The notes under the pieces: model-generated
The model's input: only the letters and a program-made list of their open reading frames with translations
Told to the model about the DNA's origin: nothing
Database searches by the model: none
Origin: Nocardioides aurantiacus
GTDB lineage: Bacteria; Actinomycetota; Actinomycetes; Propionibacteriales; Nocardioidaceae
Assembly: GCF_003752505.1 (NCBI RefSeq)
Contig: NZ_RKHO01000001.1
Span: 62,001 to 126,000, forward strand
Length of the DNA stretch: 64,000 nt
Direction of reading: 5' to 3'
Shown: piece by piece, positions 1 through 64,000 of the stretch
Numbering within the stretch: position 1 is the first letter of the stretch
Layout: every line of letters starts with the position of its first letter
Program-made: the position numbers and the translations under genes

Positions 1-1101
1 GGGGGCGAAGAAGTAGCCCTGCGCCAGGTCGCCGTCGGTGACCCGGTGGCCGCCGACGAGGACGGTGGCTCCCTCGGCGACCCCGGCCTCGACGTACGCC
101 GTGACCTTGTCGAGGTGGGCCTGCGAGATCAGGGCGCCGGTCTCGGCCTGCTCGTCGAAGGGGCCGCCGAGCCGGATGGCGGCGGCGCGGCGTACGAGCT
201 CGGCGGTGAAGTCCTGGGCGACCGCGTCCTCGACCAGCAGCCGGGCGCCCGCCGAGCAGACCTGGCCGGAGTGCAGGAACACCGCGGTCAGCGCCATGTC
301 GAGCGCGACCTCGAGGTCGGCGTCGGCGAAGACGATGTTGGGGTTCTTGCCGCCGAGCTCGAGCGCGACCTTCTTCACCGTCCGCGACGCCGCGGCCATG
401 ATCCGCTTGCCGGTCTCCAGGCCGCCGGTGAAGGAGACGAGGTCGACGCGGGGGTCCTCGCTCAGCAGCGCGCCGGCGTGGGGCCCGTCGCCGAGGACGA
501 GGTTGCCGACGCCCGGCGGCAGCCCGGCCTCGTCGAGCAGCCGCAGCAGGTGGACCGCCGTGCTGGGCGAGAGCTCGCTGGGCTTGAGCACGAAGGTGCA
601 ACCGGCGGCCAGCGCGGGGGCGACCTTCCACGACACCTGGAGCAGCGGGTAGTTCCACGGGGTGATCAGGCCGCAGACGCCCACCGGCTCGGTGACCACG
701 CGGCTGACGACGCCGGGGTTGCCGGTGTCGACGACCCGGCCGGCACCCGCGTCGGCGACGTGGCCGAAGTGCCGGAAGACGCTGGTGACGTCGTCGATGT
801 CGAGCTCGCTCTCGGCGAGCCGCTTGCCGGTGTCGAGCGACTCGGCCCGCGCCAGCTCGGCCCGGTCGCGCTGCAGCAGGTCGGCCACGCGGAGCAGCAG
901 GTCGCCCCGCTCGCGGGCGCTGGTGCCCGGCCAGGTGCCCTCGTCGAACGCGGTGCGGGCCGCGGCGACGGCGGCCTCGGTGTCGACCTGCGTCGACTCG
1001 TCGACCTCGGCCACCAGCGTGCCGTCGGCGGGGCAGCGGATCTCGCGACGGCCCCCGGCGCGCGCCGAGCTCCAGGATCCGGCGATGAAGTTCTCGGGCA
1101 T
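1..1101 (-). CDS. Aldehyde dehydrogenase (betaine-aldehyde type), C-terminus beyond the window
   Basis: NAD(P)-dependent oxidation of an aldehyde to the acid. The 367 codons present begin MPENFIAG and hold both family signatures: the general-base Glu in ELGGK and the nucleophile Cys in SGQVCSAG, plus the PWNYP and FTGG segments of the cofactor fold. About 120 C-terminal residues are missing because the gene runs off the left edge. The start at 1101 is set by an AAGGACGG ribosome site about 9 nt upstream. It reads in the same direction as the IclR gene at 1251-2048, and a 17-bp palindrome lies just upstream. The sequence style is that of betaine-aldehyde dehydrogenases, which would fit the methylamine locus at 5-13 kb. 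The exact substrate is inference. Confidence 0.93.
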   Translation of the reverse strand, partial: MPENFIAGSWSSARAGGRREIRCPADGTLVAEVDESTQVDTEAAVAAARTAFDEGTWPGTSARERGDLLLRVADLLQRDRAELARAESLDTGKRLAESELDIDDVTSVFRHFGHVADAGAGRVVDTGNPGVVSRVVTEPVGVCGLITPWNYPLLQVSWKVAPALAAGCTFVLKPSELSPSTAVHLLRLLDEAGLPPGVGNLVLGDGPHAGALLSEDPRVDLVSFTGGLETGKRIMAAASRTVKKVALELGGKNPNIVFADADLEVALDMALTAVFLHSGQVCSAGARLLVEDAVAQDFTAELVRRAAAIRLGGPFDEQAETGALISQAHLDKVTAYVEAGVAEGATVLVGGHRVTDGDLAQGYFFAP

Positions 1102-1123
1102 CTGCTCATCCGTCCTTGCCGGC

Positions 1124-1140
1124 GTTGCGCGTCACGCAAC
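1124..1140. promoter_or_regulatory. Candidate operator palindrome before the aldehyde dehydrogenase
   Basis: Perfect inverted repeat GTTGCG-cgtca-CGCAAC, 23 nt upstream of the aldehyde dehydrogenase start and downstream of the IclR gene. IclR-family proteins often bind palindromes of about 15 bp, so the neighbouring regulator is the likely ligand. This is inference from position and symmetry. Confidence 0.45.
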
Positions 1141-1250
1141 CAACCGGCGTCATCCGAAACACACTGGGGCGACGGCGGAGTCCCGTCAAGGTTCGACGTC
1201 GGACCGGTGCAGACCGCGTCGCCGCCGTGACCGCCGCGGTCGCCGGCGAC

Positions 1251-2048
1251 TCACCGGGCGCCCCAGCCCAGCCGGTGGGAGAGCTCGTCGGACGCCTCGA
1301 CCAGCAGGGGGAGCACCCGCTGCATCCGCTCGTCGGTCAGCCGGAAGGTCGGCCCGGAGACGCTGACGGAGCAGACCACGTCGCCGTGGGCGTTGCGCAC
1401 CGGCGCCGCGGCGGCGGCGAGGCCGACCTCCAGCTCGTCGACGGCCAGGGCGTACCCCTGCTCGCGGACCAGCTCCAGCTCCTTGCGCAGCGCGGCCCGC
1501 GAGGTGATGGTCAGCCCGGTGTACGACGGCAGCCGGCCCAGCAGCTGCTTGAGCTCGTCGTCCTCCAGCCAGGCCATCAGCACCTTGCCGTTGCTCGTCG
1601 CGTGCAGCGGGATGTGCTGGCCCACCCAGTTGTGCGGCTGCAGCGCGCTCGGCCCGGCCACCTGGTCGAGGTAGAGCGCCGACCCGCCGCTGAGGGTGGC
1701 CAGGTTGACCGTCTCGCCGGTGGCGGTGGCCAGCTGCTTGCACAGCGGTCGGGCCTCCTGCACCACGTCGAGCCGGGCGCTGGTGGCCCCGGCGAGGCGG
1801 AGCAGGCCGACGCCGAGGCGGTACTTGCCACGACCCTCGACCTGCTCGACCAGCCCGTGCTGCTCCAGCGTCGCCACCAGCCGGAAGGCCGTGCTCTTGT
1901 GCACCTCGAGTGCGGCGGCCACCTCGGTCACGCCCGACTCGCCCGAGCGTGCCAGGATCTCGAGGATGCGCAGCGCCCGGTCGACCGACTGCACGCCGCC
2001 CGTCGCGGCGGGCACCAGCTCCCGCTCCGCCGCGGCCGTGTTGCTCAT
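1251..2048 (-). CDS. IclR family transcriptional regulator
   Basis: A 265-residue DNA-binding regulator with the standard IclR layout. The N-terminal winged helix-turn-helix covers about residues 20-80 (SVDRALRILEILA, then VTEVAAALEVHKSTAFRLVATLE). The C-terminal GAF-like effector domain covers about 95-260, with the typical HATSNGKVLMAW segment and GLAAAAAPV loop. It lies upstream of and codirectional with the aldehyde dehydrogenase, the most likely target. TAGGTT sits 6 nt before the ATG and there is no ribosome site, so the transcript is probably leaderless. The effector is unknown. It is a different protein from the second IclR regulator at 7223. Confidence 0.95.
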   Translation of the reverse strand: MSNTAAAERELVPAATGGVQSVDRALRILEILARSGESGVTEVAAALEVHKSTAFRLVATLEQHGLVEQVEGRGKYRLGVGLLRLAGATSARLDVVQEARPLCKQLATATGETVNLATLSGGSALYLDQVAGPSALQPHNWVGQHIPLHATSNGKVLMAWLEDDELKQLLGRLPSYTGLTITSRAALRKELELVREQGYALAVDELEVGLAAAAAPVRNAHGDVVCSVSVSGPTFRLTDERMQRVLPLLVEASDELSHRLGWGAR

Positions 2049-2117
2049 GGCGCGAACCTAGACCTCATCGCGCAACTCCGCCAGGTGGGTGCGTGGGTGG
2101 GGCGCCGGGGCGACACA

Positions 2118-2774
2118 ATGGCGCCCATGCTCGCCAAGTACGCCACCCGGTGCGCCGCCTGCCCGACCCGGATCGCGCCCGGCGAGGAGATCGTGCGCTC
2201 CGCCGACGGGTCCGCCTGGGTCCACGCCGCCTGCGCGGGAGCGCCCCCCTCGGACGGGGACGCTCCTGCCAAGGCCCCGGCGAAGAAGGCCGCGAAGCGG
2301 ACCGCGAAGCGGGTCCCGATGGTGCAGACGGCCGACGAGCCGGTGCCGGCCGGCACGACGGTCGCGTTCACCGACGGGGCCTGCCGGGGCAACCCCGGAC
2401 CGGGCGGCTGGGCGTGGGCGGTGCAGGACGGGCCGCAGGGCTCGGGCCACGACCCGGCGACGACCAACCAGCGGATGGAGGTGCGGGCGGCCTACGAGGC
2501 GATCGTCGCGCTGCCCGGGCCGCTGGTGGTGGTCAGCGACTCGACGTACGTCGTGAACTGCTTCAAGAACGGCTGGTGGGTCGGCTGGCGCTCGCGCGGC
2601 TGGGTCAACTCGGCCAAGAAGCCGGTGGCCAACCGCGACCTGTGGGAGCCGCTGATCGACTTGGTCGAGGAGCGCGGCGACGTGTCGTTCCGCTGGGTCA
2701 AGGGCCACTCCGGCCACCCGATGAACGACCTCGTCGACCGGCTCGCCGTCGAGGCGAGCCACCAGGCCGGCTGA
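2118..2774 (+). CDS. rnhA: Ribonuclease HI with N-terminal zinc-finger-like segment
   Basis: Degrades the RNA strand of RNA-DNA hybrids. Of 218 residues, the RNase H fold starts near 80. Catalytic residues are visible: Asp86 in FTDGACRGNPGPGG, Glu121 in NQRMEVRAAYEA, Asp141 in VVVSDSTYV, then KGHSGHPMN with His200 and Asp207. About 75 extra residues precede the domain. They contain CAAC (12-15) and HAAC (36-39), a CxxC...HxxC pattern suggesting a small zinc-binding module, then an Ala/Lys-rich linker. The ATG at 2118 and one three codons later (2127) are both possible starts; neither has a clear ribosome site. Divergent from the IclR gene, 69 nt away. Confidence 0.93.
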   Translation: MAPMLAKYATRCAACPTRIAPGEEIVRSADGSAWVHAACAGAPPSDGDAPAKAPAKKAAKRTAKRVPMVQTADEPVPAGTTVAFTDGACRGNPGPGGWAWAVQDGPQGSGHDPATTNQRMEVRAAYEAIVALPGPLVVVSDSTYVVNCFKNGWWVGWRSRGWVNSAKKPVANRDLWEPLIDLVEERGDVSFRWVKGHSGHPMNDLVDRLAVEASHQAG

Positions 2775-2796
2775 GCACGTCCCGCGTCGCCGCGGC

Positions 2797-4620
2797 TCAG
2801 GGGTGGACGAGCCCGAGCGGGACCCGCAGCAGCGGCCCCGGGGCGCAGGTGGCGACGGGATGGGGGACGGGACCCGCGACCGACCCGGCGGCCGGGCCGT
2901 CGTCCTCGAGCGGCAGCGTGAAGTAGAAGGTCGATCCGACGCCCACCTCGCTCTCGGCCCAGACCCGGCCGCCGTTGGCCTCGACGATGCGTCGGGTGAT
3001 GGACAGGCCCAGGCCGGTGCCCGACTGCTGCCGGGCGTCGTCCGGCTCGACCTGGTGGAAGCGGTCGAAGACGGCCTCGAGCTCACCCGGGGGGATGCCG
3101 CGGCCGGTGTCGCTCACCGAGACGCGCAGGCCCTCCTCGGTGCGGCGGGCGTCGATGGTGACGGTGCCGCCGGGTGGCGTGAACTTGAGGGCGTTTCCGA
3201 CCAGGTTGACCAGGGCCTGGGTGACCCGGTCGCCGTCGCAGACCACCCGGGCGGGGCAGGCGGCGATCCGCACCTCGACGCCGGCCTCGCGCGCGAGCGC
3301 GTCCAGCGACCCGACGGCGTCCGCGAGCAGGGGCAACAGGTCGTGCGGGGCGGGGCGGAACCCGAACTCGCCGCTCTCCAGGCGTTCGAGGTCGATGATG
3401 TCGTCGACCAGCCGGGAGAGCCGCTCGCTGCCGCGGGTCGCCATCTCCACCACGGGGCGGGCGGGCGCCGGCAGCTCGCCGGCGTCGCCGTCGGCGAGCA
3501 GCTCCAACGACCCGCGGATCGCGGTGAGCGGGGTCCGCAGCTCGTGGCTCACGGCGGAGACGAACTCCCGCTTCATGGCGTCGAGCCGCTGGTGCTCGGC
3601 GGTGAGGTCCCGCAGCTCCTGGGTGCGGTCGGCGACCCGTCGCTCCAGGTCGTCCCGAAGCCGCAGGTTCGTGGTCGTGAGCAGCACCTGGCGCAGGCCG
3701 GTGACCACCAGGACGAGGGTGACCAGGACCGCCTGCGCGGTGTCGCTGACGCCGACGACGACCGCGACGGCCAGCGCGGCGAAGGCGGCGAGGTCGGGCA
3801 GCAGGGGCGCGATCGGGCCGGCGAGGTGGGGCAGCAGCCGTCGTACGCGGGTCTCGAGCGTCGCGGCCGCCAGCGCCGCGCTCGCGAGCAGCAGCGCGGC
3901 CACGACGTAGCCGAGCAGGTAGACGTCGCCGAGCTGCTCGCCGCGCACGCTGCTCAGCGCGAAGCCCAGGTCGGCGACCGCGAACGCCGCGAAGGTGGAG
4001 GCGATCAGCACGACGTCGACGCGCAGCCGGCCGGCGGTGCGCAGCAGCAGCACCACCAGCAGCGACAGGATGACGACGTCCATCACGGGGTAGACCAGGA
4101 ACACGAAGGCGCGGGTGCCCGCCAGGGTGTGCGCCACCTCGGACAGCCCGAGCACCATGCTGAGGAGCAGCATCGAGGAGGCCATCACCAGCCCGTCGAG
4201 CAGCGCCGGTCGCCAGGCGCGCCGCAGGCCGCTGGTCATCGGGTAACGCAGCAGCGCGATGCCGGCGGGGACCACGGCGGCGAGGTAGAGCGCGTCGGAC
4301 CAGGACAGCGAGCGGTCGCCGTCGGACCCTCCGTCGGCCAGCCAGTACGTCGCTCCGACGGCGTTGAGCAGGATCATCACCGCGAACAGCAGCCAGGACA
4401 GTCGCATCGGGCCGGTGTTGCGCAGCCCGGCGTGCAGCGCGCACAGCGTGGCGAGGGCGGCGGCCACCACGCCGACGGAGTCGCTGGTCACCGGGCCCCA
4501 GGCGTGCCCGCCGAGCACGACGACGCAGGCGAGCACCAGCAGCGAGACGATGACGACCGCACCGAGCCGCAGCACGACCCGGTCGGGTCCCGGGCTCGCC
4601 CGCGGGCGCGACGACGGCAT
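2797..4620 (-). CDS. Membrane-bound sensor histidine kinase (orphan)
   Basis: Two-component sensor kinase of 607 residues. Roughly residues 15-310 form a hydrophobic sensor region with about eight to ten membrane segments and no recognisable periplasmic domain. A short coiled linker (DLERRVADRTQELRDL) leads to the HisKA dimerisation domain with the phosphorylated His in SHELRTPL. The HATPase domain follows: N box NLVGNALKF, G1 DTGRGIP, and G2 GTGLGLSI. No response regulator lies next to it, so the partner is elsewhere. It follows the formyl-THF deformylase gene on the same strand after a 79-nt gap, which may or may not be read through. The signal is unknown. Confidence 0.93.
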   Translation of the reverse strand: MPSSRPRASPGPDRVVLRLGAVVIVSLLVLACVVVLGGHAWGPVTSDSVGVVAAALATLCALHAGLRNTGPMRLSWLLFAVMILLNAVGATYWLADGGSDGDRSLSWSDALYLAAVVPAGIALLRYPMTSGLRRAWRPALLDGLVMASSMLLLSMVLGLSEVAHTLAGTRAFVFLVYPVMDVVILSLLVVLLLRTAGRLRVDVVLIASTFAAFAVADLGFALSSVRGEQLGDVYLLGYVVAALLLASAALAAATLETRVRRLLPHLAGPIAPLLPDLAAFAALAVAVVVGVSDTAQAVLVTLVLVVTGLRQVLLTTTNLRLRDDLERRVADRTQELRDLTAEHQRLDAMKREFVSAVSHELRTPLTAIRGSLELLADGDAGELPAPARPVVEMATRGSERLSRLVDDIIDLERLESGEFGFRPAPHDLLPLLADAVGSLDALAREAGVEVRIAACPARVVCDGDRVTQALVNLVGNALKFTPPGGTVTIDARRTEEGLRVSVSDTGRGIPPGELEAVFDRFHQVEPDDARQQSGTGLGLSITRRIVEANGGRVWAESEVGVGSTFYFTLPLEDDGPAAGSVAGPVPHPVATCAPGPLLRVPLGLVHP

Positions 4621-4699
4621 GCTGGCAGTTTCCCACTTATTGCCGCCCGAAACGGGTCCAAAGCCTCGAATAGGACAGTTGCGCTAGTCCACCGGTCGG

Positions 4700-5596
4700 C
4701 TAGCGAAAGACCACCGTGCGGTGGCCGTCGAGGCGCACCCGCGACTCGCTGTGCCAGCGCACGGCGCGCGACAGCACGGCCGCCTCGACGTCGCGGCCGG
4801 CCGCGACCAGCTGGGCCTGGTCGTGGTTGTGGTCGACGCGGATCACGTCCTGCTCGATGATCGGGCCCTCGTCGAGGTCGGCGGTGACGTAGTGCGCGGT
4901 CGCGCCGATCAGCTTCACGCCCCGGTCGAAGGCCTGGTGGTAGGGCTTGGCGCCCTTGAAGCTGGGCAGGAACGAGTGGTGGATGTTGATCGCCTGGCCC
5001 GAGAGTCGTCGGCAGACGTCGTCGGAGAGCACCTGCATGTAGCGCGCGAGCACGACGAGGTGGATGCCGAGCTCCTCGTGCAGCGCCATCAGCTCGGCCT
5101 CGGCGTCGTCCTTGGTCGCGGCCGTGACCGGGATGTGGCGGAACTCCAGCCCGTGGGAGCGCACCAGCGGCTCGGCGTCGCGGTGGTTGGAGACCACGAC
5201 CGGGATGTCGACGTGCAACGACCCGGTGGAGTGTCGGAACAGCAGGTCGTTGAGGCAGTGCAGGTGCTTGCTGACCATGATCAGGGTGCGGTACGGCGTG
5301 ACCGCGTCCCACAGCTCGAAGGTCATCTCGAAATCGGCGGCCGTCCCCGCGAACTCCTCGCGCAGCTGCTCGACCGACGGCCGGTCCTTTGGCGGCGCCG
5401 TCATCGCGAAGTCGATGCGCATGAAGAAGCGCCCGTTGAGCCGGTCGCCGAACTGCTGGCTCTCCACGATGTTGCCGCCGTGGCGGACCAGGAACCCGGT
5501 CACCGCGTGCACGATGCCGGGCCGGTCGGGGCAGTCCAGTGCGAGCACGAAGTCGCCGGACGGTGGTCCGGCGTTGGTGGACGCAGGTGTGACCAT
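4700..5596 (-). CDS. purU: Formyltetrahydrofolate deformylase
   Basis: Hydrolyses 10-formyl-THF to formate and THF. The 298-residue product has an N-terminal ACT domain (about 14-90, CPDRPGIVHAVTGFL). A formyltransferase-fold catalytic domain follows, with INIHHSFLPSFKGAKPYHQAF and the downstream TADLDEGPIIEQD carrying the Asn/His/Asp active site. Its ATG overlaps the stop of the MttB-family gene by one base (TGATG), so the two are translationally coupled. That coupling suggests the enzyme disposes of one-carbon units released by demethylation, rather than serving purine synthesis alone. Confidence 0.95.
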   Translation of the reverse strand: MVTPASTNAGPPSGDFVLALDCPDRPGIVHAVTGFLVRHGGNIVESQQFGDRLNGRFFMRIDFAMTAPPKDRPSVEQLREEFAGTAADFEMTFELWDAVTPYRTLIMVSKHLHCLNDLLFRHSTGSLHVDIPVVVSNHRDAEPLVRSHGLEFRHIPVTAATKDDAEAELMALHEELGIHLVVLARYMQVLSDDVCRRLSGQAINIHHSFLPSFKGAKPYHQAFDRGVKLIGATAHYVTADLDEGPIIEQDVIRVDHNHDQAQLVAAGRDVEAAVLSRAVRWHSESRVRLDGHRTVVFR

Positions 5597-7056
5597 CAGT
5601 CCCCGAGCTCCTTGCGACGGCGGACGACGAACTCTTCCATCTCCTGCCGGATCGCCTCGTCGAGGGGTGGCTGCTCGTAGGACTCCAACCGGTCGGCGTA
5701 GATCTTCGAGGCGCGGGCCGCGGCGTCGAGACCGCCGTTGCGCGACCACTTCTCGTAGTTGTCCGAGGAGGACAGCAGCGGCCGGTAGAAGCAGGTCCGG
5801 AACCGCTCCATGGTGTGCATCGCGCCCAGGAAGTGGCCTCCGGCGCCGACCTCCTCGTGGGCACCGAACGCCAGCGAGGCCTCGTCGATCTCGAGCGGGG
5901 TGAACTCGGCGCGCATCATCTGGAGCAGCTCGACGTCGACGATGAACTTCTCGTAGCCCGCGACCAGGCCACCCTCGAGCCAGCCGGCGGAGTGCATCAC
6001 CCAGTTGGTGCCGGCCAGGAAGGTCGGCAGCAGCGTCATCAGGGCCTCGTAGCCGGCCTGCGCGTCCGGGACCTGCGAGGAGGTGAGGGTGCCGCCGGAG
6101 CGGAACGGCAGCCCGAAGTGACGGGCGATCTGGCCGGTGCAGAGCAGGCCCATGCCCGACTCGGGGGTGCCGAAGGTGGGCGAGCCCGACTGCATGTCGA
6201 TGTTGGACAGGAACGACCCGAACACGACCGGGCAGCCCGGCCGGATGGTCTGCGCCAGCGCGATGCCGGTCAGCGCCTCGGCGATCTGCTGCACCAGCGC
6301 CGCCGGGATCGTCACCGGGCTCATGGCGCCCATGAGGATGAAGGGCGTGAGCACGACGGCCTGGTTGGCCTCGGCGTACTCGAAGAGCGAGTCGAGCATC
6401 CGGTCGTCCCACCGCAGCGGGGAGTTGCAGTTGATCAGCGAGATCAGCGCCGGCGTCTGCTCCATGCTGGCCCGGCCGGCCTCGCGCCCCGCCGACCCGC
6501 CGAGCAGGATCGAGGTCAGCTCGATGGTGTCGCGGGCGTTGGGGCCCGAGACCACGTTGCCCATGAACGGCTTGTCGGTGAGCGTCGCCAGCGCGTAGGT
6601 CATGTCGAGGTGGCGGCTGTCGAGCGGGGTGTCGTTGGGCTCGCAGATCACGCCGCCGGCGGAGTCCAGGACCGGGAACGACTGGGCCAGCTTGGTGAAG
6701 TTGCGGAAGTCCTCCATGGTCGCGTCACGGCGTACGTCGCCCTGGCGCACGAACGGCGGGCCGTAGACCGCGCCGAAGGCCATCGCGTCGCCGCCGACGT
6801 GCACGGAGTGCTCGGGGTTGCGGGCCTGCAGGTCGAACTCGCGCGGCGCCTTCGCCACCTGCGCGAGGATCCAGTCGGGGTCGAACTTGACGTTGTCGCC
6901 CTCGACTTTCTGGCCCTCGGCCGCGAGCAGGTCCAGGGCGCGCTGGCTCATGAACTCCACGCCCAGCTCGCTCACCAGCCGCCGCCAGCCCTTGTCCAGC
7001 GTGGCCATGGCGTCGGCGGAGAGGACCTCGTAGTGGGGCATCCGGTTGCGGAACAT
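5596..7056 (-). CDS. MttB-family corrinoid methyltransferase, non-pyrrolysine (glycine-betaine-type)
   Basis: 486 residues, the usual length of the trimethylamine methyltransferase (MttB) superfamily. It should move a methyl group from a methylated amine to a cobalamin protein. The reading frame has no internal UAG, so it lacks the pyrrolysine of true trimethylamine enzymes. It therefore belongs with the non-Pyl branch, whose characterised members (MtgB, MtpB, MtcB) demethylate glycine betaine, proline betaine and carnitine. The start at 7056 has ACGAGGAG about 7 nt upstream. It is coupled to purU behind it and is divergent from the IclR-corrinoid operon, with an imperfect palindrome in the shared promoter. 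The substrate is inferred to be a quaternary amine and cannot be read from sequence. Confidence 0.92.
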   Translation of the reverse strand: MFRNRMPHYEVLSADAMATLDKGWRRLVSELGVEFMSQRALDLLAAEGQKVEGDNVKFDPDWILAQVAKAPREFDLQARNPEHSVHVGGDAMAFGAVYGPPFVRQGDVRRDATMEDFRNFTKLAQSFPVLDSAGGVICEPNDTPLDSRHLDMTYALATLTDKPFMGNVVSGPNARDTIELTSILLGGSAGREAGRASMEQTPALISLINCNSPLRWDDRMLDSLFEYAEANQAVVLTPFILMGAMSPVTIPAALVQQIAEALTGIALAQTIRPGCPVVFGSFLSNIDMQSGSPTFGTPESGMGLLCTGQIARHFGLPFRSGGTLTSSQVPDAQAGYEALMTLLPTFLAGTNWVMHSAGWLEGGLVAGYEKFIVDVELLQMMRAEFTPLEIDEASLAFGAHEEVGAGGHFLGAMHTMERFRTCFYRPLLSSSDNYEKWSRNGGLDAAARASKIYADRLESYEQPPLDEAIRQEMEEFVVRRRKELGD

Positions 7057-7146
7057 GCGGCTCCTCGTGAGCTGGCGGGCGGACGGCGCCGAAACCGACG
7101 CGGGGTGGGTGCTTGACCGTGGCGACGCGGGAAACCTAGCCTCACC

Positions 7147-7168
7147 ATGTGGTCAACGTGATCCACAT
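7147..7168. promoter_or_regulatory. Candidate IclR operator in the divergent mttB / iclR promoter
   Basis: Imperfect 22-bp palindrome: ATGTGG and CCACAT arms around a central ACGT, 16 of 22 positions symmetrical. It lies in the 166-bp gap (7057-7222) between the leftward MttB gene and the rightward IclR operon, so one site could control both sides. No other gene is visible in the gap. Function is inferred from symmetry and position. Confidence 0.5.
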
Positions 7169-7222
7169 CATGGGAATCCCGTGCGGGACAACCTTGGACC
7201 TGCGCCGGGAGGGCGGTCAAGC

Positions 7223-8001
7223 GTGACGGGCGACCGGAGTGGCGAGAGCACCAGCGGGACGCAGGCGGTCGACCGTGCTGCGGCGCTGCTGACCCGCATC
7301 GTCGAGGCCGACCGCCCCGTCACCTTCGCCGAGCTGACCGAGGAGCTCGGGCTGGCCCGCTCGACCACCTCGCGGCTGCTCAACGCGCTGGAGCGTGGAC
7401 GGCTGCTCGAGCGCACCGCCCCGGGGGAGTACCGCGGCGGACCCCTCTTCGTGCTGTACGCCGCCCGCCACGACCGCACCCAGCAGCTGGCCCGGCTCGC
7501 GACACCGATCCTGGAGGCCGTCGGTGAGGTGACCCGCGAGACGGTGCACCTCGCGGTCGCCAACGGCGGCTGGGTCGAGCACGTCGCCCAGGTCGACGGC
7601 ACCTACCTCCTCGGCGCCAGCGACTGGAACGACGTCGAGGTGCCGGTGCACTGCTCGGCGCTGGGCAAGGTGCTGCTGGCGTGGAAGCGCCTCGAGCTGC
7701 CCGACGGGCGTCTGGCGGCCCCGACCGACCAGACGATCACGCTGCGCACCGACCTCGAGGAGGACCTCGAGTGGGTGCGCGAGCACGGCTACGCCGTCAC
7801 CCACGACGAGCTCGAGATCGGGCTGTCCGGCGTCGCCGCCCCTGTCTTCGGCCCCGACGACGACGTGGTCGCCGCGGTCGGTGTGTCCGGTCCCACGGCG
7901 CGGCTGGAGCAGCGCGCCGAGGAGATCGGGCAGCTCCTGGTCCACCACGCCCGGACGCTCTCGAGGCGGCTCCAGCCCGGCACCCCCACGGAAGGCGCGA
8001 C

Positions 8002-8005
<4 letters not shown>
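7223..8005 (+). CDS. IclR family regulator of the corrinoid methyltransferase locus
   Basis: 260-residue IclR protein. The winged helix-turn-helix covers about residues 12-75 (ELTEELGLARSTTSRLLNALE). The effector domain covers about 85-255, with HCSALGKVLLAW and the conserved GLSGVAAPVFG. The GTG at 7223 is chosen because GGGAGGG lies about 9 nt upstream and protein similarity begins there; the open frame further left overlaps the divergent gene. Its stop overlaps the corrinoid protein start (ATGA), so the regulator is the first gene of the operon it probably controls. The effector is likely the methylated substrate or its product (inference). Confidence 0.94.
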
Positions 8006-8666
<661 letters not shown>

Positions 8667-8667
<1 letters not shown>

Positions 8668-9611
8668 TGTCGGGCGAGATGGCAGCCCCGCTGCACACCA
8701 CCATCCGTTCGGCCACGCGTGAGCTCGTGATCGGCAGCGACCGGCCGTTCTGCATCATCGGTGAGCGCCTGAACCCCACGGGGCGCCGGATCTTCCAGGA
8801 CCAGATCAAGGCCGGCGACCTCTCCGCGGTCGGGCGTGACGTCAAGGCCCAGGTCGAGGGGGGCGCCGACGTGCTCGACATCAACATGGGGGTGCCGTTG
8901 GTCGACGAGGCCGAGCTGCTGGCGAAGGTCATCACGATGGTCCAGGGCCTGACCGACCTGCCGATCTGCATCGACTCCTCGGTCGTCGAGGCGCTCGAGG
9001 CGGGCCTGTCGGTCTACCAGGGCCGGGCGCTGGTCAACTCGATCACCGCCGAGGACGAGCGTCTCGAGCAGGTGCTGCCGCTGGTGAAGAAGTACGACGC
9101 CGCGGTCGTCGCGCTGCCCAACGACGTCGACGAGATCCCGATGGAGGCCGAGAAGCGCCTCCTGCTGGTGGAGAAGATCGTCCGCGTCGCGACGCAGGAG
9201 TACGGCATCGCCATCGAGGACATCGTGATCGACCCGCTGGCGATGCCCATCGGCGCCGACCAGGCCACCGGCCTCTCGACGCTGGAGACGATGCGCGGCA
9301 TCCGGGAGCGCTGGGGCATGAACATGACCTGTGGCGCCTCCAACGTCTCCTTCGGCATGCCCGGGCGCCACGAGCTCAACGGCGCGTGGCTCGCGATGGC
9401 CATGACCGCCGGGCTCTCCAGCGCGATCATGGACGCCCGCACGCCGAGCGTCGTGTCGGCGGTCCGCGCCGCGGACCTGCTCCTGGGCCACGACGAGTGG
9501 GGCATGGCGTGGATCTCGCGCGCCCGCGCGGCCCAGGCCGCCCAGAAGGCGGCTGAGAAGGCGGCCGCCGAGGCCGCCCTGGCCGCGACCGCCGAGCCCG
9601 CCGCCACGTGA
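8667..9611 (+). CDS. Methyltetrahydrofolate:corrinoid methyltransferase (MtgA-like)
   Basis: 314 residues with the pterin-binding TIM-barrel of the dihydropteroate synthase / MeTr family: IGERLNPTGR near the start, GGADVLDINMGVP, ICIDSSVVEALEAGL, VNSIT, then MTCGASNVSFG. It should transfer methyl from the corrinoid protein to THF, giving 5-methyl-THF, as MtgA does in glycine-betaine-using anaerobes. The last 30 residues are an Ala-rich low-complexity tail. ATG 8667 overlaps the previous stop; the next gene starts four bases before this stop. The frame is open further upstream, but the homology begins at 8667. Confidence 0.94.
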
Positions 9612-11548
9612 GTGGTCCGGTGCCCCCCGACGTCGCCGTGGCCGAGCTGCGCCGCGAGGGGCTGATCGCGCCCCCCGGGGCCGACCAGCCGATCCACGAC
9701 GGCAGCGGGCGGGTGCAGCTGTCCTTCACCGTGATCGACGGGCAGGACCGCACCGTGCGCGTCCCGACCGGGGTGACCGTCTTCGACTCCGCGTCGTGGA
9801 ACGGCATCGCGATCGACTCGACCTGCGGCGGCCACGGCACCTGCCACAAGTGCAAGGTCCGGCTCGACGTCGGCACCCCGGTGACGCGCCACGACCGGCG
9901 CACCTTCTCCGACGGCGAGCTCGACCAGGGCTGGCGGCTGGCCTGCCTGGCCACCGCGACGCGCGACCTCGCCGTCGAGGTGCCGCCGCTGACCACCCGT
10001 CCCAAGGCGGCCACGGTCGGCGTCGGGCGCCAGGTGATCCTGCGGCCCGCCGTGCAGAAGCGCTACGTCGAGCTGACCGAGCCCACGCTCGCCGACCAGC
10101 GCACCGACCTGGTGCGGCTCACCGACGCCGTCGACGACCTCGAGGTCACCGTCGACCTGCCGGTGCTGCGGCGGCTGGGCCGGGTGCTGCGCGAGGCCGA
10201 CTGGAAGGTCACCGCGGTGGTCGTCGACGAGGCGCTGGTCGACGTCGAGCCCGGCGACACCACCGGCTCGGCGTACGGCATCGCCTTCGACCTCGGCACC
10301 ACCACCGTCGTGGCGACGCTGCTCGACCTCACCACCGGCACGCCGGTCGCGGTGGCCTCGCGACTCAACGCCCAGCAGCCCTTCGGTGGCGACGTCATCA
10401 CCCGGATCAGCGCGGTGATGCTCGACCCCGACGCGCTCGACCGGCTCCAGGGGCTGGCCGCGGCCACGCTCGACGAGCTGGCCCAGCAGGTCTGCGTCGA
10501 GGGCGGCATCGACCCGGCGCAGGTCTACGAGTGCGCCGTGGCCGGCAACGCCACGATGACCTCGCTGCTGCTCGGCATCGACCCGGAGCCGCTCGGGGTG
10601 GCGCCGTTCGTGATGCCGACGGCCCACCCGCCGGTCGTGCTGGCGGCCGAGGTCGGTCTGCGGCTGCACCCGCGGGCGCGGCTCGCGCTGTTCCCGGCGC
10701 TCGGTGCCTACGTCGGCGGCGACATCGTGGCCGGCATGCTCGCCACCGGCATGGACCGCGACAAGCGCACCCGGCTCTTCGTCGACGTCGGCACCAACTG
10801 CGAGATCGTGCTCAGCGACGGCGACACCCTCGTCTCGACCGCGGCCCCGGCCGGGCCCGCCTTCGAGGGCGGCGCCATCCGCTGCGGCATGCGGGCCGCC
10901 GACGGCGCGATCGAGGTGGTCACGGTCGACGTGGGCGAGGGGACCGTCACGCTCGGCGTGATCGGCGACGTCGAGCCGCGCGGGCTGTGCGGCTCCGGCC
11001 TGGTCGACGCGGTCTCCGAGCTGGTCCGGGTCGGGCTGCTCGATGCGTCGGGCCGGTTCGTGCCCGAGGAGCAGGCCGCCGCCACGCTGCCGCTGCTCGC
11101 CGACCGGCTGACCAAGGTGGGGGAGGAGCGGGTCTTCGTGCTCCACCGGCCCGCGCCCGACACCGACGTCGCCGAGTGCGTCTACCTCTCCCAGCGCGAC
11201 GTCCGCGAGCTGCAGTTCGCCAAGGCCGCCATCGCCACGGGCTGGGCGCTGCTGCTGGAGCAGCTGGGGCTCGAGCAGGGCGACGTGCAGCAGGTGCTGC
11301 TCGCCGGCTCCTTCGGCTCCTACCTCTCGCCCGCCTCCGCGATCCGGATCGGGCTGGTGCCCAAGATCCCGGTGCTGCGCATCGTCTCGGCCGGCAACGT
11401 CGCGGGCGAGGGCGCCAAGATGGCGCTGCTCTCGCTGCGCGAGCGCGCCGGCGCCACCACGCTCCTGGAGGAGGTGGAGTATGTCGAGCTCTCGGACCGT
11501 CCCGAGTTCAACGACCGGTTCGTCGACCAGCTCTCCTTCCCGGGGTGA
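9608..11548 (+). CDS. Fe-S/ASKHA-domain corrinoid reactivase (RamA/RACo-like)
   Basis: 646 residues. An N-terminal [2Fe-2S] ferredoxin domain has Cys73, Cys79, Cys82 and Cys113 (STCGGHGTCHKC ... LACLA). A linker follows, then a large ATP-binding ASKHA region (AFDLGTTTVVATLLDL near residue 228; VDVGTNCEI and CGSGLVDAV further on). Proteins of this build use ATP and low-potential electrons to return inactive Co(II) corrinoid to Co(I), so this one should keep the corrinoid protein active. Its GTG start overlaps the previous stop (GTGA). The electron donor is not encoded in the window. Confidence 0.95.
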   Translation: MSGPVPPDVAVAELRREGLIAPPGADQPIHDGSGRVQLSFTVIDGQDRTVRVPTGVTVFDSASWNGIAIDSTCGGHGTCHKCKVRLDVGTPVTRHDRRTFSDGELDQGWRLACLATATRDLAVEVPPLTTRPKAATVGVGRQVILRPAVQKRYVELTEPTLADQRTDLVRLTDAVDDLEVTVDLPVLRRLGRVLREADWKVTAVVVDEALVDVEPGDTTGSAYGIAFDLGTTTVVATLLDLTTGTPVAVASRLNAQQPFGGDVITRISAVMLDPDALDRLQGLAAATLDELAQQVCVEGGIDPAQVYECAVAGNATMTSLLLGIDPEPLGVAPFVMPTAHPPVVLAAEVGLRLHPRARLALFPALGAYVGGDIVAGMLATGMDRDKRTRLFVDVGTNCEIVLSDGDTLVSTAAPAGPAFEGGAIRCGMRAADGAIEVVTVDVGEGTVTLGVIGDVEPRGLCGSGLVDAVSELVRVGLLDASGRFVPEEQAAATLPLLADRLTKVGEERVFVLHRPAPDTDVAECVYLSQRDVRELQFAKAAIATGWALLLEQLGLEQGDVQQVLLAGSFGSYLSPASAIRIGLVPKIPVLRIVSAGNVAGEGAKMALLSLRERAGATTLLEEVEYVELSDRPEFNDRFVDQLSFPG

Positions 11549-12170
11549 GGGGTCCGGCCGCACCGCGCTGGTCGCCTGCGGGGCGATCGCCCAGCCCGCC
11601 GCGCGGATCGTCGCGGCGCAGGGGTGGCCGGTCGACGTCCACCCGCTGCCGCCGCTGCTGCACAACCGGCCCGACCGGATCGCCGGCGAGGTGGAGTCGC
11701 TGGTCACGCGGGTGCGGCCGGCGTACGACGCGGTGGTGGTGGGATACGCCGACTGCGGCACCTACGGCGCGCTCGACGCGGTGTGCGAGCGGCTCGGCGT
11801 ACGCCGCCTGTCCGGGCTGCACTGCTACGACGTCTTCGCCGGAGCAACCCGCGTCGAGGAGCTGCTCGAGGACCAGCCGGGCACCTACCTGCTGACCGAC
11901 TTCCTGGCGCGCTCGTTCGCGCGGACCGTCGAGCAGGAGCTCGGCCTGGACCGCTTCCCCGAGCTGCTGGACGCCTACTTCGGCCACTACACCCGCGTCG
12001 TGTGGCTGGCCCAGAGCGACGACGCGACCGAGCTGGCCGAGCTGCGGCCGCTCGCCCAGGATGCCGCGGACCGCCTCGGGCTGCCGCTGCAGGTCGTGCC
12101 CACCGGCACCGACGGGCTGATGCTGGCCCTGCGGTCGCTGCTCCCCGAGGAGTCCCTGTGTCCACCATGA
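11481..12170 (+). CDS. DUF1638 domain protein in the corrinoid operon
   Basis: 229 residues, function unknown. The DUF1638 core starts at about residue 27 (ALVACGAIA) and carries conserved-looking cysteines in VACGAIA, YADCGTYGA and LHCYD, which could bind a metal or corrin. The only standard start is ATG 11481, which overlaps the reactivase gene by 68 nt. It is supported by a strong GGAGGAGGT stretch just upstream. Relatives are repeatedly found beside methylamine/corrinoid methyltransferase genes, which suggests a role in corrinoid handling or substrate supply. This is inference from context only. Confidence 0.85.
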   Translation: MSSSRTVPSSTTGSSTSSPSRGEGSGRTALVACGAIAQPAARIVAAQGWPVDVHPLPPLLHNRPDRIAGEVESLVTRVRPAYDAVVVGYADCGTYGALDAVCERLGVRRLSGLHCYDVFAGATRVEELLEDQPGTYLLTDFLARSFARTVEQELGLDRFPELLDAYFGHYTRVVWLAQSDDATELAELRPLAQDAADRLGLPLQVVPTGTDGLMLALRSLLPEESLCPP

Positions 12171-13054
12171 AGATCCCCACCGGCGTACGCCGCAGCCAGC
12201 GCGGCCCCCGCGCCCAGCGCGCCACCCGCGAGCAGGCGATGCGCCGGCTGCTGGAGCACACCCGCTACGAGGTGCTCCCGACCGCCACCACCGAGGACAA
12301 GGTCCTGGCCGCCGTGCCGACCGACGTCGCGGTGACCGTGACCGCGTCGCCGGGCAAGGGCCTGGAGGCGACGCTGACGCTCAGCGAGACCCTCGCCGGC
12401 CACGGGTACGCCGTCGTGCCCCACCTCGCCGCCCGCATGGTCCGCGACCACGCGGAGCTGGTCGACATCCGGGCCCGGTTGCGCGCCGCCGGCATCTCCG
12501 CGGTGTTCGTACCGGGCGGCGACGCCGAGCCGGCCGGCGACTACACCGACGCCTTCAGCCTGCTCGAGGACCTCGCGACGCTGGCCGACCCGTTCACCCA
12601 CGTCGGGATCGCGGGCTACCCCGAGAGCCATCCCACCATCGCCGACGACCTGACCGTGCAGGCGATGTGGGACAAGCGCCGCCACGCCACCCACGTGGTG
12701 AGCAACCTGACCTTCGACGCCGCGACGATCCGCGACTGGGTCGGCCGGATGCGGCTGCGGGGGATCACGATGCCGTTGCTGCTCGGCATGCCCGGCCCCA
12801 TCGACCGCGCCAAGCTGCTGACGATGGCGACCAAGATCGGCGTGGGGGAGTCGACCCGCTTCCTGGCCAAGCACAAGGGCACCTTCGCCCGCCTCGCCGC
12901 CCCCGGCGGCTTCACCGGCGAGCGCTTCCTGCGCGACTGCGCCACCGTCGCCGCCCAGCCGACCGCCGGCATCGAGGGCCTCCACGTCTTCACCTTCAAC
13001 CAGGTCGCCGAGACCGAGGCCTGGCGTCAGGGGCTCCTCTCCGAGCTCCCCTGA
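12158..13054 (+). CDS. Methylenetetrahydrofolate reductase-like protein
   Basis: 298 residues resembling the MetF TIM-barrel family: VTVTASPGKGLEATL at the usual start strand, HLAARMV, VFVPGGD, GIAGYPESHP, VSNLTFDA, PLLLGMPGP. In this operon it is best read as running in the oxidative direction, converting 5-methyl-THF from the corrinoid system into methylene-THF. GTG 12158 has CGAGGAG 5-6 nt upstream and is preferred over the ATG at 12167, which overlaps the DUF1638 stop. The stop codon runs directly into the first unit of the 32-bp repeat array. The electron acceptor and direction are inference. Confidence 0.88.
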   Translation: MSTMKIPTGVRRSQRGPRAQRATREQAMRRLLEHTRYEVLPTATTEDKVLAAVPTDVAVTVTASPGKGLEATLTLSETLAGHGYAVVPHLAARMVRDHAELVDIRARLRAAGISAVFVPGGDAEPAGDYTDAFSLLEDLATLADPFTHVGIAGYPESHPTIADDLTVQAMWDKRRHATHVVSNLTFDAATIRDWVGRMRLRGITMPLLLGMPGPIDRAKLLTMATKIGVGESTRFLAKHKGTFARLAAPGGFTGERFLRDCATVAAQPTAGIEGLHVFTFNQVAETEAWRQGLLSELP

Positions 13055-13212
13055 CCGGGCAGTTGTGCTGAGCCCGGACGCGCCGACCGGGCAGTTGTGG
13101 TTGCTGTGGGAGCGCCGAGCGGGCAGTTGTGCGCGGTCCGGAGACGCCGACCGGGCGGTTGTGCTGAGCCCGGACGCGCCGACCGGGCGGTTGTGCTGGG
13201 TGCGGGAGACCC
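13053..13212 (+). repeat. Tandem array, five 32-bp units
   Basis: Five units start at 13053, 13085, 13117, 13149 and 13181, each exactly 32 bp. Each has a conserved head (GACCGGGCAGTTGTGCTG, with A/G at position 9 and other small changes) and a 14-bp variable tail usually ending GCC. Units 1 and 4 differ by one base. The array begins inside the stop codon of the methylene-THF reductase-like gene. A similar array in opposite orientation lies at 13760-13855. Confidence 0.9.
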
Positions 13213-13308
13213 GAACCGGCCGCGGGATCTCGAGTGCGCCCGCACGGACGGCGGGCCCGGGGTCCGCCCGTGCCCGTACGGACCGCTGACCTGCGCCGCG
13301 TCGGTGAC

Positions 13309-13739
13309 ATGGTCGCCCGGCTCGACCTGGTTGCGCCCACCGTTGCCGTGGTGGGTCACCCCAGTGTGTGGCGCCAGGAACTCGTCGAGGTGATGGCCGA
13401 GCGGATGCCCGGAGCCGCGGTGGGTGCGGACCTGCCGGTGTGGCTGGAGCCCGACGCGGAGGAGGCGGGCTTCCAGCTGGTGCAGCGGGAGTGGGAGGAC
13501 AGCGGCGGAAGGGCGCGCGGCGAAGTCCTCGGCACCTGGTCCGTGGCGCCATACAACCCTGGGCGTACGCAGCCCACGTCACGGAGGTCGTGCCCGTCGT
13601 CGACGTCGTGTTCGTGCCGGTCAGCGGTGTCCGCCCGCCCCGGGTCATCCGGTTCGGCTGGGACGATCCCGCCGAGGTCCTGTGGGACGAGGACAACGCC
13701 TACCTGGGAGAACTCCCGGGCCTGTTGCCCCTCCCGTGA
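13309..13739 (+). pseudogene. Frameshifted small gene between the two repeat arrays, unknown function
   Basis: Two adjacent frames read as one protein of about 143 residues. The first part begins MVARLDLVAPTVAVVGHP and runs through VWLEPDAEEAGFQLV to TWSVAPYNP. The second continues WAYAAHVTEVVPVVD and ends GELPGLLPLP before TGA at 13739. The break is at about 13555-13565 (caaccctggg), where one inserted base would join them. It may be a true mutation, a sequencing error or, less likely, recoding. A GTG at 13270 could extend the start; no convincing ribosome site is seen. No family is recognised. The gene sits alone, enclosed by inward-facing 32-bp repeat arrays. Confidence 0.45.
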
Positions 13740-13759
13740 CCGCTTCGGACGGCACCGGA

Positions 13760-13855
13760 GACCTGGGTGCGCTGAGCAGAACTGCCCGCTCGGCGCCCCA
13801 TGGCCGAGCAGAACTGCCCGGTCGGCGTCCAACAGCTGAGCAGAACTGCCCGGTC
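13760..13855 (-). repeat. Tandem array, three 32-bp units, inverted relative to the first array
   Basis: On the minus strand, units at 13855-13824, 13823-13792 and 13791-13760 each begin GA(C/G)CGGGCAGTTCTGCTC and have the same 32-bp period. Two tails end CGCC like the left array. The first unit starts 7 nt after the stop of the leftward M13 peptidase gene, so in both arrays the units read downstream from a gene's stop codon. Confidence 0.88.
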
Positions 13856-13862
13856 GGCGGGG

Positions 13863-15815
13863 CTACCAGATGCGGACGCGGTCGGCCTCGTCGAGCCAGA
13901 GGCCGTCGCCGGGCTTCACCTCGAACGCCTCGTGGAACTCCTCGAGGTTGCGGGCGATGTTGGCGCGGAACTCCGGCGGGGAGTGGGGGTCGGTGGCCAG
14001 GAAGGTCGTGGCCAGCTCTTCGCGGCGCTTGGTGCGCCAGACGTAGGCCCAGTTGAGGAACAGCCGCTGCACGCCGGTCAGGCCGTCGCGCTCGGGCACG
14101 GGCTCCTCGCCGAGGAAGATCCGGTAGGCCTTGAGCGCGATGGTCAGGCCGCCGAGGTCGCCGATGTTCTCCCCGACGGTCAGGGCGCCGTTGACGTGCT
14201 CGCCGGGGAGGTCGCGCGGCTCGTAGCCGTCGTACTGGCTGATCAGCGCCTTGGACTTCACCTCGAAGGCGGCCTTGTCGGCCGGGGTCCACCAGTCGTT
14301 GAGGTTGCCGTGGCCGTCGTACTGCGCGCCCTGGTCGTCGAAGCCGTGCCCGATCTCGTGGCCGATGACCGCGCCGATGCCGCCGTAGTTCTCGGCCGGG
14401 TCGGCCTCGGCGTCGAAGAACGGCTTCTGCAGGATGCCGGCCGGGAAGCAGATCTCGTTGGTGCCGGGGTTGTAGTAGGCGTTGACGGTCTGCGGGAGCA
14501 TGAACCACTCGTCGCGGTCGACGGGGGCGCCGATCTTGCGCAGCTCGCGGTCGGTCTCGTAGGCCGTGGAGGCGAGCACGTTGCCGAGCAGGTCGTCGGA
14601 GGAGATGGCCAGGTCGGAGTAGTCGCGCCACTTCTCGGGGTAGCCGATCTTGGGCACGAAGGTGTCGAGCTTGTCGTAGGCCCGCTGCTTGGTCTCCTCG
14701 GTCATCCAGTCCAGGCCGGAGATCGACTGTCGGTAGGCCTCGAGGAGGTTGGCCACGAGACCGTCCATCAGCTCCTTGGAGCGCGGCGGGAAGTGACGCG
14801 AGACGTACTCCCGGCCGACCGCCTCGCCCAGCGCGCCCTGCACCAGCGCGACGCCGCGCTTCCAGCGCGCCCGCAGTTCGGGCGTGCCGGACAGGGTGCG
14901 GCCGTAGAAGTCGAAGTTGGTCTCCACGAAGTCGCCCGAGAGGTAGGCCGCGGCGGTGCGCAGCGCGCGCACGGTCAGGAACGCCTTCCAGTCCTCGATC
15001 GAGGCCTCGCCGAGCACGACCTCGAGGTGCTCGAAGAACGAGGGCTGCCGCACGATCGTCTCGGCGATGGTGGCCCGGTCGCCGCCGAGCGCGGCGATCC
15101 ACGCGGTGAAGTCGAAGCTGGGCACGGTCGCCTCGAGCTCGGCCAGGGTGCGCAGGTTGTAGGTCTTGATGACGTCGCGGGTGGCCGCGCGCTCCCAGTG
15201 GCCCGCGGCGATGCGGGTCTCCAGGGCCAGCACGCGCGCGGCGGTGGCCTCGGCGTCGGGCCGCTCGGCCAGGGTCAGCAGCCGACGGAGGTAGGCGACG
15301 TACTTCTCCCGCACCTCGGCGTGCTTGTCCTCGCGGTAGTAGCTCTCGTCGGGCAGGCCGATGCCGCCCTGGCCGACCTGGACGAGGTAGCGGTCGGAGT
15401 CACGGTCGTCGGTGTCGACGAAGGAGCCGAACAGCCCACCGCCGCCGCGCCGCTCGAAGGCCCCGAGGAACTGCGCCAGCGAGGCCAGGTCGGAGATCGC
15501 GTCGACCTGCTCCAGCAGCGGCACGATCGGGCTGTAGCCCAGCTCGTCCACGCGCTCCTCGTCCATGAAGCTGGCGTAGAGGTCGCCGATCTTGCGCGCC
15601 TCCTCGCCCTCGATGCGGCCCTGGGCGCAGGCCTCGACGATCTCGCGGACGTGCTCCTCGGCCTGGTCGGCGAGCATCACGAACGGGCCCCACGAGGAGC
15701 GGTCGTCGGGGATGGTCGCGGAGTCGAGCCACCGGCCGTTGACGTGGCCGAACAGGTCGTCCTGCACGCGGATGTCGGGGTCCATGCCCTCGCGGGCGTC
15801 GTCGAGGATCGTCAC
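13863..15815 (-). CDS. M13 family metallopeptidase (neprilysin/PepO-like)
   Basis: About 650 residues, a zinc endopeptidase that cuts small peptides. The zinc site is HEIGHGFD (HExxH) with the third ligand Glu in GENIGDLGG about 60 residues on. The NAYYNPGTNEICFPAGIL substrate-cleft motif and the C-terminal FRANIARNLEEFHEAF segment are typical. There is no signal peptide or membrane anchor, unlike animal neprilysins, so it is probably cytoplasmic. The start is GTG 15815 (TILDDAREGMDPD...) or ATG 15785 (MDPDIRVQ); neither has a strong ribosome site. The stop is followed by the inverted 32-bp repeats. Confidence 0.94.
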   Translation of the reverse strand: MTILDDAREGMDPDIRVQDDLFGHVNGRWLDSATIPDDRSSWGPFVMLADQAEEHVREIVEACAQGRIEGEEARKIGDLYASFMDEERVDELGYSPIVPLLEQVDAISDLASLAQFLGAFERRGGGGLFGSFVDTDDRDSDRYLVQVGQGGIGLPDESYYREDKHAEVREKYVAYLRRLLTLAERPDAEATAARVLALETRIAAGHWERAATRDVIKTYNLRTLAELEATVPSFDFTAWIAALGGDRATIAETIVRQPSFFEHLEVVLGEASIEDWKAFLTVRALRTAAAYLSGDFVETNFDFYGRTLSGTPELRARWKRGVALVQGALGEAVGREYVSRHFPPRSKELMDGLVANLLEAYRQSISGLDWMTEETKQRAYDKLDTFVPKIGYPEKWRDYSDLAISSDDLLGNVLASTAYETDRELRKIGAPVDRDEWFMLPQTVNAYYNPGTNEICFPAGILQKPFFDAEADPAENYGGIGAVIGHEIGHGFDDQGAQYDGHGNLNDWWTPADKAAFEVKSKALISQYDGYEPRDLPGEHVNGALTVGENIGDLGGLTIALKAYRIFLGEEPVPERDGLTGVQRLFLNWAYVWRTKRREELATTFLATDPHSPPEFRANIARNLEEFHEAFEVKPGDGLWLDEADRVRIW

Positions 15816-15874
15816 CTCGTCGAATCTACCGGCGGGGGCCGACAGCCCGGGGGTGGTCGCGGCGACGTTCGCGC

Positions 15875-16342
15875 TCAGCCGAATCGGCGGCGGTGCTCCT
15901 CGCGGGCCCGCGTGTAGTCCTCGACCTGCTCGACGGCGTCCCAGGCGGCCTTGAAGATGCGGGCGCACTCGGCCTTGACGGGGTCCTCGGGCCCGCGGGG
16001 CAGCTCGGCCCGGCCGTGGGAGCCGCTCTGCCCCTTCCGGTCGTCCGGCACCGGCCCGTCGTACTTCTTGCCGCCGGGGTGGTTGGCGTAGCGCCGCGAC
16101 CGGGTGAACCCCATCTGGAGGTACTTCCGCGCCATGTCGGCGCCGACGACGTCGCCGGCCTCGAGGTAGGCGTGGAAGCGCTCGGTGATGGCCGCCGCGC
16201 TCTCCCGGGCCTTGTCGGGCGTGGCGAAGCGCCACAGCGGGAGCAGCTCGCCCTTGTAGGGCTGCACCGTCAGCACGCCCTGCTCACCCCGGGCGACGCG
16301 GTAGGTCTCGGGGTGCGCGCGGGCGTCGTCGGACTCACTCAC
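15875..16342 (-). CDS. DUF4385 family protein
   Basis: 155 residues matching the DUF4385 pattern: HPETYRVARGEQGVLTVQPYKGELLPLWRF at the start, then MARKYLQMGFTRSRRYANHPGGKKY, then a C-terminal segment (KAECARIFKAAWDAVEQ). Biochemical function is unknown. The conserved basic and aromatic residues suggest a ligand- or nucleic-acid-binding role but prove nothing. A short polar insert (GQSGSHGRAELPRGPED) interrupts the family's usual ending. It lies upstream of the M13 gene on the same strand, 59 nt away, with no clear functional link. Confidence 0.85.
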   Translation of the reverse strand: MSESDDARAHPETYRVARGEQGVLTVQPYKGELLPLWRFATPDKARESAAAITERFHAYLEAGDVVGADMARKYLQMGFTRSRRYANHPGGKKYDGPVPDDRKGQSGSHGRAELPRGPEDPVKAECARIFKAAWDAVEQVEDYTRAREEHRRRFG

Positions 16343-16370
16343 GACGTCCCCGTGCCCAGGCGGGTGGGGT

Positions 16371-16919
16371 TCAGCCCTGCGGCAGGTCGAAGACCAGCAG
16401 TGTGCTGGAGCAGGTCGCCACCACGGCGCCCGACGCGTCGGTGACCACGCCCTCGGTGAAGCCGACCCGCGACCCCGCCTTGACGACCGTGCCGACGGCG
16501 GTGAGCCGGCCGCTGCTGGCGCGGACGGCCTTGAGGTAGCTGACCTTGATCTCGACCGAGGTGTAGCCCTTGCCCGCCGGGAGCGTGCTGTGCAGCGCGC
16601 ACCCCGCGACGGAGTCGAGCAGCGTGCACACGAGCCCGCCGTGCACGGCTCCGATGGGGTTGTACGCCGACTCGTCCGGCGTGCACGCGAACTCGACCCG
16701 GCCGTGCTCGGCGCTGACCAGCTCCATCTGCACCAGGCTCGAGATCGGCGGCGGTGCGATCCGGCCCTCGACCATCGCCTGCAGGTAGTCCAGACCCGGC
16801 AGCGCCAGCCCGGCGCTCGCCGAGCGCAGCGGGTCGTGCCAGGTGACGGTGCGCGAGCGCGGATCGCCCCAGTCCTGGTTGGACGCAGCGGGGGTCGGCT
16901 CGGTGATCGGTTCGGTCAT
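16371..16919 (-). CDS. PaaI/hotdog-fold acyl-CoA thioesterase
   Basis: 182 residues. The hotdog domain covers about 60-175, with the PaaI-type active segment NPIGAVHGGLVCTLLDSVAGCA, then YTSVEIKVSYLKAV and a final strand VATCSSTLLVF. It should hydrolyse acyl- or aryl-CoA esters. The ATG at 16919 follows a GAGGAG ribosome site, and its first bases overlap the stop of the HxlR regulator (ATGA), so the two form a small operon read away from the MFS pump gene. The physiological substrate is not evident. Confidence 0.93.
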   Translation of the reverse strand: MTEPITEPTPAASNQDWGDPRSRTVTWHDPLRSASAGLALPGLDYLQAMVEGRIAPPPISSLVQMELVSAEHGRVEFACTPDESAYNPIGAVHGGLVCTLLDSVAGCALHSTLPAGKGYTSVEIKVSYLKAVRASSGRLTAVGTVVKAGSRVGFTEGVVTDASGAVVATCSSTLLVFDLPQG

Positions 16920-17338
16920 CGGGGCTCCTCGGGGGTGGGGTCGGGGATCGCGCTGCGGTCGCGCAGCAGACGGAGGGTCTCGCGGTGGCGGTCCCGGTCG
17001 GGGTCGTCGGGGCTCACCGCGTGGTCGCGGCCCCAGACCAGCAGGGCCGTGAGCACGGGCAGCAGGTCGCGGCCCGACCCGGTGAGGTGGTAGTCGAACC
17101 GGTCCGGGCCGGACTGGTACTGCCGGCGCTCGAGCACGCCCGCCCCGGTCAGCGACCGCAGCCGTGCGGCGACGCGGTCGCGCGGGGCGCCCGTGCCGGT
17201 GACGATGTCGCCGAAGCGGTGCGCACCGAGGGCGACCTCGCGCACCACCAGCAGCGACCACCGCTCGCCGACCAGCTCGAGGGTCGCGGCGACGGGGCAG
17301 GGGCGACCGGGCAGCTGCGCGAGCGGGACGGTGGTCAC
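16916..17338 (-). CDS. HxlR family transcriptional regulator
   Basis: 140 residues with the HxlR winged-helix pattern: CPVAATLELVGERWSLLVVREVALGAHRFGDIV, then RDRVAARLRSLTGAGVLERRQY and FDYHLTGSGRDL. HxlR proteins often answer to aldehydes, quinones or redox stress. The GTG start at 17338 has GGAGG 6 nt upstream. It is divergent from the MFS transporter across a 54-bp gap and coupled to the thioesterase, so it probably controls both units (inference). Confidence 0.93.
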   Translation of the reverse strand: MTTVPLAQLPGRPCPVAATLELVGERWSLLVVREVALGAHRFGDIVTGTGAPRDRVAARLRSLTGAGVLERRQYQSGPDRFDYHLTGSGRDLLPVLTALLVWGRDHAVSPDDPDRDRHRETLRLLRDRSAIPDPTPEEPR

Positions 17339-17392
17339 GGTGCCTCCGGTCGGGGTGGCGGTGGAGAGGGGTTCGAGGCTAGGTTCGGCCCG

Positions 17393-18799
17393 GTGAGTTC
17401 GAAAGTCAAACTGACCGACCCGACCGAGCTGCGCGGCACCCGCCCCGACCGCACCCTGCTGCTCGTCGCGCTCGGGACGGCCCTGGTGCTCGTCACCTAC
17501 GTGACCCCCATGGCGACCGTCCCGCTGACCGCCGCCGACCTCGACCTCGGTGCGGGCACCCGGGCCTGGGTGCTGAGCTCGATGAGCGTCGGCCTGGCCG
17601 CCGGGCTGCTGACCACCGGCGCGCTCGGCGACGCCCGGGGCCGCCGTCGGGTGTACGTCGCCGGGCTGGTCGCCCTGGGTCTCGGGGCGCTGGCGTGCGC
17701 CGCCGCCCCGACGGGCGTGGTCCTCGTCGCGGCGCGCGTGGTGCAGGGCCTGGGGGGCGCAGCCGTCCTCTCCTGCGGCCTCGCGGTGCTGGCCCACGTC
17801 TTCCCCGAGCCGGCGGCGCGCGTCCGCGCCACGGGGGTCTGGGGGGCGAGCGTGGGGCTCGGCATCACGGCCGGCGCGCTCCTGGCCGCGGGCCTGGAGG
17901 TCGGCTCCGGGTGGCGGGAGACCTACGCCCTCACCGGCGCGGCGGCCCTGGCCCTGGCGCTGCCGAGCGCCCGGGGCATCGCCGAGTCGGCCGCCCAGCG
18001 GCCGCGGCGGCTCGACGTCGCCGGCGCCACCCTCCTCGGCCTGGGACTCACCCTGCTCGTCGCGGGGCTGACCCAGGTGCGGGGCGGCGTGTCCGGCGTC
18101 GTGGTCGTGCTCCTGGTGGCCGCGGTCGTCTCCCTGGTGTCGTTCGTGGTGGTGGAGGGCCGGGTGCGCGAGCCCATGGTCGAGCTGTCGCTGCTGCGGC
18201 AGCCGGGGTTCCTCGGGGCCACCGTGGGCGCGCTGGCGGTGGGGCTGGGGATCATCGGCATGACCTCCAACGTGCCGCTGGTGGTGCAGGTGGGGCTGGG
18301 CGGGAGCCTGTGGGTGGCGACCTGGCTGGTGGTGACCTGGTCCGCGACCAGCGTCGCCTCCTCGCTGCTGCTGCGGCGCTGGCGGCGCCCGCTCGCGGGC
18401 GGTCCGACCGTCGCCGCCGGCCTGGGCGTCGTCGGGGCGGGCCAGCTCCTGGGTCTCGGGCTGGGGGTCGACTCCTCGCCGTGGCGGCTGCTGCCCTCGA
18501 TGGTCGTCGCCGGCCTCGCGAGCGGGGTGCTCAACGCCGTGCTGGGCCGCGAGGCGGTGGCGTCGGTCCCGCGCGACCGGGCGGCGATGGGCAGCGGGAC
18601 CAACAACACCGCCCGCTACCTGGGGGCCGCCTCCGGCATCACGTTGTTCACGGTCCTGGCCCAGCACGCCGGCGGGGCGGCGACGTCGGCCGGGCTGGTG
18701 GCCGGCTGGACGGTCGCGGTCCTGGTCTCCGCGGGCCTGTCCTGGCTGGGCGCGGTGGTCGTGCTGGTGGTGTCCCGGCGCAGGAGAGCCGATCAGTGA
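17393..18799 (+). CDS. MFS drug-efflux type transporter
   Basis: 468 residues and about 12-14 hydrophobic segments. The major facilitator signature between segments 2 and 3 is GDARGRRRVYVAG, and the efflux-type motif C region RVVQGLGGAAVLS and GLGITAGALLA follow. Proton-driven export of a small toxic molecule is expected. The GTG start has TAGGTT 7 nt upstream and no ribosome site, suggesting a leaderless mRNA. It is divergent from the HxlR regulator, a common regulator/pump pairing. The substrate is unknown. Confidence 0.92.
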   Translation: MSSKVKLTDPTELRGTRPDRTLLLVALGTALVLVTYVTPMATVPLTAADLDLGAGTRAWVLSSMSVGLAAGLLTTGALGDARGRRRVYVAGLVALGLGALACAAAPTGVVLVAARVVQGLGGAAVLSCGLAVLAHVFPEPAARVRATGVWGASVGLGITAGALLAAGLEVGSGWRETYALTGAAALALALPSARGIAESAAQRPRRLDVAGATLLGLGLTLLVAGLTQVRGGVSGVVVVLLVAAVVSLVSFVVVEGRVREPMVELSLLRQPGFLGATVGALAVGLGIIGMTSNVPLVVQVGLGGSLWVATWLVVTWSATSVASSLLLRRWRRPLAGGPTVAAGLGVVGAGQLLGLGLGVDSSPWRLLPSMVVAGLASGVLNAVLGREAVASVPRDRAAMGSGTNNTARYLGAASGITLFTVLAQHAGGAATSAGLVAGWTVAVLVSAGLSWLGAVVVLVVSRRRRADQ

Positions 18800-18870
18800 A
18801 CCAGAGCTGCGCTCGTTGTTCAGGTCTTCGTGCAGATCTGTCGGGAAGTTGCCGGATAAACCATCTGCCG

Positions 18871-18888
18871 GTCTAGTCCCATATAGAC
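18871..18888. promoter_or_regulatory. Inverted repeat in the promoter region of the TasA-like gene
   Basis: GTCTA and TAGAC arms separated by 8 nt, within the 206-bp gap 18800-19005, the most AT-rich stretch in this neighbourhood. The gap holds no gene, and it probably carries the promoter for the TasA-like/signal peptidase pair. Regulator unknown. Confidence 0.3.
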
Positions 18889-19005
18889 ACTTCCGGTCGC
18901 TATAGCCCCGATGCACCATTTCGAGTAGAGATGTCGATCGTTGACCCGTCACTCTTCTCGTGCTGGTCCGCACCACCGTGGGCCACTTCCTGGAGGGGGA
19001 ATCCC

Positions 19006-19617
19006 ATGTCTGTTCGCTCCGCTTTCCGCCACAAGCGTCTCGTCGCCGCCGCGTCCGTCCCGGTCGCCGTGATCGCCTCCGGCGCGCTGGTCTGGCAGTC
19101 GACGTACGCCGCGTTCTCCGACACCACCACGAGCCCGACCAACAACTGGTCGACCGGCACCGTCAAGCTCGCCGACAACGACGCCGACACCGCCCTCTTC
19201 ACCGCCGGCAACCTCAAGCCCGGCTCCACCGCCGCCCGCTGCATCACGGTCACCTCGAGCGGCACGCTCGCCTCGACCGTGAAGCTCTACGGCACCGGCT
19301 TCACCCAGACCAAGGCCCTGGGCGACGTCATCAACCTGCAGGTCCAGGAGGGCACCGGCGCCACCAACGCCGGCTGCGCCGGCTTCGTGGCCGACACGGC
19401 CCCGGCCGCCACCATCTTCACCGGCACGCTCACCGCGTTCTCGGGCAGGACCAGCTTCGCCAACGGGGTCGGCACCTGGGCCCCCGCCGGCGGCACCGCC
19501 CCCGTCAGCGAGGCGAAGAGCTACCGGGTGACCTACACCGTCAGCGCCGGCGCCGACAACAACTACCAGGGCGGCACCGCCTCGATCGGGCTCACCTGGG
19601 AGGCCCAGAACAGCTGA
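19006..19617 (+). CDS. TasA/camelysin-like secreted protein with SipW-type signal peptide
   Basis: 203 residues. A basic start (MSVRSAFRHKRLVAAA), a hydrophobic stretch and the junction STYAAFSDTTTSPTN form the signal peptide class processed by SipW signal peptidases. The mature part (about 37-203) is a beta-rich Thr/Gly-rich domain (NLKPGSTAARCITVTSSGTLASTVKLYGTGF) typical of TasA/CalY fibre or matrix proteins. ATG 19006 has TGGAGGGGGA upstream. The dedicated signal peptidase gene follows 50 nt later, as in the Bacillus sipW-tasA pair. Two cysteines (CITV, GCAGF) could form a disulfide. Confidence 0.85.
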   Translation: MSVRSAFRHKRLVAAASVPVAVIASGALVWQSTYAAFSDTTTSPTNNWSTGTVKLADNDADTALFTAGNLKPGSTAARCITVTSSGTLASTVKLYGTGFTQTKALGDVINLQVQEGTGATNAGCAGFVADTAPAATIFTGTLTAFSGRTSFANGVGTWAPAGGTAPVSEAKSYRVTYTVSAGADNNYQGGTASIGLTWEAQNS

Positions 19618-19667
19618 GCCCCGGCTGATCTGACCGCCACCGATCTCGGGTCTCCAGGAAGCGAACG

Positions 19668-21251
19668 ATGAGCACGATCCACCTCCCCCTCCAGCGTCCG
19701 GCCCCCGGCCCGGCGTCCGCTGACGCGGCGCCGGCCGGGGACCCGGCCTGGTCCCGGGTGCTGCTGGTCGCCGGCTCGCGAGCCGCCCTGGCGGTGGTGC
19801 TCTCGCTGGTGGTCTGGTCGGTCCTGCCGGCCGCCCTGGGCTGGTCGCCCCGGGTGATCATGTCCGGCTCGATGATGCCCCGGATCCACGTCGGCGACGT
19901 CGTCGTCGACCGTCAGGTCGACCCGAGCGTGCTCACCGAGGGACGGATCGTCACCGTCACCGACCCCGACCACCCCGAGAAGACCCGGACGCACCGCTTC
20001 CTGCGTCTCGACGAGGCGGGGAGGCTGGTCACGCAGGGTGACGCCAACGACGCCCCGGACTCGACGCCGGTCGACCCCGACGACGTCCTGGGTCTCGCGG
20101 CGCTGCGCGTGCCCTACGTCGGGCTCCCGGTCACGTGGATGGCCCAGGGGCAGCTCGCCCCCGTCGGCATCACCGTCACGGTGCTGCTGCTGCTCGGCCT
20201 CGCCGCCACCACGCCGCTGCGGTTCGCCGACCCCGATGACGAGGATGACGCCCCTGACGAGGACACGACCGACGACGCTCCCGACGACCGGGACGCCGGG
20301 CTCGGGATCCTCGGCGCCGACGCCGAGCGCCGCCGCGCGGACCTGCGGGCGCGGGCGCCACGACGCGGCGGACGCGTCGTCACCCGCTCGGCCCGTGCCG
20401 TCGTCGTACGCCGCCCGCGTCTCCTCGGTCTCGCCGGGGCGGCCCTGGGCGCGCTCCTGGCGACGGGGCTCACCACCCAGGCGACCTACGCCGCGCTGTC
20501 GTCGACCGCGTCCAACCCCACCACCAGCTTCGCTGCCGCCGCCCTCTTCGACGCCGGCGCCTACCCGGACGCCGTACGGGCGGACGGCCCGCTCCTGTAC
20601 TGGCGGATGGACGAGCCGTCCGGCGCGACCGTGGCCGACGCCGCGACGGGGGCCGCCGACCCGGGCACGCTGCGGGGGTCCTTCACCCGCGGCTCCGAGA
20701 GCGGCCTGCCCTCGGAGCCCTCGTCCCGCTCGACGACGTTCGCCGCGGCGACCCTCGTGGAGGACAATCCGACCTCGGCCCAGACGGCGCGGTTCACCGT
20801 CGAGGCCTGGATCAGGACCATCTCGACCGCCGGGGGCCTGGTCGTCGGTCTCGGCAACACGGGCGGCGCCACCGCCCCGACGACCGTCGACCGCGTGCTC
20901 TTCCTCTCGCCGGACGGCCGGCTGCGTCTCGGCGTCGACGGCAGGGTCCTCGCCTCCAGCCGGGCACCGCTCAACGACGGGAGGTGGCACCACGTCGCGG
21001 GCGTGCTCGACGGCAACGGCAACCTCGACGCGACGCTCTACGTCGACGGCCAGTCCCAGGGGCCGGGCCTCAAGGGCAAGCCCGCCCTCAACAACGGGCA
21101 CTGGCGCGTGGGTGGGGGCAGCCTGACCGGCTACCCCAACGCCCCGGCCGGGGCCGGCGCGCTGGCCGGGATGGTCGACGAGGTCGCCGTCTACGGCACC
21201 GCGCTCGCGGTGGAGCGGATCCAGGCCCACTACGCGACGGCGTGGCGCTGA
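19668..21251 (+). CDS. SipW-type signal peptidase I fused to a substrate-like LamG domain
   Basis: 527 residues in two halves. Residues 1-185 are a signal peptidase of the Ser-His type: a membrane segment (about 31-58), Ser68 in MSGSMMP, His109 in RTHRFLRL, Asp125/Asp128 in GDANDAPD, and a second membrane segment (about 155-185). An acidic linker (DDEDDAPDEDTTDD) and an Arg-rich stretch follow. Residues 247-290 then look like another SipW-type signal sequence (LLATGLTTQATYAALSSTASN), close to that of the preceding TasA-like protein. Residues about 290-527 are a LamG/concanavalin-like beta-sandwich (WRMDEPSG, FTVEAWIRT, DGRWHHVAGVLD, LYVDGQ). Protease and likely substrate are thus in one chain. 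Confidence 0.88.
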   Translation: MSTIHLPLQRPAPGPASADAAPAGDPAWSRVLLVAGSRAALAVVLSLVVWSVLPAALGWSPRVIMSGSMMPRIHVGDVVVDRQVDPSVLTEGRIVTVTDPDHPEKTRTHRFLRLDEAGRLVTQGDANDAPDSTPVDPDDVLGLAALRVPYVGLPVTWMAQGQLAPVGITVTVLLLLGLAATTPLRFADPDDEDDAPDEDTTDDAPDDRDAGLGILGADAERRRADLRARAPRRGGRVVTRSARAVVVRRPRLLGLAGAALGALLATGLTTQATYAALSSTASNPTTSFAAAALFDAGAYPDAVRADGPLLYWRMDEPSGATVADAATGAADPGTLRGSFTRGSESGLPSEPSSRSTTFAAATLVEDNPTSAQTARFTVEAWIRTISTAGGLVVGLGNTGGATAPTTVDRVLFLSPDGRLRLGVDGRVLASSRAPLNDGRWHHVAGVLDGNGNLDATLYVDGQSQGPGLKGKPALNNGHWRVGGGSLTGYPNAPAGAGALAGMVDEVAVYGTALAVERIQAHYATAWR

Positions 21252-21254
21252 ACA

Positions 21255-21276
21255 AAACAGACAGGCTTGACTGTTT
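21255..21276. promoter_or_regulatory. Candidate TetR operator
   Basis: 22-bp palindrome with AAACAG and CTGTTT ends and CA..GC..TG symmetry inside (18 of 22 positions symmetrical), 27 nt before the TetR gene start. Position and symmetry suggest autoregulation of the acyl-CoA operon. Confidence 0.6.
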
Positions 21277-21303
21277 GTTGCTGCCCGGGCGAGGATCGCC
21301 GAT

Positions 21304-21924
21304 GTGACCACGACGCGGGTGCCCCAGGGCGAGCGGAGCCGCGTCATGCGGCAACGGCTGCTCGAGGCCACCGTGGAGTGCCTGGTCGAGCACGGCTGGA
21401 GCGGCACGTCGACGACGCTGGTCTCCCAGCGCGCCGGGGTCAGCCGCGGCGCCCAGCTCCACCACTTCCCCACCAAGAGCGACCTGGTGCTGGCCGCCGT
21501 CGCCCACCTCAGCGAGGTGCGGGGCGAGGAGCTGCGGGTGGCGGCCGCGTCGCTGCCGTCCGGGGCGCGGCGCACGCGCGCGGTCCTGGAGATGTTCGCC
21601 GAGCACTTCACCTCGCCGGTCTTCGCCGCCGCGCTCGAGCTGTGGGTCGCGGCCCGCACCGACGCCGAGCTGCGCGCCGCGGTCGGGCCGCTGGAGCAGC
21701 GGGTCGGGCGCGAGGCCCACCGGATCGCGCTCGACGCCCTCGGCGCCGACGAGTCGCACCCGGGCGTCCGCGAGCTGGTGCAGGCCACGCTCGACCTGGT
21801 GCGCGGCCTCGGCCTCGCCAACACGATCAGCGACGACGCCGCCCGGCGCCGCCGGATCCTCGACCGGTGGGCGCGCACCCTCGACGCCGCACTGGACCCC
21901 GACGCCGCACCGGAGGCCCCGTGA
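21304..21924 (+). CDS. TetR family regulator of the acyl-CoA operon
   Basis: 206 residues. The helix-turn-helix lies at about 15-62 (RLLEATVECLVEHGWSGTSTTLVSQRAGVSRGAQLHHFPTKSDLV), followed by a helical ligand domain. The start is GTG 21304. The stop overlaps the next gene (GTGA), making this the first gene of a run of seven tightly packed genes for acyl-CoA metabolism. A strong palindrome lies just upstream. The ligand is probably an acyl-CoA intermediate of the pathway (inference from the operon). Confidence 0.94.
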   Translation: MTTTRVPQGERSRVMRQRLLEATVECLVEHGWSGTSTTLVSQRAGVSRGAQLHHFPTKSDLVLAAVAHLSEVRGEELRVAAASLPSGARRTRAVLEMFAEHFTSPVFAAALELWVAARTDAELRAAVGPLEQRVGREAHRIALDALGADESHPGVRELVQATLDLVRGLGLANTISDDAARRRRILDRWARTLDAALDPDAAPEAP

Positions 21925-22736
21925 CCAGCCAGGACGTGCTCGACCAGGTGCTCGCCGACCTCGCCGCCGAGGGGGCGGCGCTGGAGGAGCTGGTCGCCCC
22001 GCTCGACGACGCCGGGTGGCGCACCCCCACCCCCGCCGCCGGCTGGGACGTCGCCACCCAGGTCGCCCACCTCGCCTGGACCGACGAGGTCGCGGTGGCC
22101 GCGGCGACCGACAAGGCCGCCTGGGACGCGGTGGTGACGGACGCGATCGGCGACCCCGAGGGGTTCGTCGACGCCGTCGCGCTGGCCGGTGGTCGCGCGG
22201 CCGCCGAGGAGCTGCTCGCCCGCTGGCGGGCGGGCAGGAGCGCGCTGGCCGCCGCGCTGCGGCAGGTCCCGGCGGGGGAGAAGCTGCCGTGGTTCGGCCC
22301 GCCGATGTCGCCCACCTCGATGGCGACCGCGCGGTTCATGGAGACGTGGGCGCACTCCCTCGACGTCGCCGACGCGCTGGGCGTCGTACCCCTGCCGACC
22401 GACCGGATCCGCCACGTCGCCCACCTCGGGGTGCGCACCCGCGGCTTCGCGTACGCCGCGAACGGGCTCGAGCCGGCCACCGCCGAGGTGCGCGTCGAGC
22501 TGGTCGCCCCGTCGGGCGAGACCTGGGCCTGGGGGGCCGAGGACGCCGAGCAGCGGGTGACCGGGTCGGCGTACGACTTCTGCCTGCGGGTCACCCAGCG
22601 CCGCCACCGCGCCGACCTCGACCTCCACGCGGTCGGGCCCGACGCCGACCGCTGGCTCGACCTCGCCCAGGCCTTCGCCGGCCCGCCCGGACCGGGTCGC
22701 CCGCCCGGCGACACCGGCCTGCAGGACCACCCGTGA
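21921..22736 (+). CDS. TIGR03084 family (mycothiol maleylpyruvate isomerase-like N-terminal) protein
   Basis: 271 residues with a DinB/MDMPI-like four-helix N-terminal domain: AAGWDVATQVAHLAWTDEVAV and RFMETWAHSLDVADALG place the His/Asp metal-binding pattern at about 50 and 145. GTG 21921 overlaps the TetR stop and has GGAGG upstream. TIGR03084 genes recur next to AtuA and acyl-CoA carboxylase genes in actinobacteria, but the reaction is unknown. A metal- and thiol-dependent step on an acyl intermediate is possible. Confidence 0.88.
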   Translation: MTSQDVLDQVLADLAAEGAALEELVAPLDDAGWRTPTPAAGWDVATQVAHLAWTDEVAVAAATDKAAWDAVVTDAIGDPEGFVDAVALAGGRAAAEELLARWRAGRSALAAALRQVPAGEKLPWFGPPMSPTSMATARFMETWAHSLDVADALGVVPLPTDRIRHVAHLGVRTRGFAYAANGLEPATAEVRVELVAPSGETWAWGAEDAEQRVTGSAYDFCLRVTQRRHRADLDLHAVGPDADRWLDLAQAFAGPPGPGRPPGDTGLQDHP

Positions 22737-24463
22737 GCGGCGTGCTGCGGATCGCGAACTGCAGCGGGTTCTACGGCGACCGGCTCTCGGCGATGCGCGA
22801 GGTGCTGGAGGGGGGCGAGGTGGACGTCGTCACCGGCGACTACCTCGCCGAGCTGACGATGCTCATCCTGGGCCGCGACCGGATGCGGGACGCCGGCCTG
22901 GGGTACGCCCGCACCTTCGTGCGCCAGGCCGAGGACTGCCTCGGGCTCGCCCTGGAGGGCGGGGTGCGGATCGTGGCCAACGCCGGCGGCCTCAACCCCG
23001 CCGGCCTGGCCGCGCGACTGCGCGAGGTCGCCGAGGCCCATGGCCTCGCCCCCCGGATCGCGTGGGTCGACGGCGACGACCTCGCCCCGCAGGCCGCGGC
23101 GCACGGCTGGGACGACGCCCTGACCGCCAACGCCTACCTCGGCGGCTGGGGCATCGCCCGGGCGCTGGCGGCCGGCGCCGACGTCGTGGTCACCGGCCGG
23201 GTCACCGACGCCTCGGTGGTGGTGGGCCCCGCGGCCTGGCACCACGGCTGGAGCCCCGGCGACCTCGACGCGCTCGCGGGCGCGATGGTGGCGGGCCACG
23301 TGCTCGAGTGCGGCACCCAGGCGACCGGCGGCAACTTCTCGGGCTTCCTCGACCTGCCCCGTGACGCCCGGCCGCTCGGCTTCCCGCTCGCCGAGGTCGC
23401 GGCCGACGGCTCGGCCGTGGTCACCAAGCACGCCGGCACCGGCGGGGCCGTCACCGTCGACACCGTGACCGCACAGCTGCTCTACGAGGTGCAGTCGACG
23501 CACTACCTCGGCCCCGACGTGTCCGTCGACCTCGCCTCCGTCGCGCTCGACCAGGAGGGCCCCGACCGGGTCCGGGTCTCCGGCGTGCGCGGACTGCCCC
23601 CGCCCGAGCAGCTCAAGGTCTGCGTCAACGCGCTCGGCGGGTGGCGCAACTCCCTCGAGCTGGTGCTGACCGACCTCGACCTGGAGGAGAAGGAGGCCTG
23701 GGTCCGGGCCCAGCTCGAGCCCTCGCTGCGCGCCGCCTCGGTCACCTGGTCGCGCTCCGGCTCGCCGGTCGCCGACGCCGACACCGAGGAGGGCGCCTCG
23801 CTGCGGCTGCGGGTCACCGTGCGCGACCCCGAGAAGGACGTGGTCGGCAAGGCGTTCACCGCTCCCGGCGTCGAGCTCGCGCTCGCGTCGTACCCCGGCT
23901 TCACGCTGACCGCCCCACCCGGCCCCGCCTCGCCCTACGGCGTCTACCGGGCGGCGTACGTCGACCGCTCGGCCGTGCAGCACACCGTCCACCTGCCCGA
24001 CGGGTCGGCGGAGGTGGTGGCGGATCCGGCGGAGCGGGTGGTCCCGGACGTCCTGGCCCCCGATGTCGGACAGGTGGGGGCGAGAACGTCAGGGACTGTC
24101 CCGCACCCCGCCGCCCGCCCCACCCGACGCGTCCCGCTCGGCACCTTCGTCCACGCCCGCTCCGGCGACAAGGGCGGGGACGCCAACGTGGGGCTGTGGG
24201 TGCGCGCCGGCGAGAAGCAGGCCGAACGCGCGGCGTGGCTGCTCGCGACGCTGACCCCCGAGCTGGTCCGCAGGCTCCTGCCCGAGGCCGCCGACCTCGA
24301 CGTCGAGGTCCACCCGCTGCCCAACCTGCACGGCGCCAACGTGCTGCTGCGCGGGCTGCTGGGCGAGGGCGTGGCCGCCTCCGCCCGGTTCGACCCCCAG
24401 GCCAAGGCCGTCGGCGAGTGGATCCGCGCCCGGCACGTCGAGATCCCCGAGGAGCTGCTGTGA
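22733..24463 (+). CDS. AtuA family protein (acyclic terpene utilisation type)
   Basis: 576 residues. The AtuA core covers about 1-440 (RIANCSGFYGDRLSAMREVLEGG, VTGDYLAELTMLIL, VTGRVTDASVV, CGTQATGGNFSGF). A C-terminal AtuA-like domain covers about 470-576 (ARSGDKGGDANVGLWVR). The two are joined by a linker (about 440-465) that contains the palindrome GGGACTGTCCC in the DNA. GTG 22733 overlaps the previous stop. Relatives in Pseudomonas are needed for citronellol/geraniol growth; in actinobacteria they sit with carboxylase genes, as here. A hydratase/lyase-like role on a branched acyl-CoA is possible but unproven. Confidence 0.9.
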   Translation: MSGVLRIANCSGFYGDRLSAMREVLEGGEVDVVTGDYLAELTMLILGRDRMRDAGLGYARTFVRQAEDCLGLALEGGVRIVANAGGLNPAGLAARLREVAEAHGLAPRIAWVDGDDLAPQAAAHGWDDALTANAYLGGWGIARALAAGADVVVTGRVTDASVVVGPAAWHHGWSPGDLDALAGAMVAGHVLECGTQATGGNFSGFLDLPRDARPLGFPLAEVAADGSAVVTKHAGTGGAVTVDTVTAQLLYEVQSTHYLGPDVSVDLASVALDQEGPDRVRVSGVRGLPPPEQLKVCVNALGGWRNSLELVLTDLDLEEKEAWVRAQLEPSLRAASVTWSRSGSPVADADTEEGASLRLRVTVRDPEKDVVGKAFTAPGVELALASYPGFTLTAPPGPASPYGVYRAAYVDRSAVQHTVHLPDGSAEVVADPAERVVPDVLAPDVGQVGARTSGTVPHPAARPTRRVPLGTFVHARSGDKGGDANVGLWVRAGEKQAERAAWLLATLTPELVRRLLPEAADLDVEVHPLPNLHGANVLLRGLLGEGVAASARFDPQAKAVGEWIRARHVEIPEELL

Positions 24464-25613
24464 GCCACCCGACCCGAGACGGCTGGACCCCCGAGCAGCG
24501 CGCGCTGCAGGACGCCACCACCGACTTCGTGCGCCGGGAGGTGACCCCCCACCTGCAGCACTGGGAGGACGCCGGGTCGATCCCGCGCGAGCTCCACCTC
24601 ACCGCGGCCGAGGCCGGGCTGCTGGGGGTGGGCCTCCCCGAGTCCGTCGGCGGCCAGGGCGGCACGCTGCTCGACTCCGTGGCGCTGCAGGAGGCGTTCT
24701 TCGCCGCCGGCGGGTCGTCCGGTCTGGCCGCCGGGCTGTTCACCGGCGGCATCGCGCTCCCGCACCTCGCCGCCCACGGCACCCCCGACCAGGTCGACGC
24801 CTGGGTCCGCCCGACCCTGGCCGGCGAGAAGATCGGCTCGCTGGCGGTCACCGAGCCGGGCGGCGGCTCCGACGTCGCCGGCATCCGCACCACCGCCGTG
24901 CGAGACGGCGACCACTTCGTCGTCAACGGCGCCAAGACCTACATCACCAGCGGGGTGCGGGCCGACTTCGTCACCACCGCGGTGCGCACCGGCGGCCCCG
25001 GCCACGGCGGCATCAGCCTGCTGGTGGTGGAGAGGGGCACGCCCGGCTTCACCGTCGACCGCGCGCTGACCAAGATGGGCTGGCACTGCTCCGACACCGC
25101 CGAGCTGTCCTACGTCGACGTGCGGGTCCCGGTCGCGAACCTCGTCGGCGAGCAGGACAGCGGCTTCTACCAGATCGCCGAGCAGTTCGTGGTCGAGCGG
25201 ATCGCGCTCGCGGTGCACGCCTACGGCATCGCGGCGCGGTCGCTGGCCCTGGCCGCGGCGTACGCGCAGGAGCGCGACACCTTCGGCCGGCCGCTCGCCT
25301 CGCGGCAGGTCGTGCAGCACCAGCTCGTCGAGATGCACCGGCTGGTGGAGACGGCCCGCGTCTACACCCGCCACGTCGCCGCGCTGCACGTCGCGGGCGA
25401 GGACGTCGTCGCGCAGGCGTGCCTGGCCAAGCAGACGGCCGTCGAGGCCTGTGACCACGTGGTGGACCGTGCCGTGCAGCTGCACGGCGGCGCGGGCTAC
25501 ATGCACGGGACCGAGGTGGAGCGGCACTACCGCGACTCCCGGATCCTGGCCATCGGAGGAGGAGCCACCGAGGTGCTGACCGACCTGACCGCCCGCCTGC
25601 TGGGGTACGCCGG

Positions 25614-25617
<4 letters not shown>
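24460..25617 (+). CDS. Acyl-CoA dehydrogenase
   Basis: 385 residues, FAD-dependent alpha,beta-dehydrogenation of an acyl-CoA. Seen are the N-terminal helical domain, the FAD-binding LAVTEPGGGSDVAGIRTTA, YVDVRVPVANLVG, and the C-terminal helices with RQVVQHQLVEMH and QLHGGAGYMHGTEVERHYRD. The segment that usually supplies the catalytic Glu (EGTxE) reads IGGGATEV here, so the base must come from elsewhere, as in the isovaleryl-CoA-type branch. GTG 24460 overlaps the AtuA stop, and the stop overlaps the carboxylase start. A branched substrate such as isovaleryl- or citronellyl-CoA fits the operon. Confidence 0.94.
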
Positions 25618-27206
<1,589 letters not shown>

Positions 27207-27215
27207 GGGAACGAC

Positions 27216-29290
<2,075 letters not shown>

Positions 29291-29294
<4 letters not shown>

Positions 29295-30451
29295 GCACCT
29301 ACACCGAGTCCGACGAGCGGCTGGAGCTGCGCAAGGCGGTGAGGTCGCTCGCGTCGGCGTACGGCCGGGAGTACTTCACCGAGAAGGCCCGCTCCGGCGA
29401 GAAGACGACCGAGCTGTGGCTGGAGATCGGCAAGCAGGGCTTCCTCGGCACCAACCTGCCCGAGGAGTACGGCGGCGGAGGCGGCGGCATCGGCGACACC
29501 GCCGCGGTCTGCGAGGAGCTCGCCGCGCAGGGCTGCCCGCTGCTGCTCATGGTCGTCAGCCCCGCCATCTGCGGCACGATCATCGGCCGCTACGGCACCG
29601 AGGCCCAGAAGCAGAAGTGGCTGCCCGGCATCTGCGACGGCACCGGCACCATGGCCTTCGCCATCACCGAACCCGACGCCGGCACCAACACCCACAAGAT
29701 CACCACCACCGGCCGCAAGGACGGCGACGAGTGGGTGCTCAACGGTCGCAAGGTCTGGATCTCCGGCATCGACGAGGCCGACCACGTCCTGGTCGTGGCC
29801 CGGGTGACCGACGACGGCAGCGGCCGGGTCAAGCCGGTGCTGTTCGTGGTGCCCACCGACGCGCCCGGCTTCGAGGCGCACCCGATCCCGATGGAGATCG
29901 TCAGCCCCGAGCGGCAGTTCCAGGTCTTCCTCGACGACGTCCGGCTCCCCGCCGACGCGGTGGTCGGCAACGAGGACGGCGGCCTCGACCAGCTCTTCGC
30001 CGGGCTCAACCCCGAGCGCATCATGGCGGCGTCGTTCTCGACCGGCCTCGCGCGCTTCGCCCTCGACAAGGCCACGGCGTACGTCAAGGAGCGCGAGGTC
30101 TGGGGCGTCCCCATCGGCTCCCACCAGGGCCTCGCCCACCCGCTGGCGCAGTCCAAGATCGAGATCGAGCTGGCCCGGCTGATGACGCAGAAGGCCGCCG
30201 CCCTCTACGACGCCGGGCTGGACTCGGAGGCGGGCGAGGCGGCCAACATGGCCAAGTACGCCGCTGCCGAGGCCGCCTGCGACGCCGCCGACCGCGCCGT
30301 CCAGGCCCACGGCGGCAACGGCATCACCCAGGAGTACGGCGTCGCCGGCCTCCTCGTCGCCGCCCGCGCCGGCCGGATTGCCCCCGTCAGCCGCGAGATG
30401 ATCCTCAACTACATCGGCATGCACTCCCTGGGCCTCCCGAAGTCCTACTGA
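29291..30451 (+). CDS. Acyl-CoA dehydrogenase (second of the operon)
   Basis: 386 residues, FAD enzyme of the acyl-CoA dehydrogenase family: LPEEYGGGGGGIGDTAAVCEELA, FAITEPDAGTNTHKITTT, GRKVWISGIDEADHVLVVAR, QAHGGNGITQEYGVAGLLVAARAG. The C-terminus (MILNYIGMHSLGLPKSY) lacks the usual EGT-type catalytic Glu. ATG 29291 overlaps the carboxylase stop (ATGA) and is preceded by GAAGGAG. It is the last gene of the packed operon. It may act on a shortened or unsaturated product of the first dehydrogenase/carboxylase steps. Confidence 0.94.
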
Positions 30452-30465
30452 GGCCGGCGGGGGCT

Positions 30466-30534
30466 CATGTAACGCGGGGTTATTGCATGTGGACAAGGCC
30501 GGTCCGGGCCGTTCTCGTGCACAGCACCGCACCA
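30466..30534 (+). repeat. 69-bp intergenic repeat, copy 1
   Basis: The first 33 bp (CATGTAACGCGGGGTTATTG... to ...GACAAGG) and the last 14 bp (ACAGCACCGCACCA) are identical to the inverted copy at 31356-31424; 22 bp in between differ. It contains TGTGGACAA (30488-30496), the complement of the DnaA-box-like TTGTCCACA, and a short stem TAAC-gcggg-GTTA. It lies between the dehydrogenase stop and the enoyl-CoA hydratase. Confidence 0.88.
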
Positions 30535-30582
30535 CATGGGTCCAGCGATGGGTACCGAGCACCACACCACCGAGGAGCACCG

Positions 30583-31341
30583 ATGACCGAGACCACCACC
30601 CTCGTGACGTACGACGTGCATCAGGCCGTCGCGACCATCACGCTGGACTCGCCGCACAACCGCAACGCGCTGTCGGCGCTGCTGGTGACCCAGCTGCTCG
30701 ACGCGCTCGACCGTGCGGCGGCCGACGACGAGGCGCGGATCGTGCTGCTGCGCTCCGCGGACCGGGTCTTCTGCAGCGGCGCCGACCTCAAGGAGGCCGG
30801 CGCCGGCGGGATGCAGCAGGGTGCCCGGGCGCTGGTGGCGCTGCAGCGCACGATCGTCGCGCACCCCAAGCCGGTGGTGACCCGCCTCGCCGGGCCGGTG
30901 CGCGCGGGCGGGCTGGGCATCGTGGCCGCCAGCGACGTGGTGCTGTGCAGCGACGACGTCACGTTCGCGTTCACCGAGAGCCGCCTCGGCCTGGCGCCCG
31001 CGGTCATCTCGCTGACCGTGGTGCCGCGGCTGACCAGCCGGGCGGCCGCCGACACCTCCCTGACCGGGCGCACCTTCGCCGCCGCCGAGGCCGCGGCGAT
31101 AGGCCTGGTCACGCGCGCCGTGCCCGTCGACCAGCTCGACGCCGCCGTCGAGCAGGCCTGCGAGGACCTGCGTCAGGCCCACCCCCAGGGCCTGCGCGAG
31201 ACCAAGGCGCTGCTCGCCGGCGACCTGCTGCGGCGCATCGACGCCCAGGCCGAGGAGATGGCAACCCTCAGCACCCGACTGTTCGGCTCCGAGGGTGCCC
31301 GTGAGGCGATGGCCGCGTTCCTCGAGCGCCGTACGAGGTAG
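30583..31341 (+). CDS. Enoyl-CoA hydratase/isomerase
   Basis: 252 residues of the crotonase family: VATITLDSPHNRNALSALL, the oxyanion segment FCSGADLKEAG, the second one RLAGPVRAGGLGIVAASDVV, and FTESRLGLAPAVIS carrying the catalytic acidic position. Probably hydrates an unsaturated (methylglutaconyl-type) CoA from the preceding operon. ATG 30583 has GAGGAG 6 nt upstream. It is separated from the operon by 131 nt and enclosed by a pair of inverted 69-bp repeats, so it may be transcribed separately. Confidence 0.93.
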   Translation: MTETTTLVTYDVHQAVATITLDSPHNRNALSALLVTQLLDALDRAAADDEARIVLLRSADRVFCSGADLKEAGAGGMQQGARALVALQRTIVAHPKPVVTRLAGPVRAGGLGIVAASDVVLCSDDVTFAFTESRLGLAPAVISLTVVPRLTSRAAADTSLTGRTFAAAEAAAIGLVTRAVPVDQLDAAVEQACEDLRQAHPQGLRETKALLAGDLLRRIDAQAEEMATLSTRLFGSEGAREAMAAFLERRTR

Positions 31342-31355
31342 CCGGTCGCGCCACC

Positions 31356-31424
31356 TGGTGCGGTGCTGTTGCTCCCGGTGCGGCGTACGGCCCTTGTCCA
31401 CATGCAATAACCCCGCGTTACATG
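31356..31424 (-). repeat. 69-bp intergenic repeat, copy 2 (inverted)
   Basis: Reverse-complement partner of 30466-30534, exactly the same length, with 33-bp and 14-bp identical ends and a divergent middle. It has TTGTCCACA at 31394-31402 on the plus strand. It lies 15 nt after the enoyl-CoA hydratase stop. The rest of the gap 31425-31492 holds nothing recognisable. Confidence 0.88.
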
Positions 31425-31492
31425 GGGCCGCCGCCGCTGCTCACCGCCGCCGCCGGCCACCGCCTGCGGGCCCGCGCCCCCGGCAGCCCGCC

Positions 31493-32917
31493 TCAGCGGC
31501 CGCCCCGACGACGACCGCCGCGGCGGCGCCAGGGGCCGGTGACGGCGAAGGTGGTGCCGGGGTCGTAGACGTTGAAGAACATCACCCGGCCGTCGGGGGA
31601 GAACGAGACGCCGGACAGCTCGCCGGTGTTGCCGGGCGTGGTGGCCTGGCGGTTGCGGGCGAAGACGAACGGCTCGCCCGCGGCGGTGGTGCCGAGCATG
31701 TAGTTCTCGCCGTCGGAGTCCTCGCAGATCATCAGCCCGCCGTACGGCGAGACGCAGATGTTGTCGGGGCACTCGTAGACGTCGTCCGCGTCGGTGCCGA
31801 CGAAGATCAGCTCCAGGGTCAGGGTGTTGCGCCGGGTGTCGTAGCGCCACACCTGGCCGTCGTGGCTCGCGGTCGAGCCGTCCTCGGGGCGGGCGAAGCT
31901 GGAGACGAAGTAGGACGAGCTGTCGGCCCGCCCCCACCAGGCGCCCTCGAGCTTCTGCCCGCGGGTGATCGGCTTGGGGTAGTCCTGCGCGCGGGTCGGC
32001 GTGGTGGCCGCCGTCGGGTCGGGCACGTCGAGCCACTCGATGCCGCGGAAGGTGGTGCCCGCCTTGCGGACGGTGCTGAGGTCCTCCAGCCCCGGCACGT
32101 GCAGGGCCTGGAGCGTGCCGCCGGCGCGCAGCGAGCCGTAGCCGCCCCGGGGCTTGTGGGGCAGGAAGCGGTAGTAGCTGCCGAGCGGGGCGCCCGAGAA
32201 GGCGTCCTCGGTCTCGTAGGCGATGCCGGTGCTCGGGTCGATGGCCACGGCCTCGTGCATGAAGCGGCCCATGTCGGTCAGCGGCACGGGGTCGGCGTTG
32301 CGGCGGTTGTCGTAGGGGTCGACCTCGAAGATCCAGCCGTGGTCCTTGGTGTAGCCGTTGGTGCCGGTGCGGTCCTCGGTCTCCTCGCAGGTCAGCCACG
32401 TGCCCCACGGGGTGATGCCGCCGGAGCAGTTGATGGCGGTGCCGCCGAGGCTGACGTACTCCTCGCGCAGCTTCAGGTCGCTGCCGAGCACGAGGTTGGT
32501 GGTGCCGCCGCCGGCGCCCGGGTCGTACGTCGTCTCCAGGCCCGCCGTCGGCACGCGGAACTCGGCGTCGGGGTAGACCTCGTGGTTGCGCACCAGCCGG
32601 AAGCCGCCGCCCCGCCGGTTGGCGAAGCTGCCCATCCCGTCGTGGTTGCTGGGCACCGGACCGCCGCCCGAGCGCATCGGCCGGCCCTCGCGGGACAGGA
32701 TCCGGTAGGAGAAGCCGCGGGGGAGGTCGAGGACGCCCCGCGGGTCGCGCACCAGCGGGCCGTAGCCCTTGGTGGGGCCGCGGCGGCCGGCGTCCGGCAT
32801 CGCGGTGTAGAGCGCGTCGGCGCGGCCCGAGAGCCCGATCGCCAGTCCGGCCGAGCCGGTGCCGAGCAGCAGGGCGCGGCGGCTCAGTGCAGCGGCGTTG
32901 GTCTGGGTGTCCGTCAT
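31493..32917 (-). CDS. PhoX-family (DUF839) Tat-exported protein
   Basis: 474 residues. A twin-arginine signal lies at about 10-38 (LSRRALLLGTGSAGLAIG), then a beta-propeller of the PhoX type with SNHDGMGSF, NHEVYPDAE, GGITPWGTWLTCEET, FMHEAVAIDP and CPDNICVSPYGGLMICED. These Cys/Glu/Asn positions resemble the Ca/Fe site residues of PhoX phosphatases. The expected role is extracytoplasmic phosphomonoester hydrolysis, though many DUF839 proteins are untested. The ATG at 32917 has GGAGGAG upstream. The tail is Arg/Gly-rich (RRRGGRRRGGR). Confidence 0.9.
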   Translation of the reverse strand: MTDTQTNAAALSRRALLLGTGSAGLAIGLSGRADALYTAMPDAGRRGPTKGYGPLVRDPRGVLDLPRGFSYRILSREGRPMRSGGGPVPSNHDGMGSFANRRGGGFRLVRNHEVYPDAEFRVPTAGLETTYDPGAGGGTTNLVLGSDLKLREEYVSLGGTAINCSGGITPWGTWLTCEETEDRTGTNGYTKDHGWIFEVDPYDNRRNADPVPLTDMGRFMHEAVAIDPSTGIAYETEDAFSGAPLGSYYRFLPHKPRGGYGSLRAGGTLQALHVPGLEDLSTVRKAGTTFRGIEWLDVPDPTAATTPTRAQDYPKPITRGQKLEGAWWGRADSSSYFVSSFARPEDGSTASHDGQVWRYDTRRNTLTLELIFVGTDADDVYECPDNICVSPYGGLMICEDSDGENYMLGTTAAGEPFVFARNRQATTPGNTGELSGVSFSPDGRVMFFNVYDPGTTFAVTGPWRRRGGRRRGGR

Positions 32918-32992
32918 GGTGTCTCCTCCGAGTAGGCCTGTGACGCTAGTCACTCGCACCGACAGCGTCCATGGGGCCCTGCCCGGCGACGC

Positions 32993-33595
32993 TCAGCCGC
33001 GGTGCACGCGCGGGCCGAAGACGGGGGCGTCGTAGAGCCGCCCGCGGGTGCGCGAGTCGTCGGCCCACACGCGGGTGCCCGAGGCGGTGACGGTGCCCGC
33101 GGCGACGCGCACCCAGGCGGGGGCGCTCAGGCACGCGCGGGGCACCACGACGCGGACGGTGGCGTCGTGTCCGTAGCTGATGCTGCTGCGCAGCACGCAG
33201 CCCTCGGGGCGCCGGTCGACCCCGGTCAGCTGCGCCCGGCCCTGCCAGGCGCCGGGGCCCGCGGTGACGGCGAGCTCGCGGCGCACGCCCTCGTCGGTCA
33301 CCATCCGGAACCAGTGGCGGTGCCAGCTCCCGCCCGCCCGCAGCGCGGCGAACCGCAGCTCGAGGGTGACGGTCCGGCGGCCGTGGACCACGCGGCTGGA
33401 GGTGACGTCGCCGCTGACGCGGCCGGCGTCGACCCGGCCGGGCGCGCCGCCGCCCTGGACGACGACGTCGCTGCGGCTGTCGGAGCCGGTGCTCGAGGCC
33501 GCGTGGGCGGCGGACGGCACGAGCACGCTGACCAGCGCGGCGAGCAGGGCGGCCAGCGCGGACGCGGCGAGGGGGGCACGACGAGACGAGGACAC
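32993..33595 (-). CDS. Secreted protein of unknown function
   Basis: 200 residues. It begins with a classical signal peptide (SSSRRAPLAASALAALLAALVSVLVPSAAHA, cleavage after AHA). The mature part is predicted beta-rich (VTLELRFAALRAGGSWHRHWFRMV, AWVRVAAGTVTASG) with two cysteines (GCVLRSS, RACLSAP) that could pair. GTG 33595 has GGGAG 8 nt upstream. No family is recognised. It lies upstream of PhoX on the same strand, 75 nt away. Confidence 0.75.
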   Translation of the reverse strand: MSSSRRAPLAASALAALLAALVSVLVPSAAHAASSTGSDSRSDVVVQGGGAPGRVDAGRVSGDVTSSRVVHGRRTVTLELRFAALRAGGSWHRHWFRMVTDEGVRRELAVTAGPGAWQGRAQLTGVDRRPEGCVLRSSISYGHDATVRVVVPRACLSAPAWVRVAAGTVTASGTRVWADDSRTRGRLYDAPVFGPRVHRG

Positions 33596-33714
33596 AGCAC
33601 AGCTCCCGAGGTCCGCGTGGGGGGGGATACGGACGATCAACGACGCTAGGGGAGGGACGCGACAAACCGGGCGGAAATGACGAACTGGTCTACCGCGTCC
33701 TGGCCCAGTGGGGC

Positions 33715-34896
33715 TCAGGGGAGCCAGGCGGCGATCCGGTCGAGCCCGGTCGCGATCTCCTCGGTGCCGCCGGCGAAGGAGAGCCGGACGAACCGGTCGC
33801 CCCGCACGGTGTCGAAGTCGAGGCCCGGGGCGGTGGCCACGCCGGTCTCGTCGAGCAGTCGCAGGCACCAGGCGTAGGAGTCGTCGGTGAGGTGGGAGAT
33901 GTCGGCGTAGACGTAGAACGCCCCGTCCGCCGGGGCCAGCCGGTCGATGCCCAGCCGGGGGAGCCGGTCGAGCAGGAGCGCGCGGTTGGTGGCGTAGCGG
34001 GCGACGTGGCCGTCGAGCTCGGCGTACGACTCCGGGGTGAAGGCGGCGAGGGCGGCGTACTGGCCGAGGGCCGGCGGGCAGATGGTGAAGTTGCCGGTGA
34101 GCACCTCGACGGGACGGCGCAGGTCCTCCGGCACCAGCATCCAGCCCAGGCGCCAGCCGGTCATCGAGAAGTACTTGCTGAACGACCCGAACACCACGCC
34201 CGTGCGCGAGGTCTGCCACGCCGAGCTCGTGGCGACCCCGCCCGTGTCGTAGGTGATGCCGTGGTAGATCTCGTCGCTGACCAGGCGTACGCCGCGCTCC
34301 TCGCACCACCGCGCGATCGCGGCCAGCTCCGCGGGCTCGATCATGGTGCCGGTCGGGTTGGCGGGCGAGGCCACGACGAGACCGGCGACCGGACCCTCGA
34401 CGGCCTCGAGCAGCTCGACGGTCGGCTGGAACCGGGTCTCCGGGCCGCAGTCGACCTCGACCACCTCGCACCCCAGCGCCCGCAGCACGTTGCGGTAGCA
34501 GGCGTAGCCGGGCCGGGCCATCACGACGCGGTCGCCCGGCTCGAAGGAGGCGAGGAACGCCAGCAGGAAACCGCCCGAGGACCCGGTCGTGATCACCACG
34601 TCGTCGAGGTCGACGTCGATGCCGCTGGTGCGGCGGTGGTGGTCGGCCACGGCCTGGCGCAGCCCGGGGATCCCGGTCGACACCGTGTAGCCGAGCACCT
34701 CGGCGTCGAGCAGCCGCTTGGCCTCCTCGCGCACCGCCCGCGGCGCGCCGGTGGAGGGCTGGCCCGCCACGCAGTTGACGAGGTCGCCGTGGGAGAGCTG
34801 GCGCCGTTGTGCGGCGGCCAGGAGGTCCATCACGTGGAAGGGCGGGACGTTCGCCCGCGAGGCGACCTGGAGGCGGGCGTGCGACGGCGTGCTCAC
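33715..34896 (-). CDS. PLP-dependent aminotransferase (class I/II)
   Basis: 393 residues of the fold-type I aspartate aminotransferase family: GYTVSTGIPGLRQAVADHH, ASPANPTGTMI, SDEIYHGITYD, the Schiff-base Lys in FGSFSKYFSMTGWRLGW, and the C-terminal Arg in DRFVRLSFA that binds the substrate carboxylate. The amino acid is not determinable from sequence. Two GTGs are adjacent; the inner one (34896) is preferred because TACGAT lies 6 nt before it, a spacing seen in several leaderless genes here. Stands apart from its neighbours. Confidence 0.92.
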   Translation of the reverse strand: MSTPSHARLQVASRANVPPFHVMDLLAAAQRRQLSHGDLVNCVAGQPSTGAPRAVREEAKRLLDAEVLGYTVSTGIPGLRQAVADHHRRTSGIDVDLDDVVITTGSSGGFLLAFLASFEPGDRVVMARPGYACYRNVLRALGCEVVEVDCGPETRFQPTVELLEAVEGPVAGLVVASPANPTGTMIEPAELAAIARWCEERGVRLVSDEIYHGITYDTGGVATSSAWQTSRTGVVFGSFSKYFSMTGWRLGWMLVPEDLRRPVEVLTGNFTICPPALGQYAALAAFTPESYAELDGHVARYATNRALLLDRLPRLGIDRLAPADGAFYVYADISHLTDDSYAWCLRLLDETGVATAPGLDFDTVRGDRFVRLSFAGGTEEIATGLDRIAAWLP

Positions 34897-34920
34897 CACC
34901 CGATCGTAGGAGCGCGGAGG

Positions 34921-36219
34921 CTAGAAGAAGTCGGGGCACCACGGGGCGCGGTGCCAGGAGAACGCCGTGCCGGCGGCGGCGACGGCGCCGGGGGTGTGCT
35001 CGGTGACGCGGCCGACGCGGTGCAGGTCCGCGAGGCGTACGCCGCCGAGGTAGACCGTCCCCAGCTCCAGCACCCCCAGCGCGACGTCGGCCGGGTCGTC
35101 GGTGCGCTCGACGGTGGTGCTCTCCGCCGGGCCGTCGGTCCGCACGCGCCAGCGGCCGGCGTTGGCGGGGAGCAGGTCGTCGGCGACCTCGATCACGACG
35201 TCGAGCGGAGCGGCGTACGACCGGGCGCGGAGCGCGGCGGCCACGTCGACGACGCGGACGTAGAGCGCGTCCAGGACCTCGGTGCCGACCGCGCGGGCGT
35301 CGTGGACCAGCAGCCGCAGCAGCTCGTCGGACGGCGCGTTGCGGGCGCGGAAGCGCCGGGCCAGGTCGAGGTCGAGCAGGTAGCGCCACAGCGTCGCGTG
35401 GGCCACGGGGTCCTCGGCCCACAGCTCGTTGATCCGCACCTCGCTGTCGGGCTCGGTGGCCGTCTGGTCCTCCTTGAAGCGGTACGTCGCGAAGCCGTCG
35501 ACCTCGCCCGCCTCGCTCCAGTGCACGACGTGCCGCAGCTCGGTGGCGCCGTCGCGGGCGAACGGCTGGTCGAAGAGGGCGAACTCCCACGAGTGGTCGG
35601 CGGGACGCGCCATCGTGCCCGGGCGGTCGCGGCGCAGCCGCTCGTGCAGGGGGCGTACGACGGTCAGGAACTGCTCGCGGGTGAGCTCGTCGACCGACCC
35701 GCCGGTCCGCACGCCGGGCAGGAAGTCCAGCGACCGGGTGCGGCCGCGCAGCTGCAGCCGCGACACCGCCGGCCCGTAGCCGAACCGGCCGTAGATCAGC
35801 GACTCCGAGGCCCACAGCGCGGCCAGCGGCTCGCCGCGCCGGGCGACGTCCTCGAGCTGGTGGCGCATCATCGCGCTGAGCAGCCCGCGGCGGCGGTACG
35901 GCGGGTGCACCGTCACCACCGTCACCGCGGCCGTCGGCACGGAGAAGCCGCCCGGGACGCCGAGCTCGCGGGTCAGGGCCCCGCACGTGGAGACCCACCG
36001 GTCGCCGACCCGGAAGCCGAACGAGCGGTCGTCCTCGAACACCTCGCGGTCGAGCGCGAGGGTCTCGGGGTGGTGCTCCTCCTGGAAGCCCCGCGCGACC
36101 GCCTTCATCCAGTCCTCGAACGACGCCGCCGTGACGTGGTCCATCGACGGCTCGGCCAGGTGCGGGGCGGGCGGCACGACGCCGGGTGCTGCGGGGGAGA
36201 CGGTCGGGTCGGGGCTCAT
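34921..36219 (-). CDS. Eis-like GNAT N-acetyltransferase
   Basis: 432 residues with the three-part Eis layout. The GNAT domain covers about 25-160, with the acetyl-CoA loop VHPPYRRRGLLSAMM. A second GNAT-like domain covers about 165-300, and a sterol-carrier-like C-terminal domain ends ...PWCPDFF. In Eis the C-terminal carboxylate acts as catalytic base, and this protein likewise ends in an aromatic residue. Mycobacterial Eis acetylates aminoglycosides and other amines; the substrate here is unknown. The start is taken at ATG 36219; a longer frame begins at 36255. Confidence 0.9.
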   Translation of the reverse strand: MSPDPTVSPAAPGVVPPAPHLAEPSMDHVTAASFEDWMKAVARGFQEEHHPETLALDREVFEDDRSFGFRVGDRWVSTCGALTRELGVPGGFSVPTAAVTVVTVHPPYRRRGLLSAMMRHQLEDVARRGEPLAALWASESLIYGRFGYGPAVSRLQLRGRTRSLDFLPGVRTGGSVDELTREQFLTVVRPLHERLRRDRPGTMARPADHSWEFALFDQPFARDGATELRHVVHWSEAGEVDGFATYRFKEDQTATEPDSEVRINELWAEDPVAHATLWRYLLDLDLARRFRARNAPSDELLRLLVHDARAVGTEVLDALYVRVVDVAAALRARSYAAPLDVVIEVADDLLPANAGRWRVRTDGPAESTTVERTDDPADVALGVLELGTVYLGGVRLADLHRVGRVTEHTPGAVAAAGTAFSWHRAPWCPDFF

Positions 36220-36363
36220 GGGTCCATCACAGCGGACGCCCACCGCGGTGGCCAACCGGGTTTCGCGACGACGGCCTCGCCGGCCGGTGCGCCGATTCCG
36301 TCACGGCGCGTCCCGCGATGGGCCACACTGCTCGCCCAGCCGTCCTCCACCTCGGGAGCCCCC

Positions 36364-36843
36364 ATGCGCCTGCGCCCCTCCGCCACCCTCGGCCTCGCCC
36401 TGGCCGCCCTCGTCCTCGCCGGTTGCGGCGGCGGCGACGACGCCGGCGGGTCCGGCGGGGCCGGCTCCAGCGGCGGTGGCGAGAGCCCGTCGGCCGACGC
36501 CGGGTCCGGCGGCGGCGACAAGGAGCTGTGCGGCAAGCCCACGAGCGAGTGGCAGCTCGGGCTGCGCGACGTGGCCCGGGCCGACCCGTCCGACCAGGCG
36601 GCGTACGACGCGACGCTGGACCAGGCGGTCGAGGACACCACCGCCCTCGCCGGCCAGGCCCAGGACGCCGACCTGAAGGCGGCGTACACCACGGTCGCGA
36701 CCGGTCTGGAGGACCTGAAGGAGAAGGTCTCCTCCGGGGCGATCGACACCTCCAACCCGGCGATGATGCTGCGCGCCGGGGCCGACGCGGTGGCCGGTCA
36801 GGCCGACGTCGCCGAGGCGTGCCTGGCCCTCGGCGCCGCCTGA
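36364..36843 (+). CDS. Small lipoprotein of unknown function
   Basis: 159 residues. A lipoprotein signal ends in LVLAGC (lipobox Cys at about 21), followed by a Gly/Ser/Asp-rich spacer (about 22-56) and a helical domain (ELCGKPTSEWQLGLRD ... QADVAEACLALGAA) with two cysteines that may pair. It should be anchored on the outer face of the membrane. The ATG at 36364 follows CTCGGGAG. No family recognised. The 143-nt gap to the Eis-like gene on its left holds nothing recognisable. Confidence 0.8.
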   Translation: MRLRPSATLGLALAALVLAGCGGGDDAGGSGGAGSSGGGESPSADAGSGGGDKELCGKPTSEWQLGLRDVARADPSDQAAYDATLDQAVEDTTALAGQAQDADLKAAYTTVATGLEDLKEKVSSGAIDTSNPAMMLRAGADAVAGQADVAEACLALGAA

Positions 36844-36993
36844 GGCCGGAGCCGCTGCCCGACCGGCCTCCCGTCCCCGCGCGCAGCGCCGGGTCGGCGT
36901 CCGGGAGGGCCCGGGACCCCTCGGAGGCGTCAGGGGCGGGGCCGTCGCGGCCCTAGACTGGGCCCCCGACCCGACGACCGCCGAGGTGCCCCC

Positions 36994-38508
36994 GTGACAC
37001 TCGACGTCCACGAGCTCGACCGCCTGCTGCTGGTCGGGGCGGGCGTGCTGCTGCTGGCGATCCTCGCCGTGCGGCTGAGCGTGCGGGCCGGGCTGCCGAG
37101 CCTCCTGGTCTACCTCGCCATGGGCGTGGCGATGGGCGAGTCCGGGCTCGGGATCCGCTTCGACGACGCCGAGGTCGCCCACGCCCTGGGGTTCGCCGCC
37201 CTGGTGCTGATCCTGGCCGAGGGCGGTCTCACCACGCCCTGGCCGGAGATCCGGCCGGTGATGCGGCTGGGGGTCTCGCTCGCCACCATCGGGGTGGCGG
37301 TCAGCGTGCTGACGATGGCCCTGGTCGGTCACTACCTGCTGGGGCTGACCTGGGAGCTGGCCGTGCTGCTGGGCGCGGTGACCGCGCCGACCGACGCCGC
37401 GGCGGTGTTCTCGGTGCTGCGGCGGCTGCCGCTGCCGCGCCGGTTGACCGGTGCGCTCGAGGCCGAGTCGGGCCTCAACGACGCCCCCACCGTCGTGCTG
37501 GTCACGCTGATCAGTGCCGCCAGCGCGGGCGGGGGCGAGCGCCACAGCGTCCTCGGGTTCGCCGGGGAGATCGCCTTCGAGCTGGGGCTCGGCGTCCTCG
37601 GCGGCGCGGTCGTCGGGTTCAGCGGCGCCTGGCTGCTGCGCCGCTCCGCACTCCCGGCCTCGGGCCTCTACCCGCTCGCGGTGCTGTCCTTCACCGTCCT
37701 GGCGTACGCCGGGACGGCGACCCTCCACGGCTCCGGCTTCGCCGCGGTCTACGTCGCGGCGCTCGTCCTCGGCAACGCCGAGCTGCCCCACCGGGCGGCG
37801 ACGCGGTCGTTCTCCGAGGGGGTGGCGTGGCTGGCGCAGATCGGCCTGTTCGTGATGCTCGGCCTGCTTGCGGCTCCGGGTCGGATCACCCTGGAGACGG
37901 TGACGATCGCGGTGGTGGCGCTGCTGGCCCTGACGCTCCTCGCTCGGCCGCTGTCGGTGGGGGTCGCCTCGCTGGTGCAGCCGGTGGGGCTGCGCGAGGC
38001 GACGTTCCTGTCGTGGGCCGGACTGCGGGGCGCGGTCCCGATCGTGCTGACGACGATCCCGCTCGCCGACGCCGTCGACGGCTCCACCCAGCTGTTCGAC
38101 ATCGTCTTCGTGGTGGTGCTGCTCGACACCCTGGTGACCGGACCCACGCTGCCCGGGGTCGCCCGGGCGCTGCGGCTGGCCCGGCGCAGCGAGCCGCGCG
38201 ACCTCGAGGTGGAGGCGGCCCCGCTGGAGCGGATCGCCGCCGACCTGCTCCAGGTCACCATCTCGCCGCAGTCGCTGATGCACGGCGTCGAGGTCGGTGA
38301 GCTGCGGCTGCCTCCGGGCTCCTCGGTCGCGCTCGTCGTGCGCGACGGCCAGACGATCGTGCCGGAGCGTCGTACGGTGCTGCGGCACGGCGACGACGTC
38401 CTGGTCGTCACCCCCCGGGCGCTGCGCGAGGCGACCGAGAAGCGGTTGCGGGCGGTGTCGGTCGGGGGCCGGCTGGCCCAGTGGCTGGGCACACGGCCAC
38501 CGGCCTGA
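36994..38508 (+). CDS. Cation/proton antiporter (CvrA/NhaP2-type, CPA family)
   Basis: 504 residues. About 12 membrane segments (about 8-390) hold the antiporter core signature VTAPTDAAAVFSVLRR and AESGLNDAPTVVLV, whose Asp residues carry the ion. A C-terminal TrkA_C-type regulatory domain (about 400-490: VGELRLPPGSSVALVVRDGQTIVP) follows. Likely exchanges K+ or Na+ for protons. GTG 36994 has GAGGTG upstream, and TAGACT at 36953-36958 is a possible -10. The 150-nt gap on its left holds only this promoter and a weak CCTCCCG/CGGGAGG stem. Confidence 0.92.
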   Translation: MTLDVHELDRLLLVGAGVLLLAILAVRLSVRAGLPSLLVYLAMGVAMGESGLGIRFDDAEVAHALGFAALVLILAEGGLTTPWPEIRPVMRLGVSLATIGVAVSVLTMALVGHYLLGLTWELAVLLGAVTAPTDAAAVFSVLRRLPLPRRLTGALEAESGLNDAPTVVLVTLISAASAGGGERHSVLGFAGEIAFELGLGVLGGAVVGFSGAWLLRRSALPASGLYPLAVLSFTVLAYAGTATLHGSGFAAVYVAALVLGNAELPHRAATRSFSEGVAWLAQIGLFVMLGLLAAPGRITLETVTIAVVALLALTLLARPLSVGVASLVQPVGLREATFLSWAGLRGAVPIVLTTIPLADAVDGSTQLFDIVFVVVLLDTLVTGPTLPGVARALRLARRSEPRDLEVEAAPLERIAADLLQVTISPQSLMHGVEVGELRLPPGSSVALVVRDGQTIVPERRTVLRHGDDVLVVTPRALREATEKRLRAVSVGGRLAQWLGTRPPA

Positions 38509-38526
38509 GACCGGGGGGAAGCCCTC

Positions 38527-39042
38527 TCAGCCGACGTCGATGCACTTCTCGACCGGCTGGTCGAGCTTGATCCGGCGCGGCGCCTTCGGGTCCACCCGGT
38601 CGAACCGGTCGCCGACGACGACGTCGACGCCCGGGCCGAGGTCCTCGGGCACGAGCCGCACGCGGGTGCGCGGGCCGAGCGCCGAGGCGACGAGCTGGGC
38701 GGCCGGGTCCTGCGCCTCCGTGGTCCACACGATCGCTCGCGGCACGGTCGCGTCGTCGGGCGCGTTGCCGGCGTTGCCGCCCCGGAAGCCTGCGTCCTCG
38801 AGCTTCTGCAGCGTGGTGCCCGCCAACCCGGACTTCGACCCCGCGTTGTAGACGCTCACCTGGACGTCGCGTCGGGTGATGAACTCCTGCACCTGCTTCT
38901 CGGCCTCGGTGCAGCCGGCGTCGGCGCCGCCGCTGCTGGGGAACGGCGCGGTCGCCGCGCGCACGCCGAACACGGCCATGCCCGCGAGCACGAGCAGCAG
39001 CACCACCAGGGTGGCGGCGGTCGTGAGGTGTCGTCGGTGCAC
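38527..39042 (-). CDS. LytR C-terminal domain membrane protein
   Basis: 171 residues. A short cytoplasmic start, one membrane segment (about 7-28, TTAATLVVLLLVLAGMAVFGV), then an extracytoplasmic LytR_C domain (VQVSVYNAGSKSGLAGTTLQKLEDAGF ... VRLVPEDLGPGVDVVVGDRF). LytR_C domains occur with cell-wall polymer ligases, but no LCP catalytic domain is present here. GTG 39042 has GGGGGA upstream. It follows the small VapB-like gene on the same strand after 25 nt, a pairing common in actinobacteria. Confidence 0.9.
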   Translation of the reverse strand: MHRRHLTTAATLVVLLLVLAGMAVFGVRAATAPFPSSGGADAGCTEAEKQVQEFITRRDVQVSVYNAGSKSGLAGTTLQKLEDAGFRGGNAGNAPDDATVPRAIVWTTEAQDPAAQLVASALGPRTRVRLVPEDLGPGVDVVVGDRFDRVDPKAPRRIKLDQPVEKCIDVG

Positions 39043-39067
39043 GGTGCGTCCCCCAGGTCGGCGGCGG

Positions 39068-39376
39068 TCAGGAGAGGTCGTCGATGACGTGGACCCTGGC
39101 ATGCAGCACGTGCCGCTGGTGCAGCGCCGCGCGGAGGGCGCGGTGCAGGCCGTCCTCGAGGTAGAGGTCGTCGCGCCACTCCACGACGTGGGCGAACAGG
39201 TCGCCGAAGAAGGTGGAGTCCTCGTCCAGCAGGGCCGCCAGCTGCAGCGTGTCCTTGGTGGTCACGAGCTCGTCGAGGCGCACCGGCCGCGGGGGCAGCG
39301 CGGCCCAGTCGCGGGAGGCCAGCTCGTGGTCGGGGTAGGGCCGTCCCTCGCCCACGCGCTTGAAGATCACCGCCAC
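39068..39376 (-). CDS. Conserved small actinobacterial protein (VapB-antitoxin-like label)
   Basis: 102 residues beginning MAVIFKRVGEGRPYPDH, with the conserved core ALLDEDSTFFGDLFAHVVEWRDDLYLEDGLHRALRAALHQRHVLHARV. Relatives are often labelled VapB-family antitoxins, but no PIN-domain toxin is next to it, so the label is weak. It is always compact and usually found upstream of a LytR_C gene, as here. Function unknown; it may be regulatory. Confidence 0.82.
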   Translation of the reverse strand: MAVIFKRVGEGRPYPDHELASRDWAALPPRPVRLDELVTTKDTLQLAALLDEDSTFFGDLFAHVVEWRDDLYLEDGLHRALRAALHQRHVLHARVHVIDDLS

Positions 39377-39420
39377 ATCATAGGGACGGGTCGTCCCCGG
39401 CCCGGTCTACTGTGAGCGCC

Positions 39421-41046
39421 ATGAGCCAGTCGCCCGGGGACGCCGGCAGCAGTGGGAGCAGCATCGAGAGCACCGTCGCGGCGGGCTACGCCTTCACCGG
39501 TCCGGCCCTCGAGCTGGGTGGCCTGATGACCGACGTGACCACCCTGACCGGCACGCGGGTCCGGATCCCGCTGGCCATGCTGAACCGCCACGGCCTGGTC
39601 GCGGGCGCCACCGGCACCGGCAAGACCAAGACGCTGCAGCTGCTCGCCGAGCAGCTCTCGGCCGCGGGCGTGCCGGTCTTCGCGGCCGACATCAAGGGCG
39701 ACCTCTCCGGGCTCTCGGCCCCCGGCGCCGAGAACCCCAAGGTGGTCGAGCGCGCGACCTCGGTGGGCCAGGAGTGGCAGGCGACCGGCTACCCGGTCGA
39801 GTTCTACGCCCTCGGCGGTGAGGGCACCGGCATCCCGCTGCGCGTGACCATGACGGCCTTCGGGCCCACGCTGCTCTCCAAGGTGCTCGGCCTCAACGAC
39901 ACCCAGGAGTCCTCGTTGGGCCTCGTCTTCCACTACGCCGACAAGGCCGGGCTGCCGCTGCTCGACCTCGCCGACCTGCGCGAGGTGGTCAAGCACCTCA
40001 CCTCCGACGAGGGCAAGGCCGACCTCAAGGACCTCGGCGGGCTCTCCTCGGCGACCGCCGGGGTGATCCTGCGCGAGCTGATCGCGTTCTCCGACCAGGG
40101 CGCCGACGCCTTCTTCGGCGAGCCCGAGTTCGAGTCGGCCGACCTGCTGCGCACCACGCCCGACGGCCAGGGCCTGATCTCGCTCGTCGAGCTGCCGCGG
40201 CTGCAGGACCGGCCCGCGATCTTCTCCACCTTCTTGATGTGGCTGCTGGCCGACCTGTTCCACGACCTGCCCGAGGTCGGCGACGTCGAGCAGCCCAAGC
40301 TGGTCTTCTTCTTCGACGAGGCGCACCTGCTGTTCAACGACGCCTCCAAGGCGTTCCTCGACTCCATCGCGCAGACCGTCCGGCTGATCCGCTCCAAGGG
40401 GGTCGGCGTCTTCTTCGTGACCCAGTCGCCCACCGACGTGCCCGACGCCGTGCTGGCCCAGCTCGGCTCCCGGGTGCAGCACCAGCTGCGCGCGGCCACC
40501 CCCAACGACGCCAAGGCGCTCAAGCAGACGGTCGCGACCTATCCCCACTCCGCCTACGACGACCTCGGCCAGGTGATCCTGTCCCTCGGCATCGGTGAGG
40601 CGATCGTGACGGTGATGAACGAGCGCGGCGCCCCGACCCCGGTCGCCTGGACCCGGCTGCGCGCTCCGCAGTCGCTGATGGGCCCGGCCGAGGCCGCGGC
40701 TATGGAGGCGGCGGTCACCGACTCGAGCCTGCACGCGAAGTACGCCGAGGCCGTCGACCGCGAGTCGGCCCGCGAGATCCTCGCCGGCAAGCTCGAGGCC
40801 GGGGCCGAGAAGGCGCGGGCCGAGCAGGAGGCGACGCAGGCCGGGCCGGAGGGGGCCGGCACCCCCGAGGAGCGGCTGCGTCGCGAGGGCGAGCGCGCCA
40901 CCCGGCCGCGCTCGGGATCGCGGCCGCGCGCCCGCCAGGAGAAGTCGATGGCCGAGCAGGTGATGGGCTCGACCGCCTTCAAGCAGGTCGTGCGCACCGC
41001 GGCCCGCGAGATCGTGCGCGGGATGTTCCGCACCGGCCGCCGCTGA
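39421..41046 (+). CDS. HerA-like/DUF853 ATPase
   Basis: 541 residues. The Walker A is VAGATGTGKTKTLQLLAEQL (about 60-78). The DUF853-type core follows with FAADIKGDLSGL, Walker B KLVFFFDEAHLLF, and TLPQ-like GVFFVTQSPTDVPDAVLAQLGSRVQH. The C-terminal 90 residues are Arg/Glu/Ala-rich. Related to bacterial HerA/YjgR ATPases presumed to act on DNA or macromolecular complexes; the actual role is unknown. ATG 39421 is chosen over GTG 39412 because TACTGT lies 7 nt before it (leaderless pattern) and overlaps the GTG. Divergent from the VapB-like gene. Confidence 0.92.
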   Translation: MSQSPGDAGSSGSSIESTVAAGYAFTGPALELGGLMTDVTTLTGTRVRIPLAMLNRHGLVAGATGTGKTKTLQLLAEQLSAAGVPVFAADIKGDLSGLSAPGAENPKVVERATSVGQEWQATGYPVEFYALGGEGTGIPLRVTMTAFGPTLLSKVLGLNDTQESSLGLVFHYADKAGLPLLDLADLREVVKHLTSDEGKADLKDLGGLSSATAGVILRELIAFSDQGADAFFGEPEFESADLLRTTPDGQGLISLVELPRLQDRPAIFSTFLMWLLADLFHDLPEVGDVEQPKLVFFFDEAHLLFNDASKAFLDSIAQTVRLIRSKGVGVFFVTQSPTDVPDAVLAQLGSRVQHQLRAATPNDAKALKQTVATYPHSAYDDLGQVILSLGIGEAIVTVMNERGAPTPVAWTRLRAPQSLMGPAEAAAMEAAVTDSSLHAKYAEAVDRESAREILAGKLEAGAEKARAEQEATQAGPEGAGTPEERLRREGERATRPRSGSRPRARQEKSMAEQVMGSTAFKQVVRTAAREIVRGMFRTGRR

Positions 41047-41113
41047 CGGACCCCCGCCGCTCGAGCCCGTCGGGACCCGGTGCCCGCCTGGCGGCGCTGG
41101 GTACGTTCGTGAG

Positions 41114-42037
41114 GTGACCTCACCCCTCGACCTCCCGCGCGCCGCGTCGCGCGCCGCCCAGCGTCGGCTCGGCCTCGCGCTGCGGTCCCGGGTCGCCGGC
41201 GACGACGCCCCGGAGCGCGCCGCCCGGATCTGGGGCGCCGAGGGCGAGCGCTGGTTCACCCCCGAGGACCCCGTGTGGCGCGTCAACGCCGACGCCGCGA
41301 TGTTCCCCGGCGGGATCGCCGCGCTGCTGCTGCAGTCGCTGCACCCGCTGGCCATGGCCGGGGTCGCCGGCCACAGCGGCTACAAGGGCGACCCGTGGGG
41401 CAGGCTGCAGCGCACCAGCCACTACCTCGCCGTCACCACCTTCGGCACCGTCGCCGACGCCGAGCAGTCGATCGCCGTGGTCCGAGCGGTCCACCGGCGC
41501 GTGCGCGGCGAGCTCGAGGGCGTGCCGTACGCCGCGGACGACCCCCACCTGCTCCGCTGGGTCCACGTCGCCGAGGTGTGGTCGTTCCTGCGGGCCTACC
41601 AGACCTACGCCGCGCAGCCGCTGACCGACGCCGAGGCCGACCTCTACGTCCGGCAGACCAACGTCGCCGCCTCCCGCCTCGGCGCGCGCGAGCTGCCGGA
41701 GTCGGTGGCCGAGCTCGACGAGGTGCTCGAGGCGTTCCGCCCGGAGCTGCGCATCACCGCCGCCGCCCGCGAGGCGACCCGCTTCATGCTGCTCAACCCA
41801 CCGGTCCCCGTGCTCGCCCGTCCCGGCTACGCGCTGATCGCCGCCGGGGGCGTGGCGCTGCTGCCGCGCTGGGCGCGCCTGCAGCTCGCCCTGCCCGTGT
41901 TCGGTCCCGGGGTCACCGTGGCCGCCGGTGCCGGCAGCCTGTCGACCGCGCTCGTGCGGTGGGGCATGGCCGGCCTCGCCGACCGCGCGCCGGGGGCCGG
42001 TCCCCTCGACCGCACCGAGCAGGAGGAGTCCGCGTGA
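41114..42037 (+). CDS. DUF2236 / MpaB-family oxygenase-like protein
   Basis: 307 residues of the family that includes the fungal MpaB oxygenase and latex-clearing proteins: MFPGGIAALLLQSLHPLAMAGVAGHSGY, RLQRTSHYLAVTTFG, RVHRRVRGELEG-like spacing, and LLRWVHVAEVWSFLRAYQTY. The conserved His and Arg could hold heme. GTG 41114 has TACGTT 6 nt before it (leaderless pattern). Its stop overlaps the TspO start (GTGA). Pairing with the porphyrin-binding TspO family supports a heme link, but the reaction is unknown. Confidence 0.88.
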   Translation: MTSPLDLPRAASRAAQRRLGLALRSRVAGDDAPERAARIWGAEGERWFTPEDPVWRVNADAAMFPGGIAALLLQSLHPLAMAGVAGHSGYKGDPWGRLQRTSHYLAVTTFGTVADAEQSIAVVRAVHRRVRGELEGVPYAADDPHLLRWVHVAEVWSFLRAYQTYAAQPLTDAEADLYVRQTNVAASRLGARELPESVAELDEVLEAFRPELRITAAAREATRFMLLNPPVPVLARPGYALIAAGGVALLPRWARLQLALPVFGPGVTVAAGAGSLSTALVRWGMAGLADRAPGAGPLDRTEQEESA

Positions 42038-42540
42038 GCGCCTGGAGCAGGGTGGCCACCCGACGCGGGCTGCGCACGCTGGCCGCCACCGGCGCCGCGG
42101 CCGCGACCAGCGCCGCGCTCGGTGCAGCCGCCACCACGCCCGACGACCCGTGGTACCGCGCGCTGGCCAAGCCCCCGTGGGACCCGCCGCCGATCGCGTT
42201 CCCGCTCGTCTGGACGCCGCTGTACGCCGACATCGCCGTCACCGGCGCGGCCGCCCTCACCGAGCTCGAGGAGCAGGGTCGCACCGAGGACGCCGCGATG
42301 CTGCGTCGCACGCTCGCGGTCAACCTCGTCCTCAACACCGGGTGGAGCGTGCTGTTCTGGCGCTCCCGCCGGCCGGTGCTCTCGACCGTGTGGTGCGCCG
42401 CCCTGGCCGCCCACTCCGGCGTGCTGGTCCGCCGGGTGGCCTCGGCCGACCCCTCGCTCGGGGTCGCGCTGGCGCCGTACCCCGCCTGGTGCACCTTCGC
42501 CACGGCCCTCAACGGCTCGATCGCCCGCCGCAACCGCTGA
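42034..42540 (+). CDS. TspO/MBR family membrane protein
   Basis: 168 residues and five membrane segments. Family signatures: WYRALAKPPWDPPPIAFPLVWTPLY and LNTGWSVLFWRSRRPV, ending YPAWCTFATALNGSIARR. TspO proteins bind tetrapyrroles and tune stress responses. GTG 42034 overlaps the DUF2236 stop and has AGGAGGAG upstream, so the two are coupled. The short region after the stop contains a 13-bp repeat shared with the biotin carboxylase palindrome. Confidence 0.9.
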   Translation: MSAWSRVATRRGLRTLAATGAAAATSAALGAAATTPDDPWYRALAKPPWDPPPIAFPLVWTPLYADIAVTGAAALTELEEQGRTEDAAMLRRTLAVNLVLNTGWSVLFWRSRRPVLSTVWCAALAAHSGVLVRRVASADPSLGVALAPYPAWCTFATALNGSIARRNR

Positions 42541-42545
42541 CCCTC

Positions 42546-42558
42546 GGGCACACGACCC
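42546..42558. repeat. 13-bp copy of the REP-like arm
   Basis: GGGCACACGACCC, identical to 13 of 14 bases of the right arm of the 28143-28192 palindrome. It lies in the gap between the convergent TspO and exporter genes. The matching left arm is absent, so it is a partial copy. Confidence 0.55.
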
Positions 42559-42571
42559 AGGGGTGGGGTCC

Positions 42572-42874
42572 TCAGTGGGCGAGCTTGAGGCCGACCACGC
42601 AGCCGACCAGGCCGACGAGCAGCAGCACCTTGACCACCGAGACCTGCTCCTCGCCGGTCCACATCGCCCAGGCGACGGTCAGCGCAGCACCCACGCCCAC
42701 CCACACGGCGTACGACGTCCCGAGCGGCAGCGTGCGCATCGCGAACGCCAGCCCGCCCATGCTGGCCACGAGCGCGACCGCGAAGACGACCGACGGGACG
42801 GGGCGGGTGAACCCCTCGGAGCGACCGAGGGCGGTCGCCCAGACGGCCTCGAGGACACCGGAGACGATCAGCAC
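42572..42874 (-). CDS. SMR-family guanidinium exporter (Gdx-like)
   Basis: Small multidrug-resistance transporter with four membrane segments: VSGVLEAVWATALG with the essential Glu, the PLGTSYAVWVGVGA motif and the final KVLLLVGLVGCVVGLKL, which match Gdx-type guanidinium/proton antiporters. A guanidine-III riboswitch lies immediately upstream, which fixes the substrate class. The coordinates use the first standard start (GTG 42874, 100 residues). Family alignment needs four more residues (xSWI), which puts the initiator at 42886, where the codon is GTT. That GTT is correctly spaced from the GAGGAG ribosome site, whereas GTG 42874 is 17 nt away. Confidence 0.93.
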   Translation of the reverse strand: MLIVSGVLEAVWATALGRSEGFTRPVPSVVFAVALVASMGGLAFAMRTLPLGTSYAVWVGVGAALTVAWAMWTGEEQVSVVKVLLLVGLVGCVVGLKLAH

Positions 42875-42899
42875 GATCCAGGAAACGGGAGCTCCTCGT

Positions 42900-42938
42900 G
42901 GCCGTCGGTCGCTGACCGGGTACGGCTCCCTCGTCCGG
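42900..42938 (-). promoter_or_regulatory. Guanidine-III riboswitch
   Basis: On the minus strand the 39 nt begin CCGGACGAGG and continue GCCGTACCCGGTCAG, ending GACGGCC. This matches the guanidine-III consensus closely: P1 CCGG/CCGG, conserved ACGAGG, GTAC and GTCAG, and a pseudoknot GCCGT with ACGGC. The ribosome site GAGGAG of the exporter starts within a few bases of its 3' end, consistent with translational control. A possible -10 (TAGGTT) is at 42970-42965. This is a known class, recognised from memory of the consensus. Confidence 0.9.
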
Positions 42939-42984
42939 ACGACCGGGTGCGGCCGTTGCGCCCGAACCTAGCAAACGCGGGGGC

Positions 42985-43938
42985 TCAGGCCGGGTCGGTG
43001 TCCGCGCCGGACAGGCTGTCGCCGGTCGCGGAGGTGCCCTCGGCGCCGTCGTCGTCCAGCGAGCGGCGCAGCGCCTCGCGCAGCGGCACCGAGGTGTAGT
43101 CGTCGGGCAGCAGCTCACGCGTGGCGTCGCGCTCGCCGCACACCAGGTCGTGCGAGAGGCTGTCGACCAGGGAGACCACGGTGGGACGGTCCATCCGGGT
43201 GACGAGGGCGACGATGCGCCCCGCCAGTCCCTTGGGCACCAGCGGGACGGTCGCCTGCGGACGGCGTACGCCGAGCACGTCGGCCATCACGCGCAGCAGC
43301 TCGGGGTAGGTCACCACGTCGTCGCCCCCGACGTCGTAGTGCCGGTCGCGCGGCTCGCCCTCGAGGGCACCGGCCACGGCCAGGGTGACCTCCTCGATCG
43401 TCACCGGCTGGAGCCGCGAGCGCATCCACGTCGGGATCGGCGCCACGGGGACCCGCGTGGTGAGGCGTCGCAGGATCTCGAACGAGGTCGACCCGGCGCC
43501 GATGACCATCGCCGCGCGCAGCACGGTGGCGGGCACCGAGGAGCCGAGGAAGACCTCCTCGACCTGGAGCCGTGAGCGCAGGTGCTCCGACAGCTCGCCC
43601 TCGGGCACCAGCCCGGAGAGGTAGACGACGCGACCGACGCCGGCCTGCTCGCAGGCCTCGGCGACCAGCTCGGCCGCCTCGCGGTCCTTGGTGAGGAAGT
43701 CGTCGGAGTCCAAGGAGTGGATCAGGTAGACGACCGCGTCCATGCCCCGCACGGCCTGGCGGACCAGGTCGGGCTCGGTGATGTCGAACCGGGTCAGCTC
43801 GACGTCGCCGGCCCAGGGGTAGTGGTCGGCCGAGCCCTCGCGGCGCACCGCGGCGTGGACGTCGTGGCCGCGCTCGAGCAGTCGGGGCACCAGCCGCGAC
43901 CCGACGTAGCCGGTGGCGCCGGTGACGAGGACCTTCAC
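42985..43938 (-). CDS. NAD(P)-binding atypical SDR (NmrA/complex-I-subunit-like)
   Basis: 317 residues with an N-terminal Rossmann motif MKVLVTGATGYVGSRLVPRLLERGH and VVYLIHSLDSDDFLTKDREAA, VVYLSGLVPEG. The C-terminal half resembles atypical SDRs (IEEVTLAVAGALEGE, HYDVGGDDVVTYPELL). There is no classical YxxxK, so it may bind a nucleotide without catalysis. GTG 43938 overlaps the desaturase stop, so it may support or modify the lipid desaturation step. About 30 C-terminal residues are acidic and disordered. Substrate unknown. Confidence 0.9.
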   Translation of the reverse strand: MKVLVTGATGYVGSRLVPRLLERGHDVHAAVRREGSADHYPWAGDVELTRFDITEPDLVRQAVRGMDAVVYLIHSLDSDDFLTKDREAAELVAEACEQAGVGRVVYLSGLVPEGELSEHLRSRLQVEEVFLGSSVPATVLRAAMVIGAGSTSFEILRRLTTRVPVAPIPTWMRSRLQPVTIEEVTLAVAGALEGEPRDRHYDVGGDDVVTYPELLRVMADVLGVRRPQATVPLVPKGLAGRIVALVTRMDRPTVVSLVDSLSHDLVCGERDATRELLPDDYTSVPLREALRRSLDDDGAEGTSATGDSLSGADTDPA

Positions 43939-45104
43939 GCTGCGACTCCGCGCAGGGCCGGGACGGGGACGGCGGACCGCACGGCGTCGCGCAGGCCGCG
44001 ACGGCGGCGCTCCACCCAGCCGTCGGGCAGGGAGAGCCGCGCCACCTTGTGCCAGGCCGAGGCGAGCTGGGTCGGGAACGACCCCGAGTGGTAGCGCAGG
44101 CCGTGGCGCTCGAAGACCCCGCGCACCCGCGGCGCGATCCGCGCGTAGCGGTTGCTGGGCAGGTCGGGGAACAGGTGGTGCTCGATCTGGTGCGACAGGT
44201 TGCCGCTGAGCAGGTGGAGCAGCGGGCTGCCGGAGATGTTGGCCGAGCCGAGCATCTGGCGGAGGTACCACCGGCCGCGTGTCTCGTCGGGGTCGATCGC
44301 CTCCTGCGCGAAGGTCTCGACGCCCTCGGGGAAGTGGCCGCACATGATGATCGAGTGGCTCCAGACGTTGCGCGTCAGGTTGGCCGTCGCGTTGGCGGCC
44401 ATCGTGTGGCGCCACGACCGTCCCGACAGCAGCGGCATCAGCAGGTAGTCCTTGGCGGCGTGGCGGCCGACCTTGCGCAGCGTGGCGCGCAGCCGCACCC
44501 GCTGGTCGTCGGAGAGGCCGGTGCCCGAGCGGAAGCTATCGCCCAGCTGCAGGTCGTACGCCGCGATGCCGTACTCGAAGAAGCACGCGTTGAGCGCGTT
44601 CCACAGCGGCTGCGCGAGGTAGCGCGGCCTCCACGGCTGCTCCTCGTCGACGCGCATGATCCCGTAGCCGAGGTCGTCGTCCATGCCGAGGATGTTGGTG
44701 TTCACGTGGTGCGAGCCGTTGTGCGAGCGCTTCCACTCCGCCGCCGGGGTGGCGTGGTCCCACTCCCAGGTCGTGGAGTGGATCTTGGGGTCGCGCATCC
44801 AGTCCCACTGCCCGTGGAGGACGTTGTGCCCGATCTCCATGTTCTCGAGGATCTTGGACAGGCTCAGCGCAGCGGTGCCGAGCAGCCACAGGGGTCGGCG
44901 GCGGCTGCCGAGCAGCGCGGCCCGGCCGCCGAGCTCGAGCAGGCGCTGCACCAGGATCACCCGTCGGATGTACGCCGCGTCGGCCGCGCCGCGCGAGGCC
45001 AGCACCTCGCGGCGGATGGCGTCCAGCTCCTCGCCGAGCCGCTCGACGTCGGCGTCGGTCAGGTGCTGGACCTGGTTGGGGGTCTTGTGCTCCAGCGCGG
45101 TCAC
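43935..45104 (-). CDS. Membrane fatty acid desaturase
   Basis: 389 residues with the three His boxes of the membrane desaturase family: HNVLHGQWDWMRD, the variant WKRSHNGSHHVNTN, and HQIEHHLFPDLP. Membrane segments flank them. These hold the di-iron site that inserts a double bond into an acyl chain using O2 and a ferredoxin-type donor. It most resembles the linoleoyl-CoA/DesA3 type. GTG 45104 has GAGGAG 6 nt upstream; a longer frame reaches 45203. Coupled to the SDR gene behind it. A tRNA-Ser gene precedes it. Confidence 0.93.
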   Translation of the reverse strand: MTALEHKTPNQVQHLTDADVERLGEELDAIRREVLASRGAADAAYIRRVILVQRLLELGGRAALLGSRRRPLWLLGTAALSLSKILENMEIGHNVLHGQWDWMRDPKIHSTTWEWDHATPAAEWKRSHNGSHHVNTNILGMDDDLGYGIMRVDEEQPWRPRYLAQPLWNALNACFFEYGIAAYDLQLGDSFRSGTGLSDDQRVRLRATLRKVGRHAAKDYLLMPLLSGRSWRHTMAANATANLTRNVWSHSIIMCGHFPEGVETFAQEAIDPDETRGRWYLRQMLGSANISGSPLLHLLSGNLSHQIEHHLFPDLPSNRYARIAPRVRGVFERHGLRYHSGSFPTQLASAWHKVARLSLPDGWVERRRRGLRDAVRSAVPVPALRGVAA

Positions 45105-45264
45105 GACGTGCTCCTCGGCGGTCCGGTGTCGGGCGGGCGTCGGCGTTCGATCGGTGGGCGACGACCCGGACGCTGTACCCGATGCGGGCCGGACCGCTCG
45201 CACCCCGGGTGCAGACGTGGGCCCGGCAGCCCGGCCGGAGCCGGGCCTCCGGGCCCACGAGCGG

Positions 45265-45349
45265 CGGAGGATAGGGGATTCGAACCCCTGAGGGCGTTAA
45301 CCCAACCCGCTTTCCAAGCGAGCGCCATAGGCCACTAGGCGAATCCTCC
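45265..45349 (-). tRNA. tRNA-Ser(GGA)
   Basis: Folds with acceptor GGAGGAT/ATCCTCC, anticodon stem-loop with loop TTGGAAA (anticodon GGA), a long serine-type variable arm, and T-loop GGTTCGAATCC. The discriminator is G; no CCA is encoded. A TAGCCT at 45363-45358 may be the -10. Confidence 0.95.
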
Positions 45350-45435
45350 GCCGGAGAGGCTACCGCCCCCGGTTCGCGCGCGGGAAATCGCCCGGTTGGT
45401 CGACCGGTCGGCCCCTCGCCTAGACTCCGGGGCAA

Positions 45436-45519
45436 CCCCCCGTGCGGCGGTACCTCACTGAACTCCCCCAGGGCCGGAAGGCAGCAAGGGCAGGTGGGCT
45501 CTTCCGGGTGCACGGGGGG
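45436..45519 (+). ncRNA. ffs: Signal recognition particle 4.5S RNA, bacterial small type
   Basis: A hairpin closed by CCCCCCGTGC and GCACGGGGGG encloses the conserved SRP core GGGCCGGAAGGCAGCAAGGG with the GGAA tetraloop and symmetric loop. TAGACT at 45421-45426 is a likely -10. It sits directly before dnaX, as in other actinobacteria. Confidence 0.95.
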
Positions 45520-45589
45520 CCTTTCGCTCCCCGGACGGCGTCGATGCGGCCGTCGTACGCCTGTCGGCGCCGGTCGTTAGGGTGACCGG

Positions 45590-47617
45590 GTGCAGTCCTC
45601 GCTCGCCCTCTACCGCCGCTACCGGCCGGAGACGTTCGCCGAGGTGATCGGGCAGGACCACGTCACCGAGCCGCTCCGCGCGGCGCTGGCCCACAACCGG
45701 GTCAACCACGCCTACCTGTTCTCGGGCCCGCGCGGCTGCGGCAAGACGACCAGCGCCCGCATCCTGGCCCGGGCGCTCAACTGCGAGCGGGCGCCGATCT
45801 CCGACCCCTGCGGCGAGTGCCGGTCGTGCGTCGACCTGGCCCGGGGCGGTCCGGGATCCGTGGACGTCATCGAGATCGACGCGGCCAGCCACGGCGGCGT
45901 CGACGACGCCCGCGACCTGCGCGAGCGGGCCTTCTTCGCGCCGGTCAGCAGCCGCTACAAGGTCTACATCATCGACGAGGCCCACATGGTCTCCTCGCAG
46001 GGCTTCAACGCCCTGCTCAAGCTGGTCGAGGAGCCGCCGGAGCACCTCAAGTTCATCTTCGCCACGACCGAGCCGGAGAAGGTCATCGCGACGATCCGCT
46101 CGCGGACCCACCACTACCCCTTCCGGCTGATCCCGCCGCGGGTGCTCTCGGACTACCTCGCCGAGCTGTGCACCAAGGAGGGCGTCCGCATCGACGCCGC
46201 CGCGCTGCCGCTGGTGGTGCGGGCCGGCGCGGGGTCCGCTCGCGACTCGCTCTCGGTGCTCGACCAGCTGCTCGGGGGCGCCGGCCCCGACGGGGTGACC
46301 TACGAGGTCGCCACCGGGCTGCTCGGCTACACCCCCGACAACCTGCTCGACGAGGTCGTCGACGCCTTCGCCGCCCAGGACGGCGCCGGGGTCTTCGGCG
46401 TCGTGGACAAGGTGATCGAGACCGGACAGGACCCCCGTCGGTTCACCGAGGACCTGCTGCGCCGGCTCCGCGACCTCGTCATCGTCGCCGCGGTGCCCGA
46501 GGCCCACGCCTCGGGGCTGCTCGACGCCCCGGAGGACCAGGCCGAGCGGCTCGTCGCCCAGGCCGCACGCTTCGGTCGCGCCGACCTGGTCCGCGCCGCC
46601 GACCTCGTCGCGGCCGGGCTGACCGAGATGCGCGGAGCCACCACGCCCCGGCTGCTGCTCGAGCTGCTGTGCGCCAAGGTGCTGCTGCCGGGCGCCGACC
46701 ACGCCGAGCTCGGCGTCCTGGCCCGGATGGACCGCCTCGAGCGCCGCCTCGACGTCGCCGGCTCCGGCCCCGTCGACCTCCCCGCCGCCCGCCCGGTCCC
46801 CCGGCCCGAGCCCACCGCCCCCACCGCCCCCCGGGCCGAGGAGCCGGCCCCCGCCGCCCCCCGGGCCGAGCAGCCCGCGCCCGCCGCCCCTCGGTCCGAG
46901 GAGCCCGCGCACGCCGGTCCCCGGATCCCCGAGGAGGTCGCGCAACGACCGTCTCGAGGCGCCGGACCCGACCAGCCCGCACCCCAGCCCATCGCCGAGC
47001 CCGCCGCCGACGAGGCCGCCCCCGGTCAGCTCTCCCTGGCCGACGTCCGCCGGCTCTGGCCCGACCTGCTCGAGCAGGTCAAGCGGATGCGGCGCTTCAC
47101 CTGGATCCTGCTCAGCCAGAACGCCCAGGTCATCGCGGTCGACCAGCGCAGCCTCACGGTCGGGTTCAAGACCGCCGGCGCCCGCGACTCCTTCCTCGGT
47201 GGCGGCAGCGAGGAGATCCTGCGCCAGGCCGCCATCGACATGGTCGGTGCCGACTGGAAGATCGAGACCGTCGTCGACTCGGCGACCGACCCGGGTGCGC
47301 AGACCGCGATGCGGGTCACCCGGCCGGCCGTGCCCGACGCCCCCGAGCCCCCCTCCGGCCCCGAGCCGCCCGACCCCGGCCCGGCGGCGACCGCCCAGGC
47401 CGCACCCCCACGTGCCGGGGCGAGCGAGGCTGCTCGCGCCCGGATCGCGGCCACCCGCGGCCCCGGCGCCCCCGAGGGGGAGCAGGGTCCCCGCGAGGAC
47501 CCCGACGCCGACGCCCACCGCGACGACCCGTCGGCGGCCGACAACGGCATCGACACCACCGAGCTGCTCGCCCGCGAGCTGGGTGCCACGGTCATCGAGG
47601 ACATCCCGCACAGCTGA
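45590..47617 (+). CDS. dnaX: DNA polymerase III subunit gamma/tau
   Basis: 675 residues, clamp-loader ATPase. Walker A GPRGCGKTTS (about 45-54), the zinc cluster CGECRSC with an upstream Cys, DEAHMVSSQGFNALLKLVEEPP and the sensor-1 region ATTEPEKV are all present. After about residue 380 comes a Pro/Ala/Glu-rich linker with near-repeats (EEPAPAAPRAEQPAPAAPRS), then a C-terminal tau-like domain that should contact the polymerase. There is no A-rich slippery site, so a frameshift-made gamma is not predicted. GTG 45590 has TAGGGT 6 nt before it (leaderless pattern). First gene of dnaX-ybaB-recR. Confidence 0.97.
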   Translation: MQSSLALYRRYRPETFAEVIGQDHVTEPLRAALAHNRVNHAYLFSGPRGCGKTTSARILARALNCERAPISDPCGECRSCVDLARGGPGSVDVIEIDAASHGGVDDARDLRERAFFAPVSSRYKVYIIDEAHMVSSQGFNALLKLVEEPPEHLKFIFATTEPEKVIATIRSRTHHYPFRLIPPRVLSDYLAELCTKEGVRIDAAALPLVVRAGAGSARDSLSVLDQLLGGAGPDGVTYEVATGLLGYTPDNLLDEVVDAFAAQDGAGVFGVVDKVIETGQDPRRFTEDLLRRLRDLVIVAAVPEAHASGLLDAPEDQAERLVAQAARFGRADLVRAADLVAAGLTEMRGATTPRLLLELLCAKVLLPGADHAELGVLARMDRLERRLDVAGSGPVDLPAARPVPRPEPTAPTAPRAEEPAPAAPRAEQPAPAAPRSEEPAHAGPRIPEEVAQRPSRGAGPDQPAPQPIAEPAADEAAPGQLSLADVRRLWPDLLEQVKRMRRFTWILLSQNAQVIAVDQRSLTVGFKTAGARDSFLGGGSEEILRQAAIDMVGADWKIETVVDSATDPGAQTAMRVTRPAVPDAPEPPSGPEPPDPGPAATAQAAPPRAGASEAARARIAATRGPGAPEGEQGPREDPDADAHRDDPSAADNGIDTTELLARELGATVIEDIPHS

Positions 47618-47693
47618 ACGTCCGACCCGCACCACCCGGCACCACCCCCGGATCTCGGCACCACCCCACCCGCCACCCACCTGGAGCGACGAC

Positions 47694-48092
47694 ATGACCG
47701 ACAACCCCTTCGGCAGCTTCGACCTCAACTCCATGCTCGAGCAGGCCCAGCAGATGCAGGCCCAGCTGATGCAGGCGCAGGCCGAGCTCGCCGAGCGCAC
47801 CGTCGAGGGCTCGGTCGGCGGCGTGGTCGTCACCCTCAGCGGCACCGGCGACCTGACCGGCGTCACCGTCTCGCCCGAGGCCGTCGCCGGCACCGACGCC
47901 GAGTCCCTCACCGACCTCGGCGACCTGGTCGTCGCGGCCTACCGCGACGCCAAGAGCCGGGTCGACGAGCTGGCCGCGGACGCGCTCGGCCCGCTGGCCG
48001 GCGGTGGCCTGGACCTCGGCGGCGATCTCGGCGGCGCCCTGGGCGGCCCCGGCGCCGACCCGCAGGAGCCGCGTCGCCCCGGGGGCTTCTAG
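47694..48092 (+). CDS. YbaB/EbfC nucleoid-associated protein
   Basis: 132 residues. The N-terminal Gln/Met-rich helix (MLEQAQQMQAQLMQAQAELAERTVEG) leads to GGVVVTLSGTGDLTGVTVSPEAV and a helical C-terminal half, then a Gly-rich tail. This is the YbaB dimer fold that binds DNA non-specifically and is associated with recombination repair. It lies between dnaX and recR, the conserved order, and its TAG is immediately followed by the recR GTG. CTGGAG is the ribosome site. Confidence 0.94.
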   Translation: MTDNPFGSFDLNSMLEQAQQMQAQLMQAQAELAERTVEGSVGGVVVTLSGTGDLTGVTVSPEAVAGTDAESLTDLGDLVVAAYRDAKSRVDELAADALGPLAGGGLDLGGDLGGALGGPGADPQEPRRPGGF

Positions 48093-48692
48093 GTGTACGA
48101 AGGCGTCCTCCAGGACCTCATCGACGAGCTCGCCCGGCTCCCCGGCGTGGGCCCCAAGGGCGCGCAGCGGATCGCCTTCCACCTGCTGGCGGCCGAGCCG
48201 ACCGACGTGCGCCGCCTGGCCGAGACCATGCTGGAGATGAAGGCCAAGGCGACGTTCTGCTCCACCTGCGGCAACGTCTCGCAGGCCGAGCAGTGCCGGA
48301 TCTGCGCCGACCCCCGCCGCGACCCGACGCTGATCTGCGTCGTGGAGGAGCCCAAGGACGTCGTCGCCATCGAGCGCACCCGGGAGTTCCGAGGGCGCTA
48401 CCACGTGCTCGGCGGCGCGATCTCGCCGTTGGAGGGCATCGGGCCCGACCAGCTGCGGATCCGCGAGCTGATGGGCCGGCTGGCCGACGGGACCGTCGTG
48501 GAGGTGATCCTCGCGACCGACCCCAACATCGAGGGCGACGCGACCGCGGCCTACCTCAGCCGCTTCCTGCGCACCCTCGACTTGCGCGTCACGCGACTGG
48601 CGAGTGGACTGCCGGTGGGAGGGGACCTCGAGTACGCCGACGAGGTCACCCTGGGACGAGCTTTCGCAGGACGGAGGAACGCCGGTGACTGA
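48093..48692 (+). CDS. recR: Recombination protein RecR
   Basis: 199 residues. Helix-hairpin-helix start ([24 protein letters not shown]), a four-Cys zinc finger [16 protein letters not shown], and a TOPRIM domain ([14 protein letters not shown] ... [18 protein letters not shown]), ending in the RecR C-terminal motif [24 protein letters not shown]. Acts with RecF/RecO in loading RecA at gaps. GTG 48093 directly follows the ybaB stop; the 3' end overlaps the next gene by 8 nt. Confidence 0.97.
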
Positions 48693-49329
48693 CGACGTGC
48701 ACGAGGCGGTGCCGACGATGCCGGACCAGGAGCGTGACGAGCTGGCCCAGCAGGTGGCCGACGCCGTGGAGGTCTACCTCCTCGGGCTGCAGGCGATCTC
48801 GCGCGGCGAGGCGGCCGGCGGGGCCGCCGTACCCCTGCTGCTGCTCGAGGTCAGCCAGCTGCTGCTCGCCGGGGCCCGGCTGGGCGCCCAGGTCGACTTC
48901 GAGACCCCCACCCGCTACCAGCCCGACGTCGGACCCGACCCCGACCTCGACGCCATGCGGCTGCGGCTCGCCAGCGTGCTGGGCGACATCGACACCTACG
49001 CCCACAACTTCGAGCCCTACGACCCGGCGACCCTGCCGAGCCAGCTCTCCGACGACCTCACCATCATCGCCACCGACGTGGCCCACGGGCTGCGCCACTT
49101 CCGCAACGGTGACGCCCGCGAGGCGCTGTGGTGGTGGCAGTACTCCTACCTCGCCTCCTGGGGCACCAGTGCCTGCGGCGTGCTCAGCGCGCTGCACTCG
49201 GTGGTCGCCCACGACCGGCTCGACCGCGACGTCGAGGACGAGGTCGAGCTGCTCGAGGCGGCCGAGGAGCTCGGTGACGTCCTGGCCGGCGGCGGGGCCG
49301 TCCTGGACGGTGGCACGGCGCGTTCCTGA
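48685..49329 (+). CDS. DUF5063 domain protein
   Basis: 214 residues, conserved behind recR in many actinobacteria. Acidic and helical, with [32 protein letters not shown] and the distinct [33 protein letters not shown] segment. No catalytic motif is recognised. GTG 48685 has ACGGAGGAA upstream and overlaps recR. Cytoplasmic function unknown; the context suggests a link to DNA repair, but this may only be gene order. Confidence 0.9.
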
Positions 49330-49397
49330 CCGGCCGTAGAATCGTCGTCGGTCCGCCCGTCGGACCGACGTCCCAGCAGCCGAGCCCAGGGGATCCC

Positions 49398-52820
<3,423 letters not shown>

Positions 52821-52918
52821 GGGGGCATCGTGCCACGGCAGGGCCGTGGTGCACCGGGTTCGCCGAGCATCGTCCCGGCGTCGGGTCGCGAGGCCCCACA
52901 ACGGCCCGGGAAGCGATC

Positions 52919-52951
52919 GACCCCGGCCCTCACAGGGTGAGGACCGGGGTC
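52919..52951 (-). terminator. Terminator of tRNA-Pro
   Basis: Stem GACCCCGG/CCGGGGTC extended by CCTCA/TGAGG after one mismatch, loop CAGGG. It lies 11 nt downstream of the tRNA-Pro 3' end in the direction of its transcription. Confidence 0.65.
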
Positions 52952-52961
52952 GTGCTGCTGG

Positions 52962-53035
52962 TCGGGGTGACAGGATTTGAACCTGCGGCCTCGTCGTCCC
53001 GAACGACGCGCGCTACCAAGCTGCGCCACACCCCG
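52962..53035 (-). tRNA. tRNA-Pro(CGG)
   Basis: Acceptor CGGGGTG/CACCCCG, anticodon loop TTCGGGA (anticodon CGG), T-loop GGTTCAAATCC, discriminator A, no encoded CCA. A TATAGA -10 lies at 53054-53049, 14 nt upstream. Confidence 0.95.
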
Positions 53036-53105
53036 AAGGCCCGGCGAGTCTATACAGAGCCCGCCGGCGGCGCCGAACCGGGTCCGCGACGTCCGGACCC
53101 CGGGC

Positions 53106-54080
53106 TCAGTGGTCCCGGGCCGTCCAGGTCATCAGGGTCGCCTCGGGCCGGCAGCACAGCCGCACCGGGGCGTACGGCGAGGTGCCGGCGCCCGCCGACA
53201 CGTGCAGCCACGAGGTGCCCACCTGGCCGGGTCGGGAGTCGGCCGGGTGCCGGTGCAGGCCCTTGGCCCGGGCGGGCTCGAGGTCGCAGTTGGTGACCAG
53301 GGCGCCCTTGAACGGCAGGCACACCTGGCCGCCGTGGGTGTGGCCGGCGATGGTGACGTCCCAGCCGTCGCGGGCGTACTGGTCGAGCACCCGGAGGTAC
53401 GGCGCGTGCGCGACCGCCACGCGCACGTCGGCGTCACGGGGGGCCGGTCCGGAGACGGCGGTCAGGTCGTCGTACTCCAGGTGCGGGTCGTCGACGCCGA
53501 CGAAGGCCAGGTCGAGGTCGTCGACCCGGAGCCGCCCGGAGGTGTTGGTCAGGTCGAGCCAGCCGGCGCCGGTGAAGGCGTCGCGCAGGTCGCCCCACGG
53601 CAGCCGCGGGGTGTGGGTGTTGCGCCGGCCGTCGTCGGGCAGGAGGTACCACAGCGGGTTGCGCGGCTTCGGCGCGAAGTAGTCGTTGGAGCCGGGCACG
53701 AAGACCCCCGGCACGTCGAGGAGCCGACCCAGTCCCTCGAGCACCGGACCGACGGACTCGGCGTGGGCGAGGTTGTCGCCGGTGTTGACGACCAGGTCCG
53801 GCTCGAGGTCGGCCAGCGAGGCCAGCCATCGACGCTTGCGGCCCTGCGAGGGGGTCAGGTGCAGGTCGCTGACGTGGAGCACCTTCAGCGGCCGGTGCCC
53901 GGGCGGGAGGAGCGGCACCTCGACCCGGCGTACGACGAAGCTGCGCACCTCGATGCCGGCGGCGTAGGCGAGGGTCGCGGCGCCGGTGAGCGCACCCGCG
54001 CCGAGGACGGCCCCGGTCAGGCGGAGCGCCCGGGCTGCTGCCGCGGGCTCGACGGGGCCGGAAATGCGGTGCGGCTGCAT
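53106..54080 (-). CDS. Metallophosphoesterase
   Basis: 324 residues. A membrane-associated N-terminus (about 10-40) precedes a calcineurin-like domain with VLHVSDLHLTPSQ, LVVNTGDNLAH, PGSNDYFAPKP (GNHD-like), AVAHAPYLRVL and AGHTHGGQV, the di-metal ligand set. Substrates of such proteins include UDP-diacylglucosamine and nucleotides; not assignable here. The ATG at 54080 is taken; a longer frame starts at 54098 on the complement of the YqeY start. Divergent from YqeY with only 17 nt between starts. Confidence 0.93.
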   Translation of the reverse strand: MQPHRISGPVEPAAAARALRLTGAVLGAGALTGAATLAYAAGIEVRSFVVRRVEVPLLPPGHRPLKVLHVSDLHLTPSQGRKRRWLASLADLEPDLVVNTGDNLAHAESVGPVLEGLGRLLDVPGVFVPGSNDYFAPKPRNPLWYLLPDDGRRNTHTPRLPWGDLRDAFTGAGWLDLTNTSGRLRVDDLDLAFVGVDDPHLEYDDLTAVSGPAPRDADVRVAVAHAPYLRVLDQYARDGWDVTIAGHTHGGQVCLPFKGALVTNCDLEPARAKGLHRHPADSRPGQVGTSWLHVSAGAGTSPYAPVRLCCRPEATLMTWTARDH

Positions 54081-54097
54081 GGAGCCAGGCTGCCACA

Positions 54098-54568
54098 ATG
54101 GTCTCCATGACCCTCAAGGAGCGACTGCGCAGCGACCTCACCACCGCCATCAAGGCCCGTGACGAGCTCCGCTCCTCCACGCTGCGGATGGTGCTCACCG
54201 CCGTCACCACCGAGGAGGTGGCCGGCAAGGAGCACCGTGAGCTGACCGACGAGGACGTCCTGACCGTGCTGACGCGCGAGGGCAAGAAGCGTCGCGAGGC
54301 CGCCGAGGCCTTCGGCGACGCCGGGCGCGAGGAGCAGGCGGCCAAGGAGCGTGCCGAGTCGGCCGTGATCGCGGAGTACCTCCCCCAGCAGCTCGACCAG
54401 GCCGAGATCGAGGCGCTGGTGACGCAGACCATCGACGAGCTGGGCGTGCGCGCCGACGGCCCGCGTGCCATCGGACGCGTCATGGGCGTGCTCACCCCCC
54501 GCACCAAGGGCCGTGCCGACGGCGGGGCGGTGGCGGCCGTGGTCAAGGCCCAGCTCACCGCCGGCTGA
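54098..54568 (+). CDS. GatB/YqeY domain protein
   Basis: 156 residues: LKERLRSDLTTAIKARDELRSSTLRMVLTAV, REGKKRREAAEAFGDAGREEQA, ESAVIAEYLPQQL and AIGRVMGVLTPRTKGRADGG. It is related to the tail of the GatB amidotransferase subunit and thought to bind tRNA. A second ATG at 54107 (MTLKERL) fits relatives better and may be the true start; no ribosome site decides. Divergent from the metallophosphoesterase. Confidence 0.92.
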   Translation: MVSMTLKERLRSDLTTAIKARDELRSSTLRMVLTAVTTEEVAGKEHRELTDEDVLTVLTREGKKRREAAEAFGDAGREEQAAKERAESAVIAEYLPQQLDQAEIEALVTQTIDELGVRADGPRAIGRVMGVLTPRTKGRADGGAVAAVVKAQLTAG

Positions 54569-54625
54569 GCACCCCGACGGGCAGTCCCTCGCCGCCCGCG
54601 GGCGGAGCAGGACCGTCCGCGCGGC

Positions 54626-56884
54626 CTACCGCGACGGGTAGAGCGTCACCGTGGTGCCGCGCTCGAGCTGGGTGCCTGCGGCCGGCTCGGTGGCCGCGAC
54701 GGTGCCGCGGCGTCCCTCGCCGTCGCGCGGGTCGCCGATGGAGACCTGGAAGCCCTGGCCCGACAACGTGTCCAGCGCGCGCTTCTCACGCATGCCGGAG
54801 ACGTCCTCGACCGGCACCGTGACCGGGGCGTCGCCGAAGGAGGGGGAGGTGAAGTCCTCGTAGGGCAGCTCCTCCTGCACCCCCCGCATCGCGTCGGCCC
54901 ACATCGGTCCGGCCAGCGTCGAGCCCGCGGCGGAGTAGACGTAGCTGCCGCCCACGACCTGACCGTTGAGGCTGACCCAGTTGCCGTCCTGGTCGGCGCC
55001 GGCGATCATCGCGGCGGTCGCCATGGTGGGGGTGTAGCCCGCGAACCACACGGCCATGTTGCCGTTGATCGTGCCGGTCTTGCCGGCCGAGGGCACCGTG
55101 AGCGCCAGCGCCTGCCCGAAGCCGCCGGGCTCCAGGACGCCGCGCAGGATCTGGTTGACCGCGTCGGCGGTGGACTCCTTCATCACTCGCTGGCAGCGCG
55201 ACGGGTAGTCCTTGAACACCTCGCCCTCGGCGTTGAGGATCTGCGACACCGGACGCGCGTCGCAGTGGATGCCGCGGGCCGCGAAGGTGGCGTACGCCGA
55301 GGCCATCTCCAGCGGGCTGACGTCGGCGATGCCGAGGGTGAACGAGGGCACCCGCTCGCGGTCGGGGTCGGCGAGGTCGACGCCCATGGCCTTGGCCAGT
55401 GCGTAGGGCTCGCACAGGCCGGTGCGGCGCTCGAGCTGGGCGTAGAAGGTGTTGACCGACTCCCGGGTGCCGGTGGTCATGTCCTTGCGGCCGCTGGTGG
55501 TGCTGTTGCCCGGCTCCCACGGCGTGGTGACCGGGTAGGAGCCCTCGCAGGACATGAAGTCGCTCTGCGGGATCGAGATCTTCTCGGGGGAGTTGAACGA
55601 CGTCGAGAGCGGCAGCCCCTGCTCGAGGGCGGCGGCGAGCACGAAGACCTTGAACGTCGACCCCGCCTGGAAGCCGTTGGAGTCGCCGTACTTGGAGTCC
55701 ACGACGTAGTTGAGGTAGGTCTGGCCCTTGCCCTTCTCGCGGCCCATCGGGCGGCTCTGGGAGACCGCCCGCACCTCGCCGGTGCCGGGCTGCACCATCG
55801 CCAGACCGCCGATGGCGGTGTCGGTGGGGTCGACCGCCTCGCTCGTCGCCTCGTCGGCGGAGCGCTGGTAGTCGAGGTCGAGGGTGGTCTTGATGGTGAG
55901 CCCGCCCGCGTTGAGCAGCTGCGCGCGGTCCTGCTGGGTGCGGCCCAGCGCCGGGTCCTCGAGGAGGTAGCGGCGCACGTAGTCGCAGAAGAAGGGTGCC
56001 GAGGTGCCCAGGCAGCCGTTGCGGGTCCGGGAGACCTTGAGGCCGAGCTCGCGGTCGCTCAGCGTGTCGGCGCGCTCCTGGGGGATCACGTCGAGCTCGG
56101 CCATCCGGGCCAGCACCACGTTGCGGCGGGCCTCCGCGCGCTCGGGGAAGCGGGTGGGGTCGAAGCCGACGGGGTTCTTCACCAGGCCGGCCAGCGTCGC
56201 GGCCTGCTTGATGTTGAGCTTCGAGGCCGGGACGGAGAAGTAGTGGCGGGCGGCCGCCTGGACGCCGTAGGCGCCGTCACCGAAGTAGGCGAGGTTGAGG
56301 TAGCGCTCGAGGATCCACGTCTTGGAATAGTTCTCCTCGAAGGCGATCGCGTGCCGGAGCTCCTGGATCTTGCGCTGGTAGGTGTTCTCGGTCGCCGCCG
56401 CGCGCTCCTCGTCGGTCGTCGCCTGCGTCACCAGCGTCATCTTGGCCATCTGCTGGGTGATCGAGGAGCCGCCCTGGGTGCTGCCGCTCGCGGTCTGGTT
56501 GTTGACGAAGGCGCGTGCGGTGCCCTTGAGGTCGAGCGCGCCGTGCTGGAAGAAGCGGTAGTCCTCGATGGCCACGATCGCCCGGCGCATCACCGGGGAG
56601 ACCTTCTCCAGCGGGACGTTGACGCGGTTCTCGTCGTAGAAGGTGGCGACGAGGTCACCGTCGGCGTCGAGCACGCGGGTCCGCTCGGCGAGCGGGTCGG
56701 CCTTCAGCTCCTCGGGCAGGTTGTTCATCGAGGCCGAGGTCGCCTTGGCGCCGGCACCGAGGGCGCCGACCAGCGGGACGGCCAGCCCGGCGGTGAGCAC
56801 ACCGAGGACGACGGAGACGGCGACGATGACTCCGAGGTGGGAGACGACCGTGCCGAACGAGACGTGGGGACGGCGTCGAGACAT
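54626..56884 (-). CDS. Bifunctional penicillin-binding protein with C-terminal PASTA domain (PonA2-like)
   Basis: 752 residues. One membrane anchor (about 10-45) precedes the GT51 transglycosylase domain with the catalytic Glu in EDYRFFQHGALD and the QGGSSITQQMAK motif. The transpeptidase domain has AGSTFKVF (SxxK), SVNTFY (SxN) and AGKTGTING (KTG). A single PASTA domain covers about 690-752 (VEDVSGMREKRALDTLSGQGF). It polymerises and crosslinks peptidoglycan. It is divergent from the WhiB gene, as ponA2 is from whiB4 in Mycobacterium. Confidence 0.96.
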   Translation of the reverse strand: MSRRRPHVSFGTVVSHLGVIVAVSVVLGVLTAGLAVPLVGALGAGAKATSASMNNLPEELKADPLAERTRVLDADGDLVATFYDENRVNVPLEKVSPVMRRAIVAIEDYRFFQHGALDLKGTARAFVNNQTASGSTQGGSSITQQMAKMTLVTQATTDEERAAATENTYQRKIQELRHAIAFEENYSKTWILERYLNLAYFGDGAYGVQAAARHYFSVPASKLNIKQAATLAGLVKNPVGFDPTRFPERAEARRNVVLARMAELDVIPQERADTLSDRELGLKVSRTRNGCLGTSAPFFCDYVRRYLLEDPALGRTQQDRAQLLNAGGLTIKTTLDLDYQRSADEATSEAVDPTDTAIGGLAMVQPGTGEVRAVSQSRPMGREKGKGQTYLNYVVDSKYGDSNGFQAGSTFKVFVLAAALEQGLPLSTSFNSPEKISIPQSDFMSCEGSYPVTTPWEPGNSTTSGRKDMTTGTRESVNTFYAQLERRTGLCEPYALAKAMGVDLADPDRERVPSFTLGIADVSPLEMASAYATFAARGIHCDARPVSQILNAEGEVFKDYPSRCQRVMKESTADAVNQILRGVLEPGGFGQALALTVPSAGKTGTINGNMAVWFAGYTPTMATAAMIAGADQDGNWVSLNGQVVGGSYVYSAAGSTLAGPMWADAMRGVQEELPYEDFTSPSFGDAPVTVPVEDVSGMREKRALDTLSGQGFQVSIGDPRDGEGRRGTVAATEPAAGTQLERGTTVTLYPSR

Positions 56885-56937
56885 ACCACAAGGGTACGGG
56901 AGCGCGGTGACGATCCGACCGAGCGGCGCAGCCGATC

Positions 56938-56953
56938 TAGTCCGAACGGACTA
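56938..56953. promoter_or_regulatory. Perfect inverted repeat between the PBP and WhiB genes
   Basis: TAGTCCG-AA-CGGACTA, itself framed by GATC on both sides. It lies in the 193-bp divergent promoter region 56885-57077, which holds no gene. WhiB-type genes are tightly regulated, so this is a plausible operator; the binder is unknown. Confidence 0.45.
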
Positions 56954-57077
56954 TGCAGATCTGCCCTCTCCGTGTCTGTTTCGATCCTCTCAGTCTCTTT
57001 AGTCTGATTCCTGGGTGAAAACGGACGTATCGGTACGAGCCGTGAAAATGCCCGGGACTTGGACTCTGGAGGGAACT

Positions 57078-57383
57078 ATGTCCTGGAACGAGATGTGGGC
57101 CAACGTGGCGCTGTGCAAGACGTCGCGGCCTGACGAGCTGTTCGTGCGTGGCGCGGAGCAGCACAAGGCCAAGGTGGTGTGCGGGGCGTGCCCCGTGCGC
57201 GCCGAGTGCCTCGCCGAGGCGCTGGACAACGAGATCGAGTGGGGCGTCTGGGGCGGCCTGACCGAGCGCGAGCGGCGGGCGCTGCTGCGCAAGCGGCCCA
57301 ACGTCACCTCGTGGCGACAGCTGCTCGAGACGGCCAAGACCGAGCACGAGGCCACCGTGGGTGGCGGGATCCAGGCGGTCTGA
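57078..57383 (+). CDS. WhiB-family iron-sulfur regulator (WblA/WhiB4 type)
   Basis: 101 residues. Four cysteines (13, 35, 38, 44) in C...CxxC...C hold a [4Fe-4S] cluster; the GVWGG turn (56-60) and a basic segment (ERRALLRKRP) that contacts DNA follow. ATG 57078 has GGAGGGA upstream; a frame open from 57015 is not supported by similarity. It is flanked by a PonA2-like PBP and two ArsA ATPases, the neighbourhood of whiB4 in Mycobacterium and wblA in Streptomyces, so it is probably that orthologue (redox and development control). Confidence 0.94.
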   Translation: MSWNEMWANVALCKTSRPDELFVRGAEQHKAKVVCGACPVRAECLAEALDNEIEWGVWGGLTERERRALLRKRPNVTSWRQLLETAKTEHEATVGGGIQAV

Positions 57384-57397
57384 CCGACCGGTGCGTG

Positions 57398-57431
57398 CCG
57401 CGGGTCGGGTCGGGGAGGGCGCGACCCGCGG
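57398..57431. terminator. Bidirectional terminator between whiB and the ArsA genes
   Basis: Perfect 10-bp arms CCGCGGGTCG (57398-57407) and CGACCCGCGG (57422-57431) with a 14-nt loop, placed between two convergent genes. Confidence 0.6.
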
Positions 57432-57436
57432 TGTGA

Positions 57437-58675
57437 TCAGCGCGGTCGGGTGTCGCGGCGGGCTGCGGGCTGGGCGCCCAGCAGGTCGCCGATGCGGCGC
57501 AGGCCGTCGAGGTCGTGCACGTCGGTCGACAGCGCCGGCAGCACCGCCGTCGGCACGTCGGGGTGCGAGGTCGCGAACCGCCCCGTGAGCCCCCGTTCGC
57601 GCTCGACCAGCGTCAACCGGTCGGCGTGCAGCCGCAGCAGGCCCGCGGCGAGGTCGTGCTCCTCGGCGTCCCCGTCCGCACCCGCGCGCAGTCGCTCGAC
57701 CGCGGCCAGGGCGGCATGGGCGGTCAGCCCGCCCGCCGGCGCGCTGCTGGCCCGGTTGACCACCAGGCCGGCCAGGGGCATGTCCTCGGAGCGCAGCCGC
57801 TCCACGAAGTACGCCGCCTCGCGCAGCGCGTCCGGCTCGGGCGCGGCGACCACCAGGAACGCCGTACGCCGGTCCTGGAGCAGCTCGAAGGTGCGCTGCG
57901 CCCGTGCCCGGAACCCGCCGAAGAGGGTGTCGAAGGCGGCGACGAAGGCCTTCATGTCCTGCAGCACCTGGGCGCCGATGATCTTGGTGACCGCGTTGGT
58001 GACCATCCCGAACCCGGCCGTCATCAGCCGGGCCGGACCCCGTGCCGGGGCCAGCAGCAGCCGCATGAACTTGCCGTCGAGGAAGCTGGAGAGCCGCTCG
58101 GGGGCGTCGAGGAAGTCCAGGGCGCTGCGCGAGGGCGGGGTGTCGACGACGATCAGGTCGTGGGCACCCGTACGCCGCGCCTCGGCGTCGAGCTGTCCGA
58201 GCTTCTCCATCGCCATGTACTCCTGGGTCCCGGCGAAGGAGCTGGACACCGCGACGTAGAACGGGTTGGCCAGGATCTGGGCCGCCTTCTCGGGGCTGGC
58301 CTGGCTCTGCACGACCTCGTCGAAGGTGCGCTTCATGTCGAGCATCATCGCGTCGAGCGAGCCGCCGGCGGCGGTGTCGATGTCGGACACCGGGCGGGGG
58401 GTGTTGTCGAGGGCCTCGATGCCCATCGACTGCGCGAGCCGCCGTGCCGGGTCGATGGTCAGCACCACGACCTTGCGGCCGCGCTCGGCGGCACGCAGCG
58501 CCAGGGCGGCGGACGTGGTCGTCTTGCCGACGCCGCCGGAGCCGCAGCACACGATGATGCTCCGCGAGCGGTCGTCGAGCAGCGCGTCGACGTCGAGCAC
58601 GCGGGCGGGGTCGTGGGTGGCCACGAGCGGGCCCACCCGGGCGCGGGCGCGACGGGCGCGGGGTGCGGCGCTCAT
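57437..58675 (-). CDS. ArsA-family ATPase (second of pair)
   Basis: 412 residues. Walker A with the deviant P-loop CGSGGVGKTTTSAALAL, switch I region DIDTAAGGSLDAMMLDMKRTFDE, and VVDTPPSRSALDFL. This is a longer ArsA/Get3-like protein than its partner. Its ATG overlaps the stop of the first ArsA gene (ATGA), so the two are made together and may pair as a heterodimer. No arsenic genes are nearby; in mycobacteria the homologues Rv3679-Rv3680 have been linked to redox and nutrient metabolism. Confidence 0.93.
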   Translation of the reverse strand: MSAAPRARRARARVGPLVATHDPARVLDVDALLDDRSRSIIVCCGSGGVGKTTTSAALALRAAERGRKVVVLTIDPARRLAQSMGIEALDNTPRPVSDIDTAAGGSLDAMMLDMKRTFDEVVQSQASPEKAAQILANPFYVAVSSSFAGTQEYMAMEKLGQLDAEARRTGAHDLIVVDTPPSRSALDFLDAPERLSSFLDGKFMRLLLAPARGPARLMTAGFGMVTNAVTKIIGAQVLQDMKAFVAAFDTLFGGFRARAQRTFELLQDRRTAFLVVAAPEPDALREAAYFVERLRSEDMPLAGLVVNRASSAPAGGLTAHAALAAVERLRAGADGDAEEHDLAAGLLRLHADRLTLVERERGLTGRFATSHPDVPTAVLPALSTDVHDLDGLRRIGDLLGAQPAARRDTRPR

Positions 58676-59688
58676 GCGAGGCCCTGGGTGCACAGCTGCT
58701 CGGCCAGCTCGTAGAGCCCGCCGAGGTCCCGGCCGCCCACGCCGGAGGCCAGTCGGGTCAGCTCGACCACCGGCACCCCGAGGTCGTGGACCAGCGCGCG
58801 CTGGCCGTCCTCGAGCTCGCGTCGCTCGGCGTGCTGCACGCCCTCGTCGAGCAGGCCCGCGAGCAGGTCGTCGGTGACCTCGACGCCGGCCGCGGTGAGG
58901 ACGCCGCCGAGCCGGGAGCGGTCGACCGACCCGGAGACCAGGGCGGCGCGGTCGTCGTGGTCGAGGTCCTGCGGGCGGACCTGGTTGACCACCACCGCGC
59001 CGACGGGCAGTCCCGTGCCGCGGAGCTCCTCGATGCCGTCGGCGGTCTCCTGCACGGGCATCTCCTCCAGCACGGTGACGAGGTGGATCACGGTGCGCTC
59101 GGAGCGCAGCAGCGTGGTGACGGTGTCGGCCTGCGACTTGATCGGGCCGACCTTGGCCAGCCCGGCCAGCTCGTCGTTGACGTTGAGGAACTGGGCGATC
59201 CGACCGGTGGGCGGGGCGTCGAGCACGATCGCGTCGTAGCTCCGCGCGCCCTTGTTGCGGCTGTTGCGGTGGGCCGCCTCGTAGACCTTGCCGGTGAGCA
59301 GCACGTCGCGCACGCCGGGGGCGATGGTGGTGGCGAACTCGATCACGCCGAACCGGTCGAGCGCCTTGCCGGCGCGACCGAGGCGGTAGTACATGTCGAG
59401 GTACTCCAGCAGCGCCGACTCCGGGTCGATGGCCAGCGCGTAGACCTCGCCCGACCCGGCCTGGGGCCGCACGAGCAGCCGCTCCTCGTAGGGCAGCGGG
59501 GGCACGTCGAAGAGCTGGGCCACCCCCTGGCGTCCCTCGACCTCGCACAGCAGCACGGTCTTGCCGCGGGAGGCGAGCGCGAGGGCCAGGGCCGCCGCGA
59601 CGGTGGACTTGCCGGTGCCGCCCTTGCCGGAGACGACGTGGAGCTGGACCCCCGGGAACAGCTCGGGCGGACGGGAGGGGGAGGGCAC
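58672..59688 (-). CDS. ArsA-family ATPase (first of pair)
   Basis: 338 residues. Deviant Walker A VVSGKGGTGKSTVAAALALALA, CEVEGRQGVAQLFDVPPL and IVLDAPPTGRIAQFLNV mark the ArsA/MinD-type P-loop fold. GTG 59688 has TACGCT 6 nt before it (leaderless pattern) and no ribosome site; a longer frame reaches 59790. First gene of the ArsA pair, reading toward whiB. The pair and its neighbours are conserved in actinobacteria. Confidence 0.93.
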   Translation of the reverse strand: MPSPSRPPELFPGVQLHVVSGKGGTGKSTVAAALALALASRGKTVLLCEVEGRQGVAQLFDVPPLPYEERLLVRPQAGSGEVYALAIDPESALLEYLDMYYRLGRAGKALDRFGVIEFATTIAPGVRDVLLTGKVYEAAHRNSRNKGARSYDAIVLDAPPTGRIAQFLNVNDELAGLAKVGPIKSQADTVTTLLRSERTVIHLVTVLEEMPVQETADGIEELRGTGLPVGAVVVNQVRPQDLDHDDRAALVSGSVDRSRLGGVLTAAGVEVTDDLLAGLLDEGVQHAERRELEDGQRALVHDLGVPVVELTRLASGVGGRDLGGLYELAEQLCTQGLA

Positions 59689-59828
59689 GCCCCGAGCGTA
59701 GAGGCCGGGCGGCCCCGACCGGGCGGAGTGTGCGGCGACCCACACCGGTCCGGAGCAGGGTGTGCGGCGGCGCCATGTGACCTGCGCCATGTCCGTGGCA
59801 GGATCGGCCGAGGAGGTGGTCGACGACC

Positions 59829-60599
59829 ATGGACAAGGTGATTGCGAGCGCGGCCGAGGCCGTGTCCGACATCGGTGACGGCGCGACGCTCTCGGTGGGC
59901 GGGTTCGGGCTGTGCGGGATCCCGTCGGTGCTGATCCAGGCGCTGCTCGCGCAGGGCACGACCGACCTGGAGGCCTACTCCAACAACGCCGGCGTGGACG
60001 ACTGGGGGCTCGGGCTGCTGCTCGGCGCCGGTCGGATCCGACGCATGGTGGCCTCCTACGTGGGGGAGAACAAGGAGTTCGCCCGGCAGTACCTCTCCGG
60101 CGAGCTCGAGGTCGAGCTGACCCCGCAGGGCACGCTGGCCGAGCGGATGCGCGCCGGCGGCGTCGGCATCCCGGCCTTCTTCACCGCCACCGGTGGCGGA
60201 ACCCAGGTCGCCGACGGCGGGCTGCCCTGGCGCTACGACGAGGCCGGCAACGTGGTGGTCGCCTCCCCGCCCAAGGAGACCCGGACCTTCGGGACCCCCG
60301 ACGGTCCGCGCGAGTTCGTGATGGAGGAGGCGCTCGTGGCCGACTTCGGGCTGGTCCGGGCGTGGCGCGGCGACCGCCACGGCAACCTCGTCTTCCGCGA
60401 CTCGGCGCAGAACTTCAACCCGCTCGCCGCCATGTGCGGCCGGGTCACCATCGCGGAGGTGGAGGAGCTGGTCGACCCCGGCGACCTCGACCCCAACCAG
60501 GTCCACACCCCCGGCGTCTTCGTCCACCGGGTGGTCGAGCTGACTCCCGAGCAGGCGGCCGACAAGCGCATCGAGAAGAGGACGGTGACCCCGCGATGA
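59829..60599 (+). CDS. 3-oxoacid CoA-transferase subunit A
   Basis: 256 residues. [13 protein letters not shown]-type start ([23 protein letters not shown]), [66 protein letters not shown], typical of succinyl-CoA:3-ketoacid CoA-transferase alpha subunits. ATG 59829. The stop overlaps subunit B (ATGA). Transfers CoA from succinyl-CoA to a 3-oxoacid, so it takes part in ketone or branched-acid use. Confidence 0.95.
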
Positions 60600-61222
60600 G
60601 CTGGAGCCGCGAGGAGATGGCCGCACGGGCGGCCTCCGAGCTGACCGACGGGTCCTACGTCAACCTCGGCATCGGGCTGCCGACCCTGGTGCCCAACTAC
60701 GTCGACGACGACGTCGAGCTGGTGCTGCAGTCCGAGAACGGCATCCTCGGCGTCGGGGCCTACCCGCTCGAGGGCGAGGAGGACGCCGACCTGGTCAACG
60801 CCGGGAAGGAGACGGTCACGCTGCGGCGTGGGTCGTCGATCTTCGACTCCGCCCTGTCCTTCGGGATGATCCGCGGGGGCAAGATCGACGCCGCCATCCT
60901 CGGCGCGATGCAGGTCTCGGCCGCCGGCGACATCGCCAACTGGATGATCCCCGGCAAGATGGTCAAGGGGATGGGCGGCGCGATGGACCTCGTCCACGGC
61001 GCCAAGCGGGTGATCGTGCTGATGGAGCACACCGCCAAGGACGGCTCCTACAAGATCGTCGAGGAGTGCTCGCTGCCCTACACCGGTCGCGGTGTCGTGG
61101 AGCGGATCATCACCGACCTGTGCGTCCTCGACGTCACGCCCGAGGGGCTGCGGCTGGTCGAGCTGGCCCCCGGGGTCACCGAGGACGAGGTCCGGGAGAA
61201 GACCGAGCCGACCGTCCGCTGA
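60596..61222 (+). CDS. 3-oxoacid CoA-transferase subunit B
   Basis: 208 residues. The catalytic Glu is in [55 protein letters not shown] and [21 protein letters not shown] are conserved segments of the beta subunit. ATG 60596 overlaps the end of subunit A, and GAAGAGG upstream may help. Forms the active heterotetramer with subunit A. Immediately before the Old Yellow Enzyme gene but separated from it by 99 nt. Confidence 0.96.
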
Positions 61223-61284
61223 GGCGGCGTACGCCGACCTCGGGAACGATGTCGGGAATGTCTGGGTGGGCCCCGACGTTCTGG

Positions 61285-61303
61285 AGTGGTCAAACTTTCC
61301 ACT
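61285..61303. promoter_or_regulatory. Candidate operator before the Old Yellow Enzyme gene
   Basis: AGTGG and CCACT arms separated by TCAAACTTT, 18 nt before the GTG start and just upstream of its ribosome site. The 99-bp gap holds no other gene. The regulator is unknown. Confidence 0.35.
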
Positions 61304-61321
61304 ACTTCGGAGGTCCACCTC

Positions 61322-62410
61322 GTGACCCGTGCATTCGATCCCGTCCGAATCGGCCGCTGGGAGCTCCCGCAGTCCTTCGTCATGGCCCCGCTGACGCGCA
61401 ACCGCGCCGGTGAGGGCAACGCCCCCACCGAGCTCAACGCCACCTACTACGGGCAGCGGGCGGGCGCCGGGCTGATCATCACCGAGGGCGTCGCCCCCAG
61501 CCACGTCGGCCAGGGCTACCTCAACGTGCCGGGCCTCTACACCAAGGACCAGGTCGCCGGCTGGCGCACGGTCGCCGACGAGGTGCACCGCCACGGCGGC
61601 ACCGTCGTCGCGCAGCTGATGCACGCGGGCCGCATCGCCCACGCCGACAACAAGGACGGCGTCGACACCGTCTCCGCCAGCGCCGTGCGCGCCCCCGGCG
61701 AGATGGTCACCGCGCAGGGCCCCAAGCCCCACGACGAGCCGCGCGAGATCGCCACCGACGAGCTCGCCTCGGTCGTGGAGGAGTACGCCACCGCCGCCCG
61801 CAACGCGGTCGACGCCGGTCTGGACGGGGTCGAGGTCCACGCGGCCAACGGCTACCTGCTCCACCAGTTCCTCGACCCGACGATCAACCTCCGCAAGGAC
61901 GACCACGGCGGGTCGCCGGAGAACCGGGCGCGCTTCGTCGTCGAGGTCGTGCAGGCCGTGGCCGCGGCCATCGGCGCGGACCGGGTGGGCGTACGCCTGT
62001 CCCCGGGCCACCAGTTCAACGGCATCGGCGAGGAGCCGGGCGACGACCTCGAGGCGACCTACCGCGCCGTCGTCGACGGCATCGCCCCGCTGGGCCTGGC
62101 CTACCTCTCGCTGCTCGCCAGCCCGCTGGAGCCGCTCGAGGCGCTGGTCAAGGACCTCAAGGCCCGCTTCGGCGGTCCGGTGCTGCTCAACAGCGGCTTC
62201 GGCGACGTGACCAGCCTGGACTCGGTCGAGGAGCTGCTCGCGACCGGTCTGGCCGACGCGGTCGTCGTCGGTCGGCCGTTCCTGGCCAACCCCGACCTGG
62301 CCAAGCGCTGGGCCGAGGGCGCGGAGCTCAACGAGCCCGACGCGGACACCTTCTACGGCGGCGGGGCCGAGGGCTACACCGACTACCCCACGCTCGACCA
62401 GGCCAGCTGA
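61322..62410 (+). CDS. Old Yellow Enzyme-type alkene reductase
   Basis: 362 residues, FMN TIM-barrel: FVMAPLTRNRAGEGN, LIITEGVAPSHVGQGY, QLMHAGRIAH, the active-site HAANGYLLHQFLDPTINLRKDDHGGS and VVVGRPFLANPDL. Uses NAD(P)H to reduce activated C=C bonds of enals, enones or nitro compounds. GTG 61322 has CGGAGGT 7 nt upstream and is preferred over a start at 61286. It sits beside the CoA-transferase; a stress or redox role is possible, fitting the neighbouring WblA region. Confidence 0.95.
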   Translation: MTRAFDPVRIGRWELPQSFVMAPLTRNRAGEGNAPTELNATYYGQRAGAGLIITEGVAPSHVGQGYLNVPGLYTKDQVAGWRTVADEVHRHGGTVVAQLMHAGRIAHADNKDGVDTVSASAVRAPGEMVTAQGPKPHDEPREIATDELASVVEEYATAARNAVDAGLDGVEVHAANGYLLHQFLDPTINLRKDDHGGSPENRARFVVEVVQAVAAAIGADRVGVRLSPGHQFNGIGEEPGDDLEATYRAVVDGIAPLGLAYLSLLASPLEPLEALVKDLKARFGGPVLLNSGFGDVTSLDSVEELLATGLADAVVVGRPFLANPDLAKRWAEGAELNEPDADTFYGGGAEGYTDYPTLDQAS

Positions 62411-62426
62411 CCCACGCTCGGACCCG

Positions 62427-62467
62427 ACGAGGCCCGGGACGCGCACACCGCGCGTCCCGGGCCTCGT
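62427..62467. terminator. Bidirectional terminator
   Basis: Perfect 17-bp stem beginning ACGAGGCCCGGGACGCG with a 7-nt loop, between the convergent alkene reductase and hydrolase genes. The strongest hairpin I see in the window. Confidence 0.8.
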
Positions 62468-62488
62468 GCCGTCCCCGCGCGATGTCGG

Positions 62489-63205
62489 TCAGCCGGGCAG
62501 CTGCGCGACGACCGTCGGCCAGGCGTCCGACCCGGGGTCGATCAGTGACATGTGGTCGGTGTCGAGCTCGGTCAGGTCGATCCAGGGGTGCCGCTCGACC
62601 AGCCCGCGGCTGAGCGGGAGCGGGACCGCCTCGTCGGCGGAGCCGTGCACCACCCGGACGTCGTACGGCGGGCGCCGGTCCAGCAGCGTGACCGGGTCGG
62701 CCTCCCCGACCGGCTGGTCGCCGAGCAGTGCCGCGGTCGCGCCGTCGCCGAGGTCGAGCCGCAGCGCCTCCGCGAGGTCGGCCACGGGTGCGAGGGCGAC
62801 GACGCCGTCGAGCGGTGCTCCGGTGGCGGCGAGCCACAGCACGAGCTGGCCCCCGGCGGAGTGGCCCATCGCCCAGGTGGGGCCGGAGCGCACACCGATC
62901 CGGCCGAGCAGCTCCGGCAGCAGGTCCAGCGCCCGGCGTACGTCGCGACCGGTGGTGGGCCACCCGCCGCCGGCGCCGACGCGGCGGTACTCCGGGGTCG
63001 CCACCACCCACCCCAGGTCGGCCAGCGCGCGGGCCTGCTCCCGGGTGTGGCGACGGTCGTGGGCCGACTTCCAGAAGCCGCCGTGCACGAGCAGCACCGT
63101 CCGCGCGGCCTGCCGGGGGAGGCGACCGCCGGGGAGGTGCACGTCGAGGACGCCGTCGTCGTGGTCGGCCCAGCGCAGGGTGGCGTCGGGGAGGGCACCG
63201 GTCAT
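62489..63205 (-). CDS. Alpha/beta hydrolase
   Basis: 238 residues. LLVHGGFWKSAHDRRH (oxyanion), the nucleophile elbow AMGHSAGGQL with the catalytic Ser, the Asp/His region VHGSADEAVPLPL and DTDHMSLID. The HGGFW motif and length resemble kynurenine formamidase and related esterases, but no tryptophan genes are near. TAGGCT lies 7 nt before the ATG at 63205 (leaderless pattern). Convergent with the alkene reductase. Confidence 0.92.
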   Translation of the reverse strand: MTGALPDATLRWADHDDGVLDVHLPGGRLPRQAARTVLLVHGGFWKSAHDRRHTREQARALADLGWVVATPEYRRVGAGGGWPTTGRDVRRALDLLPELLGRIGVRSGPTWAMGHSAGGQLVLWLAATGAPLDGVVALAPVADLAEALRLDLGDGATAALLGDQPVGEADPVTLLDRRPPYDVRVVHGSADEAVPLPLSRGLVERHPWIDLTELDTDHMSLIDPGSDAWPTVVAQLPG

Positions 63206-63251
63206 GCCGGGCAGCCTAGGAGGGGCCCGCGGGACGCCCTAGGGTGGCGTC

Positions 63252-63407
63252 ATGACCCAGTGGGAATACCTGACGGCGCCGGTGCTGGTCCACTCGACCA
63301 AGGCGATCCTCGACAACTTCGGCTCCGACGGCTGGGAGCTGGTGCAGATGGTCCCGGGGATGAACCCCGAGAACCTCGTGGCCTACTTCAAGCGGCCCAA
63401 GCAGTGA
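63252..63407 (+). CDS. DUF4177 small protein
   Basis: 51 residues: MTQWEYLTAPVLVHSTKAILDNFGSDGWELVQM then VAYFKRP. DUF4177 proteins are small beta-alpha folds of unknown function with the conserved DGWELV core. TAGGGT lies 6 nt before the ATG (leaderless pattern). Its stop overlaps the RidA start (GTGA). Conserved upstream of RidA near WblA/WhiB4 loci in actinobacteria. Confidence 0.9.
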   Translation: MTQWEYLTAPVLVHSTKAILDNFGSDGWELVQMVPGMNPENLVAYFKRPKQ

Positions 63408-63874
63408 CCGCCGGCGCGGCCACCCCCGAGGAGCGCCTCGAGCAGCTCGGCCTGGCCGTGCCGCAGGTGGCGGCGCCCGTCGCGGCGTACGTACCGGCGG
63501 TGCGCAGCGGTGCCCACGTCTTCACCTCGGGTCAGCTGCCGATGCGTGACGGCCAGCTGCTGCTCACCGGCAAGGTCGGGGCCGAGGTCTCCCAGGAGGA
63601 GGCCGTCGACTGCGCCCGCCAGTGCGCGCTCAACGCGCTGGCCGCGGTGCGCGCCGAGGTCGGCGAGCTCTCGGCCGTACGCCGGGTGGTCAAGGTCGTG
63701 GTCTTCGTCGCCTCCTCGCCCGACTTCACCGCCCAGCCGCAGGTCGCCAACGGCGTCTCGGAGCTGCTCGGCGAGGTCTTCGGCGAGACGGGCCGGCACG
63801 CCCGCTCGGCGGTGGGGGTGTCCGTGCTCCCGCTCGACGCCCCGGTCGAGGTCGAGCTCGTCGTGGAGGTCTGA
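63404..63874 (+). CDS. RidA family protein
   Basis: 156 residues of the RidA/YjgF fold: HVFTSGQLPMRDGQLLLTGKVGAEVS, CARQCALNALAAVRAEVGELSAVRRVVKVVVFV, ARSAVGVSVLPLDAPVEVELVVEV. The family hydrolyses reactive 2-aminoacrylate imines; the Arg in ARSAVGV matches the substrate carboxylate site. GTG 63404 overlaps the DUF4177 stop. Followed by a probable NUDIX gene two bases after its stop. Confidence 0.94.
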   Translation: MTAGAATPEERLEQLGLAVPQVAAPVAAYVPAVRSGAHVFTSGQLPMRDGQLLLTGKVGAEVSQEEAVDCARQCALNALAAVRAEVGELSAVRRVVKVVVFVASSPDFTAQPQVANGVSELLGEVFGETGRHARSAVGVSVLPLDAPVEVELVVEV

Positions 63875-63876
63875 GC

Positions 63877-64000
63877 GTGGCCCGGGTGCAGCTGCCCGCG
63901 GCCTTCGTGGAGAGCGCGCGCGCCTTCACCACCGGCGAGAAGCAGCCGGTCGAGCCGCGCAACGCGGCGACCGTGGTGCTGCTGCGGCCCGGGCGCACGG
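63877..64000 (+). CDS. Probable NUDIX hydrolase, N-terminal fragment
   Basis: Only 41 codons before the window ends: ARVQLPAAFVESARAF ... PRNAATVVLLRPG. The AATVVLLRPG strand and the position after RidA fit actinobacterial NUDIX (MutT-like) hydrolases, but the NUDIX box itself lies beyond the edge. GTG 63877 follows the RidA stop by two bases. Confidence 0.6.
   Translation, partial: MARVQLPAAFVESARAFTTGEKQPVEPRNAATVVLLRPGRT

What the first reader, a model, noticed from the sequence alone, without database searches (positions are those of the whole stretch)
4700..13054. Self-contained corrinoid demethylation and one-carbon oxidation locus in an aerobic-type actinobacterium
Eight adjacent genes give a near-complete route: non-Pyl MttB-type methyltransferase, corrinoid carrier, methyl-THF:corrinoid methyltransferase, RamA/RACo-type reactivase, an MTHFR-like enzyme and formyl-THF deformylase, with an IclR regulator and a DUF1638 protein. 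Each protein's family is read from motifs (DxHxxG B12 site, CX5CX2C...C ferredoxin, no UAG in the MttB gene). It is inference that they form one pathway ending in formate, and that the substrate is a betaine. The best-studied relatives are from anaerobes. The low-potential reactivation step in an organism of this type, with oxidative MTHFR and PurU as the sink, would be a distinctive aerobic version. The nearby betaine-aldehyde-type dehydrogenase and second IclR regulator suggest a choline/betaine link.
Basis: partly seen in the sequence, partly recalled or inferred. Interest (0 to 1): 0.85.

Follow-up and report, generated by a model that had tools for sequence, protein, structure and literature searches.

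The report
Actinobacterial B12-dependent glycine betaine demethylation locus
A soil-type actinobacterium carries, beside its choline-to-betaine genes, a set of vitamin-B12-dependent genes that most likely strip a methyl group from glycine betaine and burn it to formate; this kind of aerobic pathway was reported in 2025 for marine proteobacteria, and here it is a conserved actinobacterial version with one enzyme swapped.

Summary
Observation confirmed: PurU, a non-pyrrolysine MttB, IclR, corrinoid carrier, methyl-THF:corrinoid methyltransferase, RACo-type reactivase, DUF1638 and an MTHFR relative lie at 4700-13054. Just outside the window are BetA, a betaine/choline-type ABC importer, a dimethylglycine/sarcosine-dehydrogenase-type protein and ETF, so glycine betaine is the likely substrate. 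MtgB, C, D and RamA are in 54 of 54 long named relatives and the set co-occurs almost perfectly across 394 class genomes. A dyad precedes mtgB. Novelty weakens: aerobic MtgBCD + RamA + DUF1638 + MetF2 was published for marine bacteria (PMC12478193), and MetF2/PurU as methyl sink for chloromethane degraders (PMC4949252). The difference: 55 of 63 actinomycete loci use a stand-alone MTHFR whose closest solved relative is that of Sphingobium SYK-6; 5 of 63 and two alphaproteobacterial loci use MetV+MTHFR; none has both. The genome also has MetH, a MtgE/Bmt relative and a GbcAB-like oxygenase, so this may not be its only betaine route. New variant of a known kind; no activity shown.

The parts
1..1101 (-). 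BetB-type betaine-aldehyde dehydrogenase, part inside the window; whole gene in L031:15623-17101
   Evidence: TIGR01804 606 bits (below its cut-off 668.6), PF00171 548 bits; in 44 of 54 long loci
1251..2048 (-). IclR1, regulator at the head of the choline/betaine genes
   Evidence: PF01614 and PF09339; best NCBIfam BhcR, below cut-off; in 49 of 54 long loci
4700..5548 (-). PurU, formyltetrahydrofolate deformylase (proposed C1 sink to formate)
   Evidence: TIGR00655 328.6 bits over cut-off 285.95; in 42 of 54 long loci
5596..7056 (-). MtgB-type non-pyrrolysine MttB, proposed glycine betaine:corrinoid methyltransferase
   Evidence: PF06253 612 bits; no in-frame stop; glycine betaine methyltransferase 9yce at E 4.7e-111
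7147..7168 (.). operator-like dyad ATGTGG-N10-CCACAT between the divergent mtgB and iclR2 genes
   Evidence: at least 10 of 12 half-site bases in 57 of 78 mtgB upstream regions against 32 of 3900 shuffles; best-scoring site in 80 kb
7223..8005 (+). IclR2, proposed local regulator
   Evidence: PF01614 102.6 bits on the longer frame 7046-8005; in 53 of 54 long loci
8002..8667 (+). MtgC-type corrinoid protein
   Evidence: PF02310 and PF02607; best NCBIfam corrin_MtgC_2, 190.6 bits, below its cut-off 370; DxHxxG here and in 74 of 74 relatives
8667..9611 (+). MtgD-type methylcorrinoid:tetrahydrofolate methyltransferase
   Evidence: PF00809; PRK07535 307 bits over cut-off 259; 46-48% identical to two alphaproteobacterial MtgD-type proteins
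9608..11548 (+). RACo-type ATP-dependent reductive activator of the corrinoid protein
   Evidence: Fer2, RACo linker, middle and ASKHA domains; CX5CX2C...C here and in 67 of 67 relatives
11481..12170 (+). DUF1638 protein, proposed helper of corrinoid reactivation
   Evidence: PF07796 84.7 bits; invariant C92, C102, H114, C115 in 38 sequences; model pLDDT 89.8 without a convincing fold match
12158..13054 (+). MetF2, divergent stand-alone MTHFR, proposed to oxidise methyl-THF
   Evidence: PF02219 34 bits; closest solved relative is Sphingobium SYK-6 MTHFR 7xg9/7xlf by sequence (3e-40) and by fold (TM 0.76)

Best explanation
It is an aerobic corrinoid-dependent glycine betaine demethylation module joined to choline oxidation. 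Choline is imported and oxidised to glycine betaine by BetA and BetB. MtgB moves one methyl group from glycine betaine to cob(I)alamin on MtgC, leaving dimethylglycine. MtgD passes the methyl group to tetrahydrofolate. MetF2 oxidises methyl-THF to methylene-THF, FolD (elsewhere in the genome) makes formyl-THF, and PurU releases formate; in some relatives formate-THF ligase may do this and gain ATP. RACo, using ATP and a [2Fe-2S] centre, with DUF1638 as helper, rescues cob(II)alamin after oxidation. Dimethylglycine goes on to the flavin dehydrogenase and ETF. IclR2 probably regulates the divergent mtgB / iclR2-mtgCD-ramA-duf1638-metF2 units through the dyad. Gene content, order, conservation and the site are shown; every reaction, its direction and the regulator-site link are inferred.
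For: Family matches; choline/betaine genes next door and at least one of BetA, BetB, OpuA, BCCT or DMGDH in 53 of 54 long loci; core in 54 of 54; among 394 class genomes 41 have MttB over the cut-off, of which 41 have RACo and 40 DUF1638, while 349 have none of the three over the cut-off; in seven loci (L110, L125, L126, L132, L139, L143, L158) DMGDH- and both ETF-type genes lie in the same stretch; the four residues named by docking in DhMtgB (Y94, N199, R309, H345; PMC6855144, passages) align with Y98, N209, R319, H355 here, all invariant in 15 sequences; formate-THF ligase in 18 of 54 long loci and formate dehydrogenase beside the locus in L186 point to formate; conserved dyad; CbiC and FolD elsewhere in the genome; published genetics for MtgC and MtgD in aerobic Ruegeria.
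Against: No activity or expression data. MtgB is 44-46% identical to two uncharacterised alphaproteobacterial relatives, and the fifth pocket residue proposed for DhMtgB (F353) aligns with Gly363 (by eye). The genome has a GbcAB-like oxygenase pair (GbcA 406 of 670 bits, GbcB 309 of 500), another possible betaine demethylase. PurU was missing at 50% identity in 13 of 54 long loci, 10 of which also lack formate-THF ligase in the stretch. 21 of 78 upstream regions lack a good dyad, among them all six Phycicoccus and both Kineosporia loci. L136 has no choline/betaine gene in its stretch. MetF2 could work in the reductive direction.
Confidence: 0.83

Rival explanations
1. The same machinery demethylates another quaternary amine or sulfonium (proline betaine, carnitine, gamma-butyrobetaine), while the GbcAB-like oxygenase handles glycine betaine.
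For: MttB relatives with such substrates are reported (PMC12478193 discussion); a GbcAB-like pair exists at C1:1750435; the aromatic F353 of DhMtgB is not kept (by eye).
Against: Choline/betaine genes adjoin in 53 of 54 long loci; the GbcAB-like pair is below both NCBIfam cut-offs; the four docked glycine betaine residues are invariant in 15 sequences.
Confidence: 0.1
2. MtgC and MtgD mainly form a split methionine synthase with the MtgE/Bmt-like protein, and betaine is a side donor.
For: A Bmt/MtgE relative is in the genome at C1:402947 (43.6% to the S. meliloti bmt product), and relatives of it lie near mtgB in six loci, five Phycicoccus and one Micrococcales MAG; MtgC and MtgD have this dual role in Ruegeria.
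Against: A MetH-type methionine synthase is encoded at C1:1615681; the MtgE-like gene is not at this locus in the window's genome; methyl-oxidising genes are.
Confidence: 0.1
3. MetF2 supplies methyl-THF (reductive direction), so the locus methylates the corrinoid rather than oxidising its methyl group.
For: MTHFR is reductive in most bacteria (recalled).
Against: A canonical MetF (TIGR00676 over cut-off) is present for that role; MetF2 is closest among solved structures to the MTHFR of Sphingobium SYK-6, where metF is listed with ligM and ligH and helps vanillate demethylation (PMC12997858, passages); purU is in the locus.
Confidence: 0.05

Closest known systems
Aerobic MtgBCD glycine betaine system of Ruegeria pomeroyi / Phaeobacter / Sinorhizobium (PMC12478193)
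   Same: PF06253 methyltransferase, separate corrinoid and pterin proteins, RamA-type activator, DUF1638, a second MetF; betaine genes nearby in several genomes. The paper also assigns 5% of ocean mtgC reads to Actinomycetota
   Different: Actinobacterial; MtgB 44-46%, MtgC 43-46% and RamA 31-33% identical to the Sinorhizobium and Paracoccus proteins; single divergent MetF2 instead of MetV+MTHFR; purU in the locus; two IclR genes and a conserved dyad; MetH present. The Ruegeria proteins themselves were not compared here
Anaerobic MtgB/MtgC/MtgA of Desulfitobacterium hafniense and MtgB/MtgC of Methanolobus vulcani (PMC6855144, PMC7154762, passages)
   Same: Non-pyrrolysine MttB moving a betaine methyl group to a corrinoid protein; four docked residues kept
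   Different: Here an oxidative folate route to formate is proposed; the pterin protein scores with the PRK07535 type; it was not compared with MtgA
cmu chloromethane pathway of Methylobacterium/Hyphomicrobium (PMC4949252, passages)
   Same: Methyl transfer to THF, then a divergent MetF2 and PurU to formate in aerobes
   Different: The methyltransferase here is an MttB with a separate corrinoid protein
THF-dependent O-demethylation of Sphingobium SYK-6 (ligM, metF, ligH; PMC12997858, passages)
   Same: Closest solved MTHFR is SYK-6 7xg9/7xlf; formate-THF ligase accompanies some relatives of this locus
   Different: No corrinoid step there (recalled) and vanillate as substrate

Membership tests
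MtgB (non-pyrrolysine MttB, glycine betaine methyltransferase) | PF06253 over the whole length | tested here: met
   611.9 bits, profile positions 25-500 of 500
MtgB (non-pyrrolysine MttB, glycine betaine methyltransferase) | No in-frame UAG (no pyrrolysine) | tested here: met
   Open frame without stops inside
MtgB (non-pyrrolysine MttB, glycine betaine methyltransferase) | Docked residues Y94, N199, R309, H345 of DhMtgB | tested here: met
   Y98, N209, R319, H355, read by eye from the alignment (chain numbers taken as one higher than the paper's); invariant in 15 of 15. They come from docking, not from a bound structure
MtgB (non-pyrrolysine MttB, glycine betaine methyltransferase) | Aromatic residue at F353 | tested here: not met
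   Gly363 at that column by eye; the paper gives F or Y there as a likely contact from modelling, so this is not a settled defining feature
MtgB (non-pyrrolysine MttB, glycine betaine methyltransferase) | Glycine betaine:cob(I)alamin methyl transfer | not testable with these tools
   Needs an enzyme assay
Aerobic MtgBCD system (PMC12478193) | MtgB, MtgC, MtgD, RamA-type and DUF1638 proteins together | tested here: met
   All five adjacent; 54, 54, 54, 54 and 53 of 54 long relatives
Aerobic MtgBCD system (PMC12478193) | MTHFR with a MetV-type partner, as in the Sinorhizobium and Paracoccus loci looked at here | tested here: not met
   Window and 55 of 63 actinomycete loci of at least 19 kb have MetF2, none of these 55 with a MetV match; 5 of 63 have MetV+MTHFR, 3 neither. 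Two alphaproteobacterial loci were looked at; the paper names the Ruegeria gene only as a metF paralogue
Aerobic MtgBCD system (PMC12478193) | MtgE and a dual role in methionine synthesis | tested here: inconclusive
   Bmt/MtgE relative and MetH both present elsewhere in the genome
RACo/RamA-type reductive activator | 2Fe-2S domain plus RACo linker, middle and ASKHA domains | tested here: met
   Four Pfam matches over cut-off; cysteine motif in 67 of 67 relatives
Methanogen RamA (TIGR04270) | Score over the NCBIfam cut-off | tested here: not met
   104.8 of 500 bits
cmu chloromethane system | Methyltransferase and corrinoid domain in one CmuA protein (recalled) | tested here: not met
   MtgB and MtgC are separate genes

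The most novel reading that the evidence does not exclude
Cobalamin-dependent glycine betaine demethylation is a widespread catabolic trait of aerobic actinomycetes, kept apart from methionine synthesis by MetH, in which the MTHFR step was exchanged once or more: MetV+MTHFR in lineages that include small genomes with formate dehydrogenase beside the locus (L186, 1.33 Mb, 46% G+C), and a SYK-6-type stand-alone MetF2 in Nocardioidaceae and neighbours, tuning the methyl oxidation to a different electron acceptor. DUF1638, with four invariant Cys/His residues and no fold match, would be a new kind of corrinoid-reactivation partner of RACo.
Probability: 0.35. Interest if true: 0.66.

Novelty: new variant of a known kind. 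Interest (0 to 1): 0.5.

Why it matters
Choline and glycine betaine are common compounds, and how aerobic bacteria without a betaine oxygenase demethylate betaine was worked out for marine proteobacteria only in 2025 (PMC12478193). This locus says that Nocardioides, Marmoricola, Phycicoccus and some small-genome actinomycetes may use the same B12 chemistry. It offers cultivable strains for testing RACo, the still unexplained DUF1638, and two alternative methyl-THF oxidising modules under oxygen.

Tried and rejected
Sensor kinase 2797-4575 and M13 peptidase 13863-15815 as parts: rejected, in 1 and 4 of 54 long loci. MetF2 as the same gene as the alphaproteobacterial MTHFR: rejected, 24% identity to the Paracoccus one and no BLASTP match at 1e-3 to the Sinorhizobium one. 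A methionine-synthase-only role: disfavoured, MetH present. DUF1638 by fold: 1421 matches at E up to 10, one at E below 0.001 with TM 0.25, generic alpha/beta proteins, no assignment; by sequence in the PDB 9 matches at E up to 10, best 0.019 to a viral envelope glycoprotein L, taken as chance. The dyad elsewhere: the own mtgB site scored 14.0, itself the lowest of the 40 distinct sites used to build the matrix, and the next best of the 80 kb 3.1, so this gives no link of the bet genes to IclR2. Literature searches for this locus in actinobacteria: Nocardioides + glycine betaine + trimethylamine methyltransferase 0 papers; DUF1638 + Actinobacter + corrinoid + methyltransferase 0; MtgB + glycine betaine + Actinobacter 1 wetland paper, seen only in the listing; Planktophila + betaine + methyltransferase 0; Actinomycet + MttB + glycine betaine + corrinoid 2, PMC12478193 and PMC8163858, the latter seen only in the listing. 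Only open-licence papers are held, so absence from print is not shown.
Full report
What is there. The window is C1:62001-126000 of a 4.06 Mb single-contig genome. The nearest named relative of its MttB is Marmoricola sp. Leaf446 at 99%, so this is a Nocardioidaceae genome; that these grow aerobically is recalled. IclR2, MtgC, MtgD, RamA, DUF1638 and MetF2 overlap head to tail from 7223 to 13054 with the predicted starts; MtgB and PurU run the other way from 7056 to 4700.

Beyond the window. The aldehyde dehydrogenase cut by the window edge is whole in L031, followed by BetA (TIGR01810 over its cut-off), importer ATPase, permease and OpuAC binding protein, a DAO+FAO_M+GCV_T protein of the dimethylglycine/sarcosine dehydrogenase type, and both ETF subunits. 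Genes for uptake, choline oxidation, the first demethylation and the next one thus lie within about 24 kb.

Conservation. A scan of named genomes with an alignment of 15 MttB proteins found 435 relatives; the best 80 were kept. Of these, 54 have at least 21 kb of DNA (44 of them Nocardioidaceae by their titles). In those 54, MtgB, MtgC, MtgD and RamA are present in 54, IclR2 and DUF1638 in 53, MetF2 in 52, IclR1 in 49, OpuA in 45, BetA and BetB in 44, PurU in 42, M13 peptidase in 4 and the sensor kinase in 1 (thresholds 35-45% identity by gene). These 80 are the nearest relatives, so conservation is partly descent. At a stricter PurU threshold, 26 loci have PurU alone, 15 PurU and formate-THF ligase, 3 the ligase alone and 10 neither. 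Of these 18 ligase genes one is in two pieces (L148) and two lie far from mtgB (L127, L136). A BetT-type BCCT carrier relative is in 11 of the 54.

Co-occurrence. In one sample of 394 genomes of the class, MttB is over the cut-off in 41, RACo in 44 and DUF1638 in 43; 40 have all three, and all 41 with MttB have RACo. The exceptions are G545 (no DUF1638 match), and G415, G459, G505 and G670 (no MttB); one further genome each had only a sub-threshold MttB (G562) or RACo (G150) match. In the family sample MttB is in 64 of 197 genomes, in the phylum sample in 65 of 396. Relatedness of the genomes was not removed from these counts.

Regulatory site. The mtgB-iclR2 gap holds ATGTGGTCAACGTGATCCACAT at 7147-7168. 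Half-sites read from this site were then sought in the 260 bases before mtgB in 77 other loci; with the own one, 57 of 78 match at least 10 of 12 positions, against 32 of 3900 shuffled regions, and 31 match all 12, against none. Shuffles do not remove relatedness. The six Phycicoccus and two Kineosporia loci stay below 10. No other stretch of the 80 kb scores near it. That IclR2 binds it is inference.

The MTHFR step. MetF2 is 30% identical to the genome's canonical MetF over 125 residues and 24% to the Paracoccus MTHFR. Its closest solved relatives by sequence and by fold are 7xg9/7xlf, MTHFR of Sphingobium sp. SYK-6, one with methyl-THF bound (model pLDDT 87.6). SYK-6 metF is listed with ligM and ligH, and MetF and LigH were needed when LigM was moved into another host for vanillate growth (PMC12997858, passages). 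In one Sinorhizobium and one Paracoccus plasmid locus a MetV-type protein and an MTHFR stand in the cluster. Over 63 loci of at least 19 kb, 55 have MetF2, 5 MetV+MTHFR, 3 neither and 0 both. In the MtgB tree of 86 rows the five form one branch (93/87); its grouping with Kineosporia, one locus of which has MetF2, is weak (82/18). A swap of this module is the best reading; the number and direction of swaps are not resolved.

Small-genome lineage. L186 and L187 come from single-contig genomes of 1.33 and 1.51 Mb; the stretches have 46% G+C. L186 has the choline-betaine and MtgBCD genes and, next to DUF1638, formate dehydrogenase alpha (TIGR01591 884 bits, over cut-off) and a NuoF-type partner, which could take formate to CO2. 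Its name is not known to me.

Against a simple story. The genome has a MetH-type methionine synthase, a Bmt/MtgE relative and another homocysteine methyltransferase, so methionine synthesis need not depend on MtgCD, though a link is possible. It also has a GbcAB-like pair, below both NCBIfam cut-offs, which could be a second, oxygenase-based betaine or related demethylase. FolD is elsewhere; a formate dehydrogenase in this genome was not sought. Corrin synthesis is indicated by one gene only.

DUF1638. The alignment of 38 shows invariant C92, C102, H114 and C115. The model is confident (pLDDT 89.8) but matches only generic alpha/beta folds. Price et al. 2018 found it needed for methionine synthesis in Phaeobacter, judged a part in B12 reactivation likely and offered no specific function (PMC5764234, passages). 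Its near-perfect pairing with RACo here agrees.

Known or new. Mausz et al. 2025 (PMC12478193; abstract, first of two parts of Results, the section on ocean expression, Discussion and passages seen) described this chemistry in aerobic marine bacteria, including more abundant RamA, DUF1638 and MetF2, and assigned 5% of ocean mtgC reads to Actinomycetota. PMC4949252 (passages) shows metF2 essential and purU helpful for aerobic chloromethane growth. So the kind is known; the actinobacterial form, with its swapped MTHFR, in-locus PurU or ligase, IclR pair and dyad, is a variant for which five library searches surfaced no description, two listed papers not being read.

Noticed in passing
G000:C1:1750435 (L182): GbcA-like Rieske oxygenase and GbcB-like reductase with an old-yellow-enzyme type gene beside them, a possible second betaine demethylation route
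   Followed up: partly
window 2797-4575: Sensor histidine kinase between iclR1 and purU; found in 1 of 54 long relatives
   Followed up: partly
window 21319-30451: TetR, mycothiol-isomerase-type, AtuA, two acyl-CoA dehydrogenases, carboxyltransferase and biotin carboxylase in one run: looks like an acyclic terpene or leucine-type degradation operon
   Followed up: partly
L186 15465-19993: Formate dehydrogenase alpha and NuoF-type subunit convergent with DUF1638 in a 1.33 Mb actinomycete genome
   Followed up: partly
L125, L126, L132, L153, L157, L159 (for example L157 4080-4973): Bmt/MtgE-like homocysteine methyltransferase gene in the mtgB neighbourhood of five Phycicoccus loci and one Micrococcales MAG; the L159 one is short
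   Followed up: partly
window 18863-18884: Second, weak match to the dyad (score 3.1 against 14.0), not interpreted
   Followed up: no
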